Shown here: piece by piece, positions 1-64,000 of the stretch
Position numbering within the stretch: the first letter of the stretch is position 1
How the letters are laid out: each line of letters opens with the position of its first letter
Assembly: GCF_036013645.1 (NCBI RefSeq)
Contig: NZ_CP107869.1
Coordinates: forward strand, 5,332,001 to 5,396,000
Length of the DNA: 64,000 bases
Direction of reading: 5' to 3'
Source of the DNA: Streptomyces sp. NBC_00490
GTDB taxonomy: Bacteria; Actinomycetota; Actinomycetes; Streptomycetales; Streptomycetaceae
Notes under the pieces: model-generated
Told to the model about the DNA's origin: nothing
Seen by the model: only the letters and a program-made list of their open reading frames with translations
The model's database searches: none
Position numbers and translations under genes: made by a program

Positions 1-582
1 CTGTCCACCCTCGACGTATGGGACCAGCACCTCGCGCGCGTGGGCGCCGAACTGCTCGCCCAGCGACTCGACCTGATCGCCGCGATCCAGCCGCTGTCCG
101 ACAAGGCGTACGAGCAGCTGGCCCCCGGCGGCGGTCCGATCGCCCTGGAGTACAAGCCCTCCGCGCCGGGCGAGGCCCACACCCGCGAGGACCTCTACGC
201 GCAGCTGACGGCGGCGCTGGCGGACGTCCGCAAGCAGGAGATCGAGCGGGGCGTCACCCTCGTAGGCCCTCACCGGGACGATGTGCTGCTCAAGCTCGGT
301 CAGTTGCCCGCCAAGGGATACGCCTCGCACGGCGAGTCCTGGTCGTACGCGCTGGCGTTGCGCCTGGCGTCGTACGACCTGCTCCGCGCGGAGGGCAACG
401 AGCCGGTGCTGATCCTCGACGACGTCTTCGCCGAGTTGGACACCCGGCGCCGGGAGCGGCTGGCGGAGTTGGTGGCGCCCGGTGAGCAGGTGCTGGTGAC
501 GGCCGCGGTCGACGACGACGTACCGCATCTGCTGGCGGGGGCGCGGTACTCGGTGGCCGAAGGGGTGGTGGAGCGCGTATGA
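1..582 (+). CDS. recF: RecF, C-terminal part (5' truncated by window)
   Basis: RecF is an SMC-like ABC ATPase that binds DNA at gaps and helps load RecA during recombinational repair. Only about the last 193 residues are present; the frame is open from base 1 and ends in TGA. Visible motifs are the [13 protein letters not shown] segment and, near the end, [18 protein letters not shown], the Walker B / D-loop block typical of RecF. The next gene starts in the stop codon (ATGA overlap), which suggests translational coupling. The downstream order recF-DUF721-gyrB-gyrA is the standard actinobacterial oriC-proximal arrangement. The true start lies outside the window. Confidence 0.95.
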
Positions 583-1115
583 GCAGCCCTCAGGAACCCG
601 CCCCCGAGAAGGGCCCCGAGCCCTCCGGCGTCGACCTCGCGCGCGTGGCGCTCAGGGCGGCCAAGGAGCAGGCACGCGCGCGTGGGGACGCGGCGCAGCA
701 GAAGAAGCAGGCGCGGCGGGGTGGTCTGCGCTCCGGCGCGCGCGCCGACGGGCGCGACCCGATGGCGCTGGGCTCCGCGATCAACCGGCTCATCAGCGAG
801 CGCGGCTGGGAGGCCCCGGCGGCGGTGGGCGGGGTGATGGGGCGCTGGCCGGAGATCGTCGGCGAGGACGTGGCCAAGCACTGCGAGCCGGAGCGGTACG
901 ACGAGGACGAGCGGGTCCTGATCGTGCGCTGCGACTCCACGGCCTGGGCGACCAATCTGCGGTTGCTCGCGCCGACGCTGGTGGCGCGGCTCAACGAGGA
1001 TCTCGGGCACGGGGCCGTGCGGGTCATCAAGGTGCAGGGGCCCGCGGGGCCCCCGCGACGCTATGGCCCCTTGCGCGCCCCAGGCAGCACCGGCCCTGGT
1101 GACACCTACGGGTGA
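579..1115 (+). CDS. DUF721 (DciA-like) protein
   Basis: A 178-residue protein whose ATG overlaps the recF stop by four bases. The first 65 residues are charged, Arg/Lys/Ala-rich and probably disordered. The DUF721 domain follows (about residues 65-155; [41 protein letters not shown]). The family includes DciA, the loader of replicative helicase in bacteria lacking DnaC/DnaI, so a helicase-loading role is inferred from family and from its position next to recF and gyrB. No catalytic residues are expected. A strong hairpin follows the gene, separating it from gyrB. Confidence 0.85.
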
Positions 1116-3571
<2,456 letters not shown>

Positions 3572-3613
3572 GTCGGTCTCAGCTGACCGCACCAGGAAGG
3601 ATCTTCACCAGCA

Positions 3614-6208
3614 ATGGCCGACGAGAACACTCCTGTCACCCCTGAAGAGGGCGGCATCATCGCCCAGCGTGTCGAGCCCGTCGGGCTCGAGACGGAGATG
3701 CAGCGCTCGTATCTCGACTACGCGATGTCCGTCATCGTCTCCCGCGCGCTGCCGGACGTCCGGGACGGCCTCAAGCCCGTCCACCGCCGCGTCCTGTACG
3801 CCATGTACGACGGCGGCTACCGTCCCGAGCGCGGCTTCTACAAGTGCGCCCGTGTCGTCGGCGACGTCATGGGCAACTACCACCCGCACGGCGACTCCTC
3901 GATCTACGACGCGCTGGTCCGCCTCGCGCAGTCGTGGTCGATGCGGATGCCGCTGGTGGACTCCAACGGCAACTTCGGCTCTCCCGGCAACGACCCGGCG
4001 GCCGCCATGCGGTACACCGAGTGCAAGATGATGCCGCTGTCCATGGAGATGGTCCGCGACATCGACGAGGAGACCGTCGACTTCACGGACAACTACGACG
4101 GCCGCTCCCAGGAGCCGACCGTCCTGCCCGCCCGCTTCCCGAACCTGCTGATCAACGGCTCGGCGGGCATCGCGGTCGGTATGGCGACCAACATCCCGCC
4201 GCACAACCTGCGCGAGGTGGCGTCCGGCGCCCAGTGGTACCTGGAGAACCCGGAGGCCTCGCACGAGGAGCTCCTGGACGCGCTGATGGAGCGCATCAAG
4301 GGCCCCGACTTCCCGACCGGCGCGCTCGTCGTGGGCCGCAAGGGCATCGAGGAGGCGTACCGCACGGGCCGTGGCTCGATCACCATGCGCGCGGTCGTCG
4401 AGGTCGAGGAGATCCAGAACCGCCAGTGCCTGGTGGTCACGGAGCTGCCCTACCAGACCAACCCCGACAACCTCGCGCAGAAGATCGCCGACCTGGTGAA
4501 GGACGGCAAGGTCGGCGGTATCGCGGACGTCCGGGACGAGACCAGCTCCCGTACCGGCCAGCGTCTGGTCATCGTGCTCAAGAGGGACGCGGTCGCCAAG
4601 GTCGTACTGAACAACCTCTACAAGCACACGGACCTCCAGTCGAACTTCAGCGCCAACATGCTGGCGCTGGTCGACGGGGTTCCGCGCACGCTGTCGCTGG
4701 ACGCGTTCATCCGCCACTGGGTGGCGCACCAGATCGAGGTCATCGTCCGCCGTACGCGCTTCCGGCTGCGCAAGGCCGAGGAGCGGGCGCACATCCTGCG
4801 CGGTCTGCTGAAGGCCCTGGACGCCATCGACGAGGTCATCGCGCTGATCCGGCGCAGCGACACCGTCGACATCGCGCGCACGGGCCTGATGGAGCTCCTG
4901 GAGATCGACGAGATCCAGGCGAACGCCATCCTCGAGATGCAGCTGCGCCGACTGGCCGCCCTGGAGCGCCAGAAGATCATCCAGGAGCACGACGAACTCC
5001 AGGCGAAGATCACGGAGTACAACGCGATCCTGGCCTCGCCGGTCCGCCAGCGCGGCATCGTCAGCGAGGAACTCGCGGTCATCGTCGAGAAGTTCGGCGA
5101 CGACCGCAAGACGATGCTGGTCCCCTACGACGGTGACATGTCCATCGAGGACCTGATCGCCGAGGAGGACATCGTCGTCACGGTCACGCGCGGCGGCTAC
5201 GTCAAGCGCACCAAGACCGACGACTACCGCGCCCAGAAGCGCGGCGGCAAGGGCGTGCGCGGCACGAAGCTCAAGGAAGACGACATCGTCGACCACTTCT
5301 TCGTCTCCACGACCCACCACTGGCTGCTGTTCTTCACGAACAAGGGCCGGGTCTACCGCGCGAAGGCGTACGAGCTTCCCGACGCCGGCCGTGACGCGCG
5401 TGGACAGCATGTCGCGAACCTGCTGGCCTTCCAGCCGGACGAGGCGATCGCCGAGATCCTCGCGATCCGCACCTACGAGGTGGCGCCGTACCTGGTGCTG
5501 GCCACGAAGGGCGGCTTGGTCAAGAAGACGGCTCTGAAGGATTACGATTCGCCGCGTTCCGGTGGTGTCATCGCGATCAACCTCCGGGAGACGGACGACG
5601 GTTCGGACGACGAACTGATCGGAGCCGAGCTCGTTTCGGCCGAGGACGATCTGCTCCTGATCAGCAAGAAGGCCCAATCGATCAGGTTCACTGCCACTGA
5701 TGACGCATTGCGTCCTATGGGCCGTGCGACCTCGGGTGTCAAGGGCATGAGTTTCCGCGGGGGAGACGAGCTGCTCTCGATGAATGTTGTTCGACCCGGT
5801 ACGTTCGTGTTCACTGCCACAGACGGCGGGTACGCGAAGCGGACCGCCGTCGACGAATACCGCGTCCAGGGTCGCGGCGGCCTCGGCATCAAGGCCGCCA
5901 AGATCGTGGAGGACCGTGGTTCTCTCGTCGGCGCGCTGGTGGTCGAGGAGACCGACGAGATCCTCGCCATCACGCTGGGCGGCGGTGTGATTCGTACGCG
6001 AGTCAACGAGATCAGGGAGACGGGCCGTGACACCATGGGCGTCCAACTGATCAACCTGGGCAAGCGCGATGCCGTCGTCGGTATCGCACGTAACGCCGAG
6101 GCGGGACGCGAGGCGGAGGAGGTCGAGGGCGTTGACGCCGTCGACGAGACCGCCGAGGGTGCCGCGACCACCGGCACGGACGAGGGTGAGGCGCCCTCGC
6201 CCGAGTAG
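3614..6208 (+). CDS. gyrA: DNA gyrase subunit A
   Basis: The DNA-breaking subunit of gyrase, 864 residues, from ATG 3614 preceded by AGGAAGG. The N-terminal winged-helix domain carries [18 protein letters not shown], which is the quinolone-resistance region; the Ser and Asp corresponding to E. coli Ser83 and Asp87 are both present, so no classical resistance substitution is seen. The catalytic tyrosine lies in the ATSGVK/RYTE-type core ([14 protein letters not shown]). The C-terminal half has the six-bladed pinwheel repeats, including the [11 protein letters not shown]yrA-box-like segment. The acidic tail after residue 830 is poorly conserved in the family. A DUF3566 gene follows after 18 bases. 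Confidence 0.97.
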
Positions 6209-6226
6209 CACGAGGAGTGAGTCAGC

Positions 6227-7024
6227 GTGAGCGGAGCCACGGGCGCCGGATCGTCCGGTACCTCTACCGGTTCTCAGGCCGGTACGGACACGGACGGCGG
6301 CGGCCGTGGCTCCGCCGCGCAGGCGACAGATTCGCACACGACCCAGCTCAAAGCGATCAAGTCGCCCGCGAAGGATTCACCCTCGCCCGACTCGCATGGA
6401 TCCCAGGGGGGAACTGTGACGGACACCCGAGGCCCGCAGACCCAGCAGTACGCGGCCGGCGCGGGCTCGGCTGCTCCGGGCGCACAGCCGCAGCAGCCTT
6501 CGGCCGAGCAGCCGGCCCCGTCCCCGCTGCCGGGAGAGCGCGGGCCCCAGCAGGCCGCCGGGCCGTACCACCCGCCGCAGGCCTACCCGGCGCAGGCCGC
6601 CGTCTCCGCGGGCGCCGTACGCCGCCCGCGCACCGGCGCGCGCACCACGCCGCGCACCCGCAAAGCGCGGCTGCGGGTGGCCAAGGCCGACCCGTGGTCG
6701 GTGATGAAGGTCAGCTTCCTGCTCTCCATCGCGCTGGGCATCTGCACGATCGTGGCGGCCGCGGTGCTGTGGATGGTCATGGACGCGATGGGCGTCTTCT
6801 CGACCGTCGGCGGCACGATCTCCGAGGCGACCGGCTCCAACGAGTCGAACGGCTTCGACCTGCAGTCCTTCCTGTCGCTGCCGAACGTCCTGATGTTCAC
6901 GACGATCATCGCGGTCATCGACGTCGTCCTCGCGACGGCTCTCGCGACCCTCGGCGCGTTCATCTACAACCTCTCCGCGGGCTTCGTCGGCGGTGTCGAG
7001 CTGACGCTCGCCGAGGACGAGTGA
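6227..7024 (+). CDS. DUF3566 transmembrane protein
   Basis: A 265-residue membrane protein starting at GTG 6227, preceded by GAGGAG. Residues 1-145 are a low-complexity Ser/Gly/Pro/Gln-rich cytoplasmic region. The DUF3566 domain (from about KADPWSVMKVSFLLSIALG) has two predicted membrane helices flanking an extracellular loop, and ends GGVELTLAEDE. The family is conserved directly downstream of gyrA in actinobacteria; its function is not established. Spacing suggests it is the last gene of the gyrB-gyrA transcript. Confidence 0.85.
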   Translation: MSGATGAGSSGTSTGSQAGTDTDGGGRGSAAQATDSHTTQLKAIKSPAKDSPSPDSHGSQGGTVTDTRGPQTQQYAAGAGSAAPGAQPQQPSAEQPAPSPLPGERGPQQAAGPYHPPQAYPAQAAVSAGAVRRPRTGARTTPRTRKARLRVAKADPWSVMKVSFLLSIALGICTIVAAAVLWMVMDAMGVFSTVGGTISEATGSNESNGFDLQSFLSLPNVLMFTTIIAVIDVVLATALATLGAFIYNLSAGFVGGVELTLAEDE

Positions 7025-7079
7025 CATTAACTCCGATCGCCGTTCCAAACCCCTCCTGAGGGACCGCGGACAACCGATT

Positions 7080-7108
7080 TTGGGACTGCCCATGTCGTGC
7101 GCTAATCT
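7080..7108 (+). promoter_or_regulatory. tRNA-Ile promoter
   Basis: TTGGGA (7080-7085) and TAATCT (7103-7108) are separated by exactly 17 bases and lie about 40 bases before the tRNA, giving a good housekeeping-type promoter. Confidence 0.65.
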
Positions 7109-7148
7109 TCAGGAGTCAGCGCGCGGGACACACACCGCAGAGCGCGGC

Positions 7149-7225
7149 GGGGCTATAGCTCAGTTGGTTAGAGCGCATCCCTGATAAGGATGAGGCCACA
7201 GGTTCAAATCCTGTTAGCCCCACCA
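7149..7225 (+). tRNA. tRNA-Ile (anticodon GAU)
   Basis: The cloverleaf is complete: acceptor GGGGCTA pairing with TAGCCCC, a D arm with AGTTGGTTA, anticodon loop CTGATAA, T loop TTCAAAT, and an encoded CCA. The 3' part from 7180 is duplicated at 17884-17927 as the attachment site of the integrated element. The gene remains intact because attL restores its 3' end. Confidence 0.97.
7180..7223 (+). other. attL of the integrated element
   Basis: A 44-base segment from the anticodon loop to the discriminator of tRNA-Ile, identical to 17884-17927. Site-specific recombination between tRNA 3' ends and attP is characteristic of pSAM2-type integrases; int lies directly beside this copy. Confidence 0.93.
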
Positions 7226-7229
7226 GCAC

Positions 7230-7263
7230 AAAGACCCCCAGGCGATCACGCTTGGGGGTCTTT
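7230..7263. terminator. bidirectional terminator between tRNA-Ile and int
   Basis: An 11-bp perfect stem, AAAGACCCCCA with TGGGGGTCTTT, and a 12-nt loop. It ends tRNA transcription on the plus strand and int transcription on the minus strand. Confidence 0.85.
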
Positions 7264-7280
7264 GACATCTACGGCTGACA

Positions 7281-8438
7281 TCAGCCGATGAGTGGATCTT
7301 CCAGAAGTTCGGCGAGCATGCCCACCGCTTCCCGTTCACTGTCGCCCACGACGTGCGTGTAGACGTCCATGGTCATGCTGATCTGGCTGTGCCGGAGGAT
7401 CGCCTGAGCGACCTTGGGATGAACCTTCAGGAAGGCCAGCAGCGTCCCGCAGGTGTGCCGAGCAAGGCGGACCGTGATCCGGCGGACGCCAGCGCGTTTG
7501 ACGAGCCGATCGAAGGTGCGGGAGAAACCCACCGGGTCGATCATGCCGCCGTGTTCGGAGGAGAAGATCAGATCATGGTCCGGCTCCTGCGACCAGTTCT
7601 CACCGGCGATCTTCCGTTCCAGCGCTTGCAACTCACGCCGCTCATCCAGGACACGGGCGCAGAACTCAGGGAGCGGGAGCACGGCCTGTGAGGACTCCGT
7701 CTTGAGGTCCTTGAGGACCAGGCCCACGCCCTTGACCCGCTGCACCTGCTTGACCGGGATGAAACGGCCGGCATCGAAGTCGATGTCCTGCCAGCGCAGC
7801 CCGAGCACCTCGCTGCGGCGGAGGCCGAGGACCAAGACGAGGACGCAGGCCGCGTAGAGCCGGTGGGCACGCACCGAGCGCAGGAAGGCGATCGCTTCCC
7901 GAGCGTTCCACGCTGTCCCCCTGTCCTTGCTGACCTTGGGCATGTCGACCAGGAGAGCGACGTTCCGCGTGATCAGTTCCTCGCGCATGGCCCGGTTGAG
8001 GGCGTTGCGGAGCACGCGCAGAACCTCGAAGCGGGCCGAGGCGCCAACCTTCTCCCGGGTCAGCGTGGCCATGAACACCCGGATCTGCGCCGGGGTGAGC
8101 TTGACCAGCGGTTTCTTGCCGAGATGGGGCAGCAGGTACAGCCGCACCTTGGACTCGTACTTCACGTACGTGTTGTGCTCGCGCTCCGGAGCGATGATGT
8201 GCTCCAGCCAGTAGGCCAGCCACTCCCCGAGCGTCCAAGACCGGGAGGGCACGGGGATGCCGTTGCGCTCCTGGTCCTGAAGCTTGCCCAGCTTCTCGTT
8301 CGCTTCGTCCCAGGTTCGGCCGTATACGTACTTGCGCACCCGGTTGCCGTCCGTGTCGGTCACATACGCGGCACCCTGGTAGCGGCCGTCCGACCGTTTG
8401 GTGATCGTGCCGCCGCCGTTGGGCCGACGCTTCGCCAT
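7281..8438 (-). CDS. int: tyrosine recombinase (site-specific integrase)
   Basis: Catalyses integration and, with Xis, excision between attP and tRNA-Ile. From the ATG at 8438 it has 385 residues. The N-terminal arm-binding part (RPNGGGTITKRSDGRYQG) is followed by a core-binding SAM-like region (TLGEWLAYWLEHIIAPERE) and the catalytic domain, with Arg in GLRRSEVLGLRWQDID, the RLARHTCGTLLA box (HxxR-type region) and the nucleophile tyrosine in MTMDVYTHV. The start codon overlaps the xis stop by one base (TGATG). The upstream in-frame extension to 8504 lacks a ribosome site and would overlap xis heavily, so it was rejected. The gene ends about 60 bases from attL. Confidence 0.95.
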   Translation of the reverse strand: MAKRRPNGGGTITKRSDGRYQGAAYVTDTDGNRVRKYVYGRTWDEANEKLGKLQDQERNGIPVPSRSWTLGEWLAYWLEHIIAPEREHNTYVKYESKVRLYLLPHLGKKPLVKLTPAQIRVFMATLTREKVGASARFEVLRVLRNALNRAMREELITRNVALLVDMPKVSKDRGTAWNAREAIAFLRSVRAHRLYAACVLVLVLGLRRSEVLGLRWQDIDFDAGRFIPVKQVQRVKGVGLVLKDLKTESSQAVLPLPEFCARVLDERRELQALERKIAGENWSQEPDHDLIFSSEHGGMIDPVGFSRTFDRLVKRAGVRRITVRLARHTCGTLLAFLKVHPKVAQAILRHSQISMTMDVYTHVVGDSEREAVGMLAELLEDPLIG

Positions 8439-8622
8439 CAGGCAGCCTCCCCGATCTGGCCGACGATGAAGTCGCGCACCGCGTGGTCGGGGATGCGGCG
8501 GCATCCGTCGACCTTGATGGACACGAGGCGGTGCGTACGGATCAGGTCGTAGACCTTGGTACGGCCCACCTTCAGCCGCGCCATGACCTCAGGCACAGTC
8601 AGCAACTCCGGGGCAGCGGTGG

Positions 8623-8626
<4 letters not shown>
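8438..8626 (-). CDS. xis: excisionase / helix-turn-helix protein
   Basis: A 62-residue MerR/excisionase-type winged helix-turn-helix protein: LLTVPEVMARLKVGRTKVYDLIRTHRLVSIKVDGCRRIPDHAVRDFI. Such proteins bend attachment-site DNA and direct the integrase toward excision. It is coupled on both sides: its ATG overlaps the repSA stop (ATGA) and its stop overlaps the int start. The order repSA-xis-int matches pSAM2, where the three genes are transcribed together. Confidence 0.92.
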
Positions 8627-10107
<1,481 letters not shown>

Positions 10108-10111
10108 GCGA

Positions 10112-10345
10112 TCACTTCCTGCCGTGGGCGGGGCCGTGGTTGTCGGTGTAGTCCTCGACCAGGGCGGCCACGTCACGGGATCCGGAGGCGGTGTCGGACT
10201 GTCCGCAGCCGCCGCAGGTGTAGGAGCCGGACGGGGTGGAGGCGGTGGTGTTCCACCAGCGGGCGGGGTCGTCGTGCTTCCGGTAGATCGGTTCGGCGGC
10301 CACGTGCAGGCCCGGACGGTCGGGGGTGGGCGTGAGGTCAGACAT
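10112..10345 (-). CDS. small element protein with one CxxC pair
   Basis: A 77-residue protein from the ATG at 10345, preceded by GGGGGAGG. It contains GSYTCGGCGQSD, a single zinc-knuckle half, and ends NHGPAHGRK. It is translated immediately before repSA and overlaps the previous small gene by eight bases, so it belongs to the replication/transfer transcript. I recognise no named family; AICEs often carry such small Cys-containing proteins of unknown role. Confidence 0.7.
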   Translation of the reverse strand: MSDLTPTPDRPGLHVAAEPIYRKHDDPARWWNTTASTPSGSYTCGGCGQSDTASGSRDVAALVEDYTDNHGPAHGRK

Positions 10346-10526
10346 GAGCCGCCTCCCCCTTGGTCGCCGGGGCGCGCCGGGTGTGGCCGGTGCCCTTGCA
10401 GGTCGGGCAGGCGACGCGGAGGGTGACGCGGGAGCCGTCGTCGGCACGGTCACCAGTGGCGATGGCGACGACGGGGAAGCCGTCGCAGTAACGGCAGACA
10501 GGCGTGTTCTGGGCGTGCTGGGGCAT
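10338..10526 (-). CDS. small double-CxxC zinc-finger-like protein
   Basis: A 62-residue protein with two Cys pairs, VCRYCDG near the N-terminus and ACPTCKGTGHTRR near the C-terminus, a spacing suggestive of a zinc ribbon. The second pair resembles the CPTCKGTG repeats of DnaJ-type zinc fingers. It overlaps the next gene by eight bases. A second protein of similar type is at 12735-12908. The role is unknown; nucleic-acid or protein binding during transfer or replication is a guess. Confidence 0.72.
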   Translation of the reverse strand: MPQHAQNTPVCRYCDGFPVVAIATGDRADDGSRVTLRVACPTCKGTGHTRRAPATKGEAAHV

Positions 10527-10618
10527 GATGGGGCTTCCCTTTCGGGTCCTTTGGATCTGGAAGTGGTGCAGGCGTCCGGGGCGGCGGTTCTTTGGCGAGA
10601 GAGCCGCCCCGGGGGCCG

Positions 10619-10837
10619 TTAGCGGCGGCGGGAGTAGCCGTGGCCGGGCGGCGGGTAGGCGCTGGTGTCCCCGCAGTCGTCGGCCAGTCCCTGGGCGTTG
10701 GCGGTGGCCAGCAGCGAGCCGGCGACTACGGCGGTGAAGTCGTCGACCGAATCGCCCTTCAGGTCGACGGCGATGTCGGTGAGCATCCGCTGTGTCAGCT
10801 CACGGTCGTTGCTCTTGGGGCTGCTGAAGAGGCCCAT
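10619..10837 (-). CDS. small AYPPPGH-tail protein (copy 1)
   Basis: A 72-residue soluble protein from the ATG at 10837, with AAAGGAA upstream. It reads MGLFSSPKSNDRELTQRML and has an acidic middle region (KGDSVDDFTAVVAGSLLA); the C-terminus is SAYPPPGHGYSRRR. The tail and the VDDFT.VVAGSL segment are shared with the gene at 12914-13147, so the two are paralogues. No family name is recognised. Confidence 0.72.
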   Translation of the reverse strand: MGLFSSPKSNDRELTQRMLTDIAVDLKGDSVDDFTAVVAGSLLATANAQGLADDCGDTSAYPPPGHGYSRRR

Positions 10838-10838
10838 G

Positions 10839-11147
10839 TCAGCGGTTCCTTTCGGCGTTGAGGAGCGAGCGGAGGACGAGCGCGCACACGGCCACCGACA
10901 TGCCCGTGATGGCGACCGCGAGGAGCATGGAGACCAGGACCGCGCCGACGACGAGGACGACGGCACCACCGCCGGCCGCGAGGGCGAGCGCGCTGCCGGG
11001 GGTGAGGTGGACGACAGGCCGGTTCGAGACCGAGGCGAGCGGAGCCTGAGCGACAGGAGCCGGCGGGGCGGGGAGGTCGGAGGCCGGAAGCGGTACGGAG
11101 GCGACCTGCGGGGCGGTGTCTTGGGGCGGGTACTTCGGGGTGAGCAC
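10839..11147 (-). CDS. SpdD-like plasmid-spread membrane protein
   Basis: A 102-residue protein from GTG 11147 with AAGGAG upstream. It starts MLTPKYPP, has a Pro/Ala-rich linker, then two predicted membrane helices (LTPGSALALAAGGGAVVLVVGAV and LAVAITGMSVAVCALVL). This layout fits the SpdD-type spread proteins of Streptomyces plasmids and AICEs, thought to help intramycelial spread after conjugal entry. It lies one base from the next gene. The name is by resemblance and the role is inferred from the family. Confidence 0.75.
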   Translation of the reverse strand: MLTPKYPPQDTAPQVASVPLPASDLPAPPAPVAQAPLASVSNRPVVHLTPGSALALAAGGGAVVLVVGAVLVSMLLAVAITGMSVAVCALVLRSLLNAERNR

Positions 11148-11171
11148 GGGTGTTCTCCTTTGGGGGCCGGG

Positions 11172-11327
11172 TTACTTGACGAGGGAGTCGACGGTGGGGC
11201 TGAGGAAGCTGCCGGCGACGAGGTAGCCGCCGAGGAGGAGCAGGACGACCAGCCAGATCGGCGGGCGGGTGAGCTTGATCCCGAGGTATCCGACGACGAT
11301 CACGGCGAGCCAGAGCGGAACGTCCAT
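11172..11327 (-). CDS. small two-helix membrane protein
   Basis: A 51-residue hydrophobic protein from the ATG at 11327, preceded by GGGAGA. It has two membrane segments, WLAVIVVGYLGIKL and PIWLVVLLLLGGYLVAGSFL. It lies between the SpdD-like and the HxC-containing mobile-element protein in a closely packed transcript, so a part in plasmid spread or mating-pore function is plausible. No named family is recognised. Confidence 0.7.
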   Translation of the reverse strand: MDVPLWLAVIVVGYLGIKLTRPPIWLVVLLLLGGYLVAGSFLSPTVDSLVK

Positions 11328-11343
11328 GACGGTGATCTCCCTT

Positions 11344-11532
11344 TCAGGCCTTGCAGCGGTGGGTGTTGGCGGCGAGTTCGGCGGCGGAGCGGTCGGTGTA
11401 GTCGGCGGAGAAGCCACAGCCCGGCGCGGTGCAGGCGGCGGCGTGCTTCTCGCGGCCACGGCCGTCGTAGTAGGTGGCGACCTGCACGGGGCCGATACGG
11501 CGCTTGTCGCGGAAGCGGCGGTAGGCGGTCAC
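11344..11532 (-). CDS. mobile-element transfer protein, zinc-finger-like
   Basis: A 62-residue basic protein from GTG 11532: RRIGPVQVATYYDGRGREK, then CTAPGCGF and a terminal THRCKA, a CxxxxC...HxxC arrangement that could bind zinc. Proteins of this sequence type occur beside spd and tra genes on Streptomyces elements and are usually labelled mobile element transfer proteins. The upstream gene ends four bases before the start. Confidence 0.75.
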   Translation of the reverse strand: MTAYRRFRDKRRIGPVQVATYYDGRGREKHAAACTAPGCGFSADYTDRSAAELAANTHRCKA

Positions 11533-11536
11533 GGCG

Positions 11537-11725
11537 TCAGCCCTCCTGTCGCAGGCTGCGGCCGGGGAACTCAGCGAGGATCTGCTGAGCCGTTTTCGGG
11601 TCCGGGGTGCGGTCGGCGGCTTCTTCCGCGAGCAAGCGGGCCAGGGCCGGGCGTCCGGCGTCGGCCATCTCGCGGGCCGCGTTCACGAAGTCCTCGGGGC
11701 GCTCGAAGGGCTGCATGGTGGCCAA
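11537..11725 (-). CDS. hypothetical 62-residue element protein
   Basis: A small, mostly helical soluble protein (PEDFVNAAREMADAGRPALARLLAEEAADRT). The TTG at 11725 has AAAGGA at a suitable distance; an in-frame ATG three codons later is the alternative. It lies between SpdB2 and the zinc-finger-like protein, in the same orientation. No function is recognised. Confidence 0.6.
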   Translation of the reverse strand: MATMQPFERPEDFVNAAREMADAGRPALARLLAEEAADRTPDPKTAQQILAEFPGRSLRQEG

Positions 11726-11737
11726 CTTCTTTTCCTT

Positions 11738-12394
11738 TCAGGTGAGTTGGAGTTGTTCGGCGATTGCATGGGCCATGGGGGCGGGCAGTTGGAGCCGGGC
11801 CGACAGAGCGTCAGCGGGCATCGGGGAGCCAGTGGAAGCGTGGTGTGCGTCGGCGATCTTCCGTGCGTGATCCAGCAACGCGGCTGGAACCGCGGGCGCA
11901 TCGGCCGGGAGTGCCTGGGCTGTTGCGGGTGCCAGTTCCGGCACCGGGTCCGGGGCCGGGGCGGGGTCGTTGGCGCGGTGCATGTCGACGTCCAGCGCGG
12001 CCGGTTCATCCACAGCCTGTGTAGGAGCGGCCGGTTCGGTCGGCGAGTGCACGAGGAGGGTGCCGCCGAGGAAGGCCAGGGCAGGCCAGCCGGCCACGAG
12101 GATGCGCAGCCAGGCAGGCACGTGCTCCAGGTCGAGGAGTCCGGCGGTGGCGATGTTGGCCCCGAGCGAGGCGCACAGCGCGATCGCGAACCAGGTCCAG
12201 GCGGAACGGTCCCGGCGGGCGGTACGCAGTCGGCGCCAGGCGGCGACCAGCAGCAGATCGACCGAGACCGGATAGGCCCAGGCCTTCCATCCCGTCTGGC
12301 CGGCCGCGTAGGCCAAGTCGTGCAGGTGGGCGAAGGACAGGGCGCCGGCGATGACTGCCTGGATGAGTACGGCGTCGACGCGGAGCCCCTTCAT
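11738..12394 (-). CDS. spdB2: SpdB2-like DUF2637 membrane protein
   Basis: A 218-residue protein. The first 125 residues have four hydrophobic segments (AVIAGALSFAHLHDLAYAAGQ, AYPVSVDLLLVAAW, WTWFAIALCASLGANIA, LVAGWPALAFLGGTLL), matching DUF2637/SpdB2 proteins of Streptomyces plasmids. The rest is Pro/Ala-rich and cytoplasmic and ends in a helical stretch. SpdB2 proteins support spread of transferred DNA along hyphae, probably with TraSA. The ATG overlaps the previous gene's stop (ATGA). Confidence 0.85.
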   Translation of the reverse strand: MKGLRVDAVLIQAVIAGALSFAHLHDLAYAAGQTGWKAWAYPVSVDLLLVAAWRRLRTARRDRSAWTWFAIALCASLGANIATAGLLDLEHVPAWLRILVAGWPALAFLGGTLLVHSPTEPAAPTQAVDEPAALDVDMHRANDPAPAPDPVPELAPATAQALPADAPAVPAALLDHARKIADAHHASTGSPMPADALSARLQLPAPMAHAIAEQLQLT

Positions 12395-12663
12395 GACTGG
12401 CTCCGAGGAGCTCGCCCCAAGGCGCGGGCCACGGCATCGCAGTCGGCCGGGGTGTAGGCGGTACGTACTCCGGAGATCGACAGCCCGGCCGCCTCCGCCA
12501 GGGAAGCCAGCGTGTAGGGCCGAGGGGCGGTGAACTCCCGGGCGTAGGCCAGGTGGGCGCGGATGTGCTGGTCGATCTGGTCCCGCTGCTCTCGCAGAGC
12601 GGCGAGCTGACGAAGGAAGTCGTCCGAGGCAAGGTCGTCCAGGGCGGTCAGCGGCTCAGACAT
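12391..12663 (-). CDS. small helix-turn-helix-like protein
   Basis: A 90-residue protein from the ATG at 12663, with AAGGAACCTG upstream. A charged helical N-terminus (FLRQLAALREQRDQIDQHIRAHL) could form a coiled coil; the C-terminal half has a helix-turn-helix-like stretch (YTLASLAEAAGLSISGVRTAYT). It is coupled to spdB2 by an ATGA overlap. DNA binding is inferred from the motif. Confidence 0.7.
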   Translation of the reverse strand: MSEPLTALDDLASDDFLRQLAALREQRDQIDQHIRAHLAYAREFTAPRPYTLASLAEAAGLSISGVRTAYTPADCDAVARALGRAPRSQS

Positions 12664-12734
12664 GACAGGTTCCTTCCTGAGATTGGGCCAGGAGCGGGCG
12701 GGGATCATGTCCGGCCGCCCGGCCCCGGCGAGCT

Positions 12735-12908
12735 TCAGTCGGTGGCTTCGCCGGAGCCCAGGCAGGCCAGGCAGATACCGGTCTGTTGGCCGACAGGGCG
12801 GCGCTTACGGCCGATGTGGACGGTGCGGGAGACCTCGCCGGAGCCCTTACAGGTCGAGCACTTCGGCGGTTCGGCCGGCGCGGGCGCGGTGGTCTTGGGC
12901 GCGGCCAT
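12735..12908 (-). CDS. small double-CxxC zinc-finger-like protein (second)
   Basis: A 57-residue protein from the ATG at 12908. Two Cys pairs, PKCSTCKGSGEVSR and ICLACLGSGEATD, match the CxxCxGxG pattern of DnaJ zinc centres, with a basic segment (IGRKRRPVG) between. It is close in kind to the product of 10338-10526. It ends shortly before the small HTH-like gene. Function is unknown. Confidence 0.72.
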   Translation of the reverse strand: MAAPKTTAPAPAEPPKCSTCKGSGEVSRTVHIGRKRRPVGQQTGICLACLGSGEATD

Positions 12909-12913
12909 GGCGG

Positions 12914-13147
12914 TCAGTCCTCGTCGAGGCGGGGGTAGTCGTGACCGGGCGGCGGGTAGGCACCCACGTGGTGGGCACGGCACTCGGCTTCCAGAGCACC
13001 GGCTATGACCTCGGTGAAGTCGTCCGCGGCCAGGCCGAAGTGGAGACCGTTCCTCAAGCTGTCGCACAGGTAGCCCAGCCGGCCGTTGTCGTCGCGCTCG
13101 TGCGGGGTGAAGCCGTACTCGTCTCGCTCGATTCGGTGCTGGTCCAT
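12914..13147 (-). CDS. small AYPPPGH-tail protein (copy 2)
   Basis: A 77-residue protein. The N-terminus is charged (MDQHRIERDEYGFTPHERDD); the second half, LAADDFTEVIAGALEAECRAH, and the tail GAYPPPGHDYPRLDED align with the product at 10619-10837. It follows traSA in the transcript and precedes the second zinc-finger-like gene by five bases. No family name is recognised. Confidence 0.7.
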   Translation of the reverse strand: MDQHRIERDEYGFTPHERDDNGRLGYLCDSLRNGLHFGLAADDFTEVIAGALEAECRAHHVGAYPPPGHDYPRLDED

Positions 13148-13159
13148 GCCGATGTCTCC

Positions 13160-14479
13160 CTACTTGACCAGTGACGCAGCGGTGGCGGACGGTGCCAGGA
13201 CGTGAGGCCGGAAGGCGTCGAGGAAGGGCAGGTCCGGCACCAGGTGAGCGAAGTCCCGGCAGGTGGCGGCGACTTCATCGCGGGAGGTCTCAGGGGTGCG
13301 GATGCGGCTCCAACCGCCGGAGGCATCGGTAGCCACGGCCGTACCGGGTCGATTCGCGGGGATCACGCACGCGGCCGGCACGGCAGTCGGAGCCACGTCC
13401 TTCAGCCCCATCTCGGCGGTTTCCTTGTCGTTGACCCGGTGCACCACCCGGCCCGTGAGCTGAGCACGGAGCATGGTGGCGCCCTTGCCCAGGTCGGAAC
13501 CGAAGCGCTGACCGCAGATCTCCAGATAGATGCCGACCGCACGGGCCATCTGCGCCAGCCGGATCAAAGCGGTGACGATCCGGGTGCGGCGGTCCTCATC
13601 CTCTTTGCGGGAGATCAGGAAGAGTTCTGCGATCTCGTCGACCAGCACCACAATCGGTGCCGGCCGCAGGTCCGCCGGAAGCTCCCAGATGTCCGAGACG
13701 CCGTGCAGGTTCAGCAGGTCGAAACGGTCTTCCATCTCAGCGACCAGCACATCGGCCAGCGAGGCGGCATCATCCGGATTGGTCGCCAGCGCTGACAGGC
13801 GAGGAGCGAACACGGACTGTTCCACCCCGCGCTTGCAGTCCATCCCCACCAAAGCGACCGGCAGTTGAGCCAGCCCCTTGATCAGGTTGCGCTGATACAT
13901 GGACTTGCCCGAGGAGTTGGCCCCCAGGGTGAGCGCCATCGGGGCTTTGAGGTAGTCCCGCTCGAACGCGGTCCCGTCATCGCGCAGCGCGACCGGCACG
14001 ACCATGTCGTGAGGCTGTGCCTTACGCGGCATCCGCACCCGACGCAGCACGTCATACCCGGTCATCCGCAGTTCGACGAATCCCGGCTTGGTCGCCACGA
14101 TCCGAATCGCGTGGACACCCCAGGCGTGCCGAAGACGCTCCGTCGAGGCGATCATGTCGGCGGGCTCCAGACCAGCCGGAAGCCGCAGCGTCACCCGCAG
14201 CCCCGTCGAGGTGGGCCGCACCCGGCGGATCTTCGGTGCGACCGGCTGCACCTCACGACGGGCCACGTTGCGAGCCATGAACGCCCGCAGGCCGGACGGC
14301 TGCACCGTCAGACCACACACGTCCATCGTCGAGCGGTAGGAGAACGTGAACCGGCCCCACGTGGCGGGCAGACCGACCAACGACCAGTACGCGCGAGGGG
14401 CGCGGTACTTCGCGTAGCCGAGCCCACCGGCACCGGCCGCAGCGCCGCCCAGCTCGAACCAGGTAGCGACGTCGGCCAT
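13160..14479 (-). CDS. traSA: TraSA-type FtsK/SpoIIIE DNA translocase
   Basis: The conjugation motor of AICEs, which moves double-stranded DNA between hyphae as a hexameric ATPase. It has 439 residues. There is a short hydrophobic N-terminal segment (ELGGAAAGAGGLGYA), an intermediate region, Walker A GANSSGKS at about residue 190, and Walker B IVVLVDEIAEL at about residue 275. The sequence ICGQRFGSDLGKGATMLRAQLTGRVVHRV is typical of plasmid Tra ATPases. It lies two bases after the SCO3933-type gene. Unregulated tra is harmful in this family, which explains the KorSA-type operators at the head of this operon. Confidence 0.93.
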   Translation of the reverse strand: MADVATWFELGGAAAGAGGLGYAKYRAPRAYWSLVGLPATWGRFTFSYRSTMDVCGLTVQPSGLRAFMARNVARREVQPVAPKIRRVRPTSTGLRVTLRLPAGLEPADMIASTERLRHAWGVHAIRIVATKPGFVELRMTGYDVLRRVRMPRKAQPHDMVVPVALRDDGTAFERDYLKAPMALTLGANSSGKSMYQRNLIKGLAQLPVALVGMDCKRGVEQSVFAPRLSALATNPDDAASLADVLVAEMEDRFDLLNLHGVSDIWELPADLRPAPIVVLVDEIAELFLISRKEDEDRRTRIVTALIRLAQMARAVGIYLEICGQRFGSDLGKGATMLRAQLTGRVVHRVNDKETAEMGLKDVAPTAVPAACVIPANRPGTAVATDASGGWSRIRTPETSRDEVAATCRDFAHLVPDLPFLDAFRPHVLAPSATAASLVK

Positions 14480-14481
14480 GA

Positions 14482-14811
14482 TCAGGCCCCCAGCGGGGTG
14501 ATCGCGACCGCACTGAACGCGATACCGGTGCGCTTCTCACCCTTGATCACGTTGTCCCAGTCACGCGCCTTCAGGCCGATGACCTTGACCGGCATCCCCG
14601 GCACGAGGCCCTCGGGGTAACCGTTCTCCGGGACCGAGACCTTGAGAAGGTTCCCCTCCCCCTCGTCCGAGACCAGCAGGCCCACGGTCGACATGGGCTG
14701 ACCCTCCTGGTTCACGGCCCGCTCACCGGTCTGGAAGTTCTTCACCTTCGGTTCGGGCGCAGTCGCCACAAACACCACCGCAGTCGAAGTGTCGATCTTG
14801 AACGACGGCAC
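14482..14811 (-). CDS. SCO3933-family regulatory protein
   Basis: A 109-residue protein from GTG 14811, preceded by GAGGAG. It is predicted all-beta (FKIDTSTAVVFVATAPEPKVK, TVGLLVSDEGEGNLLKVSVPENGYPEGLVPGMPVKVIGL), compatible with an OB-like fold. It is the first gene of the long leftward transcript running through traSA. Homologues in this position on AICEs are called SCO3933-family regulatory proteins; the mechanism is not established. The promoter upstream carries two copies of the 16-bp operator. Confidence 0.8.
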   Translation of the reverse strand: MPSFKIDTSTAVVFVATAPEPKVKNFQTGERAVNQEGQPMSTVGLLVSDEGEGNLLKVSVPENGYPEGLVPGMPVKVIGLKARDWDNVIKGEKRTGIAFSAVAITPLGA

Positions 14812-14842
14812 TGCATCTCCTCTAACAGAGTGGATCTCCTGC

Positions 14843-14858
14843 ACTCATGTACAGGAGT
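14843..14858 (-). promoter_or_regulatory. KorSA-type operator, tra promoter proximal
   Basis: ACTCATGTACAGGAGT, an imperfect inverted repeat around TGTACA, identical to the copy at 14879-14894. It sits between the tra promoter and the first gene. Confidence 0.75.
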
Positions 14859-14868
14859 TACGTGTAGA

Positions 14869-14897
14869 AGAGTGCCTAACTCATGTACAGGAGTCAA
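14869..14897 (-). promoter_or_regulatory. promoter of the tra operon
   Basis: Read on the minus strand, TTGACT (14897-14892) and CACTCT (14874-14869) are separated by 17 bases. The upstream operator copy covers the -35 and spacer; the second copy lies just downstream of the expected start point. This is a classic arrangement for repression. Confidence 0.65.
14879..14894 (-). promoter_or_regulatory. KorSA-type operator, tra promoter distal
   Basis: ACTCATGTACAGGAGT, overlapping the -35 element of the tra promoter. It is 36 bases (centre to centre) from the other copy. Confidence 0.75.
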
Positions 14898-14945
14898 GCG
14901 CTATGGAGGTGCCGGCCGCGAAGTGGCTTGAAAGAAGCGGGCCCG

Positions 14946-15725
14946 TCAGTCCCTTGCAGCGAAGCGGTAGTCCAAAACGAACTGGTCAGCAGCCATGATG
15001 GTGTCGCAGACCTCGACCACTCGTTCATCGTCTGAAAAGGCACTGCGGACCAGGTGGATGACCGGGGCGCCGGGGCTCAGGGCAAGGGCGGTCGCCTCTG
15101 CCTTGGTGGCCAGTCGTGCCCTCACGGTCTCGATGAACTCCGCCAACATGTGACCGTGCTCTTCGAGGCGAGCGTAGATACCACCGCCGCCCGGGTTCTC
15201 GGCGAACATCTCGGGGATGTCCTTCACCACGTCCCATGGCAGGTAGGACGTTGCCTCTTCGGTGGGGATGCCATCGCGAAAGTACCTGCGCTTGCGGGCT
15301 AGAACCTTGGTTCCGGTCGCGACGTTCAATCGCTCCGCGATCTCGGCTGGCGCGTCGACAGGGCCGACGTACAGCACGTTCACGGAGGGAGTGCCGCCAG
15401 ACTGTTCAGCTTCCGCGAGATAGGCAGCCTTGCCGGCCTTGCGGTGCGCCCGACGAAAACGATCGGACGACTTCCGCTGAACAGGGGGCCGCGAGCGGAC
15501 GAAGGAACCACGCCCGTGATGGGTCTCGATCAACTGCGCCGCGCGCAGCTCGGCAACCGCCTTGCGTACGGTCCCTGAGGCGACGCTGTACCGAGTCATC
15601 AGCTCGGTCTCGCTGGGTACCGGAGACCCAGGCTTCAATGCCCCTGATCTGATCTGTGCTGCGAGATCATCCGCGATCTGGAGGTACTTCGCCTTGGCCG
15701 AAGATGTCACGTCGCCTGTCGCCAT
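14946..15725 (-). CDS. korSA: GntR/HutC-family repressor (KorSA-like)
   Basis: A 259-residue regulator. The N-terminal winged helix-turn-helix (YLQIADDLAAQIRSGALKPGSPVPSETELMTRYSVASGTVRKAVAELRAAQLI) and the C-terminal UTRA ligand domain (from about residue 95) define the HutC group of GntR proteins. In pSAM2 KorSA represses its own gene and pra, keeping the element integrated. Here a copy of the shared operator overlaps the divergent korSA/Nudix promoters, and two more control the tra operon, so autoregulation and repression of transfer are inferred. The start at ATG 15725 has GGGAGA upstream. Confidence 0.88.
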   Translation of the reverse strand: MATGDVTSSAKAKYLQIADDLAAQIRSGALKPGSPVPSETELMTRYSVASGTVRKAVAELRAAQLIETHHGRGSFVRSRPPVQRKSSDRFRRAHRKAGKAAYLAEAEQSGGTPSVNVLYVGPVDAPAEIAERLNVATGTKVLARKRRYFRDGIPTEEATSYLPWDVVKDIPEMFAENPGGGGIYARLEEHGHMLAEFIETVRARLATKAEATALALSPGAPVIHLVRSAFSDDERVVEVCDTIMAADQFVLDYRFAARD

Positions 15726-15745
15726 AGTCCTACAGTCTCCCCTAT

Positions 15746-15761
15746 TCTCCTGTACATGAGT
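15746..15761. promoter_or_regulatory. KorSA-type operator at the divergent promoter
   Basis: TCTCCTGTACATGAGT, the reverse complement of the tra-promoter operators with one mismatch. It covers the start codon of the Nudix gene and the space after its -10 element, and lies 20 bases before the korSA start. Confidence 0.75.
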
Positions 15762-16217
15762 AACAGCCGCCCACAGAACCCGTCAACGCCGCTCCACTCG
15801 GTGTCCGTGGCGGGAGTCGTTGTGCGCGAGGACGGGCGTGTTTTGGTGATCCGTCGTGCCGACAACGGCAAGTGGGAGCCGCCCGGCGGGGTGCTTGAAC
15901 GTACGGAAGCCATCGAAGATGGGGTCTGTCGCGAGGTGTACGAAGAGACCGGGATCAAGGTGCGCGTAGAGCGCTTGACCGGCGTCTACAAGAACATGAC
16001 AGTCGGCGTTGTCGCCCTGGTATTCAGGTGTCAGCCCGAAGGCGGTCACGAACAGCTCTCGGACGAGTCGACCGCTGTTGCATGGCTCACCCCGGACGAG
16101 GCAGTAGCGGCGATGAGTGAGGTCTACGCGGTTCGCATCACGGACGCTTTGCGCGACGAGGCGCCGCACATCCGGACGCATGACGGCCGCAAGCTGACAC
16201 CGCTGGTAGGCAACTGA
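15756..16217 (+). CDS. Nudix hydrolase (Pif-like)
   Basis: A 153-residue protein with a complete Nudix box at about residues 50-72 (GGVLERTEAIEDGVCREVYEETGI; pattern Gx5Ex7REx2EExG all present). Nudix enzymes hydrolyse nucleoside diphosphates linked to other groups; the substrate is unknown. In pSAM2 the pif gene, which blocks re-entry of the same element (transfer immunity), encodes a Nudix-motif protein next to korSA, so this is probably its counterpart. The ATG has no ribosome site; TATTCT seven bases upstream looks like a -10 box, implying a leaderless transcript. Confidence 0.82.
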   Translation: MSNSRPQNPSTPLHSVSVAGVVVREDGRVLVIRRADNGKWEPPGGVLERTEAIEDGVCREVYEETGIKVRVERLTGVYKNMTVGVVALVFRCQPEGGHEQLSDESTAVAWLTPDEAVAAMSEVYAVRITDALRDEAPHIRTHDGRKLTPLVGN

Positions 16218-16267
16218 CCTTCGGCCGGGGATCCCGACCTGTTACAGGTTTCTCTACCTCATCAAGG

Positions 16268-16285
16268 GCCCGCGCAAGCGCGGGC
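16268..16285 (+). terminator. hairpin after the Nudix gene
   Basis: GCCCGCGC and GCGCGGGC form an 8-bp stem about 50 bases after the Nudix stop. No T run follows. Confidence 0.5.
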
Positions 16286-16486
16286 TGGCCCCTTGGGCCT
16301 GGCCCCTCTGCGCCTTCGGCGCCGGGGCCTGGCCCCTGGGGCCGCAAGCATGTTACGGCCCGGACGGTAGAGCCCTAGACGGGCAAGCCACGGTCAAGAC
16401 GGATGCCTCCGGCGGGGGATCGGCCGGCACCGGGGTGGAGGGGGCGCCGTACGCGACTGCGGGTTCGTAGTGGCGTACGCGGTAGG

Positions 16487-16636
16487 GCTTCCATCCCGTC
16501 CACCATCGACCCAGGCAGAGCCGAGCAGACGCGGCCCATGGCGTCCAGGTCGTTCGTACAGTGGCGCGCTCCACCTGGACGCCATGAACCACGCCCGCTC
16601 CACGGTGTGTGGGTCGACGGCGGACGGGATGGAAGC
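16487..16636. repeat. 150-nt nested inverted repeat
   Basis: The outer arms are 27 nt (16487-16513 and 16610-16636) and match in 25 positions. Inside them 16537-16550 (CATGGCGTCCAGGT) and 16573-16586 form a perfect 14-bp stem with a 22-nt loop. The mirror symmetry of two nested stems indicates selection for a folded single strand. Candidates are a single-strand initiation site like sti/ssi of Streptomyces rolling-circle plasmids, or a structured RNA. Confidence 0.8.
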
Positions 16637-17275
16637 TGGGGTGAGTGGTGGGTGTTATGGGTGGCCTGTACCGCGGGGAGTAGGGACGCGGCACAGGCCC
16701 ATGGTTCTCAGTGGTGGTGATTCCACCAGTAGAGCGCCAGCGCTCCGATCCCACTCAGACTGGCCTTCACGCCGACGCGCATGAGTTCATCCGTAGCGGA
16801 GTTCATGAGGCGGCGGAAATGATGTCGTGCCGACCGTTGTTCCAGTTCAGCCCGTATGCGCCTTCGCGAGCGGGCAGGCTGAAGAGCCTTCGCAGTGGGG
16901 CATTGTCGGACCCGGCACCTACACTTCCTGTAGCTGGGAATCGTGGCCTCCTTTGGTTGACGTCCCAGATGGTGATGGCGGCCTCCTGCGTAGGACCAGG
17001 GGGCCGCCGCCATTTCTGACGGAGGCCTGTGACCGCGCTAGAACAGTCTGACGCACGGCACTGACAGTAGGAGGCTCTAGGGGTCAAGCCAGTTCGCACA
17101 ATTGTGCATGTACTGGATGAAGCGCGACAGGCGACTTGGGCCTCGGGCACTGCACCTCTGCCCTTGACGTCGATCCTCTTGGCCTTCCCTGCTAGGTCCA
17201 CCACGACGGATATGACTGCGTCAGGGAGAGCCTTTGTACGAGTCGAGGCACAGCAACTTCTGCCTTGAATTTGCC

Positions 17276-17281
17276 GCTAGC
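17276..17281. repeat. GCTAGC, one flank of the dnaA-like insert
   Basis: GCTAGC at 17276-17281 and again at 17452-17457 brackets 170 bases, of which 17320-17451 encode the DnaA-like residues. Both copies are in the same phase of the surrounding gene (Ala-Ser), consistent with a target duplication or microhomology-mediated insertion. Confidence 0.55.
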
Positions 17282-17298
17282 GTGCAGTTCGGTCATGG

Positions 17299-17592
17299 CT
17301 ACGTCAGTGCAGAACAGGAGGTCGACTCCTTGTTCGCGAGGAACTGGATGTCGTCGACGGGGAAGATGCCCATCTCGCGGTACCGCTTGCGGAAGCTGTC
17401 GCCCTTGCCGTCGTGGATGGAGTTGGCGAACTCGTTGGTGAACTCCTCCTGGCTAGCTTTGTGTTCGACGATGACCGACATGCTTGACCTGAGGTTCTCG
17501 TCGTCGGAGTTGTCGATGATCTCCCACAGGCAGTGCAGCAGGACAGGGACGCCGTTGCCCTCACTGGCCAGCTCCCTCGAGTCGGCACGCAC
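17299..17592 (-). CDS. 97-residue chimeric ORF with DnaA-like and ParE-like segments
   Basis: This frame starts at GTG 17592 and has no strong ribosome site. At residues 19-33 LLHCLWEIIDNSDDE matches the topoisomerase IV ParE N-terminal motif (M/L-HCLWEIIDNSVDE) in about 13 of 15 positions. At residues 49-90, EEFTNEFANSIHDGKGDSF, FRKRYREMG and VDDIQFLANKEST match the DnaA AAA+ Walker B region with few changes; the usual hydrophobic pair before VDD has become FP. Codon third positions are GC-rich as in real genes. Whether it is expressed is unknown; it may be only a relic inside the broken gene. Confidence 0.45.
   Translation of the reverse strand: MRADSRELASEGNGVPVLLHCLWEIIDNSDDENLRSSMSVIVEHKASQEEFTNEFANSIHDGKGDSFRKRYREMGIFPVDDIQFLANKESTSCSALT
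17452..17457. repeat. GCTAGC, other flank of the dnaA-like insert
   Basis: The second copy of the hexamer flanking the dnaA-like segment; see 17276-17281. Confidence 0.55.
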
Positions 17593-17633
17593 CGCGAAGG
17601 CCTGGAGGCCTTGACTAGGCGCAATCGAATGGA

Positions 17634-17649
17634 TGTTTCACGTGAAACA
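17634..17649. promoter_or_regulatory. parS centromere site (exact)
   Basis: TGTTTCACGTGAAACA, a perfect 16-bp palindrome matching the ParB-binding parS consensus. It lies inside the integrated element. The stop codon of the 44-codon ORF (17638-17772) is within it. Confidence 0.88.
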
Positions 17650-17883
17650 CGACTCGGAGATGCGGCGGACGGTGATCGCTTCGATCTCGTGCAGGACCCA
17701 GTCGAAGAGGTACGTGAAGTGCTCGTTACACACAGTCTTCGTGCCGTCAAGCGGCTCACTGGTGTCTGACATCAGAGGCTGACACCAACAGGGACGGACA
17801 GGCGCGCAACGAGACGGACTCCGGCAACCAGTCCGACGCGGCCCGGCTGCGGCCTTATAGGTGCACCGGACGGCAGGGATCGA

Positions 17884-17927
17884 CCTGATAAGGATGAGGC
17901 CACAGGTTCAAATCCTGTTAGCCCCAC
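17884..17927 (+). other. attR of the integrated element
   Basis: A 44-base duplicate of the tRNA-Ile 3' part (7180-7223). It cannot form a tRNA because the 5' half is absent. Confidence 0.93.
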
Positions 17928-18000
17928 AGACAAAGATCGAGAAGTCGGGTGTCTCCCCAGTGGGAGGCACCCGTTCTTCGTTGTGGCAGCAGCAAGATGA

Positions 18001-18026
18001 CCCCCCGGTCGATAAAGACCGGGGGG
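18001..18026. terminator. terminator after attR
   Basis: CCCCCCGGTC and GACCGGGGGG form a 10-bp perfect stem with loop GATAAA, followed by TTT. Before integration this would have been downstream of tRNA-Ile. Confidence 0.85.
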
Positions 18027-18100
18027 TTTCGCTTGTCTGTACGTCCATGCAGCGGGCGGGTACGCAAGTTCGCCGTTACATCGGGGAAGGGACGGCGCCG

Positions 18101-18454
18101 TCAGCGCTGGAGGGGTGTGGCCGGCTCTGCGGCCGAGTCGTCACAGGGGGGCGTGGCCCCCTCGGCCCCCTCGGCGTCCTCCGTGTCCGTGGGCGGGCGG
18201 TGGCGGCAGCTGGGGGTCTTGCCGTGGGCCTCGGCTCGGATGCGCTGCTTCATCGTGGGGGGCAGGGCCCTGGTGGCGGACCAGGGCCAGAGGGATGGCG
18301 CCGGTGTCTTGGCCTCGGTGCTGCTGTTGCGGGTCGGCTCGGTCTGCGGTACGGCCGCGGCGGCGGTCGTGGTGATGAGTCCGAGCGTCGTGCACAGCGC
18401 CAGGAGGGCGGTGACGATGGCGGTCCACAGGTTCATGACCTTGTTCTGGGCCAT
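18101..18454 (-). CDS. small secreted or anchored protein, DUF6344-like
   Basis: A 117-residue protein from the ATG at 18454, preceded by GAGGGG. The N-terminus MAQNKVMNLWTAIVTALLALCTTLGLITTTAAAA is a signal peptide or membrane anchor. A conserved-looking WPWSATRALPPTMKQRIRAEAHG segment follows, and the tail is acidic and disordered. It resembles the Streptomyces DUF6344 family; no function is known. It lies just outside attR and is convergent with the terminator. Confidence 0.65.
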   Translation of the reverse strand: MAQNKVMNLWTAIVTALLALCTTLGLITTTAAAAVPQTEPTRNSSTEAKTPAPSLWPWSATRALPPTMKQRIRAEAHGKTPSCRHRPPTDTEDAEGAEGATPPCDDSAAEPATPLQR

Positions 18455-18792
18455 GGCCCCTCACTTTCGGGTTGGGCGATTTGCGTACTTTCCTCATGAT
18501 GTGTATGGGGGCGGCGAAATCATGGACCGACGCCCGTGGCGCGTCGATGTTCAGATGAACACCACTCGGATGGGTGCAAGAACCCTGAAAAGTGGAGGAG
18601 AGTGGAGGAGAAGGCTCAAAGTGACCGTCCGTGGAGGTGTGATCACCCTCCGATCGGAGTGGTGTCATCCGCTTCTACTGCGGTGTCCAGGGCGGAAGTT
18701 GAGGGGCTGACGCAGGTCACCGATCGGTATCGGTCGGTGTGTATAGTCGGGCGCCAGAGGTCCCCTACGTCAAGGAAAGACGAGGTCGCACG
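18455..18792. other. intergenic region before DLW-39 gene
   Basis: A 338-base gap between divergent small genes. TATAGT at 18742 is a possible -10 element for the DLW-39 gene. Nothing else is recognised. Confidence 0.5.
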
Positions 18793-18921
18793 GTGAAGAA
18801 GCTTCTCCTGGTCGCACTGGCCGCCATCGGCGGGCTCCTCGTGTACCGCCAGATCCAGGCGGATCGCGCCGAGCAGGATCTGTGGACGGAGGCGACCGAC
18901 TCCGTGCCCACGGGTTCGTGA
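18793..18921 (+). CDS. DLW-39 family peptide
   Basis: A 42-residue peptide from GTG 18793 with AAGGAAAGACGAGG upstream. The hydrophobic segment KKLLLVALAAIGGLLVYRQIQ is followed by AEQDLWTEATDSVPTGS, containing the DLW that names this family of very short actinobacterial membrane proteins. Function is unknown. It is conserved near gyrA and tRNA genes in Streptomyces. Confidence 0.85.
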   Translation: MKKLLLVALAAIGGLLVYRQIQADRAEQDLWTEATDSVPTGS

Positions 18922-19035
18922 GTACCGACATTCGGTTCTGAACAGACCCCGGCCGCCTCGCGGTCGGGGTTTTGTGTTGCGCGAGACGCAGCCGGGCAGG
19001 ATGAGCCACGATCAGGCGACGGCGAGGGGTGGCGC

Positions 19036-20328
19036 GTGATGGGGCGGCGTACGGTGCGGTGGCGCGGCGTGTGCGCGGCTGTCGTGGGAATGGCCCTGGC
19101 CGCCCTGCTGCCGGGACAGACGGCCCTCGCCGCGAGCACGCCCACTCCCTCGTATGCGTTCGCCCCCGACGCCCGGCCGGTCACTGGCTCCGCGACCTCC
19201 TCGGACGCCGAGTCCCTCGACATCGGCGAGACGTACCGGAGCACCCTCCCCGCGGGCGGCAAGCTCTACTACCGCCTCGTACTCGACAAGACGTCGGACA
19301 CGTACGTCTCCGTCACGGCCGTCCCGCGCGCGGGCACGACGGTCTCCACCGGCGGCGGCATCAGGGTGTCCCTGCAGGACGCCGACAGCCGCTCCTGCTC
19401 CTTCGAGAGCGCCTACTTCAAAGCGAGCCGCAGTCCGCGGCCGATCGTCGCCTGGGGAGCGAGAGAGGCCTTCTCCCAGCGCGCCCTGTGCAAGGGTGCC
19501 GGCGTGTACTACGTGCGCGTGGAGCGCATCGACGGCACGGACGTATCGCCCGGCGAATGGGAGCTGGAGCTCGCTCCGGTGTCGGAGCCGGGCCTGGAGC
19601 GGGCCGAGGGGACGAGCGCGCCGCAGAGCTGGAACTCCACGCCCCCACAGCCCCCGACCGGTCAGGCCGTACGACGTCCGGGCGGCGCGGGCTTCGACGA
19701 GGCCGTGCCGGTGAAGGAGGGGGTCTGGAGCGCCGATGTGGCGCCCGGGCAGACGCTCTTCTACAAAGTGCCGGTCGACTGGGGGCAGCAGCTCCACGTC
19801 ACCGCCGAACTGGGCAGCACGACTCGCGGCCGTTATGTGGCCGGCGCGCTCATCACGTCGCTGTACAACCCCGCACGCATGCCCGTCGACGACGTGGCCA
19901 TCGGCTACAACGGCACCCAGAAGACGGACTCCCTCGACCCCTTGGCGCCGGTCGACTACACCAACCGCTACGACTCCTCCCGCCAGGTCAGAGCGATGCG
20001 GTTCGCCGGCTCGTACTACCTCGCCCTCCATCTCTCGTCGGCGATGGCCGAGAAGTACGGCGACAAGCCGTTCGGCGTGACGCTGCGGGTGGGGATCGAC
20101 GGCACGGCCGAGACGGCACCCGCCTACGCGGCGCCGTCCAAGCCGCAGGGCCTCTTCGAGGTGTCGGCACAGGACCGGGCGGCAGCGGCAGCGGGCGGGG
20201 GCGCGGGAGGCGACGCGCTGATGAAGGTGGTCGCCGTGGCGGGCATCGGAGGCGGGAGCCTGGTGCTGGTGGTACTGGGGGCGTGGACGGTGGTGGCCCG
20301 GCGGAGGGCGGCCGGGCTCGTCGGGTAG
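19036..20328 (+). CDS. secreted protein anchored by a C-terminal helix
   Basis: A 430-residue exported protein. The signal peptide is MMGRRTVRWRGVCAAVVGMA..ALLPGQTALAA; the mature part contains two beta-rich halves with GETYRSTLPAGGKLYYRL and AVPVKEGVWSADVAPGQTLFYKVPVDW, which look like a repeated domain. A C-terminal helix (VVAVAGIGGGSLVLVVLGAWTVV) and RRR tail anchor it in the membrane. GTG 19036 and ATG 19039 are both possible starts after GAGGGG. No family name is assigned; the overall plan resembles actinomycete envelope proteins. Confidence 0.78.
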   Translation: MMGRRTVRWRGVCAAVVGMALAALLPGQTALAASTPTPSYAFAPDARPVTGSATSSDAESLDIGETYRSTLPAGGKLYYRLVLDKTSDTYVSVTAVPRAGTTVSTGGGIRVSLQDADSRSCSFESAYFKASRSPRPIVAWGAREAFSQRALCKGAGVYYVRVERIDGTDVSPGEWELELAPVSEPGLERAEGTSAPQSWNSTPPQPPTGQAVRRPGGAGFDEAVPVKEGVWSADVAPGQTLFYKVPVDWGQQLHVTAELGSTTRGRYVAGALITSLYNPARMPVDDVAIGYNGTQKTDSLDPLAPVDYTNRYDSSRQVRAMRFAGSYYLALHLSSAMAEKYGDKPFGVTLRVGIDGTAETAPAYAAPSKPQGLFEVSAQDRAAAAAGGGAGGDALMKVVAVAGIGGGSLVLVVLGAWTVVARRRAAGLVG

Positions 20329-20356
20329 GAGCGGAGGTTCTGGTGCCCGTGGGTGC

Positions 20357-21856
20357 TCAGATCCGGGTCAGTGCCCAGAAGCCCACGGCGTAGCAGGCCA
20401 GCGCGAGAAGCAGCATCGGGACGACCACCTTGGCCGGAAGGCCGGGACGCCGCCGCGCCCTGCGCGCTCCTCTGCCTGCGCGGTGCCGCGAAGTTTCCTG
20501 GGCCGGAGGTGGAACCTGCGGGACCTGAGCGGTGTACGAAGCAGTAGAGGCATCGGCGCGATGGAGCGGCGGTGACGCCAGGGGCCGCGTCGGGTAGGGC
20601 GGCGCCTGCGGCCGGGGGGAGGGCAGGACATGCGTGGCGTCGTCGGGGGAGACGTGGGAGGGCTGCTGCTGCGCGCCCTGCTGTGTCTGTGGCGGTGTCT
20701 GGCCGTCCGGGGGACGCACTTGAGGAGAGGAGCCAGTGGCCTGCGGGGGCGGCAGCGGGAAGCTGCCGGTGTCCGACATGCCGGTCGACCGCGCACCACC
20801 GGAGGACTCGGAGAGGTACGCCGCCGGCTGCGGCCCGGTGCTCTGACGGGGATCGGGTGGTACGGAGTCGGTGCCGGGCCATGCGGAGGCGGAGGCGCCG
20901 TCCCGCGCGGACTGCGGGAAGCCGGTACTCGGTTCCGGAGTGTCCGAGAGCCCCGCCCGCACCCCCGGCGCGGGCTTGAGCGGCCCTGCTGGGCCGAACC
21001 CCGGTGGCAGTGGCCCCAGTTGGTCGAAGATCTCGATCAGCTCGTCGTCGGGGCCCGGCTCCGGCAGAAGCTCCGCGGCCGCGGCGAGCGCCTTGCGCGC
21101 CCCGGTGGCGGTGCGGAACCGCGCCTGCGGATCCGGCTGCACCAGCGTCGCCACGACCTGCCACAGCGGCTCGGGAATGCCCTTGGGCGCACTCGGGGTG
21201 CCATGCGCCGCGAAGTACTGGACGAGAGCCTTGGCGTCCGGCTTGGCGCCCTCCAGGAGATACAGCGCGACCAGGCCGACGGCGAACAGATCGGCGGGAA
21301 AGTCCGGCTCCGAGCCCATCATCTGCTCGGGCGAGATGTAACCCGGCGTCCCCACCACGAGGTTGGTCTCCGTCAGCCGCGGCTCGCCCAGCCGCATCGC
21401 GATGCCGAAGTCGGACAGCCGCAGCCGGGGCCGAGCGGTGCCGGTGGCCTCCAGCAGCACGTTGGCGGGCTTGATGTCCCGGTGCACCACACCCTCCGCG
21501 TGCACCGCCGCCAGCCCCGACAGGAGTTGGTCGAGGAGCGTGCACACGAAGGGCGGTGGCAGGGGACCGTAGTCCCCGATCAGATGGGCCAGCGAACCTC
21601 CGCCGACCAGATCCATGGTGAACAGGACCTTGTCGTCGTCGGCGGCCCAGCTGGCGGGCGCGAGCACATGGGGGTGGTCGATCCGCAGCGCCTGTTCGCG
21701 GACGAAGCGCAGCAGCGAGTGCGCGTCGCTCTGCTGCAGCACCTTGGCGGCGACATACCGACGGCGGCGGTGGTCCCAGGCGCGCCATACGGCGCCGACA
21801 CCTCCGCGCCCGATCGGATCGACGAGTTCGTACCGGCCGGCGAAGACCTCACCCAT
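20357..21856 (-). CDS. membrane-anchored Ser/Thr protein kinase
   Basis: A 499-residue Hanks-type kinase from the ATG at 21856 (MGEVFAGRYELVDPIG). The kinase domain covers about residues 10-270, with the glycine loop GRGGVGAVWRAW, Lys in AAKVL, catalytic HRDIKPANVLLE, LSDFGIAMRL and GTPGYISPEQM. A long Pro/Gln/Ser-rich linker follows, then a single C-terminal helix (KVVVPMLLLALACYAVGFWALTRI) with almost no outside domain. It lacks PASTA repeats. Substrates are unknown. The more upstream frame to 21931 has no supporting start signal. Confidence 0.9.
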   Translation of the reverse strand: MGEVFAGRYELVDPIGRGGVGAVWRAWDHRRRRYVAAKVLQQSDAHSLLRFVREQALRIDHPHVLAPASWAADDDKVLFTMDLVGGGSLAHLIGDYGPLPPPFVCTLLDQLLSGLAAVHAEGVVHRDIKPANVLLEATGTARPRLRLSDFGIAMRLGEPRLTETNLVVGTPGYISPEQMMGSEPDFPADLFAVGLVALYLLEGAKPDAKALVQYFAAHGTPSAPKGIPEPLWQVVATLVQPDPQARFRTATGARKALAAAAELLPEPGPDDELIEIFDQLGPLPPGFGPAGPLKPAPGVRAGLSDTPEPSTGFPQSARDGASASAWPGTDSVPPDPRQSTGPQPAAYLSESSGGARSTGMSDTGSFPLPPPQATGSSPQVRPPDGQTPPQTQQGAQQQPSHVSPDDATHVLPSPRPQAPPYPTRPLASPPLHRADASTASYTAQVPQVPPPAQETSRHRAGRGARRARRRPGLPAKVVVPMLLLALACYAVGFWALTRI

Positions 21857-22132
21857 GGCAGTGCGTCGCTCCTCCCCCTGCGGTCTCCCCCCTTGCCTCC
21901 CCCTCCACGAGCGATACGACTCCCGCCGCACCGCTCCAGGATGAGTGACACCCCTCGCACCGCTCCCCGGCGAGCGACACGGCCCGTCTCCCGGCCGGTG
22001 AGTGACACGCCCCCACGTGTCCCTCCCCGGATGAGTGACGACTCCCGTGCCCTCTCCAGCGGCACGACTCCCCCGTGCCTCCTCGGCCGTCGTCCCGGCT
22101 GCCGAACCCCCTTCGGTGACCGGGCCGCGGAG

Positions 22133-22681
22133 TCAGCTCTGGTGGGACTGGTAGTGCGCGACCGCGTCGGAGGTGCGGCCCGCGCCGTAGACCCGGAGGA
22201 ACTCTGCCAGTTCCGGATGGGTCGGGGCGAGGGTGTCCGCCGCCTCGATGATGTCCCCCGCGGCCGCGACCGACCGGAGCAGTGACTGGATCTCACGGAC
22301 GACCCGCTTGACCGTCGGCGCTCCCGAACTGCTGGTCGTGGTCGTGGCGTTGCTGAGCACCGAGCCCCCTTGCGACTTCTTGATCTCGTCCATCCGCTCG
22401 GTCGCCTCGGCCGCGCTGACGCTGCCGTCCGCGACCTGCCTCGCCAGATCCTGCAGCAACTGCACCCGCTGGACCACGGCCGGATTGCCGATCTTCGCCC
22501 GCTGACCGCTCATCAGCTGCGACAGCATCGGTGCCGACAGTCCCAGTACCCCCGCGAGACGAGCCTGGTTGAGACCAAGATCGTCTATGAGCTTACGGAA
22601 GAGCGCCCCCAGCGGCTCCCCGTACCAGTTCCGCTGCAGTTCCCGCGCTCTCGCGGTCGCTTCCTGCTGTGCGGCGTCCAT
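22133..22681 (-). CDS. helix-turn-helix DNA-binding protein
   Basis: A 182-residue regulator from the ATG at 22681. The N-terminal half has an XRE-like helix-turn-helix (LGALFRKLIDDLGLNQARLAGVLGLSAPMLSQLMSGQRAKIGNP); the C-terminal half is helical and ends PTHPELAEFLRVYGAGRTSDAVAHYQSHQS. Its promoter region also borders tRNA-Ala. Regulated genes are unknown. The upstream frame (MLGVVRYS) extends into the promoter and was not used. Confidence 0.82.
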   Translation of the reverse strand: MDAAQQEATARARELQRNWYGEPLGALFRKLIDDLGLNQARLAGVLGLSAPMLSQLMSGQRAKIGNPAVVQRVQLLQDLARQVADGSVSAAEATERMDEIKKSQGGSVLSNATTTTSSSGAPTVKRVVREIQSLLRSVAAAGDIIEAADTLAPTHPELAEFLRVYGAGRTSDAVAHYQSHQS

Positions 22682-22863
22682 TGCGTCTCCCCATCGCTTC
22701 CCCAAATACCGCGGTTCGCTGTAGCGAACCACGCCGAGCATCTTACGGAGAGTGGTCGTTCATCGGGACCCCCAATCTTTTTGCGAGATACCGGGGGCGA
22801 CCCGGTACTCTGGTCTGCGACGCCCACCGGTATGAGTCACTTCCGGTTGGACGCTCCCCTCCC

Positions 22864-22936
22864 GGGGCCTTAGCTCAGTTGGTAGAGCGCTGTCTTTGCA
22901 TGGCAGATGTCAGGGGTTCGACTCCCCTAGGCTCCA
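22864..22936 (+). tRNA. tRNA-Ala (anticodon UGC)
   Basis: Acceptor GGGGCCT pairs with AGGCTCC (one G-U), D arm GCTCAGTTGGTAGAGC, anticodon loop TTTGCAT, T arm AGGGGTTCGACTCCCCT. The 3' CCA is not encoded. Confidence 0.96.
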
Positions 22937-22944
22937 CACCTCGG

Positions 22945-22978
22945 ACCGGTCAGACGCCCTTCACGGCGGCTGGCCGGT
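22945..22978 (+). terminator. hairpin after tRNA-Ala
   Basis: ACCGGTCAG and CTGGCCGGT pair over 9 bp (one G-T), followed by TCTT, nine bases after the tRNA. Confidence 0.7.
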
Positions 22979-23308
22979 TCTTGCATGTGCGGGTTTTTCA
23001 CGTCACGGATCCACGCGGGCGCCAGGTGTGGACGGAGAAGGTCCTCCGGGGTGACGTGCGTCACTCGACGGCATCTGAGCCGTTGCAGATATTTGCGCAA
23101 ACGCGATAGCCGCAGGGTGCCCGAACCCGTCGTGTGAGTAGCCGACCAGCTGCCGGAGTCGATGATTCCGCTGGTGGAGGCCTTGTGGGGACTGGTGGGA
23201 ACGTGTGCTCGTAACCAGGGCGATGCTCTCCGTCAGCGCAGTCTGGGCGGAACTTGCACACCTGAACCGTTGCAAACGTCATCGTGGGTGCAGAGGGCAA
23301 GCATCCGC
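22979..23308. other. intergenic region after tRNA-Ala
   Basis: About 330 bases with no supported gene. Short ORFs lack ribosome sites and known motifs. It ends at a parS-like site and a long hairpin. Confidence 0.5.
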
Positions 23309-23309
23309 C

Positions 23310-23323
23310 GTTCCACGTGAAAC
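23310..23323. promoter_or_regulatory. parS-like site
   Basis: GTTCCACGTGAAAC differs from the palindromic parS core GTTTCACGTGAAAC at one base. It is the exact reverse complement of the site at 27750-27763. Confidence 0.7.
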
Positions 23324-23370
23324 ATCGCTGTGGGGCAGGAGACCCTCAAGTCTCCTGCCCCACAGCGATG
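23323..23370. terminator. 21-bp perfect hairpin
   Basis: Arms 23323-23343 and 23350-23370 pair perfectly over 21 bp with a 6-nt loop (CCTCAA). It starts at the last base of the parS-like site and lies 30 bases past the stop of the leftward DUF5324 gene, so it is a likely terminator for that gene. Confidence 0.8.
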
Positions 23371-23399
23371 TTCGCAGTGCCGGACGTCAGTGCCGGACG

Positions 23400-24101
23400 T
23401 CAGTGTCGTTCGTCGCGGTGCGCGGCCTCTTCCTCGGCTTCCTTGACCTGCACCTCCGGGTCGAGCACGGACTGACCGCTGCCGTCGACCGACGTCAGCC
23501 GAGTCGACTCCGGGACCTCCGTCGCGGCGGGCGGCTCGACCAGCCAGTCGGGGTTGGCCTGCTTGTCCCACCACTTCCAGGCGGCGTAGGCGCCGCCCGC
23601 GACGACGCCCGCAACCGCCAGCGCCTTGGCGAGACGGCCTACCCTCGCCCGACGTTCCTGCTTACGGACCAGCTTCTCGATCTGCTTGGCCGAGACCTGA
23701 CCGCGCAGCGCGAGCAGCGCGGCCGTACCGCGGGATGCGGCCTCGTCCCTCACGGGCCCGGCCGCGGCCACGGCCTGCTCGATCTTCGGACGTGAATAGT
23801 CGGCGGCCTGCCGGGCAGCCTTGCGGGTGCGGACGGCGGCCTCGTGGGCGGCCTGGTCGACCTTCGGCGGCACATGCGTCAGGGCCTGTTCCAGACGCGG
23901 CGCGAGATGCGCGTCGTACTGGACGCGGGCCTGCTCGGCCGCCTGTGACACCTTCGGCGCGAGCCGTACGCGTGCCTCGTGTGTGTAGTGAGCGGCCCTG
24001 TCCTTGGCCGTGTCGGCGTAGGGCGCCACCACTTCCGCGGCGTGCAGCACGCTGTCCTTCGCCGAACCGGTCGCGGCGCGCACGCTGTCGATGCGGGTCA
24101 C
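23400..24101 (-). CDS. DUF5324 family protein
   Basis: A 233-residue protein. It is rich in Ala/Arg helices with a repeating pattern (VAPYADTAKDRAAHYTHEARVRLAPKVSQAAEQARVQYDAHLAPRLEQAL), probably amphipathic or coiled coil. One membrane helix (KALAVAGVVAGGAYAAWKWW) precedes an acidic tail (VKEAEEEAAHRDERH). It matches the Streptomyces DUF5324 family by overall appearance; function is unknown. A 13-bp direct repeat (CAGTGCCGGACGT twice at 23375-23400) runs up to the stop codon. Confidence 0.78.
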   Translation of the reverse strand: MTRIDSVRAATGSAKDSVLHAAEVVAPYADTAKDRAAHYTHEARVRLAPKVSQAAEQARVQYDAHLAPRLEQALTHVPPKVDQAAHEAAVRTRKAARQAADYSRPKIEQAVAAAGPVRDEAASRGTAALLALRGQVSAKQIEKLVRKQERRARVGRLAKALAVAGVVAGGAYAAWKWWDKQANPDWLVEPPAATEVPESTRLTSVDGSGQSVLDPEVQVKEAEEEAAHRDERH

Positions 24102-24462
24102 GGGAATCCTCCTCCTCGGTGGCGTACGGTAATTCGACTTTCCACCCTTTTACGGATCATGCCTGCCAACGGGCACCTGGGCATGTGTGGGCAGGCATCC
24201 GGGTCATGGGCGGTGACTCCGGACGATCTCCGATCAAGCGCTGCTGAAGGATCGATCACATGCAATAGCGGATGAATACGGGCAACGGGAGCTTGTCGTC
24301 GACAATGCCACGGATCGTCGGCGAACGCCCCCGGCCCGGAACTACTCGACCGGTTTTCTGCAGACGACAGCCCGCAACGGACACCCGGAGAAGGGCGACG
24401 GGGTCGGATCGCGTCGACCGTGCAAGGATCGGGGGAGTTACAGAAACAACGGAAGGCACATC
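24102..24462. other. intergenic region between DUF5324 and cyclophilin genes
   Basis: A 361-base divergent promoter region. The only clear element is the GGAAGG ribosome site (24451-24456) of the cyclophilin gene. Confidence 0.5.
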
Positions 24463-24996
24463 GTGGCCGAGCAGCTCTACGCCACCCTCAGGACCAACCA
24501 CGGCGACATCGAGGTCCAGCTCTTCCCGAATCACGCGCCGATGACGGTCAAGAACTTCGTCGAGCTCGCCACCGGCCGACGCGAGTGGACCAACCCCACC
24601 ACCGGCGAGAAGTCCACGGCCAGGCTCTACGACGGCACAGTCTTCCACCGGGTCATCAGCGGCTTCATGATCCAGGGCGGCGACCCGCTGGGCAACGGCA
24701 CCGGCGGCCCCGGCTACCAGTTCAAGGACGAGTTCCACCCGGACCTCTCCTTCGACAGGCCCTATCTGCTGGCCATGGCCAACGCCGGACCGGGTACCAA
24801 CGGCTCGCAGTTCTTCCTCACCGTCGGCACCACGGCATGGCTGAACCGCAAGCACACCATCTTCGGCGAGGTCACCGACCCGGCCAGCCAGAAGGTCGTC
24901 GACGCCATCGCGGGCACGGAGATCCACCCGCGCACCTCCCGCCCGCTCAACGACGTCGTCATCGAGTCGGTCTTCGTCGAGACCCGCAAGGGCTGA
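24463..24996 (+). CDS. cyclophilin-type peptidyl-prolyl isomerase
   Basis: Catalyses cis-trans isomerisation of Xaa-Pro bonds in the cytoplasm (no signal peptide). It has 177 residues from GTG 24463 with GGAAGG upstream. The cyclophilin core is complete: FHRVISGFMIQGGDPLGNGTGGPGYQFKDE, LLAMANAGPGTNGSQFFLTVG, and WLNRKHTIFGEV. The catalytic Arg is in FHRV. The length is usual for the bacterial PpiA/PpiB-like type. Confidence 0.95.
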   Translation: MAEQLYATLRTNHGDIEVQLFPNHAPMTVKNFVELATGRREWTNPTTGEKSTARLYDGTVFHRVISGFMIQGGDPLGNGTGGPGYQFKDEFHPDLSFDRPYLLAMANAGPGTNGSQFFLTVGTTAWLNRKHTIFGEVTDPASQKVVDAIAGTEIHPRTSRPLNDVVIESVFVETRKG

Positions 24997-25129
24997 TCAC
25001 CGAGCCGGGCAGGGCCGAGGCGAACGCCCCGGTCCGTCGGCGCCGGGCCCACCAGGGAACCAAACGCCCCGCTCGTCCGTAAGGATGGGCGGGGCGGTTT
25101 CATTGCATACGACGACTTAGGGGACCCCG

Positions 25130-26041
25130 ATGGACCAGGCGCCAGGCAGCCCACAGGGCCCGGAGGAGCAGGGACCCCAGCAAGCCGAGGGCCTGCCCGG
25201 CTGCTACCGCCACCCCGACCGCGAGACCGCCATCCGCTGCACCCGCTGCGAACGCCCGATCTGCCCCGAGTGCATGGTCAGCGCCTCCGTCGGCTTCCAG
25301 TGCCCCGACTGCGTCCGCGGCGGCTCCGGTACCGGCCACCGCCCCGACGCCGCCATCCCCCGCACGATCGCAGGCGGCACGATCGCGGCCGACCCCCGGC
25401 TGGTCACCAAGATTCTCATCGGGATCAACCTCGCCGTGTTCATCGCCGTCCGGGCCTCGGACTCACTGCTCAGCGATCTGGTCCTCATCGGCGCCTGGCC
25501 GCCGGCCCCCTTCACGGCCACCGAGGGCGTCGCGGACGGCCAGTGGTACCGCATGGTCACCTCGATGTTCACGCACCAGGAGATCTGGCACATCGCCTTC
25601 AACATGCTGAGCCTGTGGTGGCTCGGCGGACCGCTGGAGGCGGCCCTCGGCCGGGCCCGCTACCTCGCGCTCTACCTGGTGTCCGGCCTCGTCGGCAGCG
25701 TCCTGGCCTATCTGCTGGAGTCCCCGACCACGGCCACGCTCGGCGCCTCCGGCGCCATCTTCGGCCTGTTCGGCGCCACCGCCGTCCTGATGCGCCGGCT
25801 CAACTACGACATGCGTCCGATCATCGCGCTCCTGGTGATCAACATGATCTTCACCTTCAACCCGGCGTTCGACATCTCCTGGCAGGCCCACATCGGCGGC
25901 CTCGTCGGCGGCGTGGTCATCGGCTACGCCATGGTGCACGCCCCGCGCGAACGACGGGCCCTGATCCAGTACGGCACGTGCGCCCTGGTCCTCGCCCTGG
26001 TCGTCGTATTGACGCTGGTGAGGACGGCTCAGCTCACCTGA
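25130..26041 (+). CDS. rhomboid intramembrane serine protease
   Basis: A 303-residue polytopic membrane protease. The N-terminus has a B-box-like zinc finger (CYRHPDRETAIRCTRCERPICPECM...CPDC) fused to the rhomboid domain. Visible are MFTHQEIWHIAFNMLSLWWLG, the catalytic serine in GASGAIFG, and the catalytic histidine in WQAHIGGLVGG. About seven membrane helices are predicted. Substrates are unknown. The zinc-finger fusion is common in Streptomyces rhomboids. Confidence 0.93.
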   Translation: MDQAPGSPQGPEEQGPQQAEGLPGCYRHPDRETAIRCTRCERPICPECMVSASVGFQCPDCVRGGSGTGHRPDAAIPRTIAGGTIAADPRLVTKILIGINLAVFIAVRASDSLLSDLVLIGAWPPAPFTATEGVADGQWYRMVTSMFTHQEIWHIAFNMLSLWWLGGPLEAALGRARYLALYLVSGLVGSVLAYLLESPTTATLGASGAIFGLFGATAVLMRRLNYDMRPIIALLVINMIFTFNPAFDISWQAHIGGLVGGVVIGYAMVHAPRERRALIQYGTCALVLALVVVLTLVRTAQLT

Positions 26042-26051
26042 GCGGGAGCAG

Positions 26052-26060
26052 TTGTCCACA
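26052..26060 (+). promoter_or_regulatory. DnaA box
   Basis: TTGTCCACA, the form preferred in Streptomyces, 11 bases after the rhomboid stop codon. Confidence 0.6.
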
Positions 26061-26101
26061 GCGAGTGGCGAATCTTGTGCATAGTGTGCGCGAACAAGCG
26101 T

Positions 26102-26145
26102 GCCCCCTGTCGCTGACCTGTGTTTCCGCAGGTCGGACAGGGGGC
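26102..26145. terminator. nested hairpin between convergent genes
   Basis: GCCCCCTGTC with GACAGGGGGC (10 bp) encloses GACCTG with CAGGTC (6 bp). It separates the rhomboid gene from the convergent crgA and probably terminates one or both transcripts. Confidence 0.75.
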
Positions 26146-26201
26146 GAACATGCTTTCGGGTGACCGGTAGTTCCGTCACACCGGCGTCAACGCTGGATGA
26201 G

Positions 26202-26253
26202 TTATCCACAGATCGTCGTTCTTTTTCCCCACTGTGGAAAACGCTGTGGATAA
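26202..26253. promoter_or_regulatory. DnaA box cluster
   Basis: Three boxes within 52 bases: TTATCCACA (26202-26210), TGTGGAAAA (26233-26241, minus strand, one mismatch) and TGTGGATAA (26245-26253, minus strand, perfect). With the box at 26052 this makes four in about 200 bases between rhomboid and crgA. Confidence 0.75.
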
Positions 26254-26300
26254 CTCAGCGGATAGCCCTGGGCAGAGCTGTGTTCACCGCGAAGCAGTCA

Positions 26301-26555
26301 CTACTTCCACTGCGTGGAGACGCCGAAGCCCGCGGCGATGAAGCCGAAGCCCACCACGATGTTCCAGTTGTCGAGCGAGTCGATGGGCAGCGAGCCGTCC
26401 GTCACATAGAAGACGACGATCCAGGCCAGCCCGATGACGAACAGGGCCAACATGACGGGTGCGACCCAGGCGCGGTTGGTCAGCTTGATGCTGGTCGCCT
26501 GCTTCGCAGGCGGCGGCGTGTAATCGGCCTTCTTGCGGATACGTGACTTCGGCAC
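26301..26555 (-). CDS. crgA: cell division protein CrgA
   Basis: An 84-residue two-helix membrane protein that interacts with the divisome and coordinates septation during Streptomyces sporulation. The start is GTG 26555 with AGGAGAG upstream. It reads MPKSRIRKK, then helices [23 protein letters not shown] and [21 protein letters not shown], the family signature. The length is typical. A DnaA-box cluster lies just past its stop codon. Confidence 0.95.
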
Positions 26556-26696
26556 GAGGGTCTCTCCTGTCGATGCGCTGCGTGGCCGCGCAGGTAACTA
26601 GGTCGGGCTCGGGGCAGCGTACAAGGGGACACTGAGTGCTCCCCCGGGCGTCCGTTAGCGTAGTGCTTCCGCGGCGCCGAAGGAGATAAGGGTACG

Positions 26697-27476
26697 TTGA
26701 GCAATTCTGCCGACTCCCCCCAGGCCGGATCCAGCCCTGTCCGCGGACGGAGATTCCGGCCCGTGCGGCTGCTCACGGTGGCCGTCTTCGCTCTCGCGGG
26801 CCTCATCTTCTTCACCAGCTTCAATACGGCCAAGGGCACCAATATCCGTACGGATGCCTCACTGCTGAAGCTCTCCGACCTCATCCTGGAGCGCAGCCAC
26901 AAGAACGGTCAGCTGGATGAGACCACCGGGACGCTCAGGGACGACGTCGAGGCGCTGGCCGAGCGGGACGACGGCAGCACCAAGGCCGAGGACGACAAGC
27001 TGGCGGCGCTGGAGAAGAAGGCGGGGACGCAGAAGCTGAGGGGCGAGGCGATCTCCGTCACGCTCAACGACGCCCCGCCGGACGCCACCGCCAAGCTCCC
27101 CGGCTATCCCGAGCCGCAGCCCGATTACCTGGTCATCCACCAGCAGGACCTGCAGGCCGTGGTGAACGCGATGTGGCAGGCCGGCGCCCAGGGCATCAAG
27201 GTCATGGACCAGCGGCTGATCTCCACCAGCGCCGTGCGCTGCGTGGGCAACACGCTCATCCTCCAGGGCCGGGTCTACTCACCGCCGTACAAGATCACGG
27301 CGATCGGGGACCCGGAGAAGCTGCGCACGTCGCTCGCGGCGAGCCCGGCGATCCAGAACTACATGGTCTACGTCAACGTCTACGGACTCGGCTGGAAAGT
27401 CGAGAACGAAGGGACGGTGACTCTGCCCGGCTACTCGGGCACAGTGGATCTGCAGTACGCCAAGCCTGTGGAGTAG
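26697..27476 (+). CDS. DUF881 family protein
   Basis: A 259-residue membrane-anchored protein from TTG 26697 with AAGGAG upstream. One N-terminal helix (LLTVAVFALAGLIFFTSF) is followed by a coiled-coil region (residues 65-115) and the extracellular DUF881 domain (GEAISVTLNDAPP, LVIHQQDLQAVVNAMWQAGAQGIKVMDQRLISTSAVRCVGNTLILQGRVYSPPY). The family is conserved next to crgA and in firmicute division regions; the role is not established. The sortase gene follows after 17 bases. Confidence 0.88.
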   Translation: MSNSADSPQAGSSPVRGRRFRPVRLLTVAVFALAGLIFFTSFNTAKGTNIRTDASLLKLSDLILERSHKNGQLDETTGTLRDDVEALAERDDGSTKAEDDKLAALEKKAGTQKLRGEAISVTLNDAPPDATAKLPGYPEPQPDYLVIHQQDLQAVVNAMWQAGAQGIKVMDQRLISTSAVRCVGNTLILQGRVYSPPYKITAIGDPEKLRTSLAASPAIQNYMVYVNVYGLGWKVENEGTVTLPGYSGTVDLQYAKPVE

Positions 27477-27493
27477 GCCTTCTGGAGCCGCCG

Positions 27494-28177
27494 GTGCGTG
27501 TTGTCGTCAGGACCGTCAGCGAACTCTGCATCACCGTCGGCACCGTCATCGTGCTCTTCGTCGTCTACGTGCTGTTCTGGACCGGCGTGAAGGCCGACGA
27601 CGTCATGGGCGAGCAGATCGACCAGTTGCAGGACCAGTGGTCGAGGGGGAGCGTGCGGCAGCCGACGGGGGGCGCCTCGTCCGGAACGCCGGAGCCGACG
27701 GCGTACAAGAGCGGCAAGCCCTTCGCGATCATGTACATCCCCCGGCTTGGTTTCACGTGGAACAAGCCCGTGCTGGAGGGGACGGCCGTCGGCACCCTGA
27801 AGAAGGGGCTCGGGCACTACGCGCGGACCGCGCGGCTCGGGGAGAAGGGCAACTTCTCGGTGGCCGGTCACCGGCGTACGTACGGCGACCCCTTCAAGGA
27901 CTTTCCCAAGCTGCGGCGCGGGGACGCGGTGGTGCTGACGGACGGGACCACCTGGTTCACGTATCGGATCGACAAAGGCCCCTACAAAACCGTGCCCACG
28001 GACGTTGAGGTGATCGATCCTGTGCCACGTAAGTCGGGGTATACGCGCTCGGGCCGCTATCTCACCCTGACCACGTGCGATCCGGAGTGGGGGCACAGTC
28101 ACCGGCTGATCGTGTGGGCGCATCTGGACTCCACACAGCCTGTGGAGAAAGGGAAGCCGACGGCCCTGCGCCGTTAG
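27494..28177 (+). CDS. class E sortase 1
   Basis: A 227-residue membrane transpeptidase from GTG 27494. An N-terminal helix (ELCITVGTVIVLFVVYVLFW) precedes the sortase fold, with the catalytic histidine in VAGHRRT, the cysteine in YLTLTTCDPE and the arginine in SHRLIVWAH. Class E sortases attach LAxTG-type proteins to peptidoglycan, including chaplins in Streptomyces. Two further class E sortase genes follow in the same transcript, so substrate division among them is unclear. A parS-like sequence lies within the coding region (27750-27763). Confidence 0.9.
   Translation: MRVVVRTVSELCITVGTVIVLFVVYVLFWTGVKADDVMGEQIDQLQDQWSRGSVRQPTGGASSGTPEPTAYKSGKPFAIMYIPRLGFTWNKPVLEGTAVGTLKKGLGHYARTARLGEKGNFSVAGHRRTYGDPFKDFPKLRRGDAVVLTDGTTWFTYRIDKGPYKTVPTDVEVIDPVPRKSGYTRSGRYLTLTTCDPEWGHSHRLIVWAHLDSTQPVEKGKPTALRR
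27750..27763. promoter_or_regulatory. parS-like site inside sortase gene
   Basis: GTTTCACGTGGAAC, one base from the parS core and the reverse complement of the variant at 23310-23323. Confidence 0.65.
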
Positions 28178-28229
28178 TCTGGTGCGGTACGGCGTGAGTC
28201 TGGTGCCGTGGTGCGACGGAAGGGACGGC

Positions 28230-28391
28230 ATGTACGGCTGGATCTGGCGGCATCTGCCAGGGAACGCGTGGGTGAGGGCTTTCATCTCACTCGTGCTGGT
28301 GCTTGCTGTGGTCTACGTCCTTTTCCAGTATGTCTTCCCGTGGGCCGAACCGCTGCTGCCCTTCAACGATGTGACGGTGGACAACCAGTGA
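28230..28391 (+). CDS. small membrane protein
   Basis: A 53-residue protein with one helix (VRAFISLVLVLAVVYVLFQYVF) and a short outside tail (NDVTVDNQ), from the ATG at 28230, with GGAAGGGA upstream. Its stop overlaps the start of the amidotransferase gene (GTGA), so they are translated together. It is conserved between sortase and pabA genes in Streptomyces; no function is known. Confidence 0.8.
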   Translation: MYGWIWRHLPGNAWVRAFISLVLVLAVVYVLFQYVFPWAEPLLPFNDVTVDNQ

Positions 28392-29026
28392 GTGCGCGGA
28401 TTCTCGTCGTCGACAACTACGACAGCTTCGTCTTCAACCTGGTGCAGTACCTGTACCAGCTGGGCGCCGAGTGCGAGGTGCTGCGCAACGACGAGGTGTC
28501 GACGGCGCACGCCCAGGACGGCTTCGACGGTGTGCTGCTGTCGCCGGGCCCGGGAACGCCGGAGGAGGCGGGCGTCTGCATCGAGATGGTCCGCCACTGC
28601 GCGGCCACCGGGGTGCCCGTCTTCGGTGTGTGCCTGGGGATGCAGTCGATGCAGGTGGCGTACGGCGGTGTCGTGGACCGGGCGCCGGAGCTGCTGCACG
28701 GCAAGACGTCGTTGGTGGAGCACGAGGGCAAGGGTGTCTTCGCGGGTCTGCCGACGCCCTTCACGGCGACCCGCTATCACTCCCTCGCTGCCGAGCCGAA
28801 GACGGTGCCGGCCGAGCTGGAGGTGACCGCGCGGACCCACGACGGGATCATCATGGGGCTGCGCCACCGTGAACTGCGGGTCGAGGGTGTGCAGTTCCAC
28901 CCCGAGTCGGTGCTGACGGAACACGGGCACCGGATGCTGGCCAACTGGCTGGTGGAGTGCGGCGACCAGGGTGCGGTGGCGCGAAGCGCGGGGCTGGCCC
29001 CGGTGGTGGGCAGGGCCTCGGCGTGA
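28388..29026 (+). CDS. pabA: glutamine amidotransferase (PabA/TrpG type)
   Basis: A 212-residue class I amidotransferase supplying ammonia to aminodeoxychorismate or anthranilate synthase. The start is GTG 28388. It has the oxyanion/nucleophile motif VCLGMQSM (Cys at about residue 79) and the His/Glu pair in QFHPESVLTEHGH. The partner synthase subunit is not in the window, so the folate (PabA) versus tryptophan (TrpG) role rests on the usual annotation of the homologue at this locus. The next sortase starts in its stop codon. Confidence 0.88.
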   Translation: MSARILVVDNYDSFVFNLVQYLYQLGAECEVLRNDEVSTAHAQDGFDGVLLSPGPGTPEEAGVCIEMVRHCAATGVPVFGVCLGMQSMQVAYGGVVDRAPELLHGKTSLVEHEGKGVFAGLPTPFTATRYHSLAAEPKTVPAELEVTARTHDGIIMGLRHRELRVEGVQFHPESVLTEHGHRMLANWLVECGDQGAVARSAGLAPVVGRASA

Positions 29027-30126
29027 CCGCACTGCGCCCCGAGCGCGAGTCCGGGACCTCGTACGGGAAGCAGTCGTACGAGGATGCCGGTGCGCTTGGG
29101 GACTGGTACGGCAGCGCGTCGTACGGCACGGGCGGCGGGGCGGGTGTGGATGAGCCCTGGGTGCCGCCTGCCGACGACGAGACGGTGGCGCTGCGGATAC
29201 CGGAGCCGCCGCCGACGCGAATAGACGGGTCCGTACCGGCGTCTGGACCGGTGTCTGACGCCTCGTCCGCCACAGGAGCCCCTGGATCCCCTGCGGGGGG
29301 CCGTGCGGCCCGGAGAAAGGCCGCCAAGCGCCGTGGTGGGCGTCATGGGGGTGGAGCGAGGCCTTCCGTGGAGTCGGCGGAGGCGTCGGACGACGGGAAG
29401 TCGTCGGCTCCGCTCTCCCGTGTCGAGGCCCGGCGGCAGGCGCGGGCGAGCAAGCCCGGTCCGGCGGTGCTGGCGAGCCGGGCGGTCGGTGAGGTGTTCA
29501 TCACGACCGGCGTCCTGATGCTCCTGTTCGTCACCTACCAGTTGTGGTGGACGAACGTGCGGGCGCACGCGCAGGCCGGCAGGGAGGCGAGCTCGCTTCA
29601 GAACGAGTGGGCGAGCGGGAAGCGGGCGCCGGGCGAGTTCGAGCCGGGACAGGGGTTCGCGCTGCTGCACATTCCCAAGCTGGACGTGGTCGTGCCGATA
29701 GCGGAGGGCGTCAGCAACAAGAAGGTGCTCGACCGCGGCATGGTCGGGCACTACTCCGAGGGTGCGCTGAAGACGGCGATGCCGAGCGCGAAGTCCGGGA
29801 ACTTCGGGCTCGCGGGACACCGGAACACCCATGGCGAGCCGTTCCGGTACATCAACAAGCTCAGCGCGGGCGACGAGATCGTCGTGGAGACGCAGGACGA
29901 CTACTTCGTCTACAAGATGACGTCGTCGCTGCCGGTGACGGCGCCGAGCAACACCAGTGTGCTCAATCCGGTTCCTCCGCAGTCGGGTTTCACCGAGCCG
30001 GGCCGCTACATCACCCTGACGACCTGCACGCCGGAGTTCACCAGCAAGTACCGGTTGATCGTCTGGGGCAAGATGGTCGAGGAACGGCCGCGCAGCAAGG
30101 GCAAGCCGGATGCGCTCGTCCAGTAA
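29023..30126 (+). CDS. class E sortase 2, with long N-terminal tail
   Basis: A 367-residue protein from GTG 29023, overlapping the pabA stop. The first 155 residues are a long disordered cytoplasmic tail rich in Ser/Gly/Pro, with basic RAARRKAAKRRGGRHGG. After the membrane helix (EVFITTGVLMLLFVTYQLWW) the sortase domain has His in LAGHRNTHGEPF, Cys in ITLTTCTPEFTSKYR and the following Arg. It differs from its two neighbours mainly by the cytoplasmic extension. Confidence 0.9.
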   Translation: MTALRPERESGTSYGKQSYEDAGALGDWYGSASYGTGGGAGVDEPWVPPADDETVALRIPEPPPTRIDGSVPASGPVSDASSATGAPGSPAGGRAARRKAAKRRGGRHGGGARPSVESAEASDDGKSSAPLSRVEARRQARASKPGPAVLASRAVGEVFITTGVLMLLFVTYQLWWTNVRAHAQAGREASSLQNEWASGKRAPGEFEPGQGFALLHIPKLDVVVPIAEGVSNKKVLDRGMVGHYSEGALKTAMPSAKSGNFGLAGHRNTHGEPFRYINKLSAGDEIVVETQDDYFVYKMTSSLPVTAPSNTSVLNPVPPQSGFTEPGRYITLTTCTPEFTSKYRLIVWGKMVEERPRSKGKPDALVQ

Positions 30127-30139
30127 GGGCAGATGAACA

Positions 30140-30874
30140 GTGGCAGCGACCGCGGAGCAGCAAGAGGTCACCGACACCACCCACGCCCCGCGCCGCCGCG
30201 GCATGGGCCCGATCGCCACGGCGGTCAGTGTCTTCGGTGAACTCCTTATCACGGCGGGTCTGATCCTCGGCCTGTTCGTCGTCTACTCGCTGTGGTGGAC
30301 GAACGTCATCGCCGACCGCGCGGCGGGCAAACAGGCCGACAAGGTCCGCGACAACTGGGCCCAGGACAGGGGGCCGGGCGCGCTGAACACGAGGAACGGC
30401 ATCGGCTTCCTGCATGTCCCCGCGATGGGCGGCGGCGAGGTCCTGGTGGAGAAGGGCACGTCGTCGAAGCAGCTCAACGACGGTGTCGCCGGCTACTACA
30501 CCGACCCGGTCAAGGCGACGCTGCCGATGTCCGGCAAGGACGGCAACTTCTCCCTCGCGGCCCACCGCGACGGCCACGGCGCCAAGTTCCACAACATCGA
30601 CAAGATCGACAAGGGCGACGCGATCGTCTTCGAGACGAAGGACAAATGGTACGTCTACAAGACGTACGCGATCCTTCCGGAGACCTCGAAGTACAACGTC
30701 AAGGTGCTCGGCGCGATCCCCAAGGAGTCGGGGAAGAAGAAGGCCGGCAAGTACATCACCCTGACGACCTGCACGCCGGTGTACACGTCCCGGTATCGGT
30801 ATGTGGTGTGGGGGGAGCTGGTGCGCGTGGAGAAGGTGGACAGCGAGCGGACACCGCCGAAGGAACTGCGCTGA
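30140..30874 (+). CDS. class E sortase 3
   Basis: A 244-residue sortase from GTG 30140, 13 bases after sortase 2. A membrane helix (ELLITAGLILGLFVVYSLWW) is followed by the catalytic His in SLAAHRDGHGAKF and the Cys in ITLTTCTPVYTSRYR with Arg. Its core is close to sortase 2 (shared LWWTNV and YITLTTCTP), pointing to a tandem duplication. These two genes correspond in position to the SrtE pair studied in S. coelicolor, but I cannot assign SrtE1 or SrtE2 individually. Confidence 0.9.
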   Translation: MAATAEQQEVTDTTHAPRRRGMGPIATAVSVFGELLITAGLILGLFVVYSLWWTNVIADRAAGKQADKVRDNWAQDRGPGALNTRNGIGFLHVPAMGGGEVLVEKGTSSKQLNDGVAGYYTDPVKATLPMSGKDGNFSLAAHRDGHGAKFHNIDKIDKGDAIVFETKDKWYVYKTYAILPETSKYNVKVLGAIPKESGKKKAGKYITLTTCTPVYTSRYRYVVWGELVRVEKVDSERTPPKELR

Positions 30875-30914
30875 CCTGCGTCCTCAAAGGACGTCGTAAA
30901 AGGCTTAGCTGCCC

Positions 30915-31189
30915 TTACGAGCAATGGAACGCGCCGGAATTGTACTGCGCAAAACTTCCGTACACTCTGGGGCTCAGAAGCGTACATACGCTGGCCGGTG
31001 AGGTTTGCGTACACTTTTCGATGCTGACGCTCGTGTACGTGGAGGTGCCGTACCCGCCCGTCGATGAGTCGTAGTAGAGGTACGCCGTGCCGAACGTGGT
31101 CCCGCCGCTCGTTTTGACGGCGTAGGCGCCGATCTGCGACCCGCTGCACCCGTAGTCGGCAGCGCTGGCCGCTCCCTTTATGAGGGTCC
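30915..31189 (-). pseudogene. remnant of a small secreted protein gene
   Basis: An open frame without a start codon or signal peptide. It contains AASAADYGCSGSQIGAYAVKT, GTAYLYYDSSTGG and YGTSTYTSVSIEKCTQ, the look of small Cys-containing secreted Streptomyces proteins (spore-associated-protein-like). A TAG lies immediately upstream in frame, and the middle part seems shortened. It is probably a 5'-truncated relic. Confidence 0.5.
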
Positions 31190-31298
31190 CCTATTGATGC
31201 GCGTGGAGCATGCCACTCCCGTTGATCACGGGATAGCTTTTTCCGATTCCTGGAATTCCGGTTCTATTTCGCTATTCGTGGAATTGTGTGAGCAAAAA

Positions 31299-31328
31299 GG
31301 ACGCGCCCCGTATGTTCGAGGCGCGTCC
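31299..31328. terminator. bidirectional terminator after pknB
   Basis: GGACGCGCC and GGCGCGTCC form a 9-bp stem flanked by AAAAA on the left and TTTTT on the right. It suits the leftward pknB operon and rightward transcription from the sortases. Confidence 0.85.
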
Positions 31329-31359
31329 ATTTTTGTATTGATGCTGGTGGCGCGTTCTG

Positions 31360-33342
31360 CTAACCGGTAGTGCCGCCGAAGAAGCCGCCGCCGTTGTTGC
31401 CGCCGTTGTTGTTCTGTTGGGCAATGGCGGTCAGATTGACCGTGGTGCCCTTGGGGACCGTGGTGCCGGGCTGCTGGTCCTGGGCGAGGACGATGGCGTT
31501 GTCGTCCTGGGCGCCCGTGACGTTGACCGACAGACCGAGGTCCTGGAGGGCCTTCCGAGCGTCCTTCAGCGTCTGCTGCGTCACCGACGGCACCTGGACC
31601 TGCTCCTCGGCCTTCTTCTTGCCCAGGTGGATCTTCACCGTCGAGTCCTTGTCGACCGAGGCGCCGATCTGCGGGTCGGTGCTGATGACCTTGTCGACCA
31701 GGTTGTCGTCCTCGGTCTCCGTGTCGGTGACGCAGTTGCCGGTGAGGTTGTTCTGCGTCATCAACGCCTTGGCCTCGTCACACGTCTTGCCCGTGACGTC
31801 CGGGACCGTGGACTTCGCGATTGCCTTGGCCACGGTGAGGGTGATCGTCGTGCCCTTTTCCTTCTCTGTGCCGCCCTCGGGGTCCTGGCCGGTGACGACG
31901 CCCGGGGTCCGGTCGGATTCCTCAGTCTTCTGCTCAACCCTGAAGCCCTTGTCCTCGAGATCGGACTTGGCCTGCTCGAACTGGATGCCCTCGACATCGG
32001 GCACGGTGACCTTCGGGGCGCCCGTCGAGACCACCAGGTTGACGGTGGACTGCTTCTCGACCTCAATGCCTGGCTTGGGGTCCTGCGTGCAGACGTTGCC
32101 CTTGGGCTGGTTCTCGCACTCCTTCTTGGTGACCGACACCTTCAGATCGCTGTTGGTCGCCATCTTCTCGGCGTTTTCCTGCTTCTCGCCGATGAAGGTC
32201 GGCACCTGCACCTTGTCGTCCGCGCTGTTGTTCCCGCTGAACGCCCACTTCCCGATCAGGATCGCGCCGATCAGGACCAGCACCGCCGCGACGACCAGCA
32301 GGATCGTCGAGGTGTTGTTCTTCTTCTGCTGGCGGCGGCGGTCGGGGCGGTCGTCGTAGCCGCCGTAGCCCGGGTCGTCCGGGTTCATGGGCGGGAGCAT
32401 CGACGTGGCGCCGGCGTCCGTGGAGCGCAGGGCGGTGGTCGGCTGGTCGTCCGGGTAGGCGCCGTAGCCGACCGAACCCATCGCCGCGGTGGCCGCCACC
32501 GGCTGGCCGTCCAGGCACGCCTCGATGTCGATGCGCATCTCGTCGGCGGACTGGTAGCGGTAGTTCGGGTCCTTGACCAGGGCCTTGAGGACGATCGCGT
32601 CCATCTCGGGCGTGAGCTCGGGGTCGAAGACCGACGGGGGCTGCGGCTCCTCGCGGACGTGCTGGTAGGCCACGGCCACGGGGGAGTCGCCCACGAACGG
32701 CGGGCGTACCGTCAGGAGCTCGTAGAGGAGACAGCCCGTCGAGTAGAGGTCGGAACGCTGGTCGACCTGCTCGCCCTTCGCCTGCTCCGGCGAGAGGTAC
32801 TGGGCCGTGCCGATGACCGCCGAGGTCTGGGTCATCGTCATGCCGGAGTCGCCCATGGCGCGGGCGATGCCGAAGTCCATGACCTTGACCTGGCCGTTGC
32901 GCGTGAGCATGACGTTGGCCGGCTTGATGTCACGGTGGACGATGCCGGCCCGGTGCGAGTACTCCAGGGCCTGGAGGATGCCGATCGTCATCTCCAGCGT
33001 GCGCTCCGGCAGCAGCCGGCGGCCGGAGTGCAGCAGCTCACGGAGCGTGGAGCCGTCGACGTACTCCATCACGATGTACGGGATCGAGACCCCGTCGATG
33101 TAGTCCTCACCCGTGTCGTAGACCGCGACGATCGCGGGATGGTTGAGCGAGGCGGCCGACTGGGCCTCCCGGCGGAACCGGGCCTGGAAGGACGGGTCGC
33201 GTGCGAGGTCCGCGCGCAGCGTCTTCACCGCCACGGTGCGGCCGAGCCGGGTGTCATGCGCGAGGTAGACCTCCGCCATGCCACCACGGCCGAGCACCTG
33301 GCCCAGCTCGTACCGGCCGCCGAGGCGACGCGGCTCTTCCAT
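31360..33342 (-). CDS. pknB: PASTA-domain Ser/Thr protein kinase PknB
   Basis: Senses peptidoglycan fragments and phosphorylates growth and division proteins. It has 660 residues. The kinase domain (residues 10-275) shows GRGGMAEVYLAHD, VAVKTLR, HRDIKPANVMLT, MDFGIARA and GTAQYLSPEQAKGE. After a juxtamembrane linker and a helix (TILLVVAAVLVLIGAILIGKWAF) come four extracellular PASTA repeats (beginning VQVPTFIGE, VTVPDVEG, STVPDVTG, VQVPSVTQ). The C-terminus is Gly/Asn-rich. It is the last gene of the fhaA-to-pknB operon. Confidence 0.97.
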   Translation of the reverse strand: MEEPRRLGGRYELGQVLGRGGMAEVYLAHDTRLGRTVAVKTLRADLARDPSFQARFRREAQSAASLNHPAIVAVYDTGEDYIDGVSIPYIVMEYVDGSTLRELLHSGRRLLPERTLEMTIGILQALEYSHRAGIVHRDIKPANVMLTRNGQVKVMDFGIARAMGDSGMTMTQTSAVIGTAQYLSPEQAKGEQVDQRSDLYSTGCLLYELLTVRPPFVGDSPVAVAYQHVREEPQPPSVFDPELTPEMDAIVLKALVKDPNYRYQSADEMRIDIEACLDGQPVAATAAMGSVGYGAYPDDQPTTALRSTDAGATSMLPPMNPDDPGYGGYDDRPDRRRQQKKNNTSTILLVVAAVLVLIGAILIGKWAFSGNNSADDKVQVPTFIGEKQENAEKMATNSDLKVSVTKKECENQPKGNVCTQDPKPGIEVEKQSTVNLVVSTGAPKVTVPDVEGIQFEQAKSDLEDKGFRVEQKTEESDRTPGVVTGQDPEGGTEKEKGTTITLTVAKAIAKSTVPDVTGKTCDEAKALMTQNNLTGNCVTDTETEDDNLVDKVISTDPQIGASVDKDSTVKIHLGKKKAEEQVQVPSVTQQTLKDARKALQDLGLSVNVTGAQDDNAIVLAQDQQPGTTVPKGTTVNLTAIAQQNNNGGNNGGGFFGGTTG

Positions 33343-33511
33343 AGCTACCTACCAGCCCTCTCCGTCGGTCCCGACCGGCACTGGTGTGCGGTCGGGGGCT
33401 GCCGTCCGGGCCTACCGTACCCGGCTGGCTTTGTGTGACCTGGCCAAGCCCGTCACCCGATACAGGACCGGTATCGCAACGTGCACCGATGTGAAGGGGA
33501 CGTGATCGGGG

Positions 33512-34987
33512 TCACTTGTTGGAGTTGATGACGGCCTCCATCACGCTCTTGGCGATGGGTGCCGCGAGGCCGCTGCCGGAGATGTTCTCGCGGACCGCGT
33601 TCTCGTCCTCGACGACCACGGCCACGGCGACCGGCTTGCTGCCGTCGCCGAGCTTGGCGTACGAGATGAACCAGGCGTAAGGGTTCTTGCTGTTGTTCTC
33701 ACCGTGCTGGGCGGTACCGGTCTTGCCGCCGACCGTGACGTCGCCGCCGATCTGGGCCGTCTTGCCGGTGCCCTTCTCGACGACCGTCTCCATCATCGAC
33801 TGGAGGATCTGCGCGTTCTTCGCCGACAGCGGCTGGCTGTACTCCTCCGGGTCGGTCTTCTCGATGACGTCGACATTGCTGGCCTGGAGTTCGTCGACCA
33901 TGTACGGCTTCATGAGGGTGCCGTCGTTGGCGACCGCGGAGGCGACCATGGCCATCTGCAGCGGGGTCGCGGCGGTGTTGAACTGGCCGATGGAGGACAG
34001 GGCGACCTGCGAGGGCTCCATGTTGTCCGAGAAGACGGAGGCGCTGGAGCGGACCGGCGTGAACTGCTCCTCGGTGAAGCCGAACTTCTTGGCCTCTTCC
34101 AGCATCTTCTCGTTCTTGAGGTCAGCGCCGATCTTGCCGAAGACGGTGTTGCAGGACCACTGCAGAGCGACGCGCAGGGTGGCGTTCTTGCAGGGGATGT
34201 TGCCCTCGTTCTTCAGCTCCGTCGTCGTGCCCGTCATGACCCAGGGCAGCGGAGAGTCCGTCTTTTCGTCGGCGTCGCCGTACAGGCCGTTCTCCAGCGC
34301 GGCGGCCGCGGTGACGACCTTGAAGGTGGAGCCGGGCGGGTAGACCTCGCGCAGGGCCCGGTTGAGCATCGGGTCGGCCGGGTTGTTCTTCTTGTCGAGG
34401 GCCTTCCAGGCCTTCTCGTCCGACTCGCCGCCGCCGGCGATCGTCCCGGGGTCGTACGACGGGTAGGAGGCCATCGCCAGGATCTTGCCGGTGGACGGCT
34501 CGAGAGCGACGACCGCACCCTTGCCGCGCTGCTTGAGGCCGTCGTACGCGGCCTTCTGGGCGGCGGCGTTGAGGGTGGTGACGACGTTGCCGCCTTCCTT
34601 CGGCTTGCCCGTGATCATGTCCAGGGTGTTGCGGAAGAAGAGCCGGTCGTCGTTGCCGGTGAGGATGCCGTCCTCGAGGTTCTCCAGCTGGTTGGCGCCG
34701 TAGGCCTGCGAGACGAAGCCCGTGACGGGCGCCCACATGGCGCCGTCCTTGTAGGTGCGCTTGAACTTGAAGTCGCCGCTGGTGGTCTCGGTGTGGCCGG
34801 TGATGGCCTTGCCGTCGACGATTATGTCGCCGCGCGGGGTGGCGTACCGCTCGATGGCGACCCGGCGGTTGTCGCTGTCGGTCCTCAGCTCGTCGGCCTT
34901 GACGTACTGGAGCCAGTTGTCACGGATGAGCAGGGCCATGACGAGGAGGCCGCAGAAGATCGCGATCCGGCGCAGGGGCTTGTTCAT
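33512..34987 (-). CDS. pbpA: class B penicillin-binding protein (PbpA)
   Basis: A peptidoglycan transpeptidase of 491 residues. One N-terminal helix (IAIFCGLLVMALLIRDNWLQ) is followed by a dimerisation domain and a transpeptidase domain with the nucleophile in PGSTFKVV, WSCNTVFG (SxN-type) and GGKTGTAQ (KTG). The start ATG overlaps the stop of the FtsW/RodA gene, giving a matched polymerase-transpeptidase pair. Phosphorylation by PknB is known for the mycobacterial homologue and inferred here. Confidence 0.95.
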   Translation of the reverse strand: MNKPLRRIAIFCGLLVMALLIRDNWLQYVKADELRTDSDNRRVAIERYATPRGDIIVDGKAITGHTETTSGDFKFKRTYKDGAMWAPVTGFVSQAYGANQLENLEDGILTGNDDRLFFRNTLDMITGKPKEGGNVVTTLNAAAQKAAYDGLKQRGKGAVVALEPSTGKILAMASYPSYDPGTIAGGGESDEKAWKALDKKNNPADPMLNRALREVYPPGSTFKVVTAAAALENGLYGDADEKTDSPLPWVMTGTTTELKNEGNIPCKNATLRVALQWSCNTVFGKIGADLKNEKMLEEAKKFGFTEEQFTPVRSSASVFSDNMEPSQVALSSIGQFNTAATPLQMAMVASAVANDGTLMKPYMVDELQASNVDVIEKTDPEEYSQPLSAKNAQILQSMMETVVEKGTGKTAQIGGDVTVGGKTGTAQHGENNSKNPYAWFISYAKLGDGSKPVAVAVVVEDENAVRENISGSGLAAPIAKSVMEAVINSNK

Positions 34988-36426
34988 GACGGGCGGACCA
35001 CCTGGGTCATCTCGGCGTCGGGGCTGGGGGCGGGCGCGGGCGCCGGACGGCGTGCGGTGTCGCTGATGCGCAGCAGGATGCCGATCAGGGCCCAGTTGGC
35101 GATGACGGACGAACCGCCGTAGGCCACGAACGGGAGCGTCATACCGGTCAGCGGGATGAGGCCCATGACACCGCCGGCCACGACGAAGACCTGGAGGGCG
35201 AAGGCGCCGGACAGGCCGACGGCCAGCAGCTTGCCGAACGGGTCGCGGGCCGCGAGGGCCGTACGCACACCGCGCTCGACGATCAGCCCGTAGAGCAGCA
35301 GGATCGCCATGACGCCTGCCAGGCCCAGTTCCTCGCCGAACGTGGCGAGGATGAAGTCGGAGTTGGCGGCGAAGCCGATGAGGTCGGAGTTGCCCTGCCC
35401 GAGACCGGTGCCGAGGGTGCCGCCGGAGCCGAAGGCCCAGAGGGCCTGCATGGACTGTTCGGTGTGGCCCCCGACGCCCTGACGGGAGAGCGTGTACTCC
35501 TTCATCGGGTCGAGCCAGGCCTGGACGCGCTGCTGGACGTGCGGTTCGAAGCTGGCCACGCCGACCGCGCCGGCCGCGGACATCAGCAGACCGAAGACGA
35601 TCCAGCTGGTCCGCTCGGTGGCGACGTACAGCATGATGATGAACATCCCGAAGAACAGCAGGGATGTACCGAGGTCGGTCTCGAAGACCAGGATGAGGAT
35701 CGAGATCATCCAGACGACGATGATCGGGCCGAGGTCGCGGCCGCGGGGCAGGTACAGGCCCATGAAGCGGCGGCTGGCCAGCGCCAGGGCGTCTCTCTTG
35801 ACCATGAGATAGCCGGCGAAGAACACCGCCAGGGCGATTTTCGCGAACTCACCGGGCTGGACCGTGCCGAGGCCCGGAATCTTGATCCAGATCTTGGCGC
35901 CGTAGATGTTCGCGCCGAGTCCCGGCACGAGCGGCAGGACCAGCAGGAACAGCGCGCCGGCCATGGAGATGTAGGTGTAGCGCTGCAGGACGCGATGGTC
36001 CTTCAGGAAGACGAGCACGGCCACCAACAGGGCGACGCCCAGTGCGGAGTAGAGCAGCTGGCGCGGCGCGGCCTCGACGTAGAGGGGGCTCCGCTGGAGC
36101 CGCTTCGACTGGTCCAGACGCCAGATGACGACCAGACCGAGCCCGTTCAGCAAGGTGGCCAGCGGCAGCATCAGCGGGTCCGCGTACGGCGCGAATTTCC
36201 GTACGACGAGATGACCGACGCCCGCGAGCAGGGCGAGGCCCAGGCCGTAGCCCAGGAGGCCGGTGGGCATCTCGTCGTTGATGGCGAGGCCTACGTTGGC
36301 GTAGGCGAACACCGGGATGACCACGGCGAACACCAGCAGCGCGAGCTCGGTGTTGCGTCGGCTCGGTGTGCCGATCGAGCCGATCGTGGACGTGTGGTGC
36401 GTCGACGTGTTGGAAGTACTGCTCAT
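34984..36426 (-). CDS. rodA: FtsW/RodA/SpoVE family glycosyltransferase
   Basis: A SEDS-family peptidoglycan polymerase of 480 residues with about ten membrane helices. Motifs include GAKIWIKIPGLGTVQPGEFAKIAL, FLKDHRVLQRYTYISMAGALFLL, and the C-terminal PLTGMTLPFVAYGGSSVIANW, where the conserved PFxSYGGSS-type loop lies. It is paired with pbpA by a four-base overlap. FtsW versus RodA cannot be told from sequence alone; in this operon the gene is normally called rodA. Confidence 0.93.
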   Translation of the reverse strand: MSSTSNTSTHHTSTIGSIGTPSRRNTELALLVFAVVIPVFAYANVGLAINDEMPTGLLGYGLGLALLAGVGHLVVRKFAPYADPLMLPLATLLNGLGLVVIWRLDQSKRLQRSPLYVEAAPRQLLYSALGVALLVAVLVFLKDHRVLQRYTYISMAGALFLLVLPLVPGLGANIYGAKIWIKIPGLGTVQPGEFAKIALAVFFAGYLMVKRDALALASRRFMGLYLPRGRDLGPIIVVWMISILILVFETDLGTSLLFFGMFIIMLYVATERTSWIVFGLLMSAAGAVGVASFEPHVQQRVQAWLDPMKEYTLSRQGVGGHTEQSMQALWAFGSGGTLGTGLGQGNSDLIGFAANSDFILATFGEELGLAGVMAILLLYGLIVERGVRTALAARDPFGKLLAVGLSGAFALQVFVVAGGVMGLIPLTGMTLPFVAYGGSSVIANWALIGILLRISDTARRPAPAPAPSPDAEMTQVVRPS

Positions 36427-36453
36427 CGTGTGACAGGGCCTCTCACGGCTTGC

Positions 36454-37995
36454 CTACTGCGTACCGCACTGCCCGACGACCTGCTTCTCTTCGTCCGAGA
36501 GGGTGGGGCCGGGGGTGGGAGTGGGCGCGGTCGGGGAGGCGGAAGCGTTCGGGGACGGTGAGGTCGAGGTGGACGGGGTCGGTGAGGCCTTGGACGTGAG
36601 GGAGGTCTTGGTGGTTCCCGTGGTGCCTCCGGCCTCGCCCTCGCCGGTCTTGGAGTTCTGCTCGCTCTCGACGGCCTGCTGTTCGGCGCGCTTCTTGCAC
36701 GCGGAGGCCTGCAGCGAGAGTTCGTCGATCTTCTTCTGGGCGGTCTTGAGGTCGCCTTCGGCGATGGTGCCCTCGACGAGCTTCTGCTGGTACGGCGGCA
36801 GGTACTTGAGTTCGATCTCGGGGTGGTCCTTCTCCACCTTCGACAACGACACCCAGGCCAGGTCCTGGCTGATGCCCCGGTACAGCGCCACGTGCTCGTC
36901 GTTGGCGGCCACGTAGTACTGCGTCTGGGTCCAGCGCCAGCCGCCGTAGAGGCCGCCGCCGACGACGGCGAGCGTGAGGGCGATGTAGAAGGATCTCTTC
37001 AGCCACTTGCGGCCCTTGCGGGGCTTGACGAAGTCCTCGTCGCTGTAGTCGCCGAAGCCGTCGGTGGGGATGAAGCCGGTGACGTCGCCGGAGCCGGGCG
37101 GGCCGAACTGTCCGCCCCCGCCCTGTCCGGGCACCTGGCGGCCGAGCCCGGAGGCGCGGCCGGCGGGGGTCTGCATGATGCCGTTGTCGTGCAGTGGGTG
37201 CTGCTGGTTCTCGGCGACCGCGCCGACGACGACCGGGGTGTCGGAGAGCTGCCCGGCGAGGGTGTCCCCGGTGTCCAGGTCCAGTACGTCGGCGACGATG
37301 ACCGTGATGTTGTCGGGGCCGCCGCCGCGCAGCGCGAGCTGGATCAGCTCCTGCACGGTCTCCTGGGGGCCCTGGTAGCTGGCGAGGGTGTCCTCGAGCG
37401 TCTGGTGGGAGACGACCCCGGACAGCCCGTCGGAGCAGATCAGGTAGCGGTCGCCGGCGCGGACCTCGCGGATGGAGAGGTCGGGCTCGACGTGCTCGCC
37501 GCTGCCCAGCGCGCGCATCAGCAGGGAGCGCTGCGGGTGGGTGGTGGCCTCTTCCTCGGTGATGCGGCCCTCGTCGACCAGGCGCTGCACCCAGGTGTGG
37601 TCCTGTGTGATCTGGGTGAGGACGCCGTCGCGCAGCAGGTACGCGCGCGAGTCGCCGACATGGACGAGGCCGAGGCGCTGGCCGGTCCACAGCAGGGCGG
37701 TGAGCGTGGTGCCCATGCCCTCGAGCTGGGGGTCCTCCTCGACCAGGGAGCGCAGCTGGTCGTTGGCGCGCTGGACCGCGGTGCCGAGGGAGGTGAGGAC
37801 GTCGGAGCCGGGGACGTCGTCGTCGAGGGCGACGATCGTGGAGATGGCCTCGGAGGAGGCGACCTCACCGGCGGCGGCGCCGCCCATGCCGTCGGCGATG
37901 GCGAGCAGGCGCGGACCGGCGTATCCGGAGTCCTCGTTGCCCTCCCGGATCATGCCTTTGTGCGATCCGGCGGCGAAGCGCAGTGACAGACTCAT
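36454..37995 (-). CDS. pstP: PP2C-type protein phosphatase (PstP/Stp)
   Basis: Dephosphorylates targets of the PknB-type kinases. From the ATG at 37995 (MSLSLRFAAGSHKG, with GAGG five bases upstream) it has 513 residues; an in-frame ATG at 38025 (MYPEPTGEVRM) is an alternative start. The PP2C domain (residues 1-240) has NEDSGY, IADGMGG, HVGDSRAYLL, CSDGLSGVV and GGPDNITVI, the metal-binding aspartates. A membrane helix (YIALTLAVVGGGLYGGWRW) and an extracellular Ser/Thr/Pro-rich tail follow. It lies between fhaB and rodA. Confidence 0.95.
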   Translation of the reverse strand: MSLSLRFAAGSHKGMIREGNEDSGYAGPRLLAIADGMGGAAAGEVASSEAISTIVALDDDVPGSDVLTSLGTAVQRANDQLRSLVEEDPQLEGMGTTLTALLWTGQRLGLVHVGDSRAYLLRDGVLTQITQDHTWVQRLVDEGRITEEEATTHPQRSLLMRALGSGEHVEPDLSIREVRAGDRYLICSDGLSGVVSHQTLEDTLASYQGPQETVQELIQLALRGGGPDNITVIVADVLDLDTGDTLAGQLSDTPVVVGAVAENQQHPLHDNGIMQTPAGRASGLGRQVPGQGGGGQFGPPGSGDVTGFIPTDGFGDYSDEDFVKPRKGRKWLKRSFYIALTLAVVGGGLYGGWRWTQTQYYVAANDEHVALYRGISQDLAWVSLSKVEKDHPEIELKYLPPYQQKLVEGTIAEGDLKTAQKKIDELSLQASACKKRAEQQAVESEQNSKTGEGEAGGTTGTTKTSLTSKASPTPSTSTSPSPNASASPTAPTPTPGPTLSDEEKQVVGQCGTQ

Positions 37996-38123
37996 GCGCA
38001 CCTCGCCCGTCGGCTCCGGATACATCCGCACGGTGCCCACCCTCCGGTCGGGAGCGCGCCGGGGCCCGGGGTGGGGGCCCACTCCGCGTGCTCGCTCCGC
38101 TCGCGCCTATTCATGATGTAGCA

Positions 38124-38636
38124 CTACTTCCGCAGCTCGATGACGGTCTTGCCGATGCGGATCGGCGCGCCCAGCGGAATCGGTGTGGGGGTCGTCAGCC
38201 GACTCCGGTCCAGATAGGTGCCGTTGGTGGATCCGAGGTCCTCGACGATCCACTGGCCGTCCCGGTCCGGGTAGATCCTGGCGTGCCTGCTGGAGGCGTA
38301 GTCGTCGTCCAGCACGATGGTGCTGTCGTGCGCCCGGCCCAGCGTGATGGTCTGGCCCTGGAGCGCGACGGTGGTGCCCGTGAGGGTGCCCTCGCTGACG
38401 ACCAGCTTGCTGGGGGCGTTACGGCCGCGACGGCCGGCGGCGGGCTGCTGGCGCTGCTGCGGGGGCGCCTGTTGGCGCTGGGCCTGCTGCGGCCGGGCGG
38501 CCTCTCGCCTGGCCCCGCGCTGGGTGACACGCGTACCGAACAGATCGCTGCGGATGACCTGCACGGCCACGATCACGAACAGCCACAGTACGGCTAGGAA
38601 ACCCAGCCGCATGACCGTGAGGGTCAGCTCTGACAT
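38124..38636 (-). CDS. fhaB: FHA-domain protein FhaB
   Basis: A 170-residue protein with an N-terminal membrane helix (VMRLGFLAVLWLFVIVAVQVI), a Gln/Arg/Pro linker and a C-terminal FHA domain (ITLGRAHDSTIVLDDDYASSRHARIYPD, DLGSTNGTYLDR), which binds phosphothreonine. FhaB (FipA) in mycobacteria links PknB signalling to division. The start at ATG 38636 was preferred to the longer frame, which overlaps fhaA. It follows fhaA after 10 bases. Confidence 0.92.
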   Translation of the reverse strand: MSELTLTVMRLGFLAVLWLFVIVAVQVIRSDLFGTRVTQRGARREAARPQQAQRQQAPPQQRQQPAAGRRGRNAPSKLVVSEGTLTGTTVALQGQTITLGRAHDSTIVLDDDYASSRHARIYPDRDGQWIVEDLGSTNGTYLDRSRLTTPTPIPLGAPIRIGKTVIELRK

Positions 38637-38646
38637 TGCCCCCGCT

Positions 38647-39525
38647 TCACCCTTCGGCTTGCCGGTAAATGATGGTGGTGTTGCCCACGACGATCCGCGA
38701 GCCGTCGCGGAGCGTAGCGCGGGTGGTGTGCTGTCCGTCCACCACGATGCCGTTGGTGGACCCCAGATCCTGGACGGTCGAGGGCGTTCCGGTCCGGATC
38801 TCACAGTGCCGGCGGGAGACGCCGGGGTCGTCGATCCGCACGTCGGCCTCGGTGCTGCGGCCCAGCACCAGCGTCGCGCGGGAGATCTGATGGCGGGCGC
38901 CGTTGATCTCGATCCAGTGGCGGGTGCGTCCGCCTGCCGCGGCTGCGGGAGCGGGTGCGACAGGGGGCCGCTGACCGCTCGCGGGCTGCGGGTATCCGTA
39001 GCCGCCGGGGCGGCCGCCGGGCGGCGGCGCGGCCGGCATGGGCGGGGCGCCCGGGGCTCCGGCGGGAGCCGCGGCCGGCGGGTATCCGTAGCCGCCGGGG
39101 GCCGCGGGCCGGCCCGCCGGGGCGGCCGCGCCGGGGGCCTGCTGGTCGGTGGAGGAGGCGAGCGTGCGGCTGCGCACCCGGTACAGGCCGGTGTCGAGGT
39201 CGTCGGCCTTCTCCAGGTGGACCTTGATGGGGCCCATGAAGGTGTAGCGCTGCTGCTTGGCGTAGTCGCGCACCATGCCGGCGAGTTCGTCGCCGAGCTG
39301 GCCGGAGTACGGGCTCAGGCGCTCGAAGTCCGGTGTGCTCAACTCCACGATGAAGTCGTTGGGGACGACCGTGCGGTCGCGGTTCCAGATGGTCGCGTTG
39401 TTGTCGCACTCGCGCTGGAGTGCTCCCGCGATCTCCACGGGCTGTACCTCGGACTTGAACACCTTGGCGAAGGTGCCGTTGACCAGACCTTCGAGGCGCT
39501 GCTCGAACTTCTTCAGGACTCCCAT
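38647..39525 (-). CDS. fhaA: DUF3662 and FHA-domain protein FhaA
   Basis: A 292-residue protein. The N-terminal DUF3662 domain (MGVLKKFEQRLEGLVNGTFAKVFKSEVQPVEIAGAL) is followed by a Pro/Ala/Gly linker with repeated GGYGYPP and a C-terminal FHA domain (LVLGRSTEADVRIDDPGVSRRHCEI, DLGSTNGIVVDG). FhaA binds phosphorylated regulators of peptidoglycan synthesis such as MviN in mycobacteria. It is the first gene of the six-gene leftward operon. Confidence 0.94.
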   Translation of the reverse strand: MGVLKKFEQRLEGLVNGTFAKVFKSEVQPVEIAGALQRECDNNATIWNRDRTVVPNDFIVELSTPDFERLSPYSGQLGDELAGMVRDYAKQQRYTFMGPIKVHLEKADDLDTGLYRVRSRTLASSTDQQAPGAAAPAGRPAAPGGYGYPPAAAPAGAPGAPPMPAAPPPGGRPGGYGYPQPASGQRPPVAPAPAAAAGGRTRHWIEINGARHQISRATLVLGRSTEADVRIDDPGVSRRHCEIRTGTPSTVQDLGSTNGIVVDGQHTTRATLRDGSRIVVGNTTIIYRQAEG

Positions 39526-39999
39526 GGGGCACCTCCTCCGTAGCTGCTGCCGTCCTGCACCCCGCAGAGCGGGTACTGCCTTACCTGGTACTGCTTACTG
39601 ATCGTATCCACGCGCCGGTCAATCGGCTGGTTCCCCCTGTCGGCCTCGTCGACGGGTGTCGACGCCTCCGAGGTTCCCTGTGGAGCTCCTCTTCGAACTC
39701 CCCCGGCCGACTCCTCCTGTCAAGGATCGTAGAGGCGGCCGCAGACAAGTGTCCCGCACCTGACTGTGCACCCTGACCGGCTCCTGGGGAGACGGGCGGT
39801 ACCGGTACGAGGTTGATACGTGAACAGACACGTGTTGATACGTAGCCGGAAGGACGGCGGGTCGGTGCGGGATGTCTACGGCCCTGGTGAGCGGCTGCCC
39901 CTGGATAAGGGATGTGAACCCACCCCTGCCCGCGTGCTAATGTTCTGGGTGTCGGAAGGCGCCAGCCCCTAGGGGAAACAGCCCGAAGACACACCCAAT
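39526..39999. other. intergenic region between fhaA and tRNA-Leu
   Basis: A 474-base gap holding the promoter region of the fhaA operon (leftward) and of tRNA-Leu (rightward). No gene is supported; short ORFs have no ribosome site. Confidence 0.5.
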
Positions 40000-40083
40000 G
40001 CGCGGGTGGCGGAATAGGCAGACGCGCTGGATTCAGGTTCCAGTGCCCGAAAGGGCGTGGGGGTTCAACTCCCCCCTCGCGCA
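40000..40083 (+). tRNA. tRNA-Leu (anticodon CAG)
   Basis: A class II tRNA with a long variable arm (TGCCCGAAAGGGCG). Acceptor GCGCGGG pairs with CTCGCGC (one G-T), anticodon loop TTCAGGT, T arm GGGGGTTCAACTCCCCC. The CCA is not encoded. Confidence 0.95.
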
Positions 40084-40089
40084 CAGCTG

Positions 40090-40122
40090 AAAGCCCCGCA
40101 GGTCTCAGACCTGCGGGGCTTT
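40090..40122 (+). terminator. terminator after tRNA-Leu
   Basis: AAAGCCCCGCAGGTC and GACCTGCGGGGCTTT form a 15-bp perfect stem with a 3-nt minimal loop, followed by TG. It also lies at the end of the leftward azoreductase gene. Confidence 0.88.
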
Positions 40123-40185
40123 TGCGTTGTCCTCCGGCGCTGTCCGCCGTGAGGACAATCACACGGCGTCGTCCCGGCCGTGGGC

Positions 40186-40839
40186 TTACGCGGCCACGCG
40201 CTGGGCGAGGTGCTTCGCCCTGGTCTCCGCGTCCTGGTGGGCACGCGCGCGGGAGGCCTCGTAGAGGGGGACCAGTTCGGTCATCGCCGGGTTCTGCGGG
40301 GCCATGGTCAGCTCCGGGACGATGAACTCGAGGTCCAGGCCGAGGGAGTCGCCGAGTGCCGCCTGCAGGTAGTTCTGCACGTACTCGAAGCCCTCGCGCG
40401 GCGTGCCCGGCGCGTAGGAGCCGCCGCGGCTGGCGACGACGGTGACCGGGGTGCCGGTGATCTTCGAGTCCTCGGTCATGAAGGTGCGGCCGACGAGCAT
40501 CACGTTGTCCAGCCAGGCCTTGAGGGTCGAGGGGATCGCGAAGTTGTACATAGGGGCGCCGATCAGCACGGCGTCCGCCCCCTCCAGCTCCTCGATCAGC
40601 TGCACGCGCGCGTGGAAGGCGGCGGCCTGCTCAGGCGTGTGCGTCGCGGGATCGGTGAAGCCGGCGAGGTGGGCGTCGGCGGTGATGTGCGGCACGGGGT
40701 CCGTGGCGAGGTCGCGGTAGATCACCGTGCCTTCGGGGTGCTGCTCCTCCCAGGTCCTGCGGAAGGCGTCCGTGACGGAGCGGGACGAGGAGGCGCCGTG
40801 GGGGAACACGGAGGAGTCGATGTGCAGCAGCGTGGCCAT
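40186..40839 (-). CDS. azoR: FMN-dependent NADH azoreductase / quinone reductase
   Basis: A 217-residue flavodoxin-fold enzyme. The FMN phosphate-binding segment LLHIDSSVFPHGASSSRSVTDAF, the PMYNFAIPSTLKAWLDNVMLVGRTF block and the VASRGGSYAPGTPREGFEYVQNYL segment are typical of AzoR. It reduces azo dyes and quinones with two electrons. It is transcribed divergently from an HxlR regulator, a frequent pairing for redox and detoxification genes, so HxlR control is likely. Confidence 0.93.
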   Translation of the reverse strand: MATLLHIDSSVFPHGASSSRSVTDAFRRTWEEQHPEGTVIYRDLATDPVPHITADAHLAGFTDPATHTPEQAAAFHARVQLIEELEGADAVLIGAPMYNFAIPSTLKAWLDNVMLVGRTFMTEDSKITGTPVTVVASRGGSYAPGTPREGFEYVQNYLQAALGDSLGLDLEFIVPELTMAPQNPAMTELVPLYEASRARAHQDAETRAKHLAQRVAA

Positions 40840-40948
40840 GGGGGTCTCCTGACGAGCGGTGCGTGGCTAATAGTTCGTACACGGCTATTGATAACACAGC
40901 TACTTACTTTTTTTCACCCCCATACGTGAGCGCAGTACTCTGAAAGGC

Positions 40949-41308
40949 ATGACGGTCGAGGCGAAGCACGGCACGGAGGCCTGCAAGCAGGTGGACGACG
41001 GGATCACCCGTGTCTTCCAGCTGCTCGGGAAGCGCTGGACCGGGCCGATCGTGGCCGTCCTGACCCCCGGACCGGCGTACTTCGTCGACCTGCGCCGGGC
41101 GATTCCCGGCATCAGCGAGCGGATGCTGTCCGACCGTCTGACCGAGCTCGCCGCCGCGGGGCTCGTGCTGCGCGAGGTCGACGAGGGGCCGCCGCTGCGG
41201 GTGTCGTACCGGCTGACGGCGGCGGGGGCCGCGCTGGAGCCGGCGTTCGCGGAACTGAAGAAGTGGGCGCAGCGGCACCTGCCGGAAGTGCCCGGGGGCA
41301 GCTGCTGA
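40949..41308 (+). CDS. HxlR-family transcriptional regulator
   Basis: A 119-residue winged helix-turn-helix regulator. The signature CKQVDDGITRVFQLLGKRWTGPIVAVL is followed by DLRRAIPGISERMLSDRLTELAAAGLVLREV. An N-terminal Cys (EACKQV) in this position acts as an electrophile or redox sensor in QorR/YodB-type members. It is divergent from azoR with 109 bases between them, where a short inverted repeat (AATAG, CTATT; 40869-40889) could be part of the operator. Confidence 0.9.
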   Translation: MTVEAKHGTEACKQVDDGITRVFQLLGKRWTGPIVAVLTPGPAYFVDLRRAIPGISERMLSDRLTELAAAGLVLREVDEGPPLRVSYRLTAAGAALEPAFAELKKWAQRHLPEVPGGSC

Positions 41309-41356
41309 GGGACTCCGGCGCGGGGCGGGTGCCGAGGAGGGCGGCTGCGGGGCCGG

Positions 41357-41383
41357 TTTTCCACAGGCGCGCGGTTGTCCACA
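41357..41383 (+). promoter_or_regulatory. two DnaA-box-like sequences
   Basis: TTTTCCACA (41357-41365, one mismatch) and TTGTCCACA (41375-41383), in the same orientation, upstream of the DUF2252 gene. Confidence 0.5.
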
Positions 41384-41466
41384 GGGTCTGACGCGTTTCG
41401 GCCACCGGCTGTACGGTCTGCACGAGTTGATGTTCGGGCGGATGCTGGTTCGGGAAGGCGGTCGCG

Positions 41467-42900
41467 ATGACCGAGGTCGGGGTGGAGGCTTCCGCCGAGG
41501 TTTCCGCAGGCGCGGGGCGCAGGCTGCCGCGGGTGCGGGGCTTCGCCGAGTGGCCGGTGCAGGGGTCTCCCAAGCGGGAGGGCAAGGCGCTGCGCAAGCG
41601 GGTCCCACGTGGTGCGCACACCGCGCTCGACCTGGACGGTTCGCGGCCCGACGCGGTGAGCGCGGTCGAGGAGTCCAACCGCGACCGCATCCCCGGACTC
41701 ACCCCGCTGCGCGTCGGTCGGATGGCGGCCACGCCCTTCGCCTTCCTGCGCGGCTCGGCGGGCCTCATGGCCTACGACCTGGCGCGCACCCCCATGACCG
41801 GGATCCGCGCCCAGATCTGCGGCGACGCCCACGCGGCCAACTTCGGTCTGTACGGGGACGCGCGCGGCGATCTGGTCATCGATCTCAACGACTTCGACGA
41901 GACGGCCCAGGGCCCCTGGGAGTGGGACCTCAAGCGGCTCGCGGCCTCGTTGGTGCTCGCCGGCCGGGAGGCGGGCGCGGACGAGGACACCTGCCGCAGT
42001 GCGGCGCACGGCGCGGTGGGCGCCTACCGCCGCACCATGCGGCTGCTGGCCGGGCTCCCGGTGCTGGACGCCTGGAACGCCATCGCGGACGAGGAGCTCG
42101 TCTCCCACACCGACGCCCACGACCTCGTCGGCACGCTGGAGCGGGTCTCCGAGAAGGCGCGGGCCAACACCAGCGGACGGTTCGCGGCGAAGTCGACCGA
42201 GCAGACCGAGGGCGGCGGGCGCCGCTTCGTCGACGCCCCGCCGGTGCTGCGGCGCGTGCCGGACGCGGAGGCCGCGGCGGTGGCCGGGTCTCTGGAGGCG
42301 TACCTGGAGTCGCTCTCCGAGGACCGCCTTCCGCTGCTGTCCCGGCACGCGGTGCACGATGTCGCGTTCCGCGTCGTGGGTACGGGCAGTGTCGGCACCC
42401 GGTCGTACGTCGTGCTGCTCCTCGACCACCGCGGTGAGCCGCTGGTGCTCCAGGTGAAGGAGGCCCGCCCCTCGGCGCTGCTGCCGCACCTGGTGGCCGC
42501 CGGGTTCGAGGCGCCGGCCGTCGAGCACGAGGGCCGCCGGGTCGTCCTCGGACAGAAGCGGATGCAGGTCGTCAGCGACAGCCTGCTGGGCTGGACGTCG
42601 GTGGACGGACGGCCGTTCCAGGTACGGCAGTTCCGCAACCGCAAGGGCAGCGTCGACCCTGCCGCGCTCGCCGCCGACCAGATAGACGACTACGGGCGTA
42701 TGACGGGGGCGCTGCTGGCCCGCGCCCACTCGCACAGCGCCGACCCGCGCCTCGTCGCCGGGTACTGCGGCAAGAGCGAGGAACTGGACGAGGCGATGGC
42801 CGCGTTCGCCGTGGCGTACGCCGACCGTACGGAGGCGGACCACGCGGACCTGGTGGCGGCGGTGCGGTCGGGGAGGCTCGCGGCGGAGACGGGGGTGTGA
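41467..42900 (+). CDS. DUF2252 family protein
   Basis: A 477-residue protein. The DUF2252 family has a kinase-like fold: here RMAATPFAFLRGSAGLMAYDL, ICGDAHAANFGLYGDARGDLVIDLNDFDETAQGPWEWDLKRLA shows a GDAHxxNF catalytic-loop-like motif and a DFDE metal-site-like motif. Later RVVGTGSVGTRSYVVLL and LGQKRMQVVSDSLLGW are family blocks. No substrate is established. It is a single-gene transcript as far as the sequence shows. Confidence 0.85.
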   Translation: MTEVGVEASAEVSAGAGRRLPRVRGFAEWPVQGSPKREGKALRKRVPRGAHTALDLDGSRPDAVSAVEESNRDRIPGLTPLRVGRMAATPFAFLRGSAGLMAYDLARTPMTGIRAQICGDAHAANFGLYGDARGDLVIDLNDFDETAQGPWEWDLKRLAASLVLAGREAGADEDTCRSAAHGAVGAYRRTMRLLAGLPVLDAWNAIADEELVSHTDAHDLVGTLERVSEKARANTSGRFAAKSTEQTEGGGRRFVDAPPVLRRVPDAEAAAVAGSLEAYLESLSEDRLPLLSRHAVHDVAFRVVGTGSVGTRSYVVLLLDHRGEPLVLQVKEARPSALLPHLVAAGFEAPAVEHEGRRVVLGQKRMQVVSDSLLGWTSVDGRPFQVRQFRNRKGSVDPAALAADQIDDYGRMTGALLARAHSHSADPRLVAGYCGKSEELDEAMAAFAVAYADRTEADHADLVAAVRSGRLAAETGV

Positions 42901-43124
42901 GGGGCTCGCGGCCGGTGCGGGGTCTTCGGTGAGGTACATGGATCTCGGCGGGCGGGACGGGGGCATCACGGGGATCGTCGACCCGCGGCCCTACCTCGCG
43001 AAGCTGCCCGGAGGTCTGTGACGTGGCCGGACCGGGGGACGTGGTCCTCGACGAGGTGCTGCCGCACGACGGGGGCTGACACCGGCGTCGGAGGACCGAC
43101 CCGGCCGTGGCCTACGCTGGTCGG

Positions 43125-43970
43125 GTGACGACCCCGGAAGCTGAGCAGGGTGGTGTCGCCGGCGGTACGCGGGCGGCGCCCGAGGATGGCGCGCCCCGGC
43201 CCGAGGAGCGGCTGGAGCGGGCCGTGCGGGCCGCCGAGCAGGCGCTGATCGAGTACGAGATCGCGGTGGAGACCTTCCGGGTCGAGGTCGAGAACTTCTC
43301 CCGGCTGCACCACCAGAGACTCGGCCCGATGTACACCCGGCTCGACGAACTGGACGCCCAGATCGCCGAGGCCACGGCCGAGCGCACCGGTGACCCCGAG
43401 GACCGGCGCAAGGCGGACGAGGCCCGCGCCCGGGTGATGCCGATGCCGGCGGTGGAGGAGCTGTTCCACGGCTGGATGGACGGGGACGGGCTGTTCCCGG
43501 AGGCCGTGGCGATGCTCACGGAGCAGCCGGTGCAGCCCCCGCAGCGGGTGCGGCCCAGCGACGAGGCCCGCAAGCTCTACCGGGAGCTGGTCCGCAAGGC
43601 CCACCCCGACCTGGCGCAGGACGACACCGAGCGGGCGCGCCGCGACGAGTTCATCACCCGGGTCAACGCCGCCTATGCCCGCGGTGACGAACCGCTGCTG
43701 CGGGAGCTGGCCGAGGAGTGGGCCGCCGGGCCGAAGCCGCCGGAGCAGGGACCGACGCCGAGCGAGGAGCTCTACGCCCGCCTCGAGTGGCTCTCCCGGC
43801 GCAAGGAGCTGCTCAGCGTGGTCGCGCGGGAGCTGGAGGAGAGCGCGATCGGGGCGATGCTGCGGCTGGCCCCGGACGATCCCGACCGGCTCCTGGAGGA
43901 GATCGCCGAGCAGTTGCTGGCGCAGCTCGAGGAGCGGGAGCGCGAGCTGGCGGAGCTGCTCGGGCAGTAG
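43125..43970 (+). CDS. J-domain protein
   Basis: A 281-residue soluble protein. The first 100 residues form a coiled coil (RAVRAAEQALIEYEIAVETFRVEVENFSRLHHQRL). A J-domain-like segment at about 145-190 has ARKLYRELVRKAHPDLAQDDTERARRDEFITRVNAAYARGD with the HPD motif that activates Hsp70. The end is again helical and acidic. The start GTG 43125 lacks a ribosome site, but TACGCT lies eight bases upstream as a possible -10 box, so a leaderless transcript is likely; GTG 43107 is an alternative start. Confidence 0.78.
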   Translation: MTTPEAEQGGVAGGTRAAPEDGAPRPEERLERAVRAAEQALIEYEIAVETFRVEVENFSRLHHQRLGPMYTRLDELDAQIAEATAERTGDPEDRRKADEARARVMPMPAVEELFHGWMDGDGLFPEAVAMLTEQPVQPPQRVRPSDEARKLYRELVRKAHPDLAQDDTERARRDEFITRVNAAYARGDEPLLRELAEEWAAGPKPPEQGPTPSEELYARLEWLSRRKELLSVVARELEESAIGAMLRLAPDDPDRLLEEIAEQLLAQLEERERELAELLGQ

Positions 43971-44084
43971 GCGGCCGTGGGCCGGGCCGTGGGCCGGGCG
44001 GGCGCCTGTGGACGTCGGGTGTCGCCACGGTGTGCGCGGATTCCTCGGCCGGGGGCTCGCCCGTCGCTCAGGTAGCCTCGGGCC

Positions 44085-44432
44085 ATGAGTTTCGGAGCTT
44101 CCCTGCCCTCGGTCGACGTCGCCGGTGTTCCGGCCGACGGCCTCGTTCTGGATGTCCGTGAGGCCGACGAATGGGCCGCGGGGCATGTCGAGGGTGCGCT
44201 GCACGTGCCCATGAGTGACTTCGTGGCCCGGTTCGGCGAGGTGACCGAGGCGGTGGCGGACGGTCGGCGGGCCTATGTGATGTGCCGCGTCGGCGGTCGC
44301 TCCGCGCAGGTCACCCAGTACCTGGTCCAGCAGGGCATCGACGCCGTGAACATCGACGGAGGCATGCTCGCCTGGGACGGCGCCGGCCGCCCCATGATCA
44401 CGGACAACGGTTCGCCAGCGTTCGTCCTCTAG
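44085..44432 (+). CDS. rhodanese-like protein
   Basis: A 115-residue single rhodanese domain. LVLDVREADEWAAGHVEGALHVPMSDF and the active-site loop VMCRVGGRSAQVTQYL, with Cys at about residue 66, are visible; NIDGGMLAWDGAGRPM completes the fold. It may carry persulfide sulfur or act on thiol stress; the acceptor is unknown. TAGCCT six bases upstream of the ATG suggests a leaderless promoter. Confidence 0.9.
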   Translation: MSFGASLPSVDVAGVPADGLVLDVREADEWAAGHVEGALHVPMSDFVARFGEVTEAVADGRRAYVMCRVGGRSAQVTQYLVQQGIDAVNIDGGMLAWDGAGRPMITDNGSPAFVL

Positions 44433-44454
44433 GCCGGGCACCCGGCCGCGCGCG

Positions 44455-45588
44455 TCAGGCCAGGGGGTGCGCCGCCAGCAGGTCGCCCAGCGCCTCCTCG
44501 TGCGCGGCTGCCGGGCCGAGCGACAGTTCCAGGTGCTTGGCCCAGGCGTGATAGCGGTGCAGCGGGTAGTCGGTGTCGGCGCCGAACCCGCCGTGCAGAT
44601 GCTGTGCCGTCTGCACGACCCGCCGCACGCCCTCCGAGGCCCAGATCTTCGCGACGGCGACCTCGCCGGAGACCGGCAGCGCGCCCTGTGTCCCGGAGCC
44701 GGTCCGCCAGGCCGCCTGCCACAGCGTGGCCTCCATCGCCTTCAGGTCGATGTAGCGGTCGGCGGCCTGCACGGCGACGGCCTGGAACGTGGCGACCGGG
44801 AAGCCGAACTGCTCCCGCTTGCTGGTGTATTCACTGGTCATCCGCAGGACCTGACGCCCCAGGCCGAGTGCCTGCGCACACGTTCCGACGGTCAGCAGAT
44901 GCCGTAGCGACTCCCACGCCCCGTCCGCGTCGAGGACGTCCCGGGCCGCGATCCGCGCCGACTCCAACCGCAGTTCGCCGAGCCGCTCGCCCGTCGTGGA
45001 GATCTGCTCGGCGAGGGCGACCCCGTCGCCGGCGGGTGCCACCAGCGCGAGCACGGTCTGTCCGGCCGCCGTGTGCGCCGGTACGACGATGTGGTCCGCG
45101 TCGAACGCCCAGGGCACCGCCGTCTGCACGCCGTCCAGGATCCACTCCGCGCCCTCCTGCCGTGCGGTCACGGCGAGTTCGGCGGGGTCGTGGCCGGTGC
45201 GGCCGCTCGCGGCGACGGTCAGCACGACCTCGCCGCGGCCCGCCCGGGCGAGCAGGCCGGACCGCAACTCCTCGGTGCCATGGGCCTGTACGGCCGCCGC
45301 GGCCGCGCTGCTCTCCAGCAGCGGCACCCGCGCCAGCACCTTCGCCGACTCGGCCAGCACCAGGCACAGCGCGACCGCGTCCAGACCGGCCCCGCCGTAC
45401 TCCTCCGTCAGCAGCAGGCTCAGCAGGTCCGCGTCGGCGAGCCTGCTCCACAGCTCGCGGTCGAAGTGGTCGGCGACGGCGCCCGTGGCGAGCGCGGGGC
45501 TCGGCACCCCGTCCGGCGCGACCCCGGCGAACACGCCCCGTGCCGCCTCGGCCGCCGCCTGCTGCTCCTCGGTGAAGGTGAAGTCCAC
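44455..45588 (-). CDS. acyl-CoA dehydrogenase
   Basis: A 377-residue FAD enzyme that oxidises an acyl-CoA to the enoyl-CoA. It starts MDFTFTEEQQAAAEAARGVFAG. The C-terminal helical domain has the SEYTSKREQFGFPVATFQAVAVQAADRYIDLKAMEATLWQA block and QHLHGGFGADTDYPLHRYH. The FAD/substrate domain in the middle is divergent, as in steroid side-chain FadE-type enzymes. A KstR-like palindrome lies 65 bases upstream. The upstream frame to 45649 has no ribosome site. Confidence 0.85.
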   Translation of the reverse strand: MDFTFTEEQQAAAEAARGVFAGVAPDGVPSPALATGAVADHFDRELWSRLADADLLSLLLTEEYGGAGLDAVALCLVLAESAKVLARVPLLESSAAAAAVQAHGTEELRSGLLARAGRGEVVLTVAASGRTGHDPAELAVTARQEGAEWILDGVQTAVPWAFDADHIVVPAHTAAGQTVLALVAPAGDGVALAEQISTTGERLGELRLESARIAARDVLDADGAWESLRHLLTVGTCAQALGLGRQVLRMTSEYTSKREQFGFPVATFQAVAVQAADRYIDLKAMEATLWQAAWRTGSGTQGALPVSGEVAVAKIWASEGVRRVVQTAQHLHGGFGADTDYPLHRYHAWAKHLELSLGPAAAHEEALGDLLAAHPLA

Positions 45589-45635
45589 GGTCCCTGTCCT
45601 CCCGACGCGTCAGCCGATCGACGGGTGAGCCGATC

Positions 45636-45665
45636 TGACGGACCGTCAAGATAGAACAGGTTCTA
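45636..45665. promoter_or_regulatory. two palindromes upstream of acyl-CoA dehydrogenase
   Basis: TGACGGACCGTCA (45636-45648) and TAGAACAGGTTCTA (45652-45665). The second fits the KstR operator pattern TNNAACNNGTTNNA exactly. Confidence 0.6.
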
Positions 45666-45700
45666 GAAGAAGGGAACGGGGCGGCCCGCCCCGGGTCCCC

Positions 45701-46759
45701 TCACCTGTCGAAGTCCAGCTCCACCGTCTCCGTCGCCGGATGCGACTGGCACGCCAGCACGTACCCGGCCTCCGTCTCCTCCGGCTCCAGCGCGAAGTTG
45801 CGGTCCATGCGGACCTCGCCGGAGACGAGGAAGGCGCGGCAGGTGCCGCACACCCCGCCCTTGCAGGCGTAGGGCGCGTCGGAGCGGTTGCGCAGGACCG
45901 CGTCGAGGAGGGACTCGCCGTCCTGGACGGGCCAGGTCCCGCCGCGGCCGTCGAGACGGGCGGTCACCGTGCTGTGCGCGGGCGCCGGGGTCCTGGGCGC
46001 CGGGGCCGCTCCCTCGTCGACGTGGAAGATCTCCTCGTGGACGCGGCTCCGGGGGACGCCGAGCTCCCTCAGCGCTCGTCCCGCGCCCTGCACCAGCCCG
46101 AACGGCCCGCACAGGAACCAGCCCGCCACATCCGCCACCGGCAGCAGCGCGGGCAGCAGTCCCGTCAGCCGCTCCCGGTCGAGCCGTCCGGACGGCAGTC
46201 CCGCCTGCTGCTCCTCCCGGGAGAGCACGGTGACCAGCTGGAGCCGCTCGGGGTAGCGGTCCTTCAGGTCGGCGACCTCGTCCAGGAACATCGTCGAGGC
46301 GGCCGTACGGTCACTGCGGATCAGACAGAACCGGGCCTCGGGCTCGCGCGCCAGCAGCGTCGACACGATCGACAGCACCGGGGTGATGCCGCTGCCGCCG
46401 ACGACCGCCGCGTACAGGCCGGGTGCGGGGGTGAGGGTGAAACGTCCCGCGGGAGTCATCACCTCCAGCTCGTCGCCGACGGCGATCTCCTTGAGCGCGT
46501 ACGTGGAGAAGGCTCCGCCGTCCACCAGCCGTACACCGACGCGCAGTCGGCGGGGGGCTTCGCCGTCCGGTGCCGGGGAGCAGATCGAGTACGTGCGCCG
46601 GATCTCCTCGCCGTCCGCGGTGCGGCGCACGGCGAGGTGCTGGCCCGGGGCGTAGCGGTAGGCCTCGCCGAGCTCCGGCGGCACGGTGAAGGTGAGGGCC
46701 ACGGAGTCGTCGGTGAGCCGGTCGACCGCCGCCACCCGGAGCGCGTGGAAGCGGGCCAT
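45701..46759 (-). CDS. paaE: phenylacetyl-CoA epoxidase reductase subunit PaaE
   Basis: Passes electrons from NADPH to the PaaA diiron site. It has 352 residues from the ATG at 46759 (TGATG overlap with paaD); the GTG at 46762 is an alternative. The ferredoxin-reductase part has YAPGQHLAVRR, RRTYSICSPAP and the nucleotide-binding VGGSGITPVLSIV; the C-terminal plant-type 2Fe-2S domain has CKGGVCGTCRAFL and a later Cys in YVLACQSHP. It is the last gene of the leftward paaABCDE operon. Confidence 0.95.
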   Translation of the reverse strand: MARFHALRVAAVDRLTDDSVALTFTVPPELGEAYRYAPGQHLAVRRTADGEEIRRTYSICSPAPDGEAPRRLRVGVRLVDGGAFSTYALKEIAVGDELEVMTPAGRFTLTPAPGLYAAVVGGSGITPVLSIVSTLLAREPEARFCLIRSDRTAASTMFLDEVADLKDRYPERLQLVTVLSREEQQAGLPSGRLDRERLTGLLPALLPVADVAGWFLCGPFGLVQGAGRALRELGVPRSRVHEEIFHVDEGAAPAPRTPAPAHSTVTARLDGRGGTWPVQDGESLLDAVLRNRSDAPYACKGGVCGTCRAFLVSGEVRMDRNFALEPEETEAGYVLACQSHPATETVELDFDR

Positions 46760-47283
46760 CACAACTCCTTGAAGTGGTCGAAGGGTTCACGGCAGTCCAG
46801 ACAGCGCCGCAGCGCCTTGCAGGCCGTGGAGGAGAAACGGCTGAGCAGCTCGGTCTCGGCGGATCCGCAGTGCGGGCAGCGGACCGGGTCGGTGCTGTCG
46901 AGCGTCCGGGTCGTGCCCAGGGACACGGTCACCGGGCCCGCCGCGTGCTGCGTGCGCGGCGGGGCTATGCCGAACTCCCGCAGCTTGCGGCGGCCTTCGG
47001 CCGAGATGTCGTCCGTCGACCAGGCGGGCGCGAGGACCGTGCGCACGGTGACCTCGCGGACGCCGTGGGCGTGCAGCACCCGCTCGATGTCCACGGCCAT
47101 CGCCTCGATCGCCGGGCAGCCGGTGTACGTCGGGGTCAGTTCGACCTCGGCCGTGTCCTGGCCGCGGACGTGCACCGCGCGCACGACTCCCAGTTCCCGC
47201 AGGGTGAGCACGGGCAGTTCGGGGTCGGGCACCGACCCCGCGACCTCCAGGAGTTCCGCCTCCAGCGGTGTCACGGTCACCAT
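46759..47283 (-). CDS. paaD: PaaD, epoxidase maturation protein
   Basis: A 174-residue protein. The N-terminal MIP18/DUF59 domain (VPDPELPVLTLRELGVVRAVHV, TPTYTGCPAIEAMAVDI) resembles Fe-S assembly proteins; the C-terminus has a zinc-ribbon (VRCPHCGSAETELLSRF, ALRRCLDCREPF). It is needed for PaaABCE maturation in other bacteria. It overlaps paaC slightly (47277-47283). Confidence 0.93.
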   Translation of the reverse strand: MVTVTPLEAELLEVAGSVPDPELPVLTLRELGVVRAVHVRGQDTAEVELTPTYTGCPAIEAMAVDIERVLHAHGVREVTVRTVLAPAWSTDDISAEGRRKLREFGIAPPRTQHAAGPVTVSLGTTRTLDSTDPVRCPHCGSAETELLSRFSSTACKALRRCLDCREPFDHFKEL

Positions 47284-47999
47284 GACGCCCCCGGGTGGCT
47301 GCGGTGCAGATGCTGCATCTCGGCGAGCATCCGCCCGAAGGACTCGGTGTGCAGGCCCTGCCGGCCCGCACCGGCCGTCCACGCGCCCGTGCGCGGGCCC
47401 TCGGGGACACTCAGGGTGGCCCGGCCCAGGATGTCCGTGACGGACGCCAGCCACATGGTCTCCAGGGCGGCCCAGTCGACGTCGACGCCCTCCACCGGCT
47501 GGAACATCTCGCCGGTGAACCGCCACAGCGCCTCGCACGCCCGCCGCATCCGCTCGTGGCTGACGTCGGTGCCGTCGCCCAGCCGCAGGGTCCACTGCTC
47601 GGCGTGGTCGCGGTGGTAGGCGACCTCCTTGACGGCCTTCGCGGCGAGCGGGGCGAAGGGGCCCTCGCCCGCGGCCAGTTCGGCGTGGAGCAGGTGCTGG
47701 TAGGTGGAGAAGTACAGCTGGCGGGCGATGGTGTGGGCGAAGTCGCCGTTCGGCTGCTCCACCAGCTGGAGGTTGCGGAAGGCGCGCTCCTCGCGCAGAT
47801 ACGCCAGTTCGTCCTCGTCGCCGGCCATCGAGAGCAGGACGCGGGCCTGGCCCAGGAGGTCCAGCGCGATGTTGGCGAGGGCGACCTCCTCCTCCAGGAC
47901 GGGGGCGTGGCCGGCCCATTCGCCGAGGCGGTGGGAGAGCACCAGGGCGTCGTCCCCGAGGGCCAGAGCGGTGGCGTGCGTGGTCAGGTCGACGGTCAC
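47277..47999 (-). CDS. paaC: phenylacetyl-CoA epoxidase subunit PaaC
   Basis: The structural ferritin-like partner of PaaA. It has 240 residues from GTG 47999, which overlaps the paaB stop. Family segments are LSHRLGEWAGHAPVLEEEVALANIALDLLGQARVLL, PNGDFAHTIARQLYFSTYQHLL and AVKEVAYHRDHAEQWTLRLGDGT. Confidence 0.95.
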   Translation of the reverse strand: MTVDLTTHATALALGDDALVLSHRLGEWAGHAPVLEEEVALANIALDLLGQARVLLSMAGDEDELAYLREERAFRNLQLVEQPNGDFAHTIARQLYFSTYQHLLHAELAAGEGPFAPLAAKAVKEVAYHRDHAEQWTLRLGDGTDVSHERMRRACEALWRFTGEMFQPVEGVDVDWAALETMWLASVTDILGRATLSVPEGPRTGAWTAGAGRQGLHTESFGRMLAEMQHLHRSHPGASW

Positions 48000-48283
48000 A
48001 GGTGCTTCACCCCGTCCGGGATCTCGTAGAACGTCGGATGGCGGTAGGGCTTGTCGGCGGACGGTTCGAAGAACGGGTCCTTCTCGTCCGGCGAGGACGC
48101 GGTGATCGCGGAGGACGGGACGACCCAGATCGAGACGCCCTCGCCGCGGCGGGTGTACAGGTCGCGGGCGTTGCGCAGGGCGAGGTCCGCGTCCGGTGCG
48201 TGCAGGCTGCCGGCGTGGGTGTGCGAGAGGCCGCGGCGGGAGCGTACGAAGACCTCCCACAGAGGCCAGTCGGTGTTCGTCAT
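47996..48283 (-). CDS. paaB: phenylacetyl-CoA epoxidase subunit PaaB
   Basis: A 95-residue small subunit: [52 protein letters not shown]. It bridges PaaAC heterodimers. It is coupled on both sides by four-base overlaps. Confidence 0.95.
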
Positions 48284-49263
48284 GCGCGTGCGGCTCCCGT
48301 CTCGGTGTGCTTGCCGGCGTAGGCCGAGGCGGCCTCGCGGACCCAGGCGCCCTCGTCGTGGGCCCGCCTGCGCTGGGTGATGCGCTGTTCGTTGCAGGGG
48401 CCGTTGCCCTTGAGGACGTTCTTGAACTCGGTCCAGTCGATCTCGCCGAATTCGTGCCGGCCCAGCTCCTCGTTCCACTTCAGGTCCGGGTCGGGGAGCG
48501 TGAGGCCGAGGGACTCGGCCTGGGGGACGCAGATGTCGACGAAGCGCCGGCGCAGCTCGTCGTTGGAGTGCCGCTTGATCTTCCAGGCCATCGACTGCGC
48601 GGAGTGCGCGGACTCGTCGTCGGGCGGACCGAACATCATCAGGGACGGCCACCACCAGCGGTCCACCGCGTCCTGGGCCATCGCGTGCTGCTCGGGGGTG
48701 CCCTTGCTGAGCGCCAGCAGGAGCTCGTAGCCCTGGCGCTGGTGGAAGGACTCCTCCTTGCAGATGCGGACCATCGCGCGCGCGTACGGGCCGTAGGAGC
48801 AGCGGCACAGGGGGACCTGGTTGGTGATCGCGGCGCCGTCCACGAGCCAGCCGATCGCGCCGACGTCCGCCCAGGTCAGCGTGGGGTAGTTGAAGATCGA
48901 GGAGTACTTCTGGCGGCCGGTGTGGAGCTTGTCCAGCAGCTCGTCGCGGCCGGTGCCGAGGGTTTCGGCCGCGCTGTAGAGGTAGAGGCCGTGCCCGGCC
49001 TCGTCCTGGACCTTGGCCATCAGGATGGCCTTGCGGCGCAGCGAGGGCGCGCGCGTGATCCAGTTCGCCTCGGGCTGCATGCCGATGATCTCGGAGTGGG
49101 CGTGCTGGGCGATCTGGCGGACCAGCGTCGCGCGGTAGGCGTCCGGCATCCAGTCGCGCGGTTCGATGCGCTCGTCGGCGGCCACGGCGGCGTCGAAGGC
49201 GCGCTCGTACACGTCCTGGTCGACGGCGTCCTCCCGGCCGTACGCCTGTGCTGCTGTTGCCAT
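48280..49263 (-). CDS. paaA: phenylacetyl-CoA epoxidase catalytic subunit PaaA
   Basis: A diiron oxygenase that epoxidises the ring of phenylacetyl-CoA. It has 327 residues from the ATG at 49263. The iron ligands are in [19 protein letters not shown] and [15 protein letters not shown]; the substrate region [21 protein letters not shown] is present. It is the first gene of paaABCDE. A PaaR-type operator lies 43 bases upstream, in the promoter. The upstream frame to 49359 crosses that operator and was rejected. Confidence 0.96.
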
Positions 49264-49305
49264 GTGGCCCCCTCGACCCTGTGCGCTGCCCGGAGCAGGC
49301 TCCCG

Positions 49306-49319
49306 ACCGATCGTTCGGT
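49306..49319. promoter_or_regulatory. PaaR-type operator at paaA promoter
   Basis: ACCGATCGTTCGGT, fitting ACCGNNCGNNCGGT, the core I recall for the TetR regulator PaaR of Corynebacterium. The same core occurs at 54076-54089. Confidence 0.72.
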
Positions 49320-49363
49320 TCGTCGATTCCATGGTGTGCCGGGCGCCGTAAGGTGTCAACCGC

Positions 49364-49372
49364 TGTGGATAA
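49364..49372 (-). promoter_or_regulatory. DnaA box upstream of paaA
   Basis: TGTGGATAA, a perfect TTATCCACA on the minus strand. Confidence 0.55.
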
Positions 49373-49508
49373 CCTGCCGACGGGCTGTGCGGGCGGGACG
49401 GCCTGAGTACCGTTCCCGTGCGAGCGCCGCGGAGGGGTGCGCGAGGGTGGCGGCGGGCCCTGCGGCCTCGTGGCCGAAGGCGGGGCGGACATCGGGAGAC
49501 GGGGCGGA

Positions 49509-50324
49509 ATGGACGCGTACGACACAGGCTCGGGCGCCCGGAGCGGGCCTGCCGACGAGCCGCGGGCGCCGGAAGGGGGCGCCGGGCAGCGGGCCGCCCT
49601 GCCCGCCGCCGATCCCGCCGACGTGGCTTCCCCGCCCTCGCCGTACGATCTGCCTCCCCCGCTCGGCACCGGACCCCGCATCGGGGTGGCCGCCCTCTCG
49701 CTCCGCTACCAGATCGGTGCCGCGCTGGCCCTCGCGCTCGTGGCGGTCACCGTCTGCGTCCATCTGGGGATGACGTTCCTGCACGTCGCGCCTTCCAACG
49801 CGGTCACCAAACAGCACGGCAAGGCGATCGACGACTGGATCTATCCGGAGTTCGAGCAGAACTGGAAGCTCTTCGCGCCGAACCCGCTGCAGCAGAACAT
49901 CGCGGTCCAGGTGCGGGCCCAGGTCCTCGCCGCGGACGGCACCGTGCGGACCACCGGCTGGTACGACCTGTCCGCCGAGGACGGCCGGGCCATCGACGGC
50001 AATCTGCTGCCCAGCCACACCCAGCAGAACGAGCTGCGCCGCGCGTGGGACTTCTTCACCGCCACCCACGGCACCGACAACCGCCCCGTCGGGCTGCGCG
50101 GCGCCCTGTCCGAGACGTATCTGCGCCGCATCGTGGTGATGCGCCTGGACCGGGACGACGCGGCCGGGTCCGACGGCAGCGTCGAACGTGTACAGGTCCG
50201 CTCCCGTACCACCAGCGTGCGACCGCCGAAGTGGAGCCAGGAGCAGGTCTCCGAGAAGCCTCTGTACCGCGAGCTGCCCTGGTGGTCGGTCACGCCGGCC
50301 GATCTGCCGGGAGGTGAGCAGTGA
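49509..50324 (+). CDS. DUF5819 family protein
   Basis: A 271-residue membrane-anchored protein from the ATG at 49509. A Pro/Gly/Ala-rich N-terminus precedes a membrane helix ([27 protein letters not shown]) and the DUF5819 domain ([49 protein letters not shown]). The family is regularly encoded beside HTTM proteins, as here with a GTGA overlap. Function is unknown. Confidence 0.85.
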
Positions 50325-51538
50325 ACCGCTTCGCCCTGGCGCTCTCCACGGCCATCGCCCGCATCACCGAGTCGGCGCTCGGCCCGTACCAGAGCGCCGT
50401 GGTCCGCATCGGCTTCAGCGCGACCTGGCTGCTCTTCCTGCTGCGCGAGCTGCCCCACCGCCAGGAGCTGTACGGCCCCGACGGCCCGTGGAGCTGGGAC
50501 CTCGCCGAGCAGCTGATCGCCGGCAACGGCGCCTTCACGGCGCTGATCTGGTCCGACAGCCGGATCTGGTTCGAGAGCGTCTACGGCCTCGCCGTGCTGT
50601 CGAGCCTTCTTCTGCTGCTGGGCTGGCGCACCCGCACCATGTCGGTGCTCTTCATGGTCGGCGTGCTGTCGCTGCAGAACCGCTCCATCTTCATGGGCGA
50701 CGGCGGCGACAACGTCCTGCATCTGATGTGCGTCTACCTCGTCTTCACGCGCTGCGGCCAGGTCTGGTCACTGGACGCGCGCAGGGCGCGGCGCGAGAAC
50801 GAGGCACGCGCGCGTGGCGAGCGGGTCGTGGACCGGGTCGGCCCGGTCCTGTGGATCGTGCTCGGGCTGATGCTGATCGCCGTGACCGGGGCGGGACGGC
50901 TGCTGGAGGGCGATCCGGTCATCCCCGCCCTGCTGTGGGCGGTGTGGCTGGGGCTCGGCGTGTGGTGGACGGTCGGGCGACTGGCGCGGACGGACCAGCC
51001 GCGGATCCTGCTCGACGTCATCGGCAACATGGTGCACAACGGCGCCCTGCTTGTGATCATGGCCGAGGCCTGTCTGATCTACGCCACGGCCGGCTGGTAC
51101 AAGATCCAGGGCACGCGCTGGCAGGACGGCACCGCCGTCTACTACCCGCTGCACCTGGACTACTTCTCGCCCTGGCCCGCCCTCGCCGACGCGTTGTCGT
51201 CCAGCGCCACGATGGTGCTGCTCGTGACGTACGGGACCGTCGTGGTCCAGGTGGCCTTCCCGTTCACCCTGTTCAACCGGCGGGTCAAGAACGTCCTGCT
51301 GGCGGCCATGATGACCGAGCACGCGGTGATCGCGGTCGTCCTCGGGCTGCCGTTCTTCTCGTTGGCGATGATCGCCGCCGACGCGGTGTTCCTGCCGACG
51401 TCGTTCCTGCGCCGGGTGGGCGGCCGGGTGGCACGCGCGCGTGAACGGCTGACGGCGGGACGGGGCGGTCCCGCGCCGGTGCCGCAGACGCGCGCCCCGG
51501 AGGGCGCCGAGGAGACGCACGTAGGCTTCACGGCATGA
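50321..51538 (+). CDS. HTTM-domain membrane protein
   Basis: A 405-residue protein with about eight membrane helices. The HTTM domain (related to vitamin-K-dependent gamma-carboxylase membrane parts) shows VRIGFSATWLLFLLRELPHRQELYGPDGPW, WRTRTMSVLFMVGVLSLQNRSIFMGDGGDNVLHLMCVYLVFTRCGQ and a later AGWYKIQGTRWQDGTAVYYPLHLDYF. It is coupled to the DUF5819 gene before it and to the methyltransferase gene after it by four-base overlaps. No substrate is known. Confidence 0.88.
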   Translation: MNRFALALSTAIARITESALGPYQSAVVRIGFSATWLLFLLRELPHRQELYGPDGPWSWDLAEQLIAGNGAFTALIWSDSRIWFESVYGLAVLSSLLLLLGWRTRTMSVLFMVGVLSLQNRSIFMGDGGDNVLHLMCVYLVFTRCGQVWSLDARRARRENEARARGERVVDRVGPVLWIVLGLMLIAVTGAGRLLEGDPVIPALLWAVWLGLGVWWTVGRLARTDQPRILLDVIGNMVHNGALLVIMAEACLIYATAGWYKIQGTRWQDGTAVYYPLHLDYFSPWPALADALSSSATMVLLVTYGTVVVQVAFPFTLFNRRVKNVLLAAMMTEHAVIAVVLGLPFFSLAMIAADAVFLPTSFLRRVGGRVARARERLTAGRGGPAPVPQTRAPEGAEETHVGFTA

Positions 51539-52278
51539 CCGACCCCGCCGGCCTCTGGCACCGGCTCGCCGACTCCTGCGTCCTGCTCGACGGCTTCCAC
51601 GCCCTCAAGCACGCGGTGCGCTTCGGCGCCGAGGTCACGGTCGCGGTCACCGTCGACCGGGGGGCCACGCTCGCCCTCGCGGACGAACTCGCCCCCGATG
51701 TGCGCCGGGCGCTGGACGCGCTGCTGACCGAGGTGCCGGAGCCGGTGTACGCCTCGCTGGTGCCGCGCCCGCATCCGACCGCGGTCGCCGCCCTGGCGGT
51801 ACGACCGTCCCGCGCGGCCCACCTGGAGCGGCTGGCCCTGATGCCGCGCACCGCCCCGGTGGTGGTCCTCGACCAGCCGCGCAACCTCGGCAACGCCGGG
51901 GCCGTGATCCGGCTGGCGGCGGGCTTCGGCGCGACGGGGGTGGTCACCACCGGCACGCTCGACCCCTGGCATCCGACGGTGGTGCGTGCGGGCGCCGGGC
52001 TGCACTTCGCGACGGCGGTGGAACGGGTGACGGTCGGGGAACTGCCTCCGGGCCCGCTGTTCGCCCTGGACCCGGAGGGCGACGACATCCGGGGCACGAA
52101 GCTCCCGGACGACGCCGTCCTCGCGTTCGGCTCGGAGCGCAGCGGTCTGTCGGCCGACCTACGCGCGCGTGCCGACCATCTGCTGTCCCTGCCGATGCGC
52201 CCCCAGGTCTCCAGCTACAACCTCGCGACCAGTGTGGCCATGACGCTGTACCACTGGAGCCTGGACGGCGGGGTCTAG
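51535..52278 (+). CDS. TrmH/SpoU-family RNA 2'-O-methyltransferase
   Basis: A 247-residue knotted methyltransferase. The three SpoU motifs are visible: VVVLDQPRNLGNAGAVIRLAAGFGATGVV (motif 1), LFALDPEGDDIRG..AVLAFGSERSGLS (motif 2) and LSLPMRPQVSSYNLATSVAMTLYHW (motif 3). It methylates ribose in tRNA or rRNA; the target is unknown. Its ATG overlaps the HTTM gene stop. Confidence 0.92.
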   Translation: MTDPAGLWHRLADSCVLLDGFHALKHAVRFGAEVTVAVTVDRGATLALADELAPDVRRALDALLTEVPEPVYASLVPRPHPTAVAALAVRPSRAAHLERLALMPRTAPVVVLDQPRNLGNAGAVIRLAAGFGATGVVTTGTLDPWHPTVVRAGAGLHFATAVERVTVGELPPGPLFALDPEGDDIRGTKLPDDAVLAFGSERSGLSADLRARADHLLSLPMRPQVSSYNLATSVAMTLYHWSLDGGV

Positions 52279-52294
52279 GACCTGTCCGGGCGTC

Positions 52295-53986
52295 CTAGAC
52301 CTCCCGGCGGACCTCGACGACCCGGAACCGGTTGGCCACGAACGCCCCGTCGCACAGCGCGGCGTTCGCCGCCGGGTTGCCGCCCGAGCCGTGGAAGTCG
52401 GAGAACGCGGCCGTCTGGTTGACGTACACCCCGCCCGTGAGGTTCAGCGACAACTGGGCCGCCTCCTCCAGGCAGACCTCCTGCACGGACCGCTCGACCT
52501 CGTCGTCGGTGGTGTACGCGCCGACCGTCATCGCGCCCTTCTCCCGGATCGTGCGCCGCAGCAGCTCCACGGCGTCGGCCGACGAGTCGACCGCGACGGC
52601 GAAGGAGACGGGCCCGAAGCACTCGCTCATGTAGGCGGCCTCGTCGTCGGGCTTGGCGCCGTCCAGCTTCACGATGACAGGGGTGCGCACGACCGCGTCC
52701 GGGAACTCCGGGTTGCTGATCTCCCGTGAGGCGAGGGCGACTTCGCCGAGCCCGGTCGCGGCCTCCAGGCGGGCCTTGACGTCCGGGTTCACGATCGCGC
52801 CGAGCAGCGCGTTCGCCCGCGCGTCGTCGCCCAGCAGGCCGTCCACGGCGCGGGCGAGGTCGGCGGCCACCTCGTCGAAGGTGCGGGGGCCCTCGTCGGT
52901 GCGGATGCCGTCGCGGGGGATCAGGAAGTTCTGCGGAGTGGTGCACATCTGGCCGCTGTAGAGCGACAGCGAGAAGGCCAGGTTGGAGAGCATGCCCTTG
53001 TAGTTGCTGGTGGAGTCGACCAGCACCGTGTTGACGCCGGCCTTCTCCGTGTAGACCTGCGCCTGGCGGGCGTTGGCCTCCAGCCAGTCGCCGAACTCGG
53101 TGGAACCGGTGTAGTCGATGATCCGGATCTCCGGGCGGCCCGCCAGGGTCTTGGCGATGCCCTCGCCGGGGCGCTCGGCGGCCAGCGCCACCAGGTTCGG
53201 GTCGAAGCCCGCCTCGCTCAGGACCTCACGCGCGACCTGGACCGTGAGCGCGAGCGGCAGCACCGCGCGCGGGTGGGGCTTGACCAGGACCGCGTTGCCG
53301 GTGGCGAGCGAGGCGAACAGGCCCGGGTAGCCGTTCCAGGTCGGGAAGGTGTTGCAGCCGATGACCAGGCCGATGCCGCGCGGGACCGGCGTGAACTGCT
53401 TGGTGAGCGCCAGCGGGTCGCGCTTGCCCTGCGGCTTGCTCCACTCCGCGGTGTCGGGCGTGCGGACCTGCTCCACGTACGCGTACGCCACCGCCTCCAG
53501 ACCGCGGTCCTGCGCGTGCGGGCCGCCCGCCTGGAACGCCATCATGAAGGCCTGACCGGAGGTGTGCATGACCGCGTGCGCGAACTCGTGCGTCCGGTCG
53601 CTGATCCGCTTGAGGATCTCCACACAGACCACCGCGCGGATCTCCGCGCCCGCCTCGCGCCACGCGCGCTGCCCCGCGCGCATGGCGGGCAGCAGGGTGT
53701 CGATGTCCGCGTGGGGGTAGGTCACCCCCAGCTCGATGCCGTACGGCGAGACCTCGCCGCCCACCCAGTCGTCCGTGCCGGGCTGGCCGAGGTCGACGCG
53801 GGTGCCCAGCAGCGCGTCGAAGGCGGCCTTGCCCGCGGCCGCGTCCAGGCTGCCGTTCTCCCCGTAGGCCTTGGGGTGCTCGGGATGCGGCGACCAGTAC
53901 GCGCGCGTGCGGATCGCTTCGAGCGCCTGGTCGAGGGTGGGCCGGTGCTTGGCGATCAGCTCGTGGGCGGTCAGTTCGGCGGCCAT
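52295..53986 (-). CDS. paaN: phenylacetic acid degradation protein PaaN
   Basis: An aldehyde dehydrogenase-superfamily protein of 563 residues from the ATG at 53986. Segments include YWSPHPEHPKAYGENG, VVCVEILKRISDRTHEFAHAVMHTSGQAFMMAFQAGGPHAQDRGLEA, IGCNTFPTWNGYPGLFASLATGNAVLVKPHP, DYTGSTEFGDWLE and SGQMCTTPQNFLIP (catalytic Cys region). It probably oxidises the ring-opened aldehyde of the phenylacetate pathway, replacing the E. coli PaaZ dehydrogenase half. It is divergent from the paaH-like gene across a PaaR-type operator. Confidence 0.93.
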   Translation of the reverse strand: MAAELTAHELIAKHRPTLDQALEAIRTRAYWSPHPEHPKAYGENGSLDAAAGKAAFDALLGTRVDLGQPGTDDWVGGEVSPYGIELGVTYPHADIDTLLPAMRAGQRAWREAGAEIRAVVCVEILKRISDRTHEFAHAVMHTSGQAFMMAFQAGGPHAQDRGLEAVAYAYVEQVRTPDTAEWSKPQGKRDPLALTKQFTPVPRGIGLVIGCNTFPTWNGYPGLFASLATGNAVLVKPHPRAVLPLALTVQVAREVLSEAGFDPNLVALAAERPGEGIAKTLAGRPEIRIIDYTGSTEFGDWLEANARQAQVYTEKAGVNTVLVDSTSNYKGMLSNLAFSLSLYSGQMCTTPQNFLIPRDGIRTDEGPRTFDEVAADLARAVDGLLGDDARANALLGAIVNPDVKARLEAATGLGEVALASREISNPEFPDAVVRTPVIVKLDGAKPDDEAAYMSECFGPVSFAVAVDSSADAVELLRRTIREKGAMTVGAYTTDDEVERSVQEVCLEEAAQLSLNLTGGVYVNQTAAFSDFHGSGGNPAANAALCDGAFVANRFRVVEVRREV

Positions 53987-54075
53987 GCGGGACCAACTCC
54001 TCGTCTTGTGAACTCTTCGTCGAGCTCATGACCTGGGCAGAACCTGGGCAGATACAGCCGGACAGAGTTAGAGTA

Positions 54076-54089
54076 ACCGAACGATCGGT
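54076..54089. promoter_or_regulatory. PaaR-type operator between paaN and paaH
   Basis: ACCGAACGATCGGT, the reverse complement of the paaA copy, in the divergent promoter region. Confidence 0.75.
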
Positions 54090-54113
54090 CGGGACAAGGG
54101 GGTCCGCCGCAAC

Positions 54114-54122
54114 TGTGGAAAA
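54114..54122 (-). promoter_or_regulatory. DnaA-box-like sequence upstream of paaH
   Basis: TGTGGAAAA (TTTTCCACA on the minus strand), one mismatch from the box consensus, 25 bases from the PaaR-type operator. Confidence 0.4.
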
Positions 54123-54145
54123 CCCCGTGCGGGAGGATCGCGCAC

Positions 54146-55663
54146 ATGACAGCACTCGACCTCAGCAGCCCCGTGGCCGTCGTCGGCACCGGCACCATGG
54201 GCCAGGGCATCGCCCAGGTCGCGTTGGTCGCCGGCCATCCCGTACGGCTCTACGACGCCGCCCCCGGGCGGGCCCGGGAAGCCGCTGACGCGATCGGCGC
54301 GCGGCTCGACCGGCTCGTCGAGAAGGAGCGCCTGTCCGGCGCCGACCGGGACGCGGCACGCGCGCGTCTCACGGCCGCCGACAGCCTCGCCGACCTCGCG
54401 GACTGCGCCCTGGTCGTCGAGGCGGCCCTGGAGCGGCTGGACGTCAAGCAGCAGCTCTTCCGGGAGCTGGAGGACGTCGTCGGCGAGGACTGTCTGCTCG
54501 CCACCAACACCTCGTCCCTGTCGATCACGGCCATCGGCGGCGCCCTGCGCAACCCGGGCCGTTTCGTGGGCCTGCACTTCTTCAACCCCGCACCGCTGCT
54601 GCCGCTCGTCGAGGTCGTCTCCGGCTTCGCCACCGACGTCACCTCGGCCACGCGCGCGTACGAGACCGCACGGCTCTGGGGCAAGACGCCGGTCGCCTGC
54701 GCCGACACCCCCGGTTTCATCGTCAACCGCATCGCCCGGCCCTACTACGCCGAGGCGTTCGCGGTGTACGAGGCCCAGGGCGCCGACCCCGCCACCATCG
54801 ACGCGGTGCTGCGTGGGTCGGGCGGCTTCAAGATGGGCGCGTTCGAGCTCACCGACCTGATCGGACAGGACGTCAACGAGTCCGTCACGCACTCCGTCTG
54901 GCAGTCCTTCTTCCAGGACGTCCGCTTCACGCCCTCGCTCGCGCAGCGGCGGCTGGTGGAGTCGGGCCGGCTCGGCCGCAAGAGCGGACACGGCTGGTAC
55001 GTGTACGGACCCGAGGCCGAGCCCGCCGAGCCGCACACCGCCGAACCGGCGCAGGCGCCCGCGTACGTCGTCGCCGAGGGCGACCTGGGCCCCGCGTCCG
55101 AGCTGCTCGCGCTGATCCGCGAGGCGGGCATCCCGGTGCGCGAGGACGACGAGGACCACGGCACCCGGCTGGTGCTGCCGAGCGGGGGCCAGCTGGCGCT
55201 CGCCGACGGGCAGACCTCGGTGGAGTTCCGGGACGTCGTCTACTTCGACCTCGCGCTGGACTACCGCCGGGCCACCCGGATCGCCCTGTCCGCCTCCCAG
55301 GACACCGCGCAGCAGACCCTCGCCGAGGCGATCGGCCTCTTCCAGGCGCTCGGCAAGGACGTCAGCGTCATCGGTGACGTGCCCGGCATGATCGTCGCCC
55401 GCACGGTCGCCCGGATCGTCGACCTGGCGCACGACGCCGTCGCCAAGGGTGTGGCCACCGAGGAGGACATCGACACCGCGATGCGCCTTGGCGTCAACTA
55501 CCCGCTGGGCCCCTTCGAATGGAGCCGCAGGCTCGGCCGCAACTGGGCCTACGCCCTCCTCGACGACCTGCACCTGCGTGATCCGAGCGGCCGCTACGCA
55601 CCGTCCCTCGCGCTGTACCGCCACGCGTACGCCACCGACAAGAGGGAGGGCAGCACCTCATGA
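54146..55663 (+). CDS. paaH: 3-hydroxyacyl-CoA dehydrogenase (PaaH-like)
   Basis: A 505-residue NAD enzyme with two C-terminal dehydrogenase domains. The Rossmann motif VVGTGTMGQGIAQVALVAGHPV is at the N-terminus; CALVVEAALERLDVK and LATNTSSLSITAIGGALRNPGRFVGLHFFNPAPLLPLVEVV contain the catalytic-site residues; CADTPGFIVNRIARPYYAEAFA belongs to the C-terminal domain. It acts on the 3-hydroxyadipyl-CoA step of phenylacetate degradation if the family assignment holds. The TetR gene starts in its stop codon. Confidence 0.92.
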   Translation: MTALDLSSPVAVVGTGTMGQGIAQVALVAGHPVRLYDAAPGRAREAADAIGARLDRLVEKERLSGADRDAARARLTAADSLADLADCALVVEAALERLDVKQQLFRELEDVVGEDCLLATNTSSLSITAIGGALRNPGRFVGLHFFNPAPLLPLVEVVSGFATDVTSATRAYETARLWGKTPVACADTPGFIVNRIARPYYAEAFAVYEAQGADPATIDAVLRGSGGFKMGAFELTDLIGQDVNESVTHSVWQSFFQDVRFTPSLAQRRLVESGRLGRKSGHGWYVYGPEAEPAEPHTAEPAQAPAYVVAEGDLGPASELLALIREAGIPVREDDEDHGTRLVLPSGGQLALADGQTSVEFRDVVYFDLALDYRRATRIALSASQDTAQQTLAEAIGLFQALGKDVSVIGDVPGMIVARTVARIVDLAHDAVAKGVATEEDIDTAMRLGVNYPLGPFEWSRRLGRNWAYALLDDLHLRDPSGRYAPSLALYRHAYATDKREGSTS

Positions 55664-56250
55664 CCACCGCCAAGCGCGACACGTACACCCCCGAGACGCT
55701 GCTGTCCGTCGCCGTCCAGGTCTTCATCGAGCGCGGCTACGACGGCACCTCCATGGAGCATCTCTCCAAGGCGGCCGGCATCTCCAAGTCCTCTATCTAC
55801 CACCACGTCGCGGGCAAGGAGGAACTGCTGCGCAGGGCCGTCAGCCGCGCGCTCGACGGGCTCTTCGGGATCCTCGGCGAGGAGCCCGCGCGCGTGGGGC
55901 GGGCGGTCGAGCGCCTGGAGTACGTCGTGCGGCGCATGGTCGAGGTGCTGATCACCGAGCTGCCGTACGTGACGCTGCTGCTGCGCGTGCGCGGGAACAC
56001 CGACACCGAGCGCTGGGCCCTGGAGCGGCGCCGCGACTTCGACCACCGGGTCGCCGAGCTGCTGAGGGCCGCGGCCGCCGACGGCGATGTGCGCGGCGAT
56101 GTCGAGGTGCGGCTCGCGACGCGGCTGGTCTTCGGGATGATCAACTCGATGGTGGAGTGGTACCGGCCGGACGGGCGGGGCGTGAGCGAACGCGAAGCGG
56201 CCGACGCCGTCGTGCAGTTGGTGTTCTCGGGGCTGCGCAAGCAGCACTGA
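55660..56250 (+). CDS. paaR: TetR-family regulator (PaaR-like)
   Basis: A 196-residue regulator. The N-terminal helix-turn-helix (ETLLSVAVQVFIERGYDGTSMEHLSKAAGISKSSIYHHVAGKEELLRRAVSRAL) is typical TetR. Co-transcription with paaH and the ACCGNNCGNNCGGT sites at both paa promoters make it the likely PaaR, which in other actinobacteria releases DNA when phenylacetyl-CoA binds. Effector identity is inferred. Confidence 0.88.
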   Translation: MTTAKRDTYTPETLLSVAVQVFIERGYDGTSMEHLSKAAGISKSSIYHHVAGKEELLRRAVSRALDGLFGILGEEPARVGRAVERLEYVVRRMVEVLITELPYVTLLLRVRGNTDTERWALERRRDFDHRVAELLRAAAADGDVRGDVEVRLATRLVFGMINSMVEWYRPDGRGVSEREAADAVVQLVFSGLRKQH

Positions 56251-56317
56251 GCCGCACGCACGGGGCCGCCCGCACAAGCGCCGCGAATAGGGTTCGCCCG
56301 GTCCGGCGCGGCCCCGT

Positions 56318-56818
56318 TCAGCCCTGCGGCTCCAGGTCCTCGTCCTCGAAGACCAGCAGGGTGCGGGTGCTGAGGACCTCCGGGATGGCCTGGAGGCGGG
56401 TGAGGACCAGTTCGCGCAGGGCCCTGTTGTCCGGGGTGTGGACCAGGAGCAGGACGTCGAAGTCGCCGCCGACCAGGGCGATGTGGGAGGCGCCGGGCAG
56501 CTGGATGAGCTGTGCGCGGACCGTGCGCCAGGAGTTCTGGACGATCTTCAGGGTGATGTACGCCGACGTACCCTGACCGGCGCGTTCGTGGTCGACACGG
56601 GCGCCGAAACCGCGGATCACGCCGTCCTCGACGAGGCGGTTGATACGCGCGTAGGCATTGGCGCGCGAGACGTGCACGCGTTCGGCCACCGACCTTATCG
56701 ACGCGCGGCCGTCCGCCTGGAGCATCTTCAGGATGTCCTCGTCGATGGCGTCCAGGGGACGAGGGGGCGGCAGCGGGCGACCGCCGTCCGGGCTCTCGGC
56801 CATTTGTTCAGGTGCCAT
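56318..56818 (-). CDS. Lrp/AsnC-family regulator
   Basis: A 166-residue regulator from the ATG at 56818. The AsnC-type helix-turn-helix (PLDAIDEDILKMLQADGRASIRSVAERVHVSRANAYARINRLVEDGVIRGFGARVD) is followed by an amino-acid-binding RAM domain (TSAYITLKIVQNSW..LIQLPGASHIALVGGDFDVLLLVHTPD). It is divergent from the branched-chain 2-oxoacid dehydrogenase operon, which such regulators (BkdR type) control. Confidence 0.9.
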   Translation of the reverse strand: MAPEQMAESPDGGRPLPPPRPLDAIDEDILKMLQADGRASIRSVAERVHVSRANAYARINRLVEDGVIRGFGARVDHERAGQGTSAYITLKIVQNSWRTVRAQLIQLPGASHIALVGGDFDVLLLVHTPDNRALRELVLTRLQAIPEVLSTRTLLVFEDEDLEPQG

Positions 56819-56858
56819 GTCCCCCCGCCTCCCTACCATGGACGTACTGCGTTCATTG

Positions 56859-56890
56859 CAGGCTGTGGAGAACCGTTTGTCCACAGCCTG
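56859..56890. promoter_or_regulatory. 11-bp inverted repeat in lrp-bkd promoter region
   Basis: CAGGCTGTGGA and TCCACAGCCTG, perfect arms with a 10-base spacer. The right arm contains a DnaA box (TTGTCCACA, 56877-56885). It is a candidate operator for the Lrp regulator. Confidence 0.55.
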
Positions 56891-56919
56891 AGGGTGCCTG
56901 TAGCCAAAATGTGCCGACG

Positions 56920-56933
56920 ACCGAACAATCGGT
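56920..56933. promoter_or_regulatory. PaaR-type operator at bkd promoter
   Basis: ACCGAACAATCGGT, one base from the 54076 copy, 60 bases before the E1 alpha start. Confidence 0.6.
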
Positions 56934-56993
56934 AGGTGAGGCGCATCACAAGCCGTGACGCGTCTGAAGCCGCTCCCACGAGGAGGTGCCGTC

Positions 56994-58127
56994 ATGACGG
57001 TCATGGAGCAGCGGGGCGCGTACCGGCCATCGCCGCCGCCCGCCTGGCAGCCCCGTACCGACCCCGCGCCGCTGCTGCCCGACGCGGAGCCGTACCGCGT
57101 CCTCGGCACGGAGACGGCGGCGAAGGCCGACCCGGGCCTGCTGCGCCGCCTGTACGCCGAACTGGTACGCGGCCGTCGGTACAACACGCAGGCCACCGCC
57201 CTCACCAAGCAGGGCCGCCTCGCCGTCTACCCCTCCAGCACCGGCCAGGAGGCCTGCGAGGTCGCCGCCGCGCTGGTCCTGGAGGACCGTGACTGGCTCT
57301 TCCCCAGCTACCGCGACACCCTCGCCGCCGTCGCCCGCGGCCTGGACCCCGTCCAGGCGCTGACCCTGCTGCGCGGCGACTGGCACACCGGCTACGACCC
57401 GCGCGAACACCGGGTCGCCCCCCTGTGCACCCCCCTCGCCACCCAGCTCCCGCACGCCGTCGGCCTCGCCCACGCGGCCCGCCTCAAGGGCGACGACGTG
57501 GTCGCGCTCGCCATGGTCGGCGACGGCGGCTCCAGCGAGGGCGACTTCCACGAGGCGCTGAACTTCGCCGCCGTCTGGCAGGCGCCGGTCGTCTTCCTGG
57601 TCCAGAACAACGGCTTCGCGATCTCCGTCCCGCTCGCCAAGCAGACCGCGGCCCCGTCGCTGGCCCACAAGGCCGTCGGCTACGGCATGCCCGGCCGGCT
57701 GGTCGACGGCAACGACGCGGCCGCCGTGCACGAGGTCCTCGCCGCCGCCGTACGCCGCGCGCGCGAGGGCGGCGGCCCCACCCTCGTCGAGGCGATCACC
57801 TACCGCGTGGAGGCCCACACCAACGCCGACGACGCGACCCGCTACCGCGGCGACGCGGAGGTCGAGACCTGGCGGCAGCACGACCCGATCGCCCTCCTGG
57901 AGCACGAGCTGACCACGCGCGGGCTCCTCGACGACGACGCCATCCAGGCCGCGCGGGACGCCGCCGAGACCATGGCCGCCGACCTGCGCGAGCGCATGAA
58001 CCAGGACCCGGAGCTCGACCCGATGGACCTGTTCGCCCACGTCTACGCCGAGCCGACCCCGCAGCTGCGCGAGCAGCAGGCGCAGTTGCGGGCGGAGCTG
58101 GCGGCGGAACAGGAAGGGGCGCACTGA
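56994..58127 (+). CDS. bkdA: branched-chain 2-oxoacid dehydrogenase E1 alpha
   Basis: A 377-residue thiamine diphosphate enzyme subunit from the ATG at 56994 with GAGGAGG upstream. TPP-binding motif: VALAMVGDGGSSEGDFHEALNFAAVWQAPVVFLVQNN. Also RLAVYPSSTGQEACEVAAALVLEDRDWLFPSYRD and EAITYRVEAHTNADDATRYR. It decarboxylates branched-chain 2-oxoacids, supplying starters for branched fatty acids. TGATG couples it to the beta subunit. Confidence 0.93.
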   Translation: MTVMEQRGAYRPSPPPAWQPRTDPAPLLPDAEPYRVLGTETAAKADPGLLRRLYAELVRGRRYNTQATALTKQGRLAVYPSSTGQEACEVAAALVLEDRDWLFPSYRDTLAAVARGLDPVQALTLLRGDWHTGYDPREHRVAPLCTPLATQLPHAVGLAHAARLKGDDVVALAMVGDGGSSEGDFHEALNFAAVWQAPVVFLVQNNGFAISVPLAKQTAAPSLAHKAVGYGMPGRLVDGNDAAAVHEVLAAAVRRAREGGGPTLVEAITYRVEAHTNADDATRYRGDAEVETWRQHDPIALLEHELTTRGLLDDDAIQAARDAAETMAADLRERMNQDPELDPMDLFAHVYAEPTPQLREQQAQLRAELAAEQEGAH

Positions 58128-59131
58128 TGACGACCGTCGCCCTCAAACCGGCCACCATGGCGCAGGCCCTCACGCGCGCGATGCGCGACGCGATGGCCGC
58201 CGACCCGACCGTGCACGTCATGGGCGAGGACGTCGGCACCCTCGGCGGTGTCTTCCGGGTCACCGACGGCCTCGCCAAGGAGTTCGGCGAGGACCGCTGC
58301 ACCGACACCCCGCTGGCCGAGGCCGGCATCCTCGGCACGGCCGTCGGCATGGCGATGTACGGCCTGCGTCCGGTCGTGGAGATGCAGTTCGACGCGTTCG
58401 CCTACCCCGCCTTCGAGCAGCTGATCTCGCACGTGGCGCGCATGCGCAACCGCACCCGCGGCGCGATGCCGCTGCCCATCACCGTCCGGGTGCCCTACGG
58501 CGGCGGCATCGGCGGCGTCGAGCACCACAGCGACTCCTCCGAGGCGTACTACATGGCGACTCCGGGGCTCCATGTCGTCACGCCCGCCACCGTCGCCGAC
58601 GCGTACGGCCTGCTGCGCGCCGCCATCGCCTCCGACGACCCGGTCGTCTTCCTGGAACCCAAGCGTCTGTACTGGTCCAAGGACTCCTGGAACCCGGACC
58701 GTCCGACCGACGTCGAGCCGATCGGCCGCGCGGTGGTGCGGCGCTCCGGGCGGAGCGCCACGCTCATCACGTACGGGCCGTCCGTGCCCGTGTGCCTCGA
58801 AGCCGCCGAGGCGGCACAGGCCGAGGGCTGGGACCTCGAAGTCGTCGATCTGCGCTCGCTGGTGCCGTTCGACGACGAGACGGTCTGCGCGTCGGTCCGG
58901 CGGACCGGGCGCGCGGTCGTCGTGCACGAGTCCGGCGGGTACGGCGGGCCGGGCGGCGAGATCGCGGCCCGCGTGACGGAGCGCTGTTTCCACCACCTGG
59001 AGGCGCCGGTGCTGCGCGTGGCCGGGTTCGACATCCCTTACCCGCCGCCGATGCTGGAGCGCCACCATCTGCCCGGCGTGGACCGGATCCTGGACGCCGT
59101 GGGGCGTCTGCAGTGGGAGGCCGAGGGCTGA
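58127..59131 (+). CDS. bkdB: branched-chain 2-oxoacid dehydrogenase E1 beta
   Basis: A 334-residue subunit. MAQALTRAMRDAMAADPTVHVMGEDVG, DTPLAEAGILGTAVGMAMYGLRPVVEMQF and YPPPMLERHHLPGVDRILDAVGRL are characteristic of E1 beta. It overlaps bkdA by one base and the E2 start by one base, so the three genes form one translationally coupled unit. Confidence 0.94.
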   Translation: MTTVALKPATMAQALTRAMRDAMAADPTVHVMGEDVGTLGGVFRVTDGLAKEFGEDRCTDTPLAEAGILGTAVGMAMYGLRPVVEMQFDAFAYPAFEQLISHVARMRNRTRGAMPLPITVRVPYGGGIGGVEHHSDSSEAYYMATPGLHVVTPATVADAYGLLRAAIASDDPVVFLEPKRLYWSKDSWNPDRPTDVEPIGRAVVRRSGRSATLITYGPSVPVCLEAAEAAQAEGWDLEVVDLRSLVPFDDETVCASVRRTGRAVVVHESGGYGGPGGEIAARVTERCFHHLEAPVLRVAGFDIPYPPPMLERHHLPGVDRILDAVGRLQWEAEG

Positions 59132-60444
59132 TGGCACAGGTCTTGGAGTTCAAGCTGCCCGACCTCGGGGAGGGCCTCACCGAGGCGGAGATCGTGCGCT
59201 GGCTGGTGGAGGTCGGCGATGTGGTCGCCGTGGACCAGCCGGTCGTCGAGGTCGAGACGGCCAAGGCGATGGTCGAGGTGCCGTGCCCGTACGGCGGTGT
59301 CGTCACGGCCCGGTTCGGCGAGGAGGGCACGGAGCTTCCCGTGGGATCGCCCCTGATCACGGTGGCGGTCGGGGCAGCCGTCGCCGACGGTTCCACCGAC
59401 GGCGCCGCCGCGAAGAGCGAGGGCTCCGGGAACGTGCTGGTGGGGTACGGCACGTCCGAGGCGCCCGCGCGGCGGCGCAGGGTGCGGCCGGGACAGGGGG
59501 CGCCCGTGGCGTCCCCGGCGGCGAACGGACAGGCCGCGGTGCGCGAGGTGGTGGAGGGCCCGGTGCCCGTGATCTCGCCGCTGGTGCGCAGGCTCGCCCG
59601 GGAGAACGGCCTGGATCTGCGGGAGTTGACCGGTTCCGGACCGGACGGGCTGATCCTGCGCGCGGACGTGGAGAACGTCCTGCGGTCCGCCGCGCAGGAC
59701 AAGGTCGCCGAACCGGCGCCGACAGCACCACCGCAGACCTCGGCTCCCGCCCCCGGAGGCATCCGCGTCCCGCTCAAGGGCATCCGCGGTGCCGTGGCCG
59801 ACAAGCTCTCCCGCAGCCGGCGTGAGATCCCCGACGCCACCTGCTGGGTGGACGCCGACGCGACGGAACTGATGCGCGCGCGGACCGCCATGAACGCGGC
59901 GGGCGGGCCGAAGATCTCCCTGCTCGCGCTCCTCGCCCGGATCTGCACGGCCGCCCTCGCCCGGTTCCCCGAGCTCAACTCCACCGTCGACATGGCGGCC
60001 AGGGAGGTCGTCCAGTTCGACCATGTGCACATCGGGTTCGCGGCGCAGACCGAGCGCGGGCTCGTGGTGCCCGTCGTACGGGACGCGCACGCGCGGGACG
60101 CCGAGTCGCTGACCGCGGAGTTCGCCCGGCTGACCGAGGCGGCCCGGACCGGAGGCCTCACCCCCGGGGAACTCACCGGCGGGACCTTCACGTTGAACAA
60201 CTACGGGGTCTTCGGCGTCGACGGCTCCACACCGATCATCAACCACCCCGAGGCCGCCATGCTCGGCGTCGGCCGGATCATCCCCAAGCCGTGGGTGCAC
60301 GAGGGCGAGCTGGCGGTGCGGCAGGTCGTCCAGCTGTCGCTCACCTTCGACCACCGCGTCTGCGACGGCGGCACGGCGGGCGGCTTCCTGCGGTACGTGG
60401 CGGACTGCGTGGAACAGCCGGCGGTGCTGTTGCGCACCCTCTGA
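59131..60444 (+). CDS. bkdC: branched-chain 2-oxoacid dehydrogenase E2 (acyltransferase)
   Basis: A 437-residue protein. The lipoyl domain (VLEFKLPDLGEGLTEAEIVRWLVEVGD) has the lipoylated Lys in ETAKAMVEV. A linker leads to a subunit-binding domain (SPLVRRLARENGLDLRELTGSGPDGLILRADVE) and the catalytic domain, ending with the active site LTFDHRVCDGGTAGGFLRYV. No E3 gene is seen next to it; a shared lipoamide dehydrogenase elsewhere is expected. Confidence 0.94.
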   Translation: MAQVLEFKLPDLGEGLTEAEIVRWLVEVGDVVAVDQPVVEVETAKAMVEVPCPYGGVVTARFGEEGTELPVGSPLITVAVGAAVADGSTDGAAAKSEGSGNVLVGYGTSEAPARRRRVRPGQGAPVASPAANGQAAVREVVEGPVPVISPLVRRLARENGLDLRELTGSGPDGLILRADVENVLRSAAQDKVAEPAPTAPPQTSAPAPGGIRVPLKGIRGAVADKLSRSRREIPDATCWVDADATELMRARTAMNAAGGPKISLLALLARICTAALARFPELNSTVDMAAREVVQFDHVHIGFAAQTERGLVVPVVRDAHARDAESLTAEFARLTEAARTGGLTPGELTGGTFTLNNYGVFGVDGSTPIINHPEAAMLGVGRIIPKPWVHEGELAVRQVVQLSLTFDHRVCDGGTAGGFLRYVADCVEQPAVLLRTL

Positions 60445-60522
60445 TCCCACGGACCGCACACGCACTGATTGCACGGCCTCCCCTGCGTTCCCTGTGATCG
60501 CCACGGCACGCATACTCGGGGG

Positions 60523-61389
60523 GTGACCGCTTACGACGTCGTCGTGCTCGCCGGGGGTGCCGCCCGGCGGCTCGGCGGTGCCGACAAACCCGGGGTGCGG
60601 GTGGGCGGCCGGGCGCTGCTCGACTGGGTCCTGGCGGCCTGCGCCGACGCGCGCACCACCGTCGTCGTCGCCGACCCCCGGCCCACCGCACGGCCCGTGA
60701 CCTGGGCCCGCGAGGACCCGCCCGGCGGCGGCCCGCTCGCCGCGCTCGGCGCCGGACTGAGCCGCACCACCGCGCCGGACGTCGTCGTCCTCTCCGCCGA
60801 CCTGCCCTTCCTCGCCGCCGACACCGTCCGGCACCTGCTGGCCACCCTGCGGACGGGCGACACCGAAGGCGCGCTGCTCACCGATGCCGACGGCCGTGAC
60901 CAGCCGCTCGTGGCCGCGTACCGCGCCGCCGCCCTCCGCCGCGAGCTGGTCGCGCTCGGCACGGAGCACGACGGCCTCACCGGCCTGCCCGTGCGTCGCC
61001 TCACCGCAGGCCTCCACCTCACTCGGGTCCCGGACCCCGTCGCGTCGTTCGACTGCGACACCTGGGACGACATCGCCGCCGCCAGGGCACGCATCAGGGA
61101 GCATGGGCACGTGTTGGATGAATGGATTTCCGCAGTCAAGGACGAGCTGGGCATCGAACTCGACGTCGACACCGGCGTCCTGCTCGACCTCGCCCGCGAC
61201 GCCGCCCACAACGTGGCCAGGCCCGCGGCGCCGCTGACGACCTTCCTCGTCGGCTACGCGGCCGCGCAGGCCGGGGGAGGCCCGCAGACGGTGGCCGAAC
61301 TCGCCCGCAAGGCCGCCGACCTCGCGCTCGGCTGGTCCGAGGAGAGCGCCCCGGACGCCGGCCCCCAGCCCGACACGGACGCCGGGTGA
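60523..61389 (+). CDS. MobA-like NTP transferase fused to DUF6457
   Basis: A 288-residue protein. The N-terminal nucleotidyltransferase (AYDVVVLAGGAARRLGGADKPGVRVGGRALLDWVL, VVLSADLPFLAADTVRHLL) is of the molybdopterin guanylyltransferase type. From about residue 205 comes a second domain, DEWISAVKDELGIELDVDTGVLLDLARDAAHNVARPAAPLTTFLVGYAAAQAGG, matching DUF6457. Coupled to moeA by a four-base overlap, it fits molybdenum cofactor synthesis. CATACT six bases before the GTG suggests a leaderless promoter. Confidence 0.85.
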   Translation: MTAYDVVVLAGGAARRLGGADKPGVRVGGRALLDWVLAACADARTTVVVADPRPTARPVTWAREDPPGGGPLAALGAGLSRTTAPDVVVLSADLPFLAADTVRHLLATLRTGDTEGALLTDADGRDQPLVAAYRAAALRRELVALGTEHDGLTGLPVRRLTAGLHLTRVPDPVASFDCDTWDDIAAARARIREHGHVLDEWISAVKDELGIELDVDTGVLLDLARDAAHNVARPAAPLTTFLVGYAAAQAGGGPQTVAELARKAADLALGWSEESAPDAGPQPDTDAG

Positions 61390-62756
61390 CCGCCCGCACC
61401 GGCTCGGACGCCGAGGACGCCGAGGATCTGGACGTGGAGGAGGTGCTCGCCCTCGTGAACGGCGACAACGCCCGCACCCCCGCAGACCGGACGCCCCCGC
61501 CGCAGCACGCGCCGCCCACCGGCGGCCACAAGCCCGACACCCACCACCGCGCCACCTCCTGGCCCGAGGCCCGTGCCGTCGCCGGACGCGCCGCCCGTGC
61601 CGGCACCCGGGCCGCCCACCGCGCCCCCGTCTCCGTCACCCTCGACACCGCCCTCGGCCTCACCCTGGCCGGCCCCCTCACCGCCCTCACCGACCTGCCC
61701 TCCTTCGACACCTCCGCGATGGACGGCTGGGCGGTCGCCGGACCGGGCCCCTGGGACGTACGGGACGAGGGCATCCTGGCCGGGCACGCGGAGCCGCAGC
61801 CGCTCACCGACGGGGAGGCCGTCCGGATCGCCACCGGCGCCCGCGTCCCCCTGGACACCACCGCGGTCATCCGCAGCGAACACGGCCGTACCGACGCCCA
61901 GGGCCGGCTGCACGCCACCCGCGACACCCGCCACGGTCAGGACATCCGCCCGCGGGGCCAGGAGTGCCGTAGCGGAGACCAGCTCCTGCCCGTCGGCACC
62001 CTCGTGACCCCGGCCGTCCTCGGGCTCGCCGCAGCCGCCGGATACGACACCCTCACCGCGGTCCCCCGCCCCCGCGCCGAAGTCCTCGTCCTCGGCGACG
62101 AGTTGCTCACCGAGGGCCGCCCGCACGACGGCCTCATCCGTGACGCGCTCGGCCCGATGCTGCCGCCGTGGCTGCGCGGACTCGGCGCCGAGGTCATCGC
62201 CGTACGCCGGCTCGGGGACGACGCCCAAGCCCTGCACAAGGCGATCACCACCTCCGACGCCGACCTGATCGTCACCACCGGCGGCACCGCCTCCGGTCCC
62301 GTGGACCACGTCCACCCCACACTCCGGCGGATCGGCGCCGAACTCCTCGTCGACGGCGTCAAGGTGCGCCCCGGCCACCCCATGCTGCTGGCCCGCACCA
62401 AGGAGAACCAGCACCTCGTCGGCCTGCCCGGCAACCCCCTCGCCGCCGTATCCGGTCTGCTCACGCTCGCCGAACCGCTGCTGCGGACGCTCGCCGCACG
62501 CCCCGCCCCCGAGCCGTACGCCCTGCCCGTGCGGGACGAAGCGCACGGGCACCCGTACGACACCCGGCTCATCCCCGTCGTCCTGCGCGGCGACAGCGCC
62601 GTCCCGCTGCACTACAACGGGCCGGCCATGCTGCGGGGCATCGCGGCGGCGGACGCGCTGGCCGTCGTACCGCCCGGTGGTGCCCGCCCCGGTCAGGAGC
62701 TGGAACTGCTCGACCTGCCCTGGGCGTCCGCCGGAATCGAGGTGTGTTTCACGTGA
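61386..62756 (+). CDS. moeA: molybdopterin molybdenumtransferase MoeA
   Basis: A 456-residue enzyme that inserts molybdate into adenylylated molybdopterin. The start is GTG 61386. A long acidic N-terminal tail precedes the MoeA core: DLPSFDTSAMDGWAVAG, IATGARVPLDTTAVIRSE, AEVLVLGDELLTEG, DLIVTTGGTASGPVDHVHPTL and HLVGLPGNPLAAVSGLL. Its last codons and stop (Cys-Phe-Thr-stop) fall inside a parS site. Confidence 0.92.
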   Translation: MTARTGSDAEDAEDLDVEEVLALVNGDNARTPADRTPPPQHAPPTGGHKPDTHHRATSWPEARAVAGRAARAGTRAAHRAPVSVTLDTALGLTLAGPLTALTDLPSFDTSAMDGWAVAGPGPWDVRDEGILAGHAEPQPLTDGEAVRIATGARVPLDTTAVIRSEHGRTDAQGRLHATRDTRHGQDIRPRGQECRSGDQLLPVGTLVTPAVLGLAAAAGYDTLTAVPRPRAEVLVLGDELLTEGRPHDGLIRDALGPMLPPWLRGLGAEVIAVRRLGDDAQALHKAITTSDADLIVTTGGTASGPVDHVHPTLRRIGAELLVDGVKVRPGHPMLLARTKENQHLVGLPGNPLAAVSGLLTLAEPLLRTLAARPAPEPYALPVRDEAHGHPYDTRLIPVVLRGDSAVPLHYNGPAMLRGIAAADALAVVPPGGARPGQELELLDLPWASAGIEVCFT

Positions 62757-63850
62757 AACTTCCGGGCCATGACGCGATCGCCCGCCAGGCGGACGAACAT
62801 CTCGTGACCTATCGGGTGAAACTCCCGAGGAAAGTGGTGGAGCACCCGTTCCGGCAGGTCGCCAGGCGGGTGATCATGGCCTTGCTGCTCCTGGTGGGCA
62901 CGGCACTGATCGTGTACGCCGACCGCGGCGGTTACAGCGACAACTCCGACGGCTCCGTCGACCTCCTCGACGCCTTCTACTACGCGACCGTCTCCCTCTC
63001 CACCACCGGATACGGCGACATCACCCCGGTCAGTGACGCCGCCCGGCTCACCAACATCTTCCTCATCACGCCGATGCGTGTGCTGTTCCTGATCATCCTG
63101 GTCGGCACCACGCTCGAGGTCCTCACCGAACGCACCCGGGAGGAATGGCGCCTGAATCGCTGGAGGTCCACCTTGCGCGACCACACCGTTGTCGTCGGCT
63201 TCGGTACGAAGGGGCGCTCGGCGATCCAGACCGTCTGTGCGACGGGCCTCAAGAAGGAGCAGGTCGTCGTGGTCGACCCCAGCTCCAAGGTGATCGAGGC
63301 GGCCACGGCCGACGGCTACGCGGGGATCGTCGGCGACGCGACGCGCAGCGAGGTGCTGAAGCGGGCCGAGGTGCACAAGGCCCGGAAGATCATCATCGCG
63401 ACCCAGCGCGACGACACGGCGGTGCTGGTGACGCTGACGGCCCGGCAGCTCAACAAGGGCGCCAAGATCGTGGCCGCGGTGCGCGAGGAGGAGAACGCGC
63501 CGCTGCTGAAGCAGTCCGGCGCCGACGCGGTCATCACCAGTGCCAGTGCCGCCGGCCGACTGCTCGGGCTCTCCGTGCTGAGCCCGGCCGCCGGCATGGT
63601 GATGGAGGACCTCATCCAGCAGGGCACCGGGCTCGACATCATCGAACGGCCGGTCATAAAGGCCGAGGTGGGCAAGAAGCCGCGGGAGACGGAGGACCTG
63701 GTGGTGAGCGTCGTACGCGGGCACCGGGTGCTCGGATACGACGATGTGGCCGTCGGGACGCTGGAGCTGACGGACCGGCTGATCACCATCGTGCGGGCGA
63801 CGCCGGGCTCGCAGATCGCGCCCGACGTCCGCCCGCTTTCCCAGGACTGA
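62744..63850 (+). CDS. potassium channel with TrkA-N (RCK) domain
   Basis: A 368-residue channel. Two membrane helices flank the filter TTGYGDITP (FYYATVSLSTTGYGDI); the cytoplasmic RCK/TrkA-N domain starts VVVGFGTKGRSAIQTV and has a TrkA-C-like end. The filter TxGYGD indicates potassium selectivity. GTG 62744 and GTG 62753 are both possible starts; both lie in the parS site and overlap the moeA stop, and neither can be preferred with confidence. Confidence 0.9.
   Translation: MFHVKLPGHDAIARQADEHLVTYRVKLPRKVVEHPFRQVARRVIMALLLLVGTALIVYADRGGYSDNSDGSVDLLDAFYYATVSLSTTGYGDITPVSDAARLTNIFLITPMRVLFLIILVGTTLEVLTERTREEWRLNRWRSTLRDHTVVVGFGTKGRSAIQTVCATGLKKEQVVVVDPSSKVIEAATADGYAGIVGDATRSEVLKRAEVHKARKIIIATQRDDTAVLVTLTARQLNKGAKIVAAVREEENAPLLKQSGADAVITSASAAGRLLGLSVLSPAAGMVMEDLIQQGTGLDIIERPVIKAEVGKKPRETEDLVVSVVRGHRVLGYDDVAVGTLELTDRLITIVRATPGSQIAPDVRPLSQD
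62745..62760. promoter_or_regulatory. parS site at the moeA-channel junction
   Basis: TGTTTCACGTGAAACT contains the complete 14-bp parS core (62746-62759). It encodes the end of moeA and the start of the channel gene. Confidence 0.85.
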
Positions 63851-63863
63851 GACCCGCTGAGAC

Positions 63864-64000
63864 CTACTTCCTGTTGTAGAGCCGCATCGTGACGGGTCCG
63901 AAGACCGCCACGAACAGGCCCGCCCACCCCAGTGACCAGGCGATCTCGTCCGCGGGCCAGTCGCCCGCCATCAGTTCGCGGACGGCCGAGGAGAGATGGG
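63864..64000 (-). CDS. ABC-2 type transporter permease, C-terminal part
   Basis: Partial; only the last 45 or so codons are present, ending in TAG. The text (LMAGDWPADEIAWSLGWAGLFVAVFGPVTMRLYNRK) has a final membrane helix and a basic end like DrrB-type drug export permeases. The rest is outside the window, so the assignment rests on this short segment. Confidence 0.55.
   Translation of the reverse strand, partial: HLSSAVRELMAGDWPADEIAWSLGWAGLFVAVFGPVTMRLYNRK

Follow-up and report, generated by a model that had tools for sequence, protein, structure and literature searches.

Why does an integrative element of Streptomyces sp. NBC_00490 carry a short piece of dnaA near its right end, and does that piece have a function there? 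We examined a 64-kb window (the whole stretch of DNA analysed, G000:C1:5332001-5396000) of this 10.8-Mb genome, in which a preliminary description had proposed a dnaA-like fragment inserted between two GCTAGC repeats. Positions are those of the window unless a contig (C1) is named.

A dnaA piece close to the right end of a pSAM2-type element

Judged by its gene content, the element is an actinomycete integrative and conjugative element (AICE) of the pSAM2 type, inserted in tRNA-Ile and predicted to be mobile (Table 1). It shares with pSAM2-type AICEs a tRNA-3′ att repeat, integrase, RepSA, FtsK-like protein, GntR regulator and NUDIX gene, but adds a replication-gene mosaic and a parS site close to attR. 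Comparison with its own genome revealed a direct att repeat of 44 identical bp (7180-7223 and 17884-17927). The host’s own dnaA (C1:5326438-5328393) lies about 11 kb to the left of tRNA-Ile.

Table 1. Features of the element and of the mosaic near its right end.
Feature	Position	Strand	Remarks
tRNA-Ile(GAT), attachment gene	7149..7225	+	tRNA 3′ part repeated at far end of element
Tyrosine integrase	7281..8504	-	PF00589 over Pfam cut-off
RepSA-type replication initiator	8623..10176	-	PF20199, 486 bits
FtsK/SpoIIIE-type protein, presumed transfer protein	13160..14479	-	PF01580 over cut-off
GntR/UTRA regulator	14946..15725	-	Pfam
NUDIX hydrolase	15756..16217	+	Pfam
Small ORF beyond dnaN-upstream segment, start uncertain	16708..17013	-	16711-16975 under coding constraint
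dnaA-dnaN intergenic segment, 48 bp	17041..17088	-	43/48 bases match own genome, where it lies 95-142 bp upstream of dnaN
Weak second parE-like motif	17267..17297	-	‘MTELHASGKF’ vs parE ‘MTKLHAGGKF’; 27/32 columns, E 0.002
GCTAGC copy	17276..17281	.	Absent from both homologous DNA copies read
97-aa ORF, parE piece read into dnaA piece	17299..17592	-	No sign of constraint
dnaA fragment, DnaA residues about 382-426	17321..17449	-	121/129 identical to own dnaA; PF00308
GCTAGC copy	17452..17457	.	Absent from both homologous DNA copies read
parE (topoisomerase IV subunit B) fragment, ‘LLHCLWEIIDNS’	17488..17542	-	55 bp, 87% to own parE at C1:7388274
Predicted parS, perfect 16-bp palindrome TGTTTCACGTGAAACA	17635..17650	.	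Exact match to consensus

A whole-genome search matched the dnaA piece to C1:5327586-5327714 in the host’s own dnaA (E 9.8e-51). At the protein level it matches DnaA residues 382-426 at 84%, which we take to be the part of DnaA that ends in Walker B. The piece scores 41.3 bits against Bac_DnaA (Pfam accession PF00308, cut-off 23) over profile positions 71-115 of 162. It differs from chromosomal DnaA in covering 45 of the 162 profile positions and in lacking both Walker A and the C-terminal domain; a profile search of the ORF found no match to the C-terminal DNA-binding domain (Pfam accession PF08299). Comparison with DnaA and with the host gene thus bears out the proposal of a core replication gene fragment on a mobile element. 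The second full-length DnaA genes of genomes G069 and G196 were considered as a source and rejected, as they have about 79% DNA identity to dnaA (676 bp) and the piece has 94% to chromosomal dnaA.

The whole element gave 19 matches in its own genome (40 of 540 first-look candidates scored). Two are self-matches (the element and its inverted stretch), three lie in dnaA, parE and the dnaN upstream region, and one is the att repeat; of the rest, twelve fall at 6.82, 9.99 and 5.21 Mb, and one, at C1:1139190-1139253 (64 bp, 78%), is weak. The three places with the twelve matches are presumed to be kin elements or their remnants. The dnaA piece is absent from three other presumed AICE loci of this genome. 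Elsewhere in the element, an inverted repeat (16487-16665, 73%) has a 90% copy at C1:9987390-9987558, and an Rfam search of 16600-18000 gave no family above the gathering score.

Pieces of other replication genes surround the dnaA segment

The flanks of the dnaA piece had been read as one uninterrupted host ORF. Our comparisons do not bear this out: the left flank is parE-derived (87% over 55 bp) and the right flank is weakly parE-like. The parE and dnaN-upstream pieces came out of own-genome searches with 17452-17800, with 16960-17281 and with the entire element. The flanks are thus replication-gene pieces too, and these, the parS site and the dnaN-upstream segment had gone unmentioned. Pieces were named by reading open frames with known motifs, and plasmid genes that match the same parE, dnaE and dnaX stretches are annotated likewise. 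On S. atratus plasmids, genes that bear the annotation topoisomerase IV subunit B match a 371-bp stretch of the host’s own parE. The ‘MTKLHAGGKF’ type of parE motif is strong in the plasmids pFP11 and pNBC_01750. A gyrA origin guessed by eye for ‘FDWVLHEIEAI’ was dropped when tblastn gave no match at E 0.05. The 48-bp dnaN-upstream segment also occurs in the dnaA-dnaN regions of other genomes. The parS consensus used is that of a table in PMC7022226.

The small ORF has no Pfam match. Between it and the dnaN-type segment lies a hairpin, of which 70 of 71 columns are identical in a Streptomyces resistomycificus copy described below. In pNBC_01750, a small ORF related to 16711-16975 (at about 10030-10230) follows a similar dnaN-type segment. 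The dnaN-type segment with its hairpin and the small ORF look maintained, the former perhaps as a promoter for the latter, a role that is predicted. The RecA-NDp/PafBC promoter consensus is TTGTCRGTG-N8-TANNNT, and a candidate of this kind, CTGTCAGTG-N8-CAGACT, was picked out by eye. RecA-NDp promoters exist in Streptomyces according to PMC5087735 and PMC8223512.

The mosaic recurs, whole or in part, in two other Streptomyces species

We searched 392 genomes of the genus (own included) with 17450-17930, scoring two candidates per genome. Every genome matched, mostly in the att stretch alone among the matches listed; beyond the own copy, the one long match among these was 452 bp at 85% in S. 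resistomycificus DSM 40133 (G343). This copy aligns over 782 bp at 84.5% and holds the parE, dnaA and dnaN-upstream pieces in the same order as here, with a 12-bp deletion in the dnaA piece. The copy in S. paradoxus DSM 43350, at a locus near tRNA-Gly genes, aligns over 535 columns at 79.6%. It has parS and the parE piece, and its dnaA piece agrees with dnaA at 131 of 138 bases; the dnaN-upstream match is absent from it. The parS site is perfect in S. paradoxus and matches at 14 of 16 positions in S. resistomycificus. The same parE-dnaA junction is found in two proteins, P0005 from a JGI metagenome and P0009 from S. paradoxus. At least 12 loci matched the pattern; of the 12 listed, two are those of S. 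resistomycificus and S. paradoxus, and ten contain long parE genes. The junctions that the preliminary description had suggested seeking in related elements are therefore present in these two species, but 28 other attR-like loci compared (about 3 kb each) are without the dnaA piece.

Identity to the S. resistomycificus copy varies along the mosaic. From attR inwards, it is 86.5% on the attR side (251 columns), 79.3% between parS and parE (87), 90.8% in parE (87), 85.6% in dnaA (118, 11 of them gapped), 75.9% after dnaA (54), 91.2% in the next part (137), 91.7% in the dnaN segment (48), 98.6% in the hairpin (71) and 93.4% in the small ORF (259). By eye, the dnaA pieces here and in S. paradoxus have one change in common, at the first base of the codon after GAGTTC; none was seen in common with the S. 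resistomycificus piece. The dnaA piece appears to be older than the split of the three copies and to have started as nearly unaltered dnaA.

Base changes in the dnaA pieces

Changes were counted against a consensus of the host’s own and 21 other chromosomal dnaA genes (21 of 29 loci, ungapped across the whole stretch), with every base change scored singly. The counts at codon positions 1/2/3 are 3/4/1 for this element, 6/4/1 for S. resistomycificus and 4/1/2 for S. paradoxus. Over the same stretch, chromosomal dnaA genes vary at third positions only (0, 0 and 19 of 66). The small ORF served as a control: 14 of the 17 differences from S. resistomycificus in 16711-16975 are at third positions.

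Synonymous changes number 2 of 8 in this element, 1 of 11 in S. resistomycificus and 2 of 7 in S. paradoxus. Together these make 5 of 26, against an expected share of 0.20-0.21, 26 changes giving little power. The dnaA piece of this parE-dnaA family thus appears to have changed like neutral DNA, with no purifying selection detected at that power. Other dnaA pieces have 7 of 11 (pNBC_01750), 2 of 4 (G237), 5 of 16 (G207), 4 of 17 (G067), 4 of 8 (G343, contig C10) and 4 of 24 (pFP11), and all nine pieces tested have 31 of 106 (expected 0.19-0.21). The high share in pNBC_01750 and C10 may reflect constraint or ordinary variation of the source species.

The dnaA segment is probably a relic

We consider it likely that the dnaA segment is an inherited, non-functional relic within a mosaic of replication-gene pieces. 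A relic was among the options offered earlier, and the neutral pattern of change and the junctions shared with S. resistomycificus and S. paradoxus agree with it. This reading is supported by the sequence origin of the pieces, by their same order in S. resistomycificus and by the parS-parE-dnaA arrangement in S. paradoxus. An ancestor of the pSAM2-type element, or of its present end piece, would have acquired a parE/dnaA/dnaN-upstream mosaic beside parS, its pieces presumably joined by illegitimate recombination. The dnaA piece would now make no useful product, and the GCTAGC pair would have arisen later through point changes.

Several observations count against a relic. First, the searched elements hold more replication-gene company than a random relic predicts. 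Second, the dnaA frame is open in all three DNA copies read. Finally, composites of the plasmid type, described next, keep the dnaA part better than the rest. A relic alone would be of modest interest; the notable part is the replication-gene company in elements chosen for a dnaA piece.

Related composites on plasmids and chromosomes

A plasmid search with 17000-17930 returned seven records: the NBC_01750 plasmid and pFP11 (dnaA pieces), Nonomuraea, Nocardia and Tsukamurella records (long dnaA), one with the att stretch alone and one with a parE match over a whole 371-bp query. Among 295 genomes, a 69-residue DnaA stretch had at least one match in 293 and a second match in eight. Four of the 295 (G000, G067, G207 and G237) hold sub-gene dnaA pieces away from dnaA. 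The remaining second matches are one in a rearranged stretch beside the own dnaA of G063 and long second DnaA ORFs in G016, G069 and G196.

At the G063 dnaA locus, pieces are inverted and duplicated (locus positions 7043-7736), which may be an assembly error. The long second DnaA proteins (locus coordinates 8597-10543 in G069, 9310-11211 in G196 and 8995-10869 in G016) have AAA+ and C-terminal parts after an N-terminal part that looks coiled-coil-like by eye; a Pfam search of this N-terminal part from G069 gave no match over the cut-off.

Judged by their junctions, the composites that hold dnaA pieces are of at least three builds. Besides the parE-dnaA type, one build is common to G207, G237 and pNBC_01750: dnaA to residue ~426-437, then dnaA ~618-651, then dnaE joined (by eye) at the dnaA stop codon. 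The first span covers DnaA residues 378-436 in pNBC_01750 and 380-426 in G207, and begins at 401 in G237. These composites share part of the same DnaA stretch with the mosaic studied here, and pNBC_01750 has further features in common with it, namely parE pieces and a dnaN-type segment together with a hairpin and a related small ORF; they differ in keeping the dnaA 3′ end and in lacking the parE-dnaA junction. Protein P0004 has the same build judging by its residues.

A further build, in pFP11 and in proteins P0007 and P0013, is of the dnaE-dnaA type. The pFP11 ‘DnaA/Hda family protein’ (WP_011265234.1) resembles our ORF in that a short part of DnaA (379-421) belongs to a composite, parE and dnaX pieces lying some 1.5 kb from it, but its dnaA is joined to dnaE rather than parE and a dnaN-upstream piece is absent at E 1e-3. 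Relatives of P0007 or P0005 were not found in viral contigs. The plasmid pFP11 reportedly has its own paper, by Zhang et al. in 2008; its replication is dealt with in PMC3583192. G343 contig C10 carries a longer, degraded dnaA joined to dnaE, and the G067 dnaA piece adjoins a stretch that by eye resembles the attR side of this element.

We compared parts of both plasmids with the genome that contains our window. For the pFP11 region 27000-35159 (8.2 of 35.2 kb; 40 of 519 candidates scored), the nine matches were to dnaA, dnaX (2), dnaE (2 loci), parE (2) and the dnaA and parE pieces of the element studied here. The pNBC_01750 region 7300-20000 (12.7 of 54.4 kb; 40 of 444 candidates scored) gave 16: dnaA (2), dnaE (2 loci), parE (2), the dnaN upstream region (E 8e-4), three pieces of the element studied here and six others, all of which overlap its annotated recombinase, adenylate kinase or Tn3 transposase genes. 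The G237 composite matched dnaA (2), dnaE and three other loci of its genome, two with transposase-like frames by eye, and gave six further weak matches of 25-54 bp, one of them itself. Against G343 C10, the dnaA part is 92% identical (177 bp) and the rest 77% (1030) in pNBC_01750; in G207 these values are 84% (141) and 76% (1195).

Because the queries were the DnaA stretch or proteins holding it, the dnaA stretch is in all composites by construction. The dnaE, dnaX, parE, dnaN-upstream and dnaA 3′-end pieces lay outside those queries, save for a parE part in three and a dnaE part in one. The whole-DnaA plasmid search covered the best 60 of 266 records.

Pieces of dnaE and dnaX also occur apart from these composites. 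In a comparable plasmid search with dnaE, five Streptomyces records reached 84% or more where no gene is listed (Sge12, S. yangpuensis, NBC_01281, NBC_01546 and NBC_01324); other Streptomyces dnaE matches on plasmids are at 72-77% and are mostly annotated dnaE. The presence of dnaE on Streptomyces plasmids is not unusual in itself, as many carry an annotated, more distant dnaE. The longer dnaE pieces without listed genes, on the plasmids of NBC_01281, Sge12, S. yangpuensis and NBC_01546, form four sets, three in permuted order and one scrambled. An S. zaomyceticus plasmid has a dnaX piece without a listed gene (245 columns, 82%) beside transposase genes (locus positions 5001-5244). These five plasmids were picked for high identity without a listed gene, from the best 30 of 218 records and from 24 of 24. 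The host’s own chromosome end (C1:10561226-10564004) holds two long dnaE pieces, 98.9% and 99.6% identical to its own dnaE.

As control queries against plasmids (near-mode) we used the 18-kb dnaA-gyrA region and 25 kb of other chromosome. In Streptomyces records the matches were mostly 584-1948 bp long and involved gyrB, gnd, pknB, an ATP-binding protein, an oxidoreductase and others; several of the records are unannotated. The four short matches comprised 57 bp inside an annotated gndA, two stretches with no listed gene (48 bp of gnd in NBC_01237 and 72 bp in NBC_00299) and the 48-bp att stretch (NBC_01445). Short non-replication matches therefore do occur. Since the control searches missed the known dnaA piece of pNBC_01750, they are informative for longer pieces only.

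Could the pieces act on host replication?

Eukaryotic Pack-MULEs and Helitrons capture gene fragments, and the mosaic resembles them in joining short pieces of several host genes within a mobile element, but the pieces found here come from replication genes. In titles and the openings of abstracts from the open-access literature, we found no account of such replication-gene pieces in Streptomyces elements, which is weak evidence of absence.

One broader reading, which we think unlikely, is that cassettes of replisome-gene pieces are shared among Streptomyces mobile elements and influence host replication, or did so in the past, either as mini-proteins or as nucleic acid with an antisense or decoy role; this window would then hold a decaying copy. 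We assume such a cassette to comprise pieces of dnaX, of dnaA (the stretch ending in Walker B), of dnaE (active site) and of parE (ATP site), plus a dnaN promoter and, in the parE-dnaA family, parS. If function underlies the cassettes, they would be a so far unseen route for mobile elements to touch host replication; if not, a capture process favouring replication genes would be likewise new.

Another reading, in our view quite improbable, holds that the mosaic is functional as DNA or RNA: a dnaA/dnaE/dnaX/parE transcript, or its antisense, would act on host replication mRNAs, or the DNA would be a decoy, to the benefit of the element. Consistent with it, the chromosome-like pieces that belong neither to annotated genes nor to presumed kin elements in three elements (two compared in part) come from replication genes or their upstream regions, the detected pieces share one orientation in this element and in pFP11, and plasmid-type composites conserve the dnaA part better than the remainder. 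Yet between this element and S. resistomycificus the dnaA piece diverges about as much as its flanks, copies carry deletions, only 4 of 295 genomes have pieces of this kind, and the transposase-like piece in the G237 composite indicates that replication genes are not the only ones represented.

It is very doubtful that the element makes a chimeric mini-protein which carries the DnaA segment leading up to and including Walker B, binds DnaA and restrains initiation during the element’s own replication. An open frame of 97 aa here and one of 74 aa in pFP11 (annotated DnaA/Hda) would suit such a protein, as would the related short proteins P0007 and P0013, but the DnaA stretch they have in common is partly a matter of construction, being the query. 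Change in the parE-dnaA family looks neutral, and its codon-position pattern gives no sign of the coding constraint that a decoy peptide, as proposed earlier, would call for. The frame that runs into the dnaA piece also varies (the parE frame here, another in P0005 and P0009), frame breaks occur in pNBC_01750 and G207, and the changes in the pFP11 piece, 20 non-synonymous and 4 synonymous, are in the proportion expected in the absence of constraint.

GCTAGC repeats are unlikely to mark an insertion

The preliminary description had the dnaA piece inserted between GCTAGC repeats, from a small circle formed between GAGGAGTTC repeats and reopened, with QEEF at the start and KEST at the end as its trace. 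Both copies of GCTAGC are present, they are the only two in the 64-kb window, and both stand at the dnaA piece, which would fit a recent dnaA circle insertion or transposition-like event with target repeats. We nevertheless hold such an event to be exceedingly unlikely. In S. resistomycificus and S. paradoxus this dnaA piece is present with neither repeat: the two positions read GCGAGC and ACTAAC in the former and GTCAGC and AATCAC in the latter. Insertion with target duplication was rejected on this ground, direct repeats being missing at the dnaA piece of both species. QEEF is missing from the other copies as well; they read SSEEF or SSEEL, and SSEEF is the chromosomal DnaA sequence, so the notion of a reopened circle falls away. 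The flanks are themselves mosaic pieces, and the copies read, a non-exhaustive set, showed no empty site.

GCTAGC is a common cloning site, which would suit an assembly or cloning artefact, but to this we give practically no credence: the mosaic recurs in S. resistomycificus and partly in S. paradoxus, both independent isolates, and in the metagenome protein P0005, and eight changes separate the piece from the host’s own dnaA. In 2000 first-order Markov simulations of the element, GCTAGC occurred 1.8 times on average, with a pair within 200 bp in 5.4% of runs. Deleting the segment with one GCTAGC copy does rejoin the ORF in frame, as had been claimed, the 176 bases agreeing with the frames.
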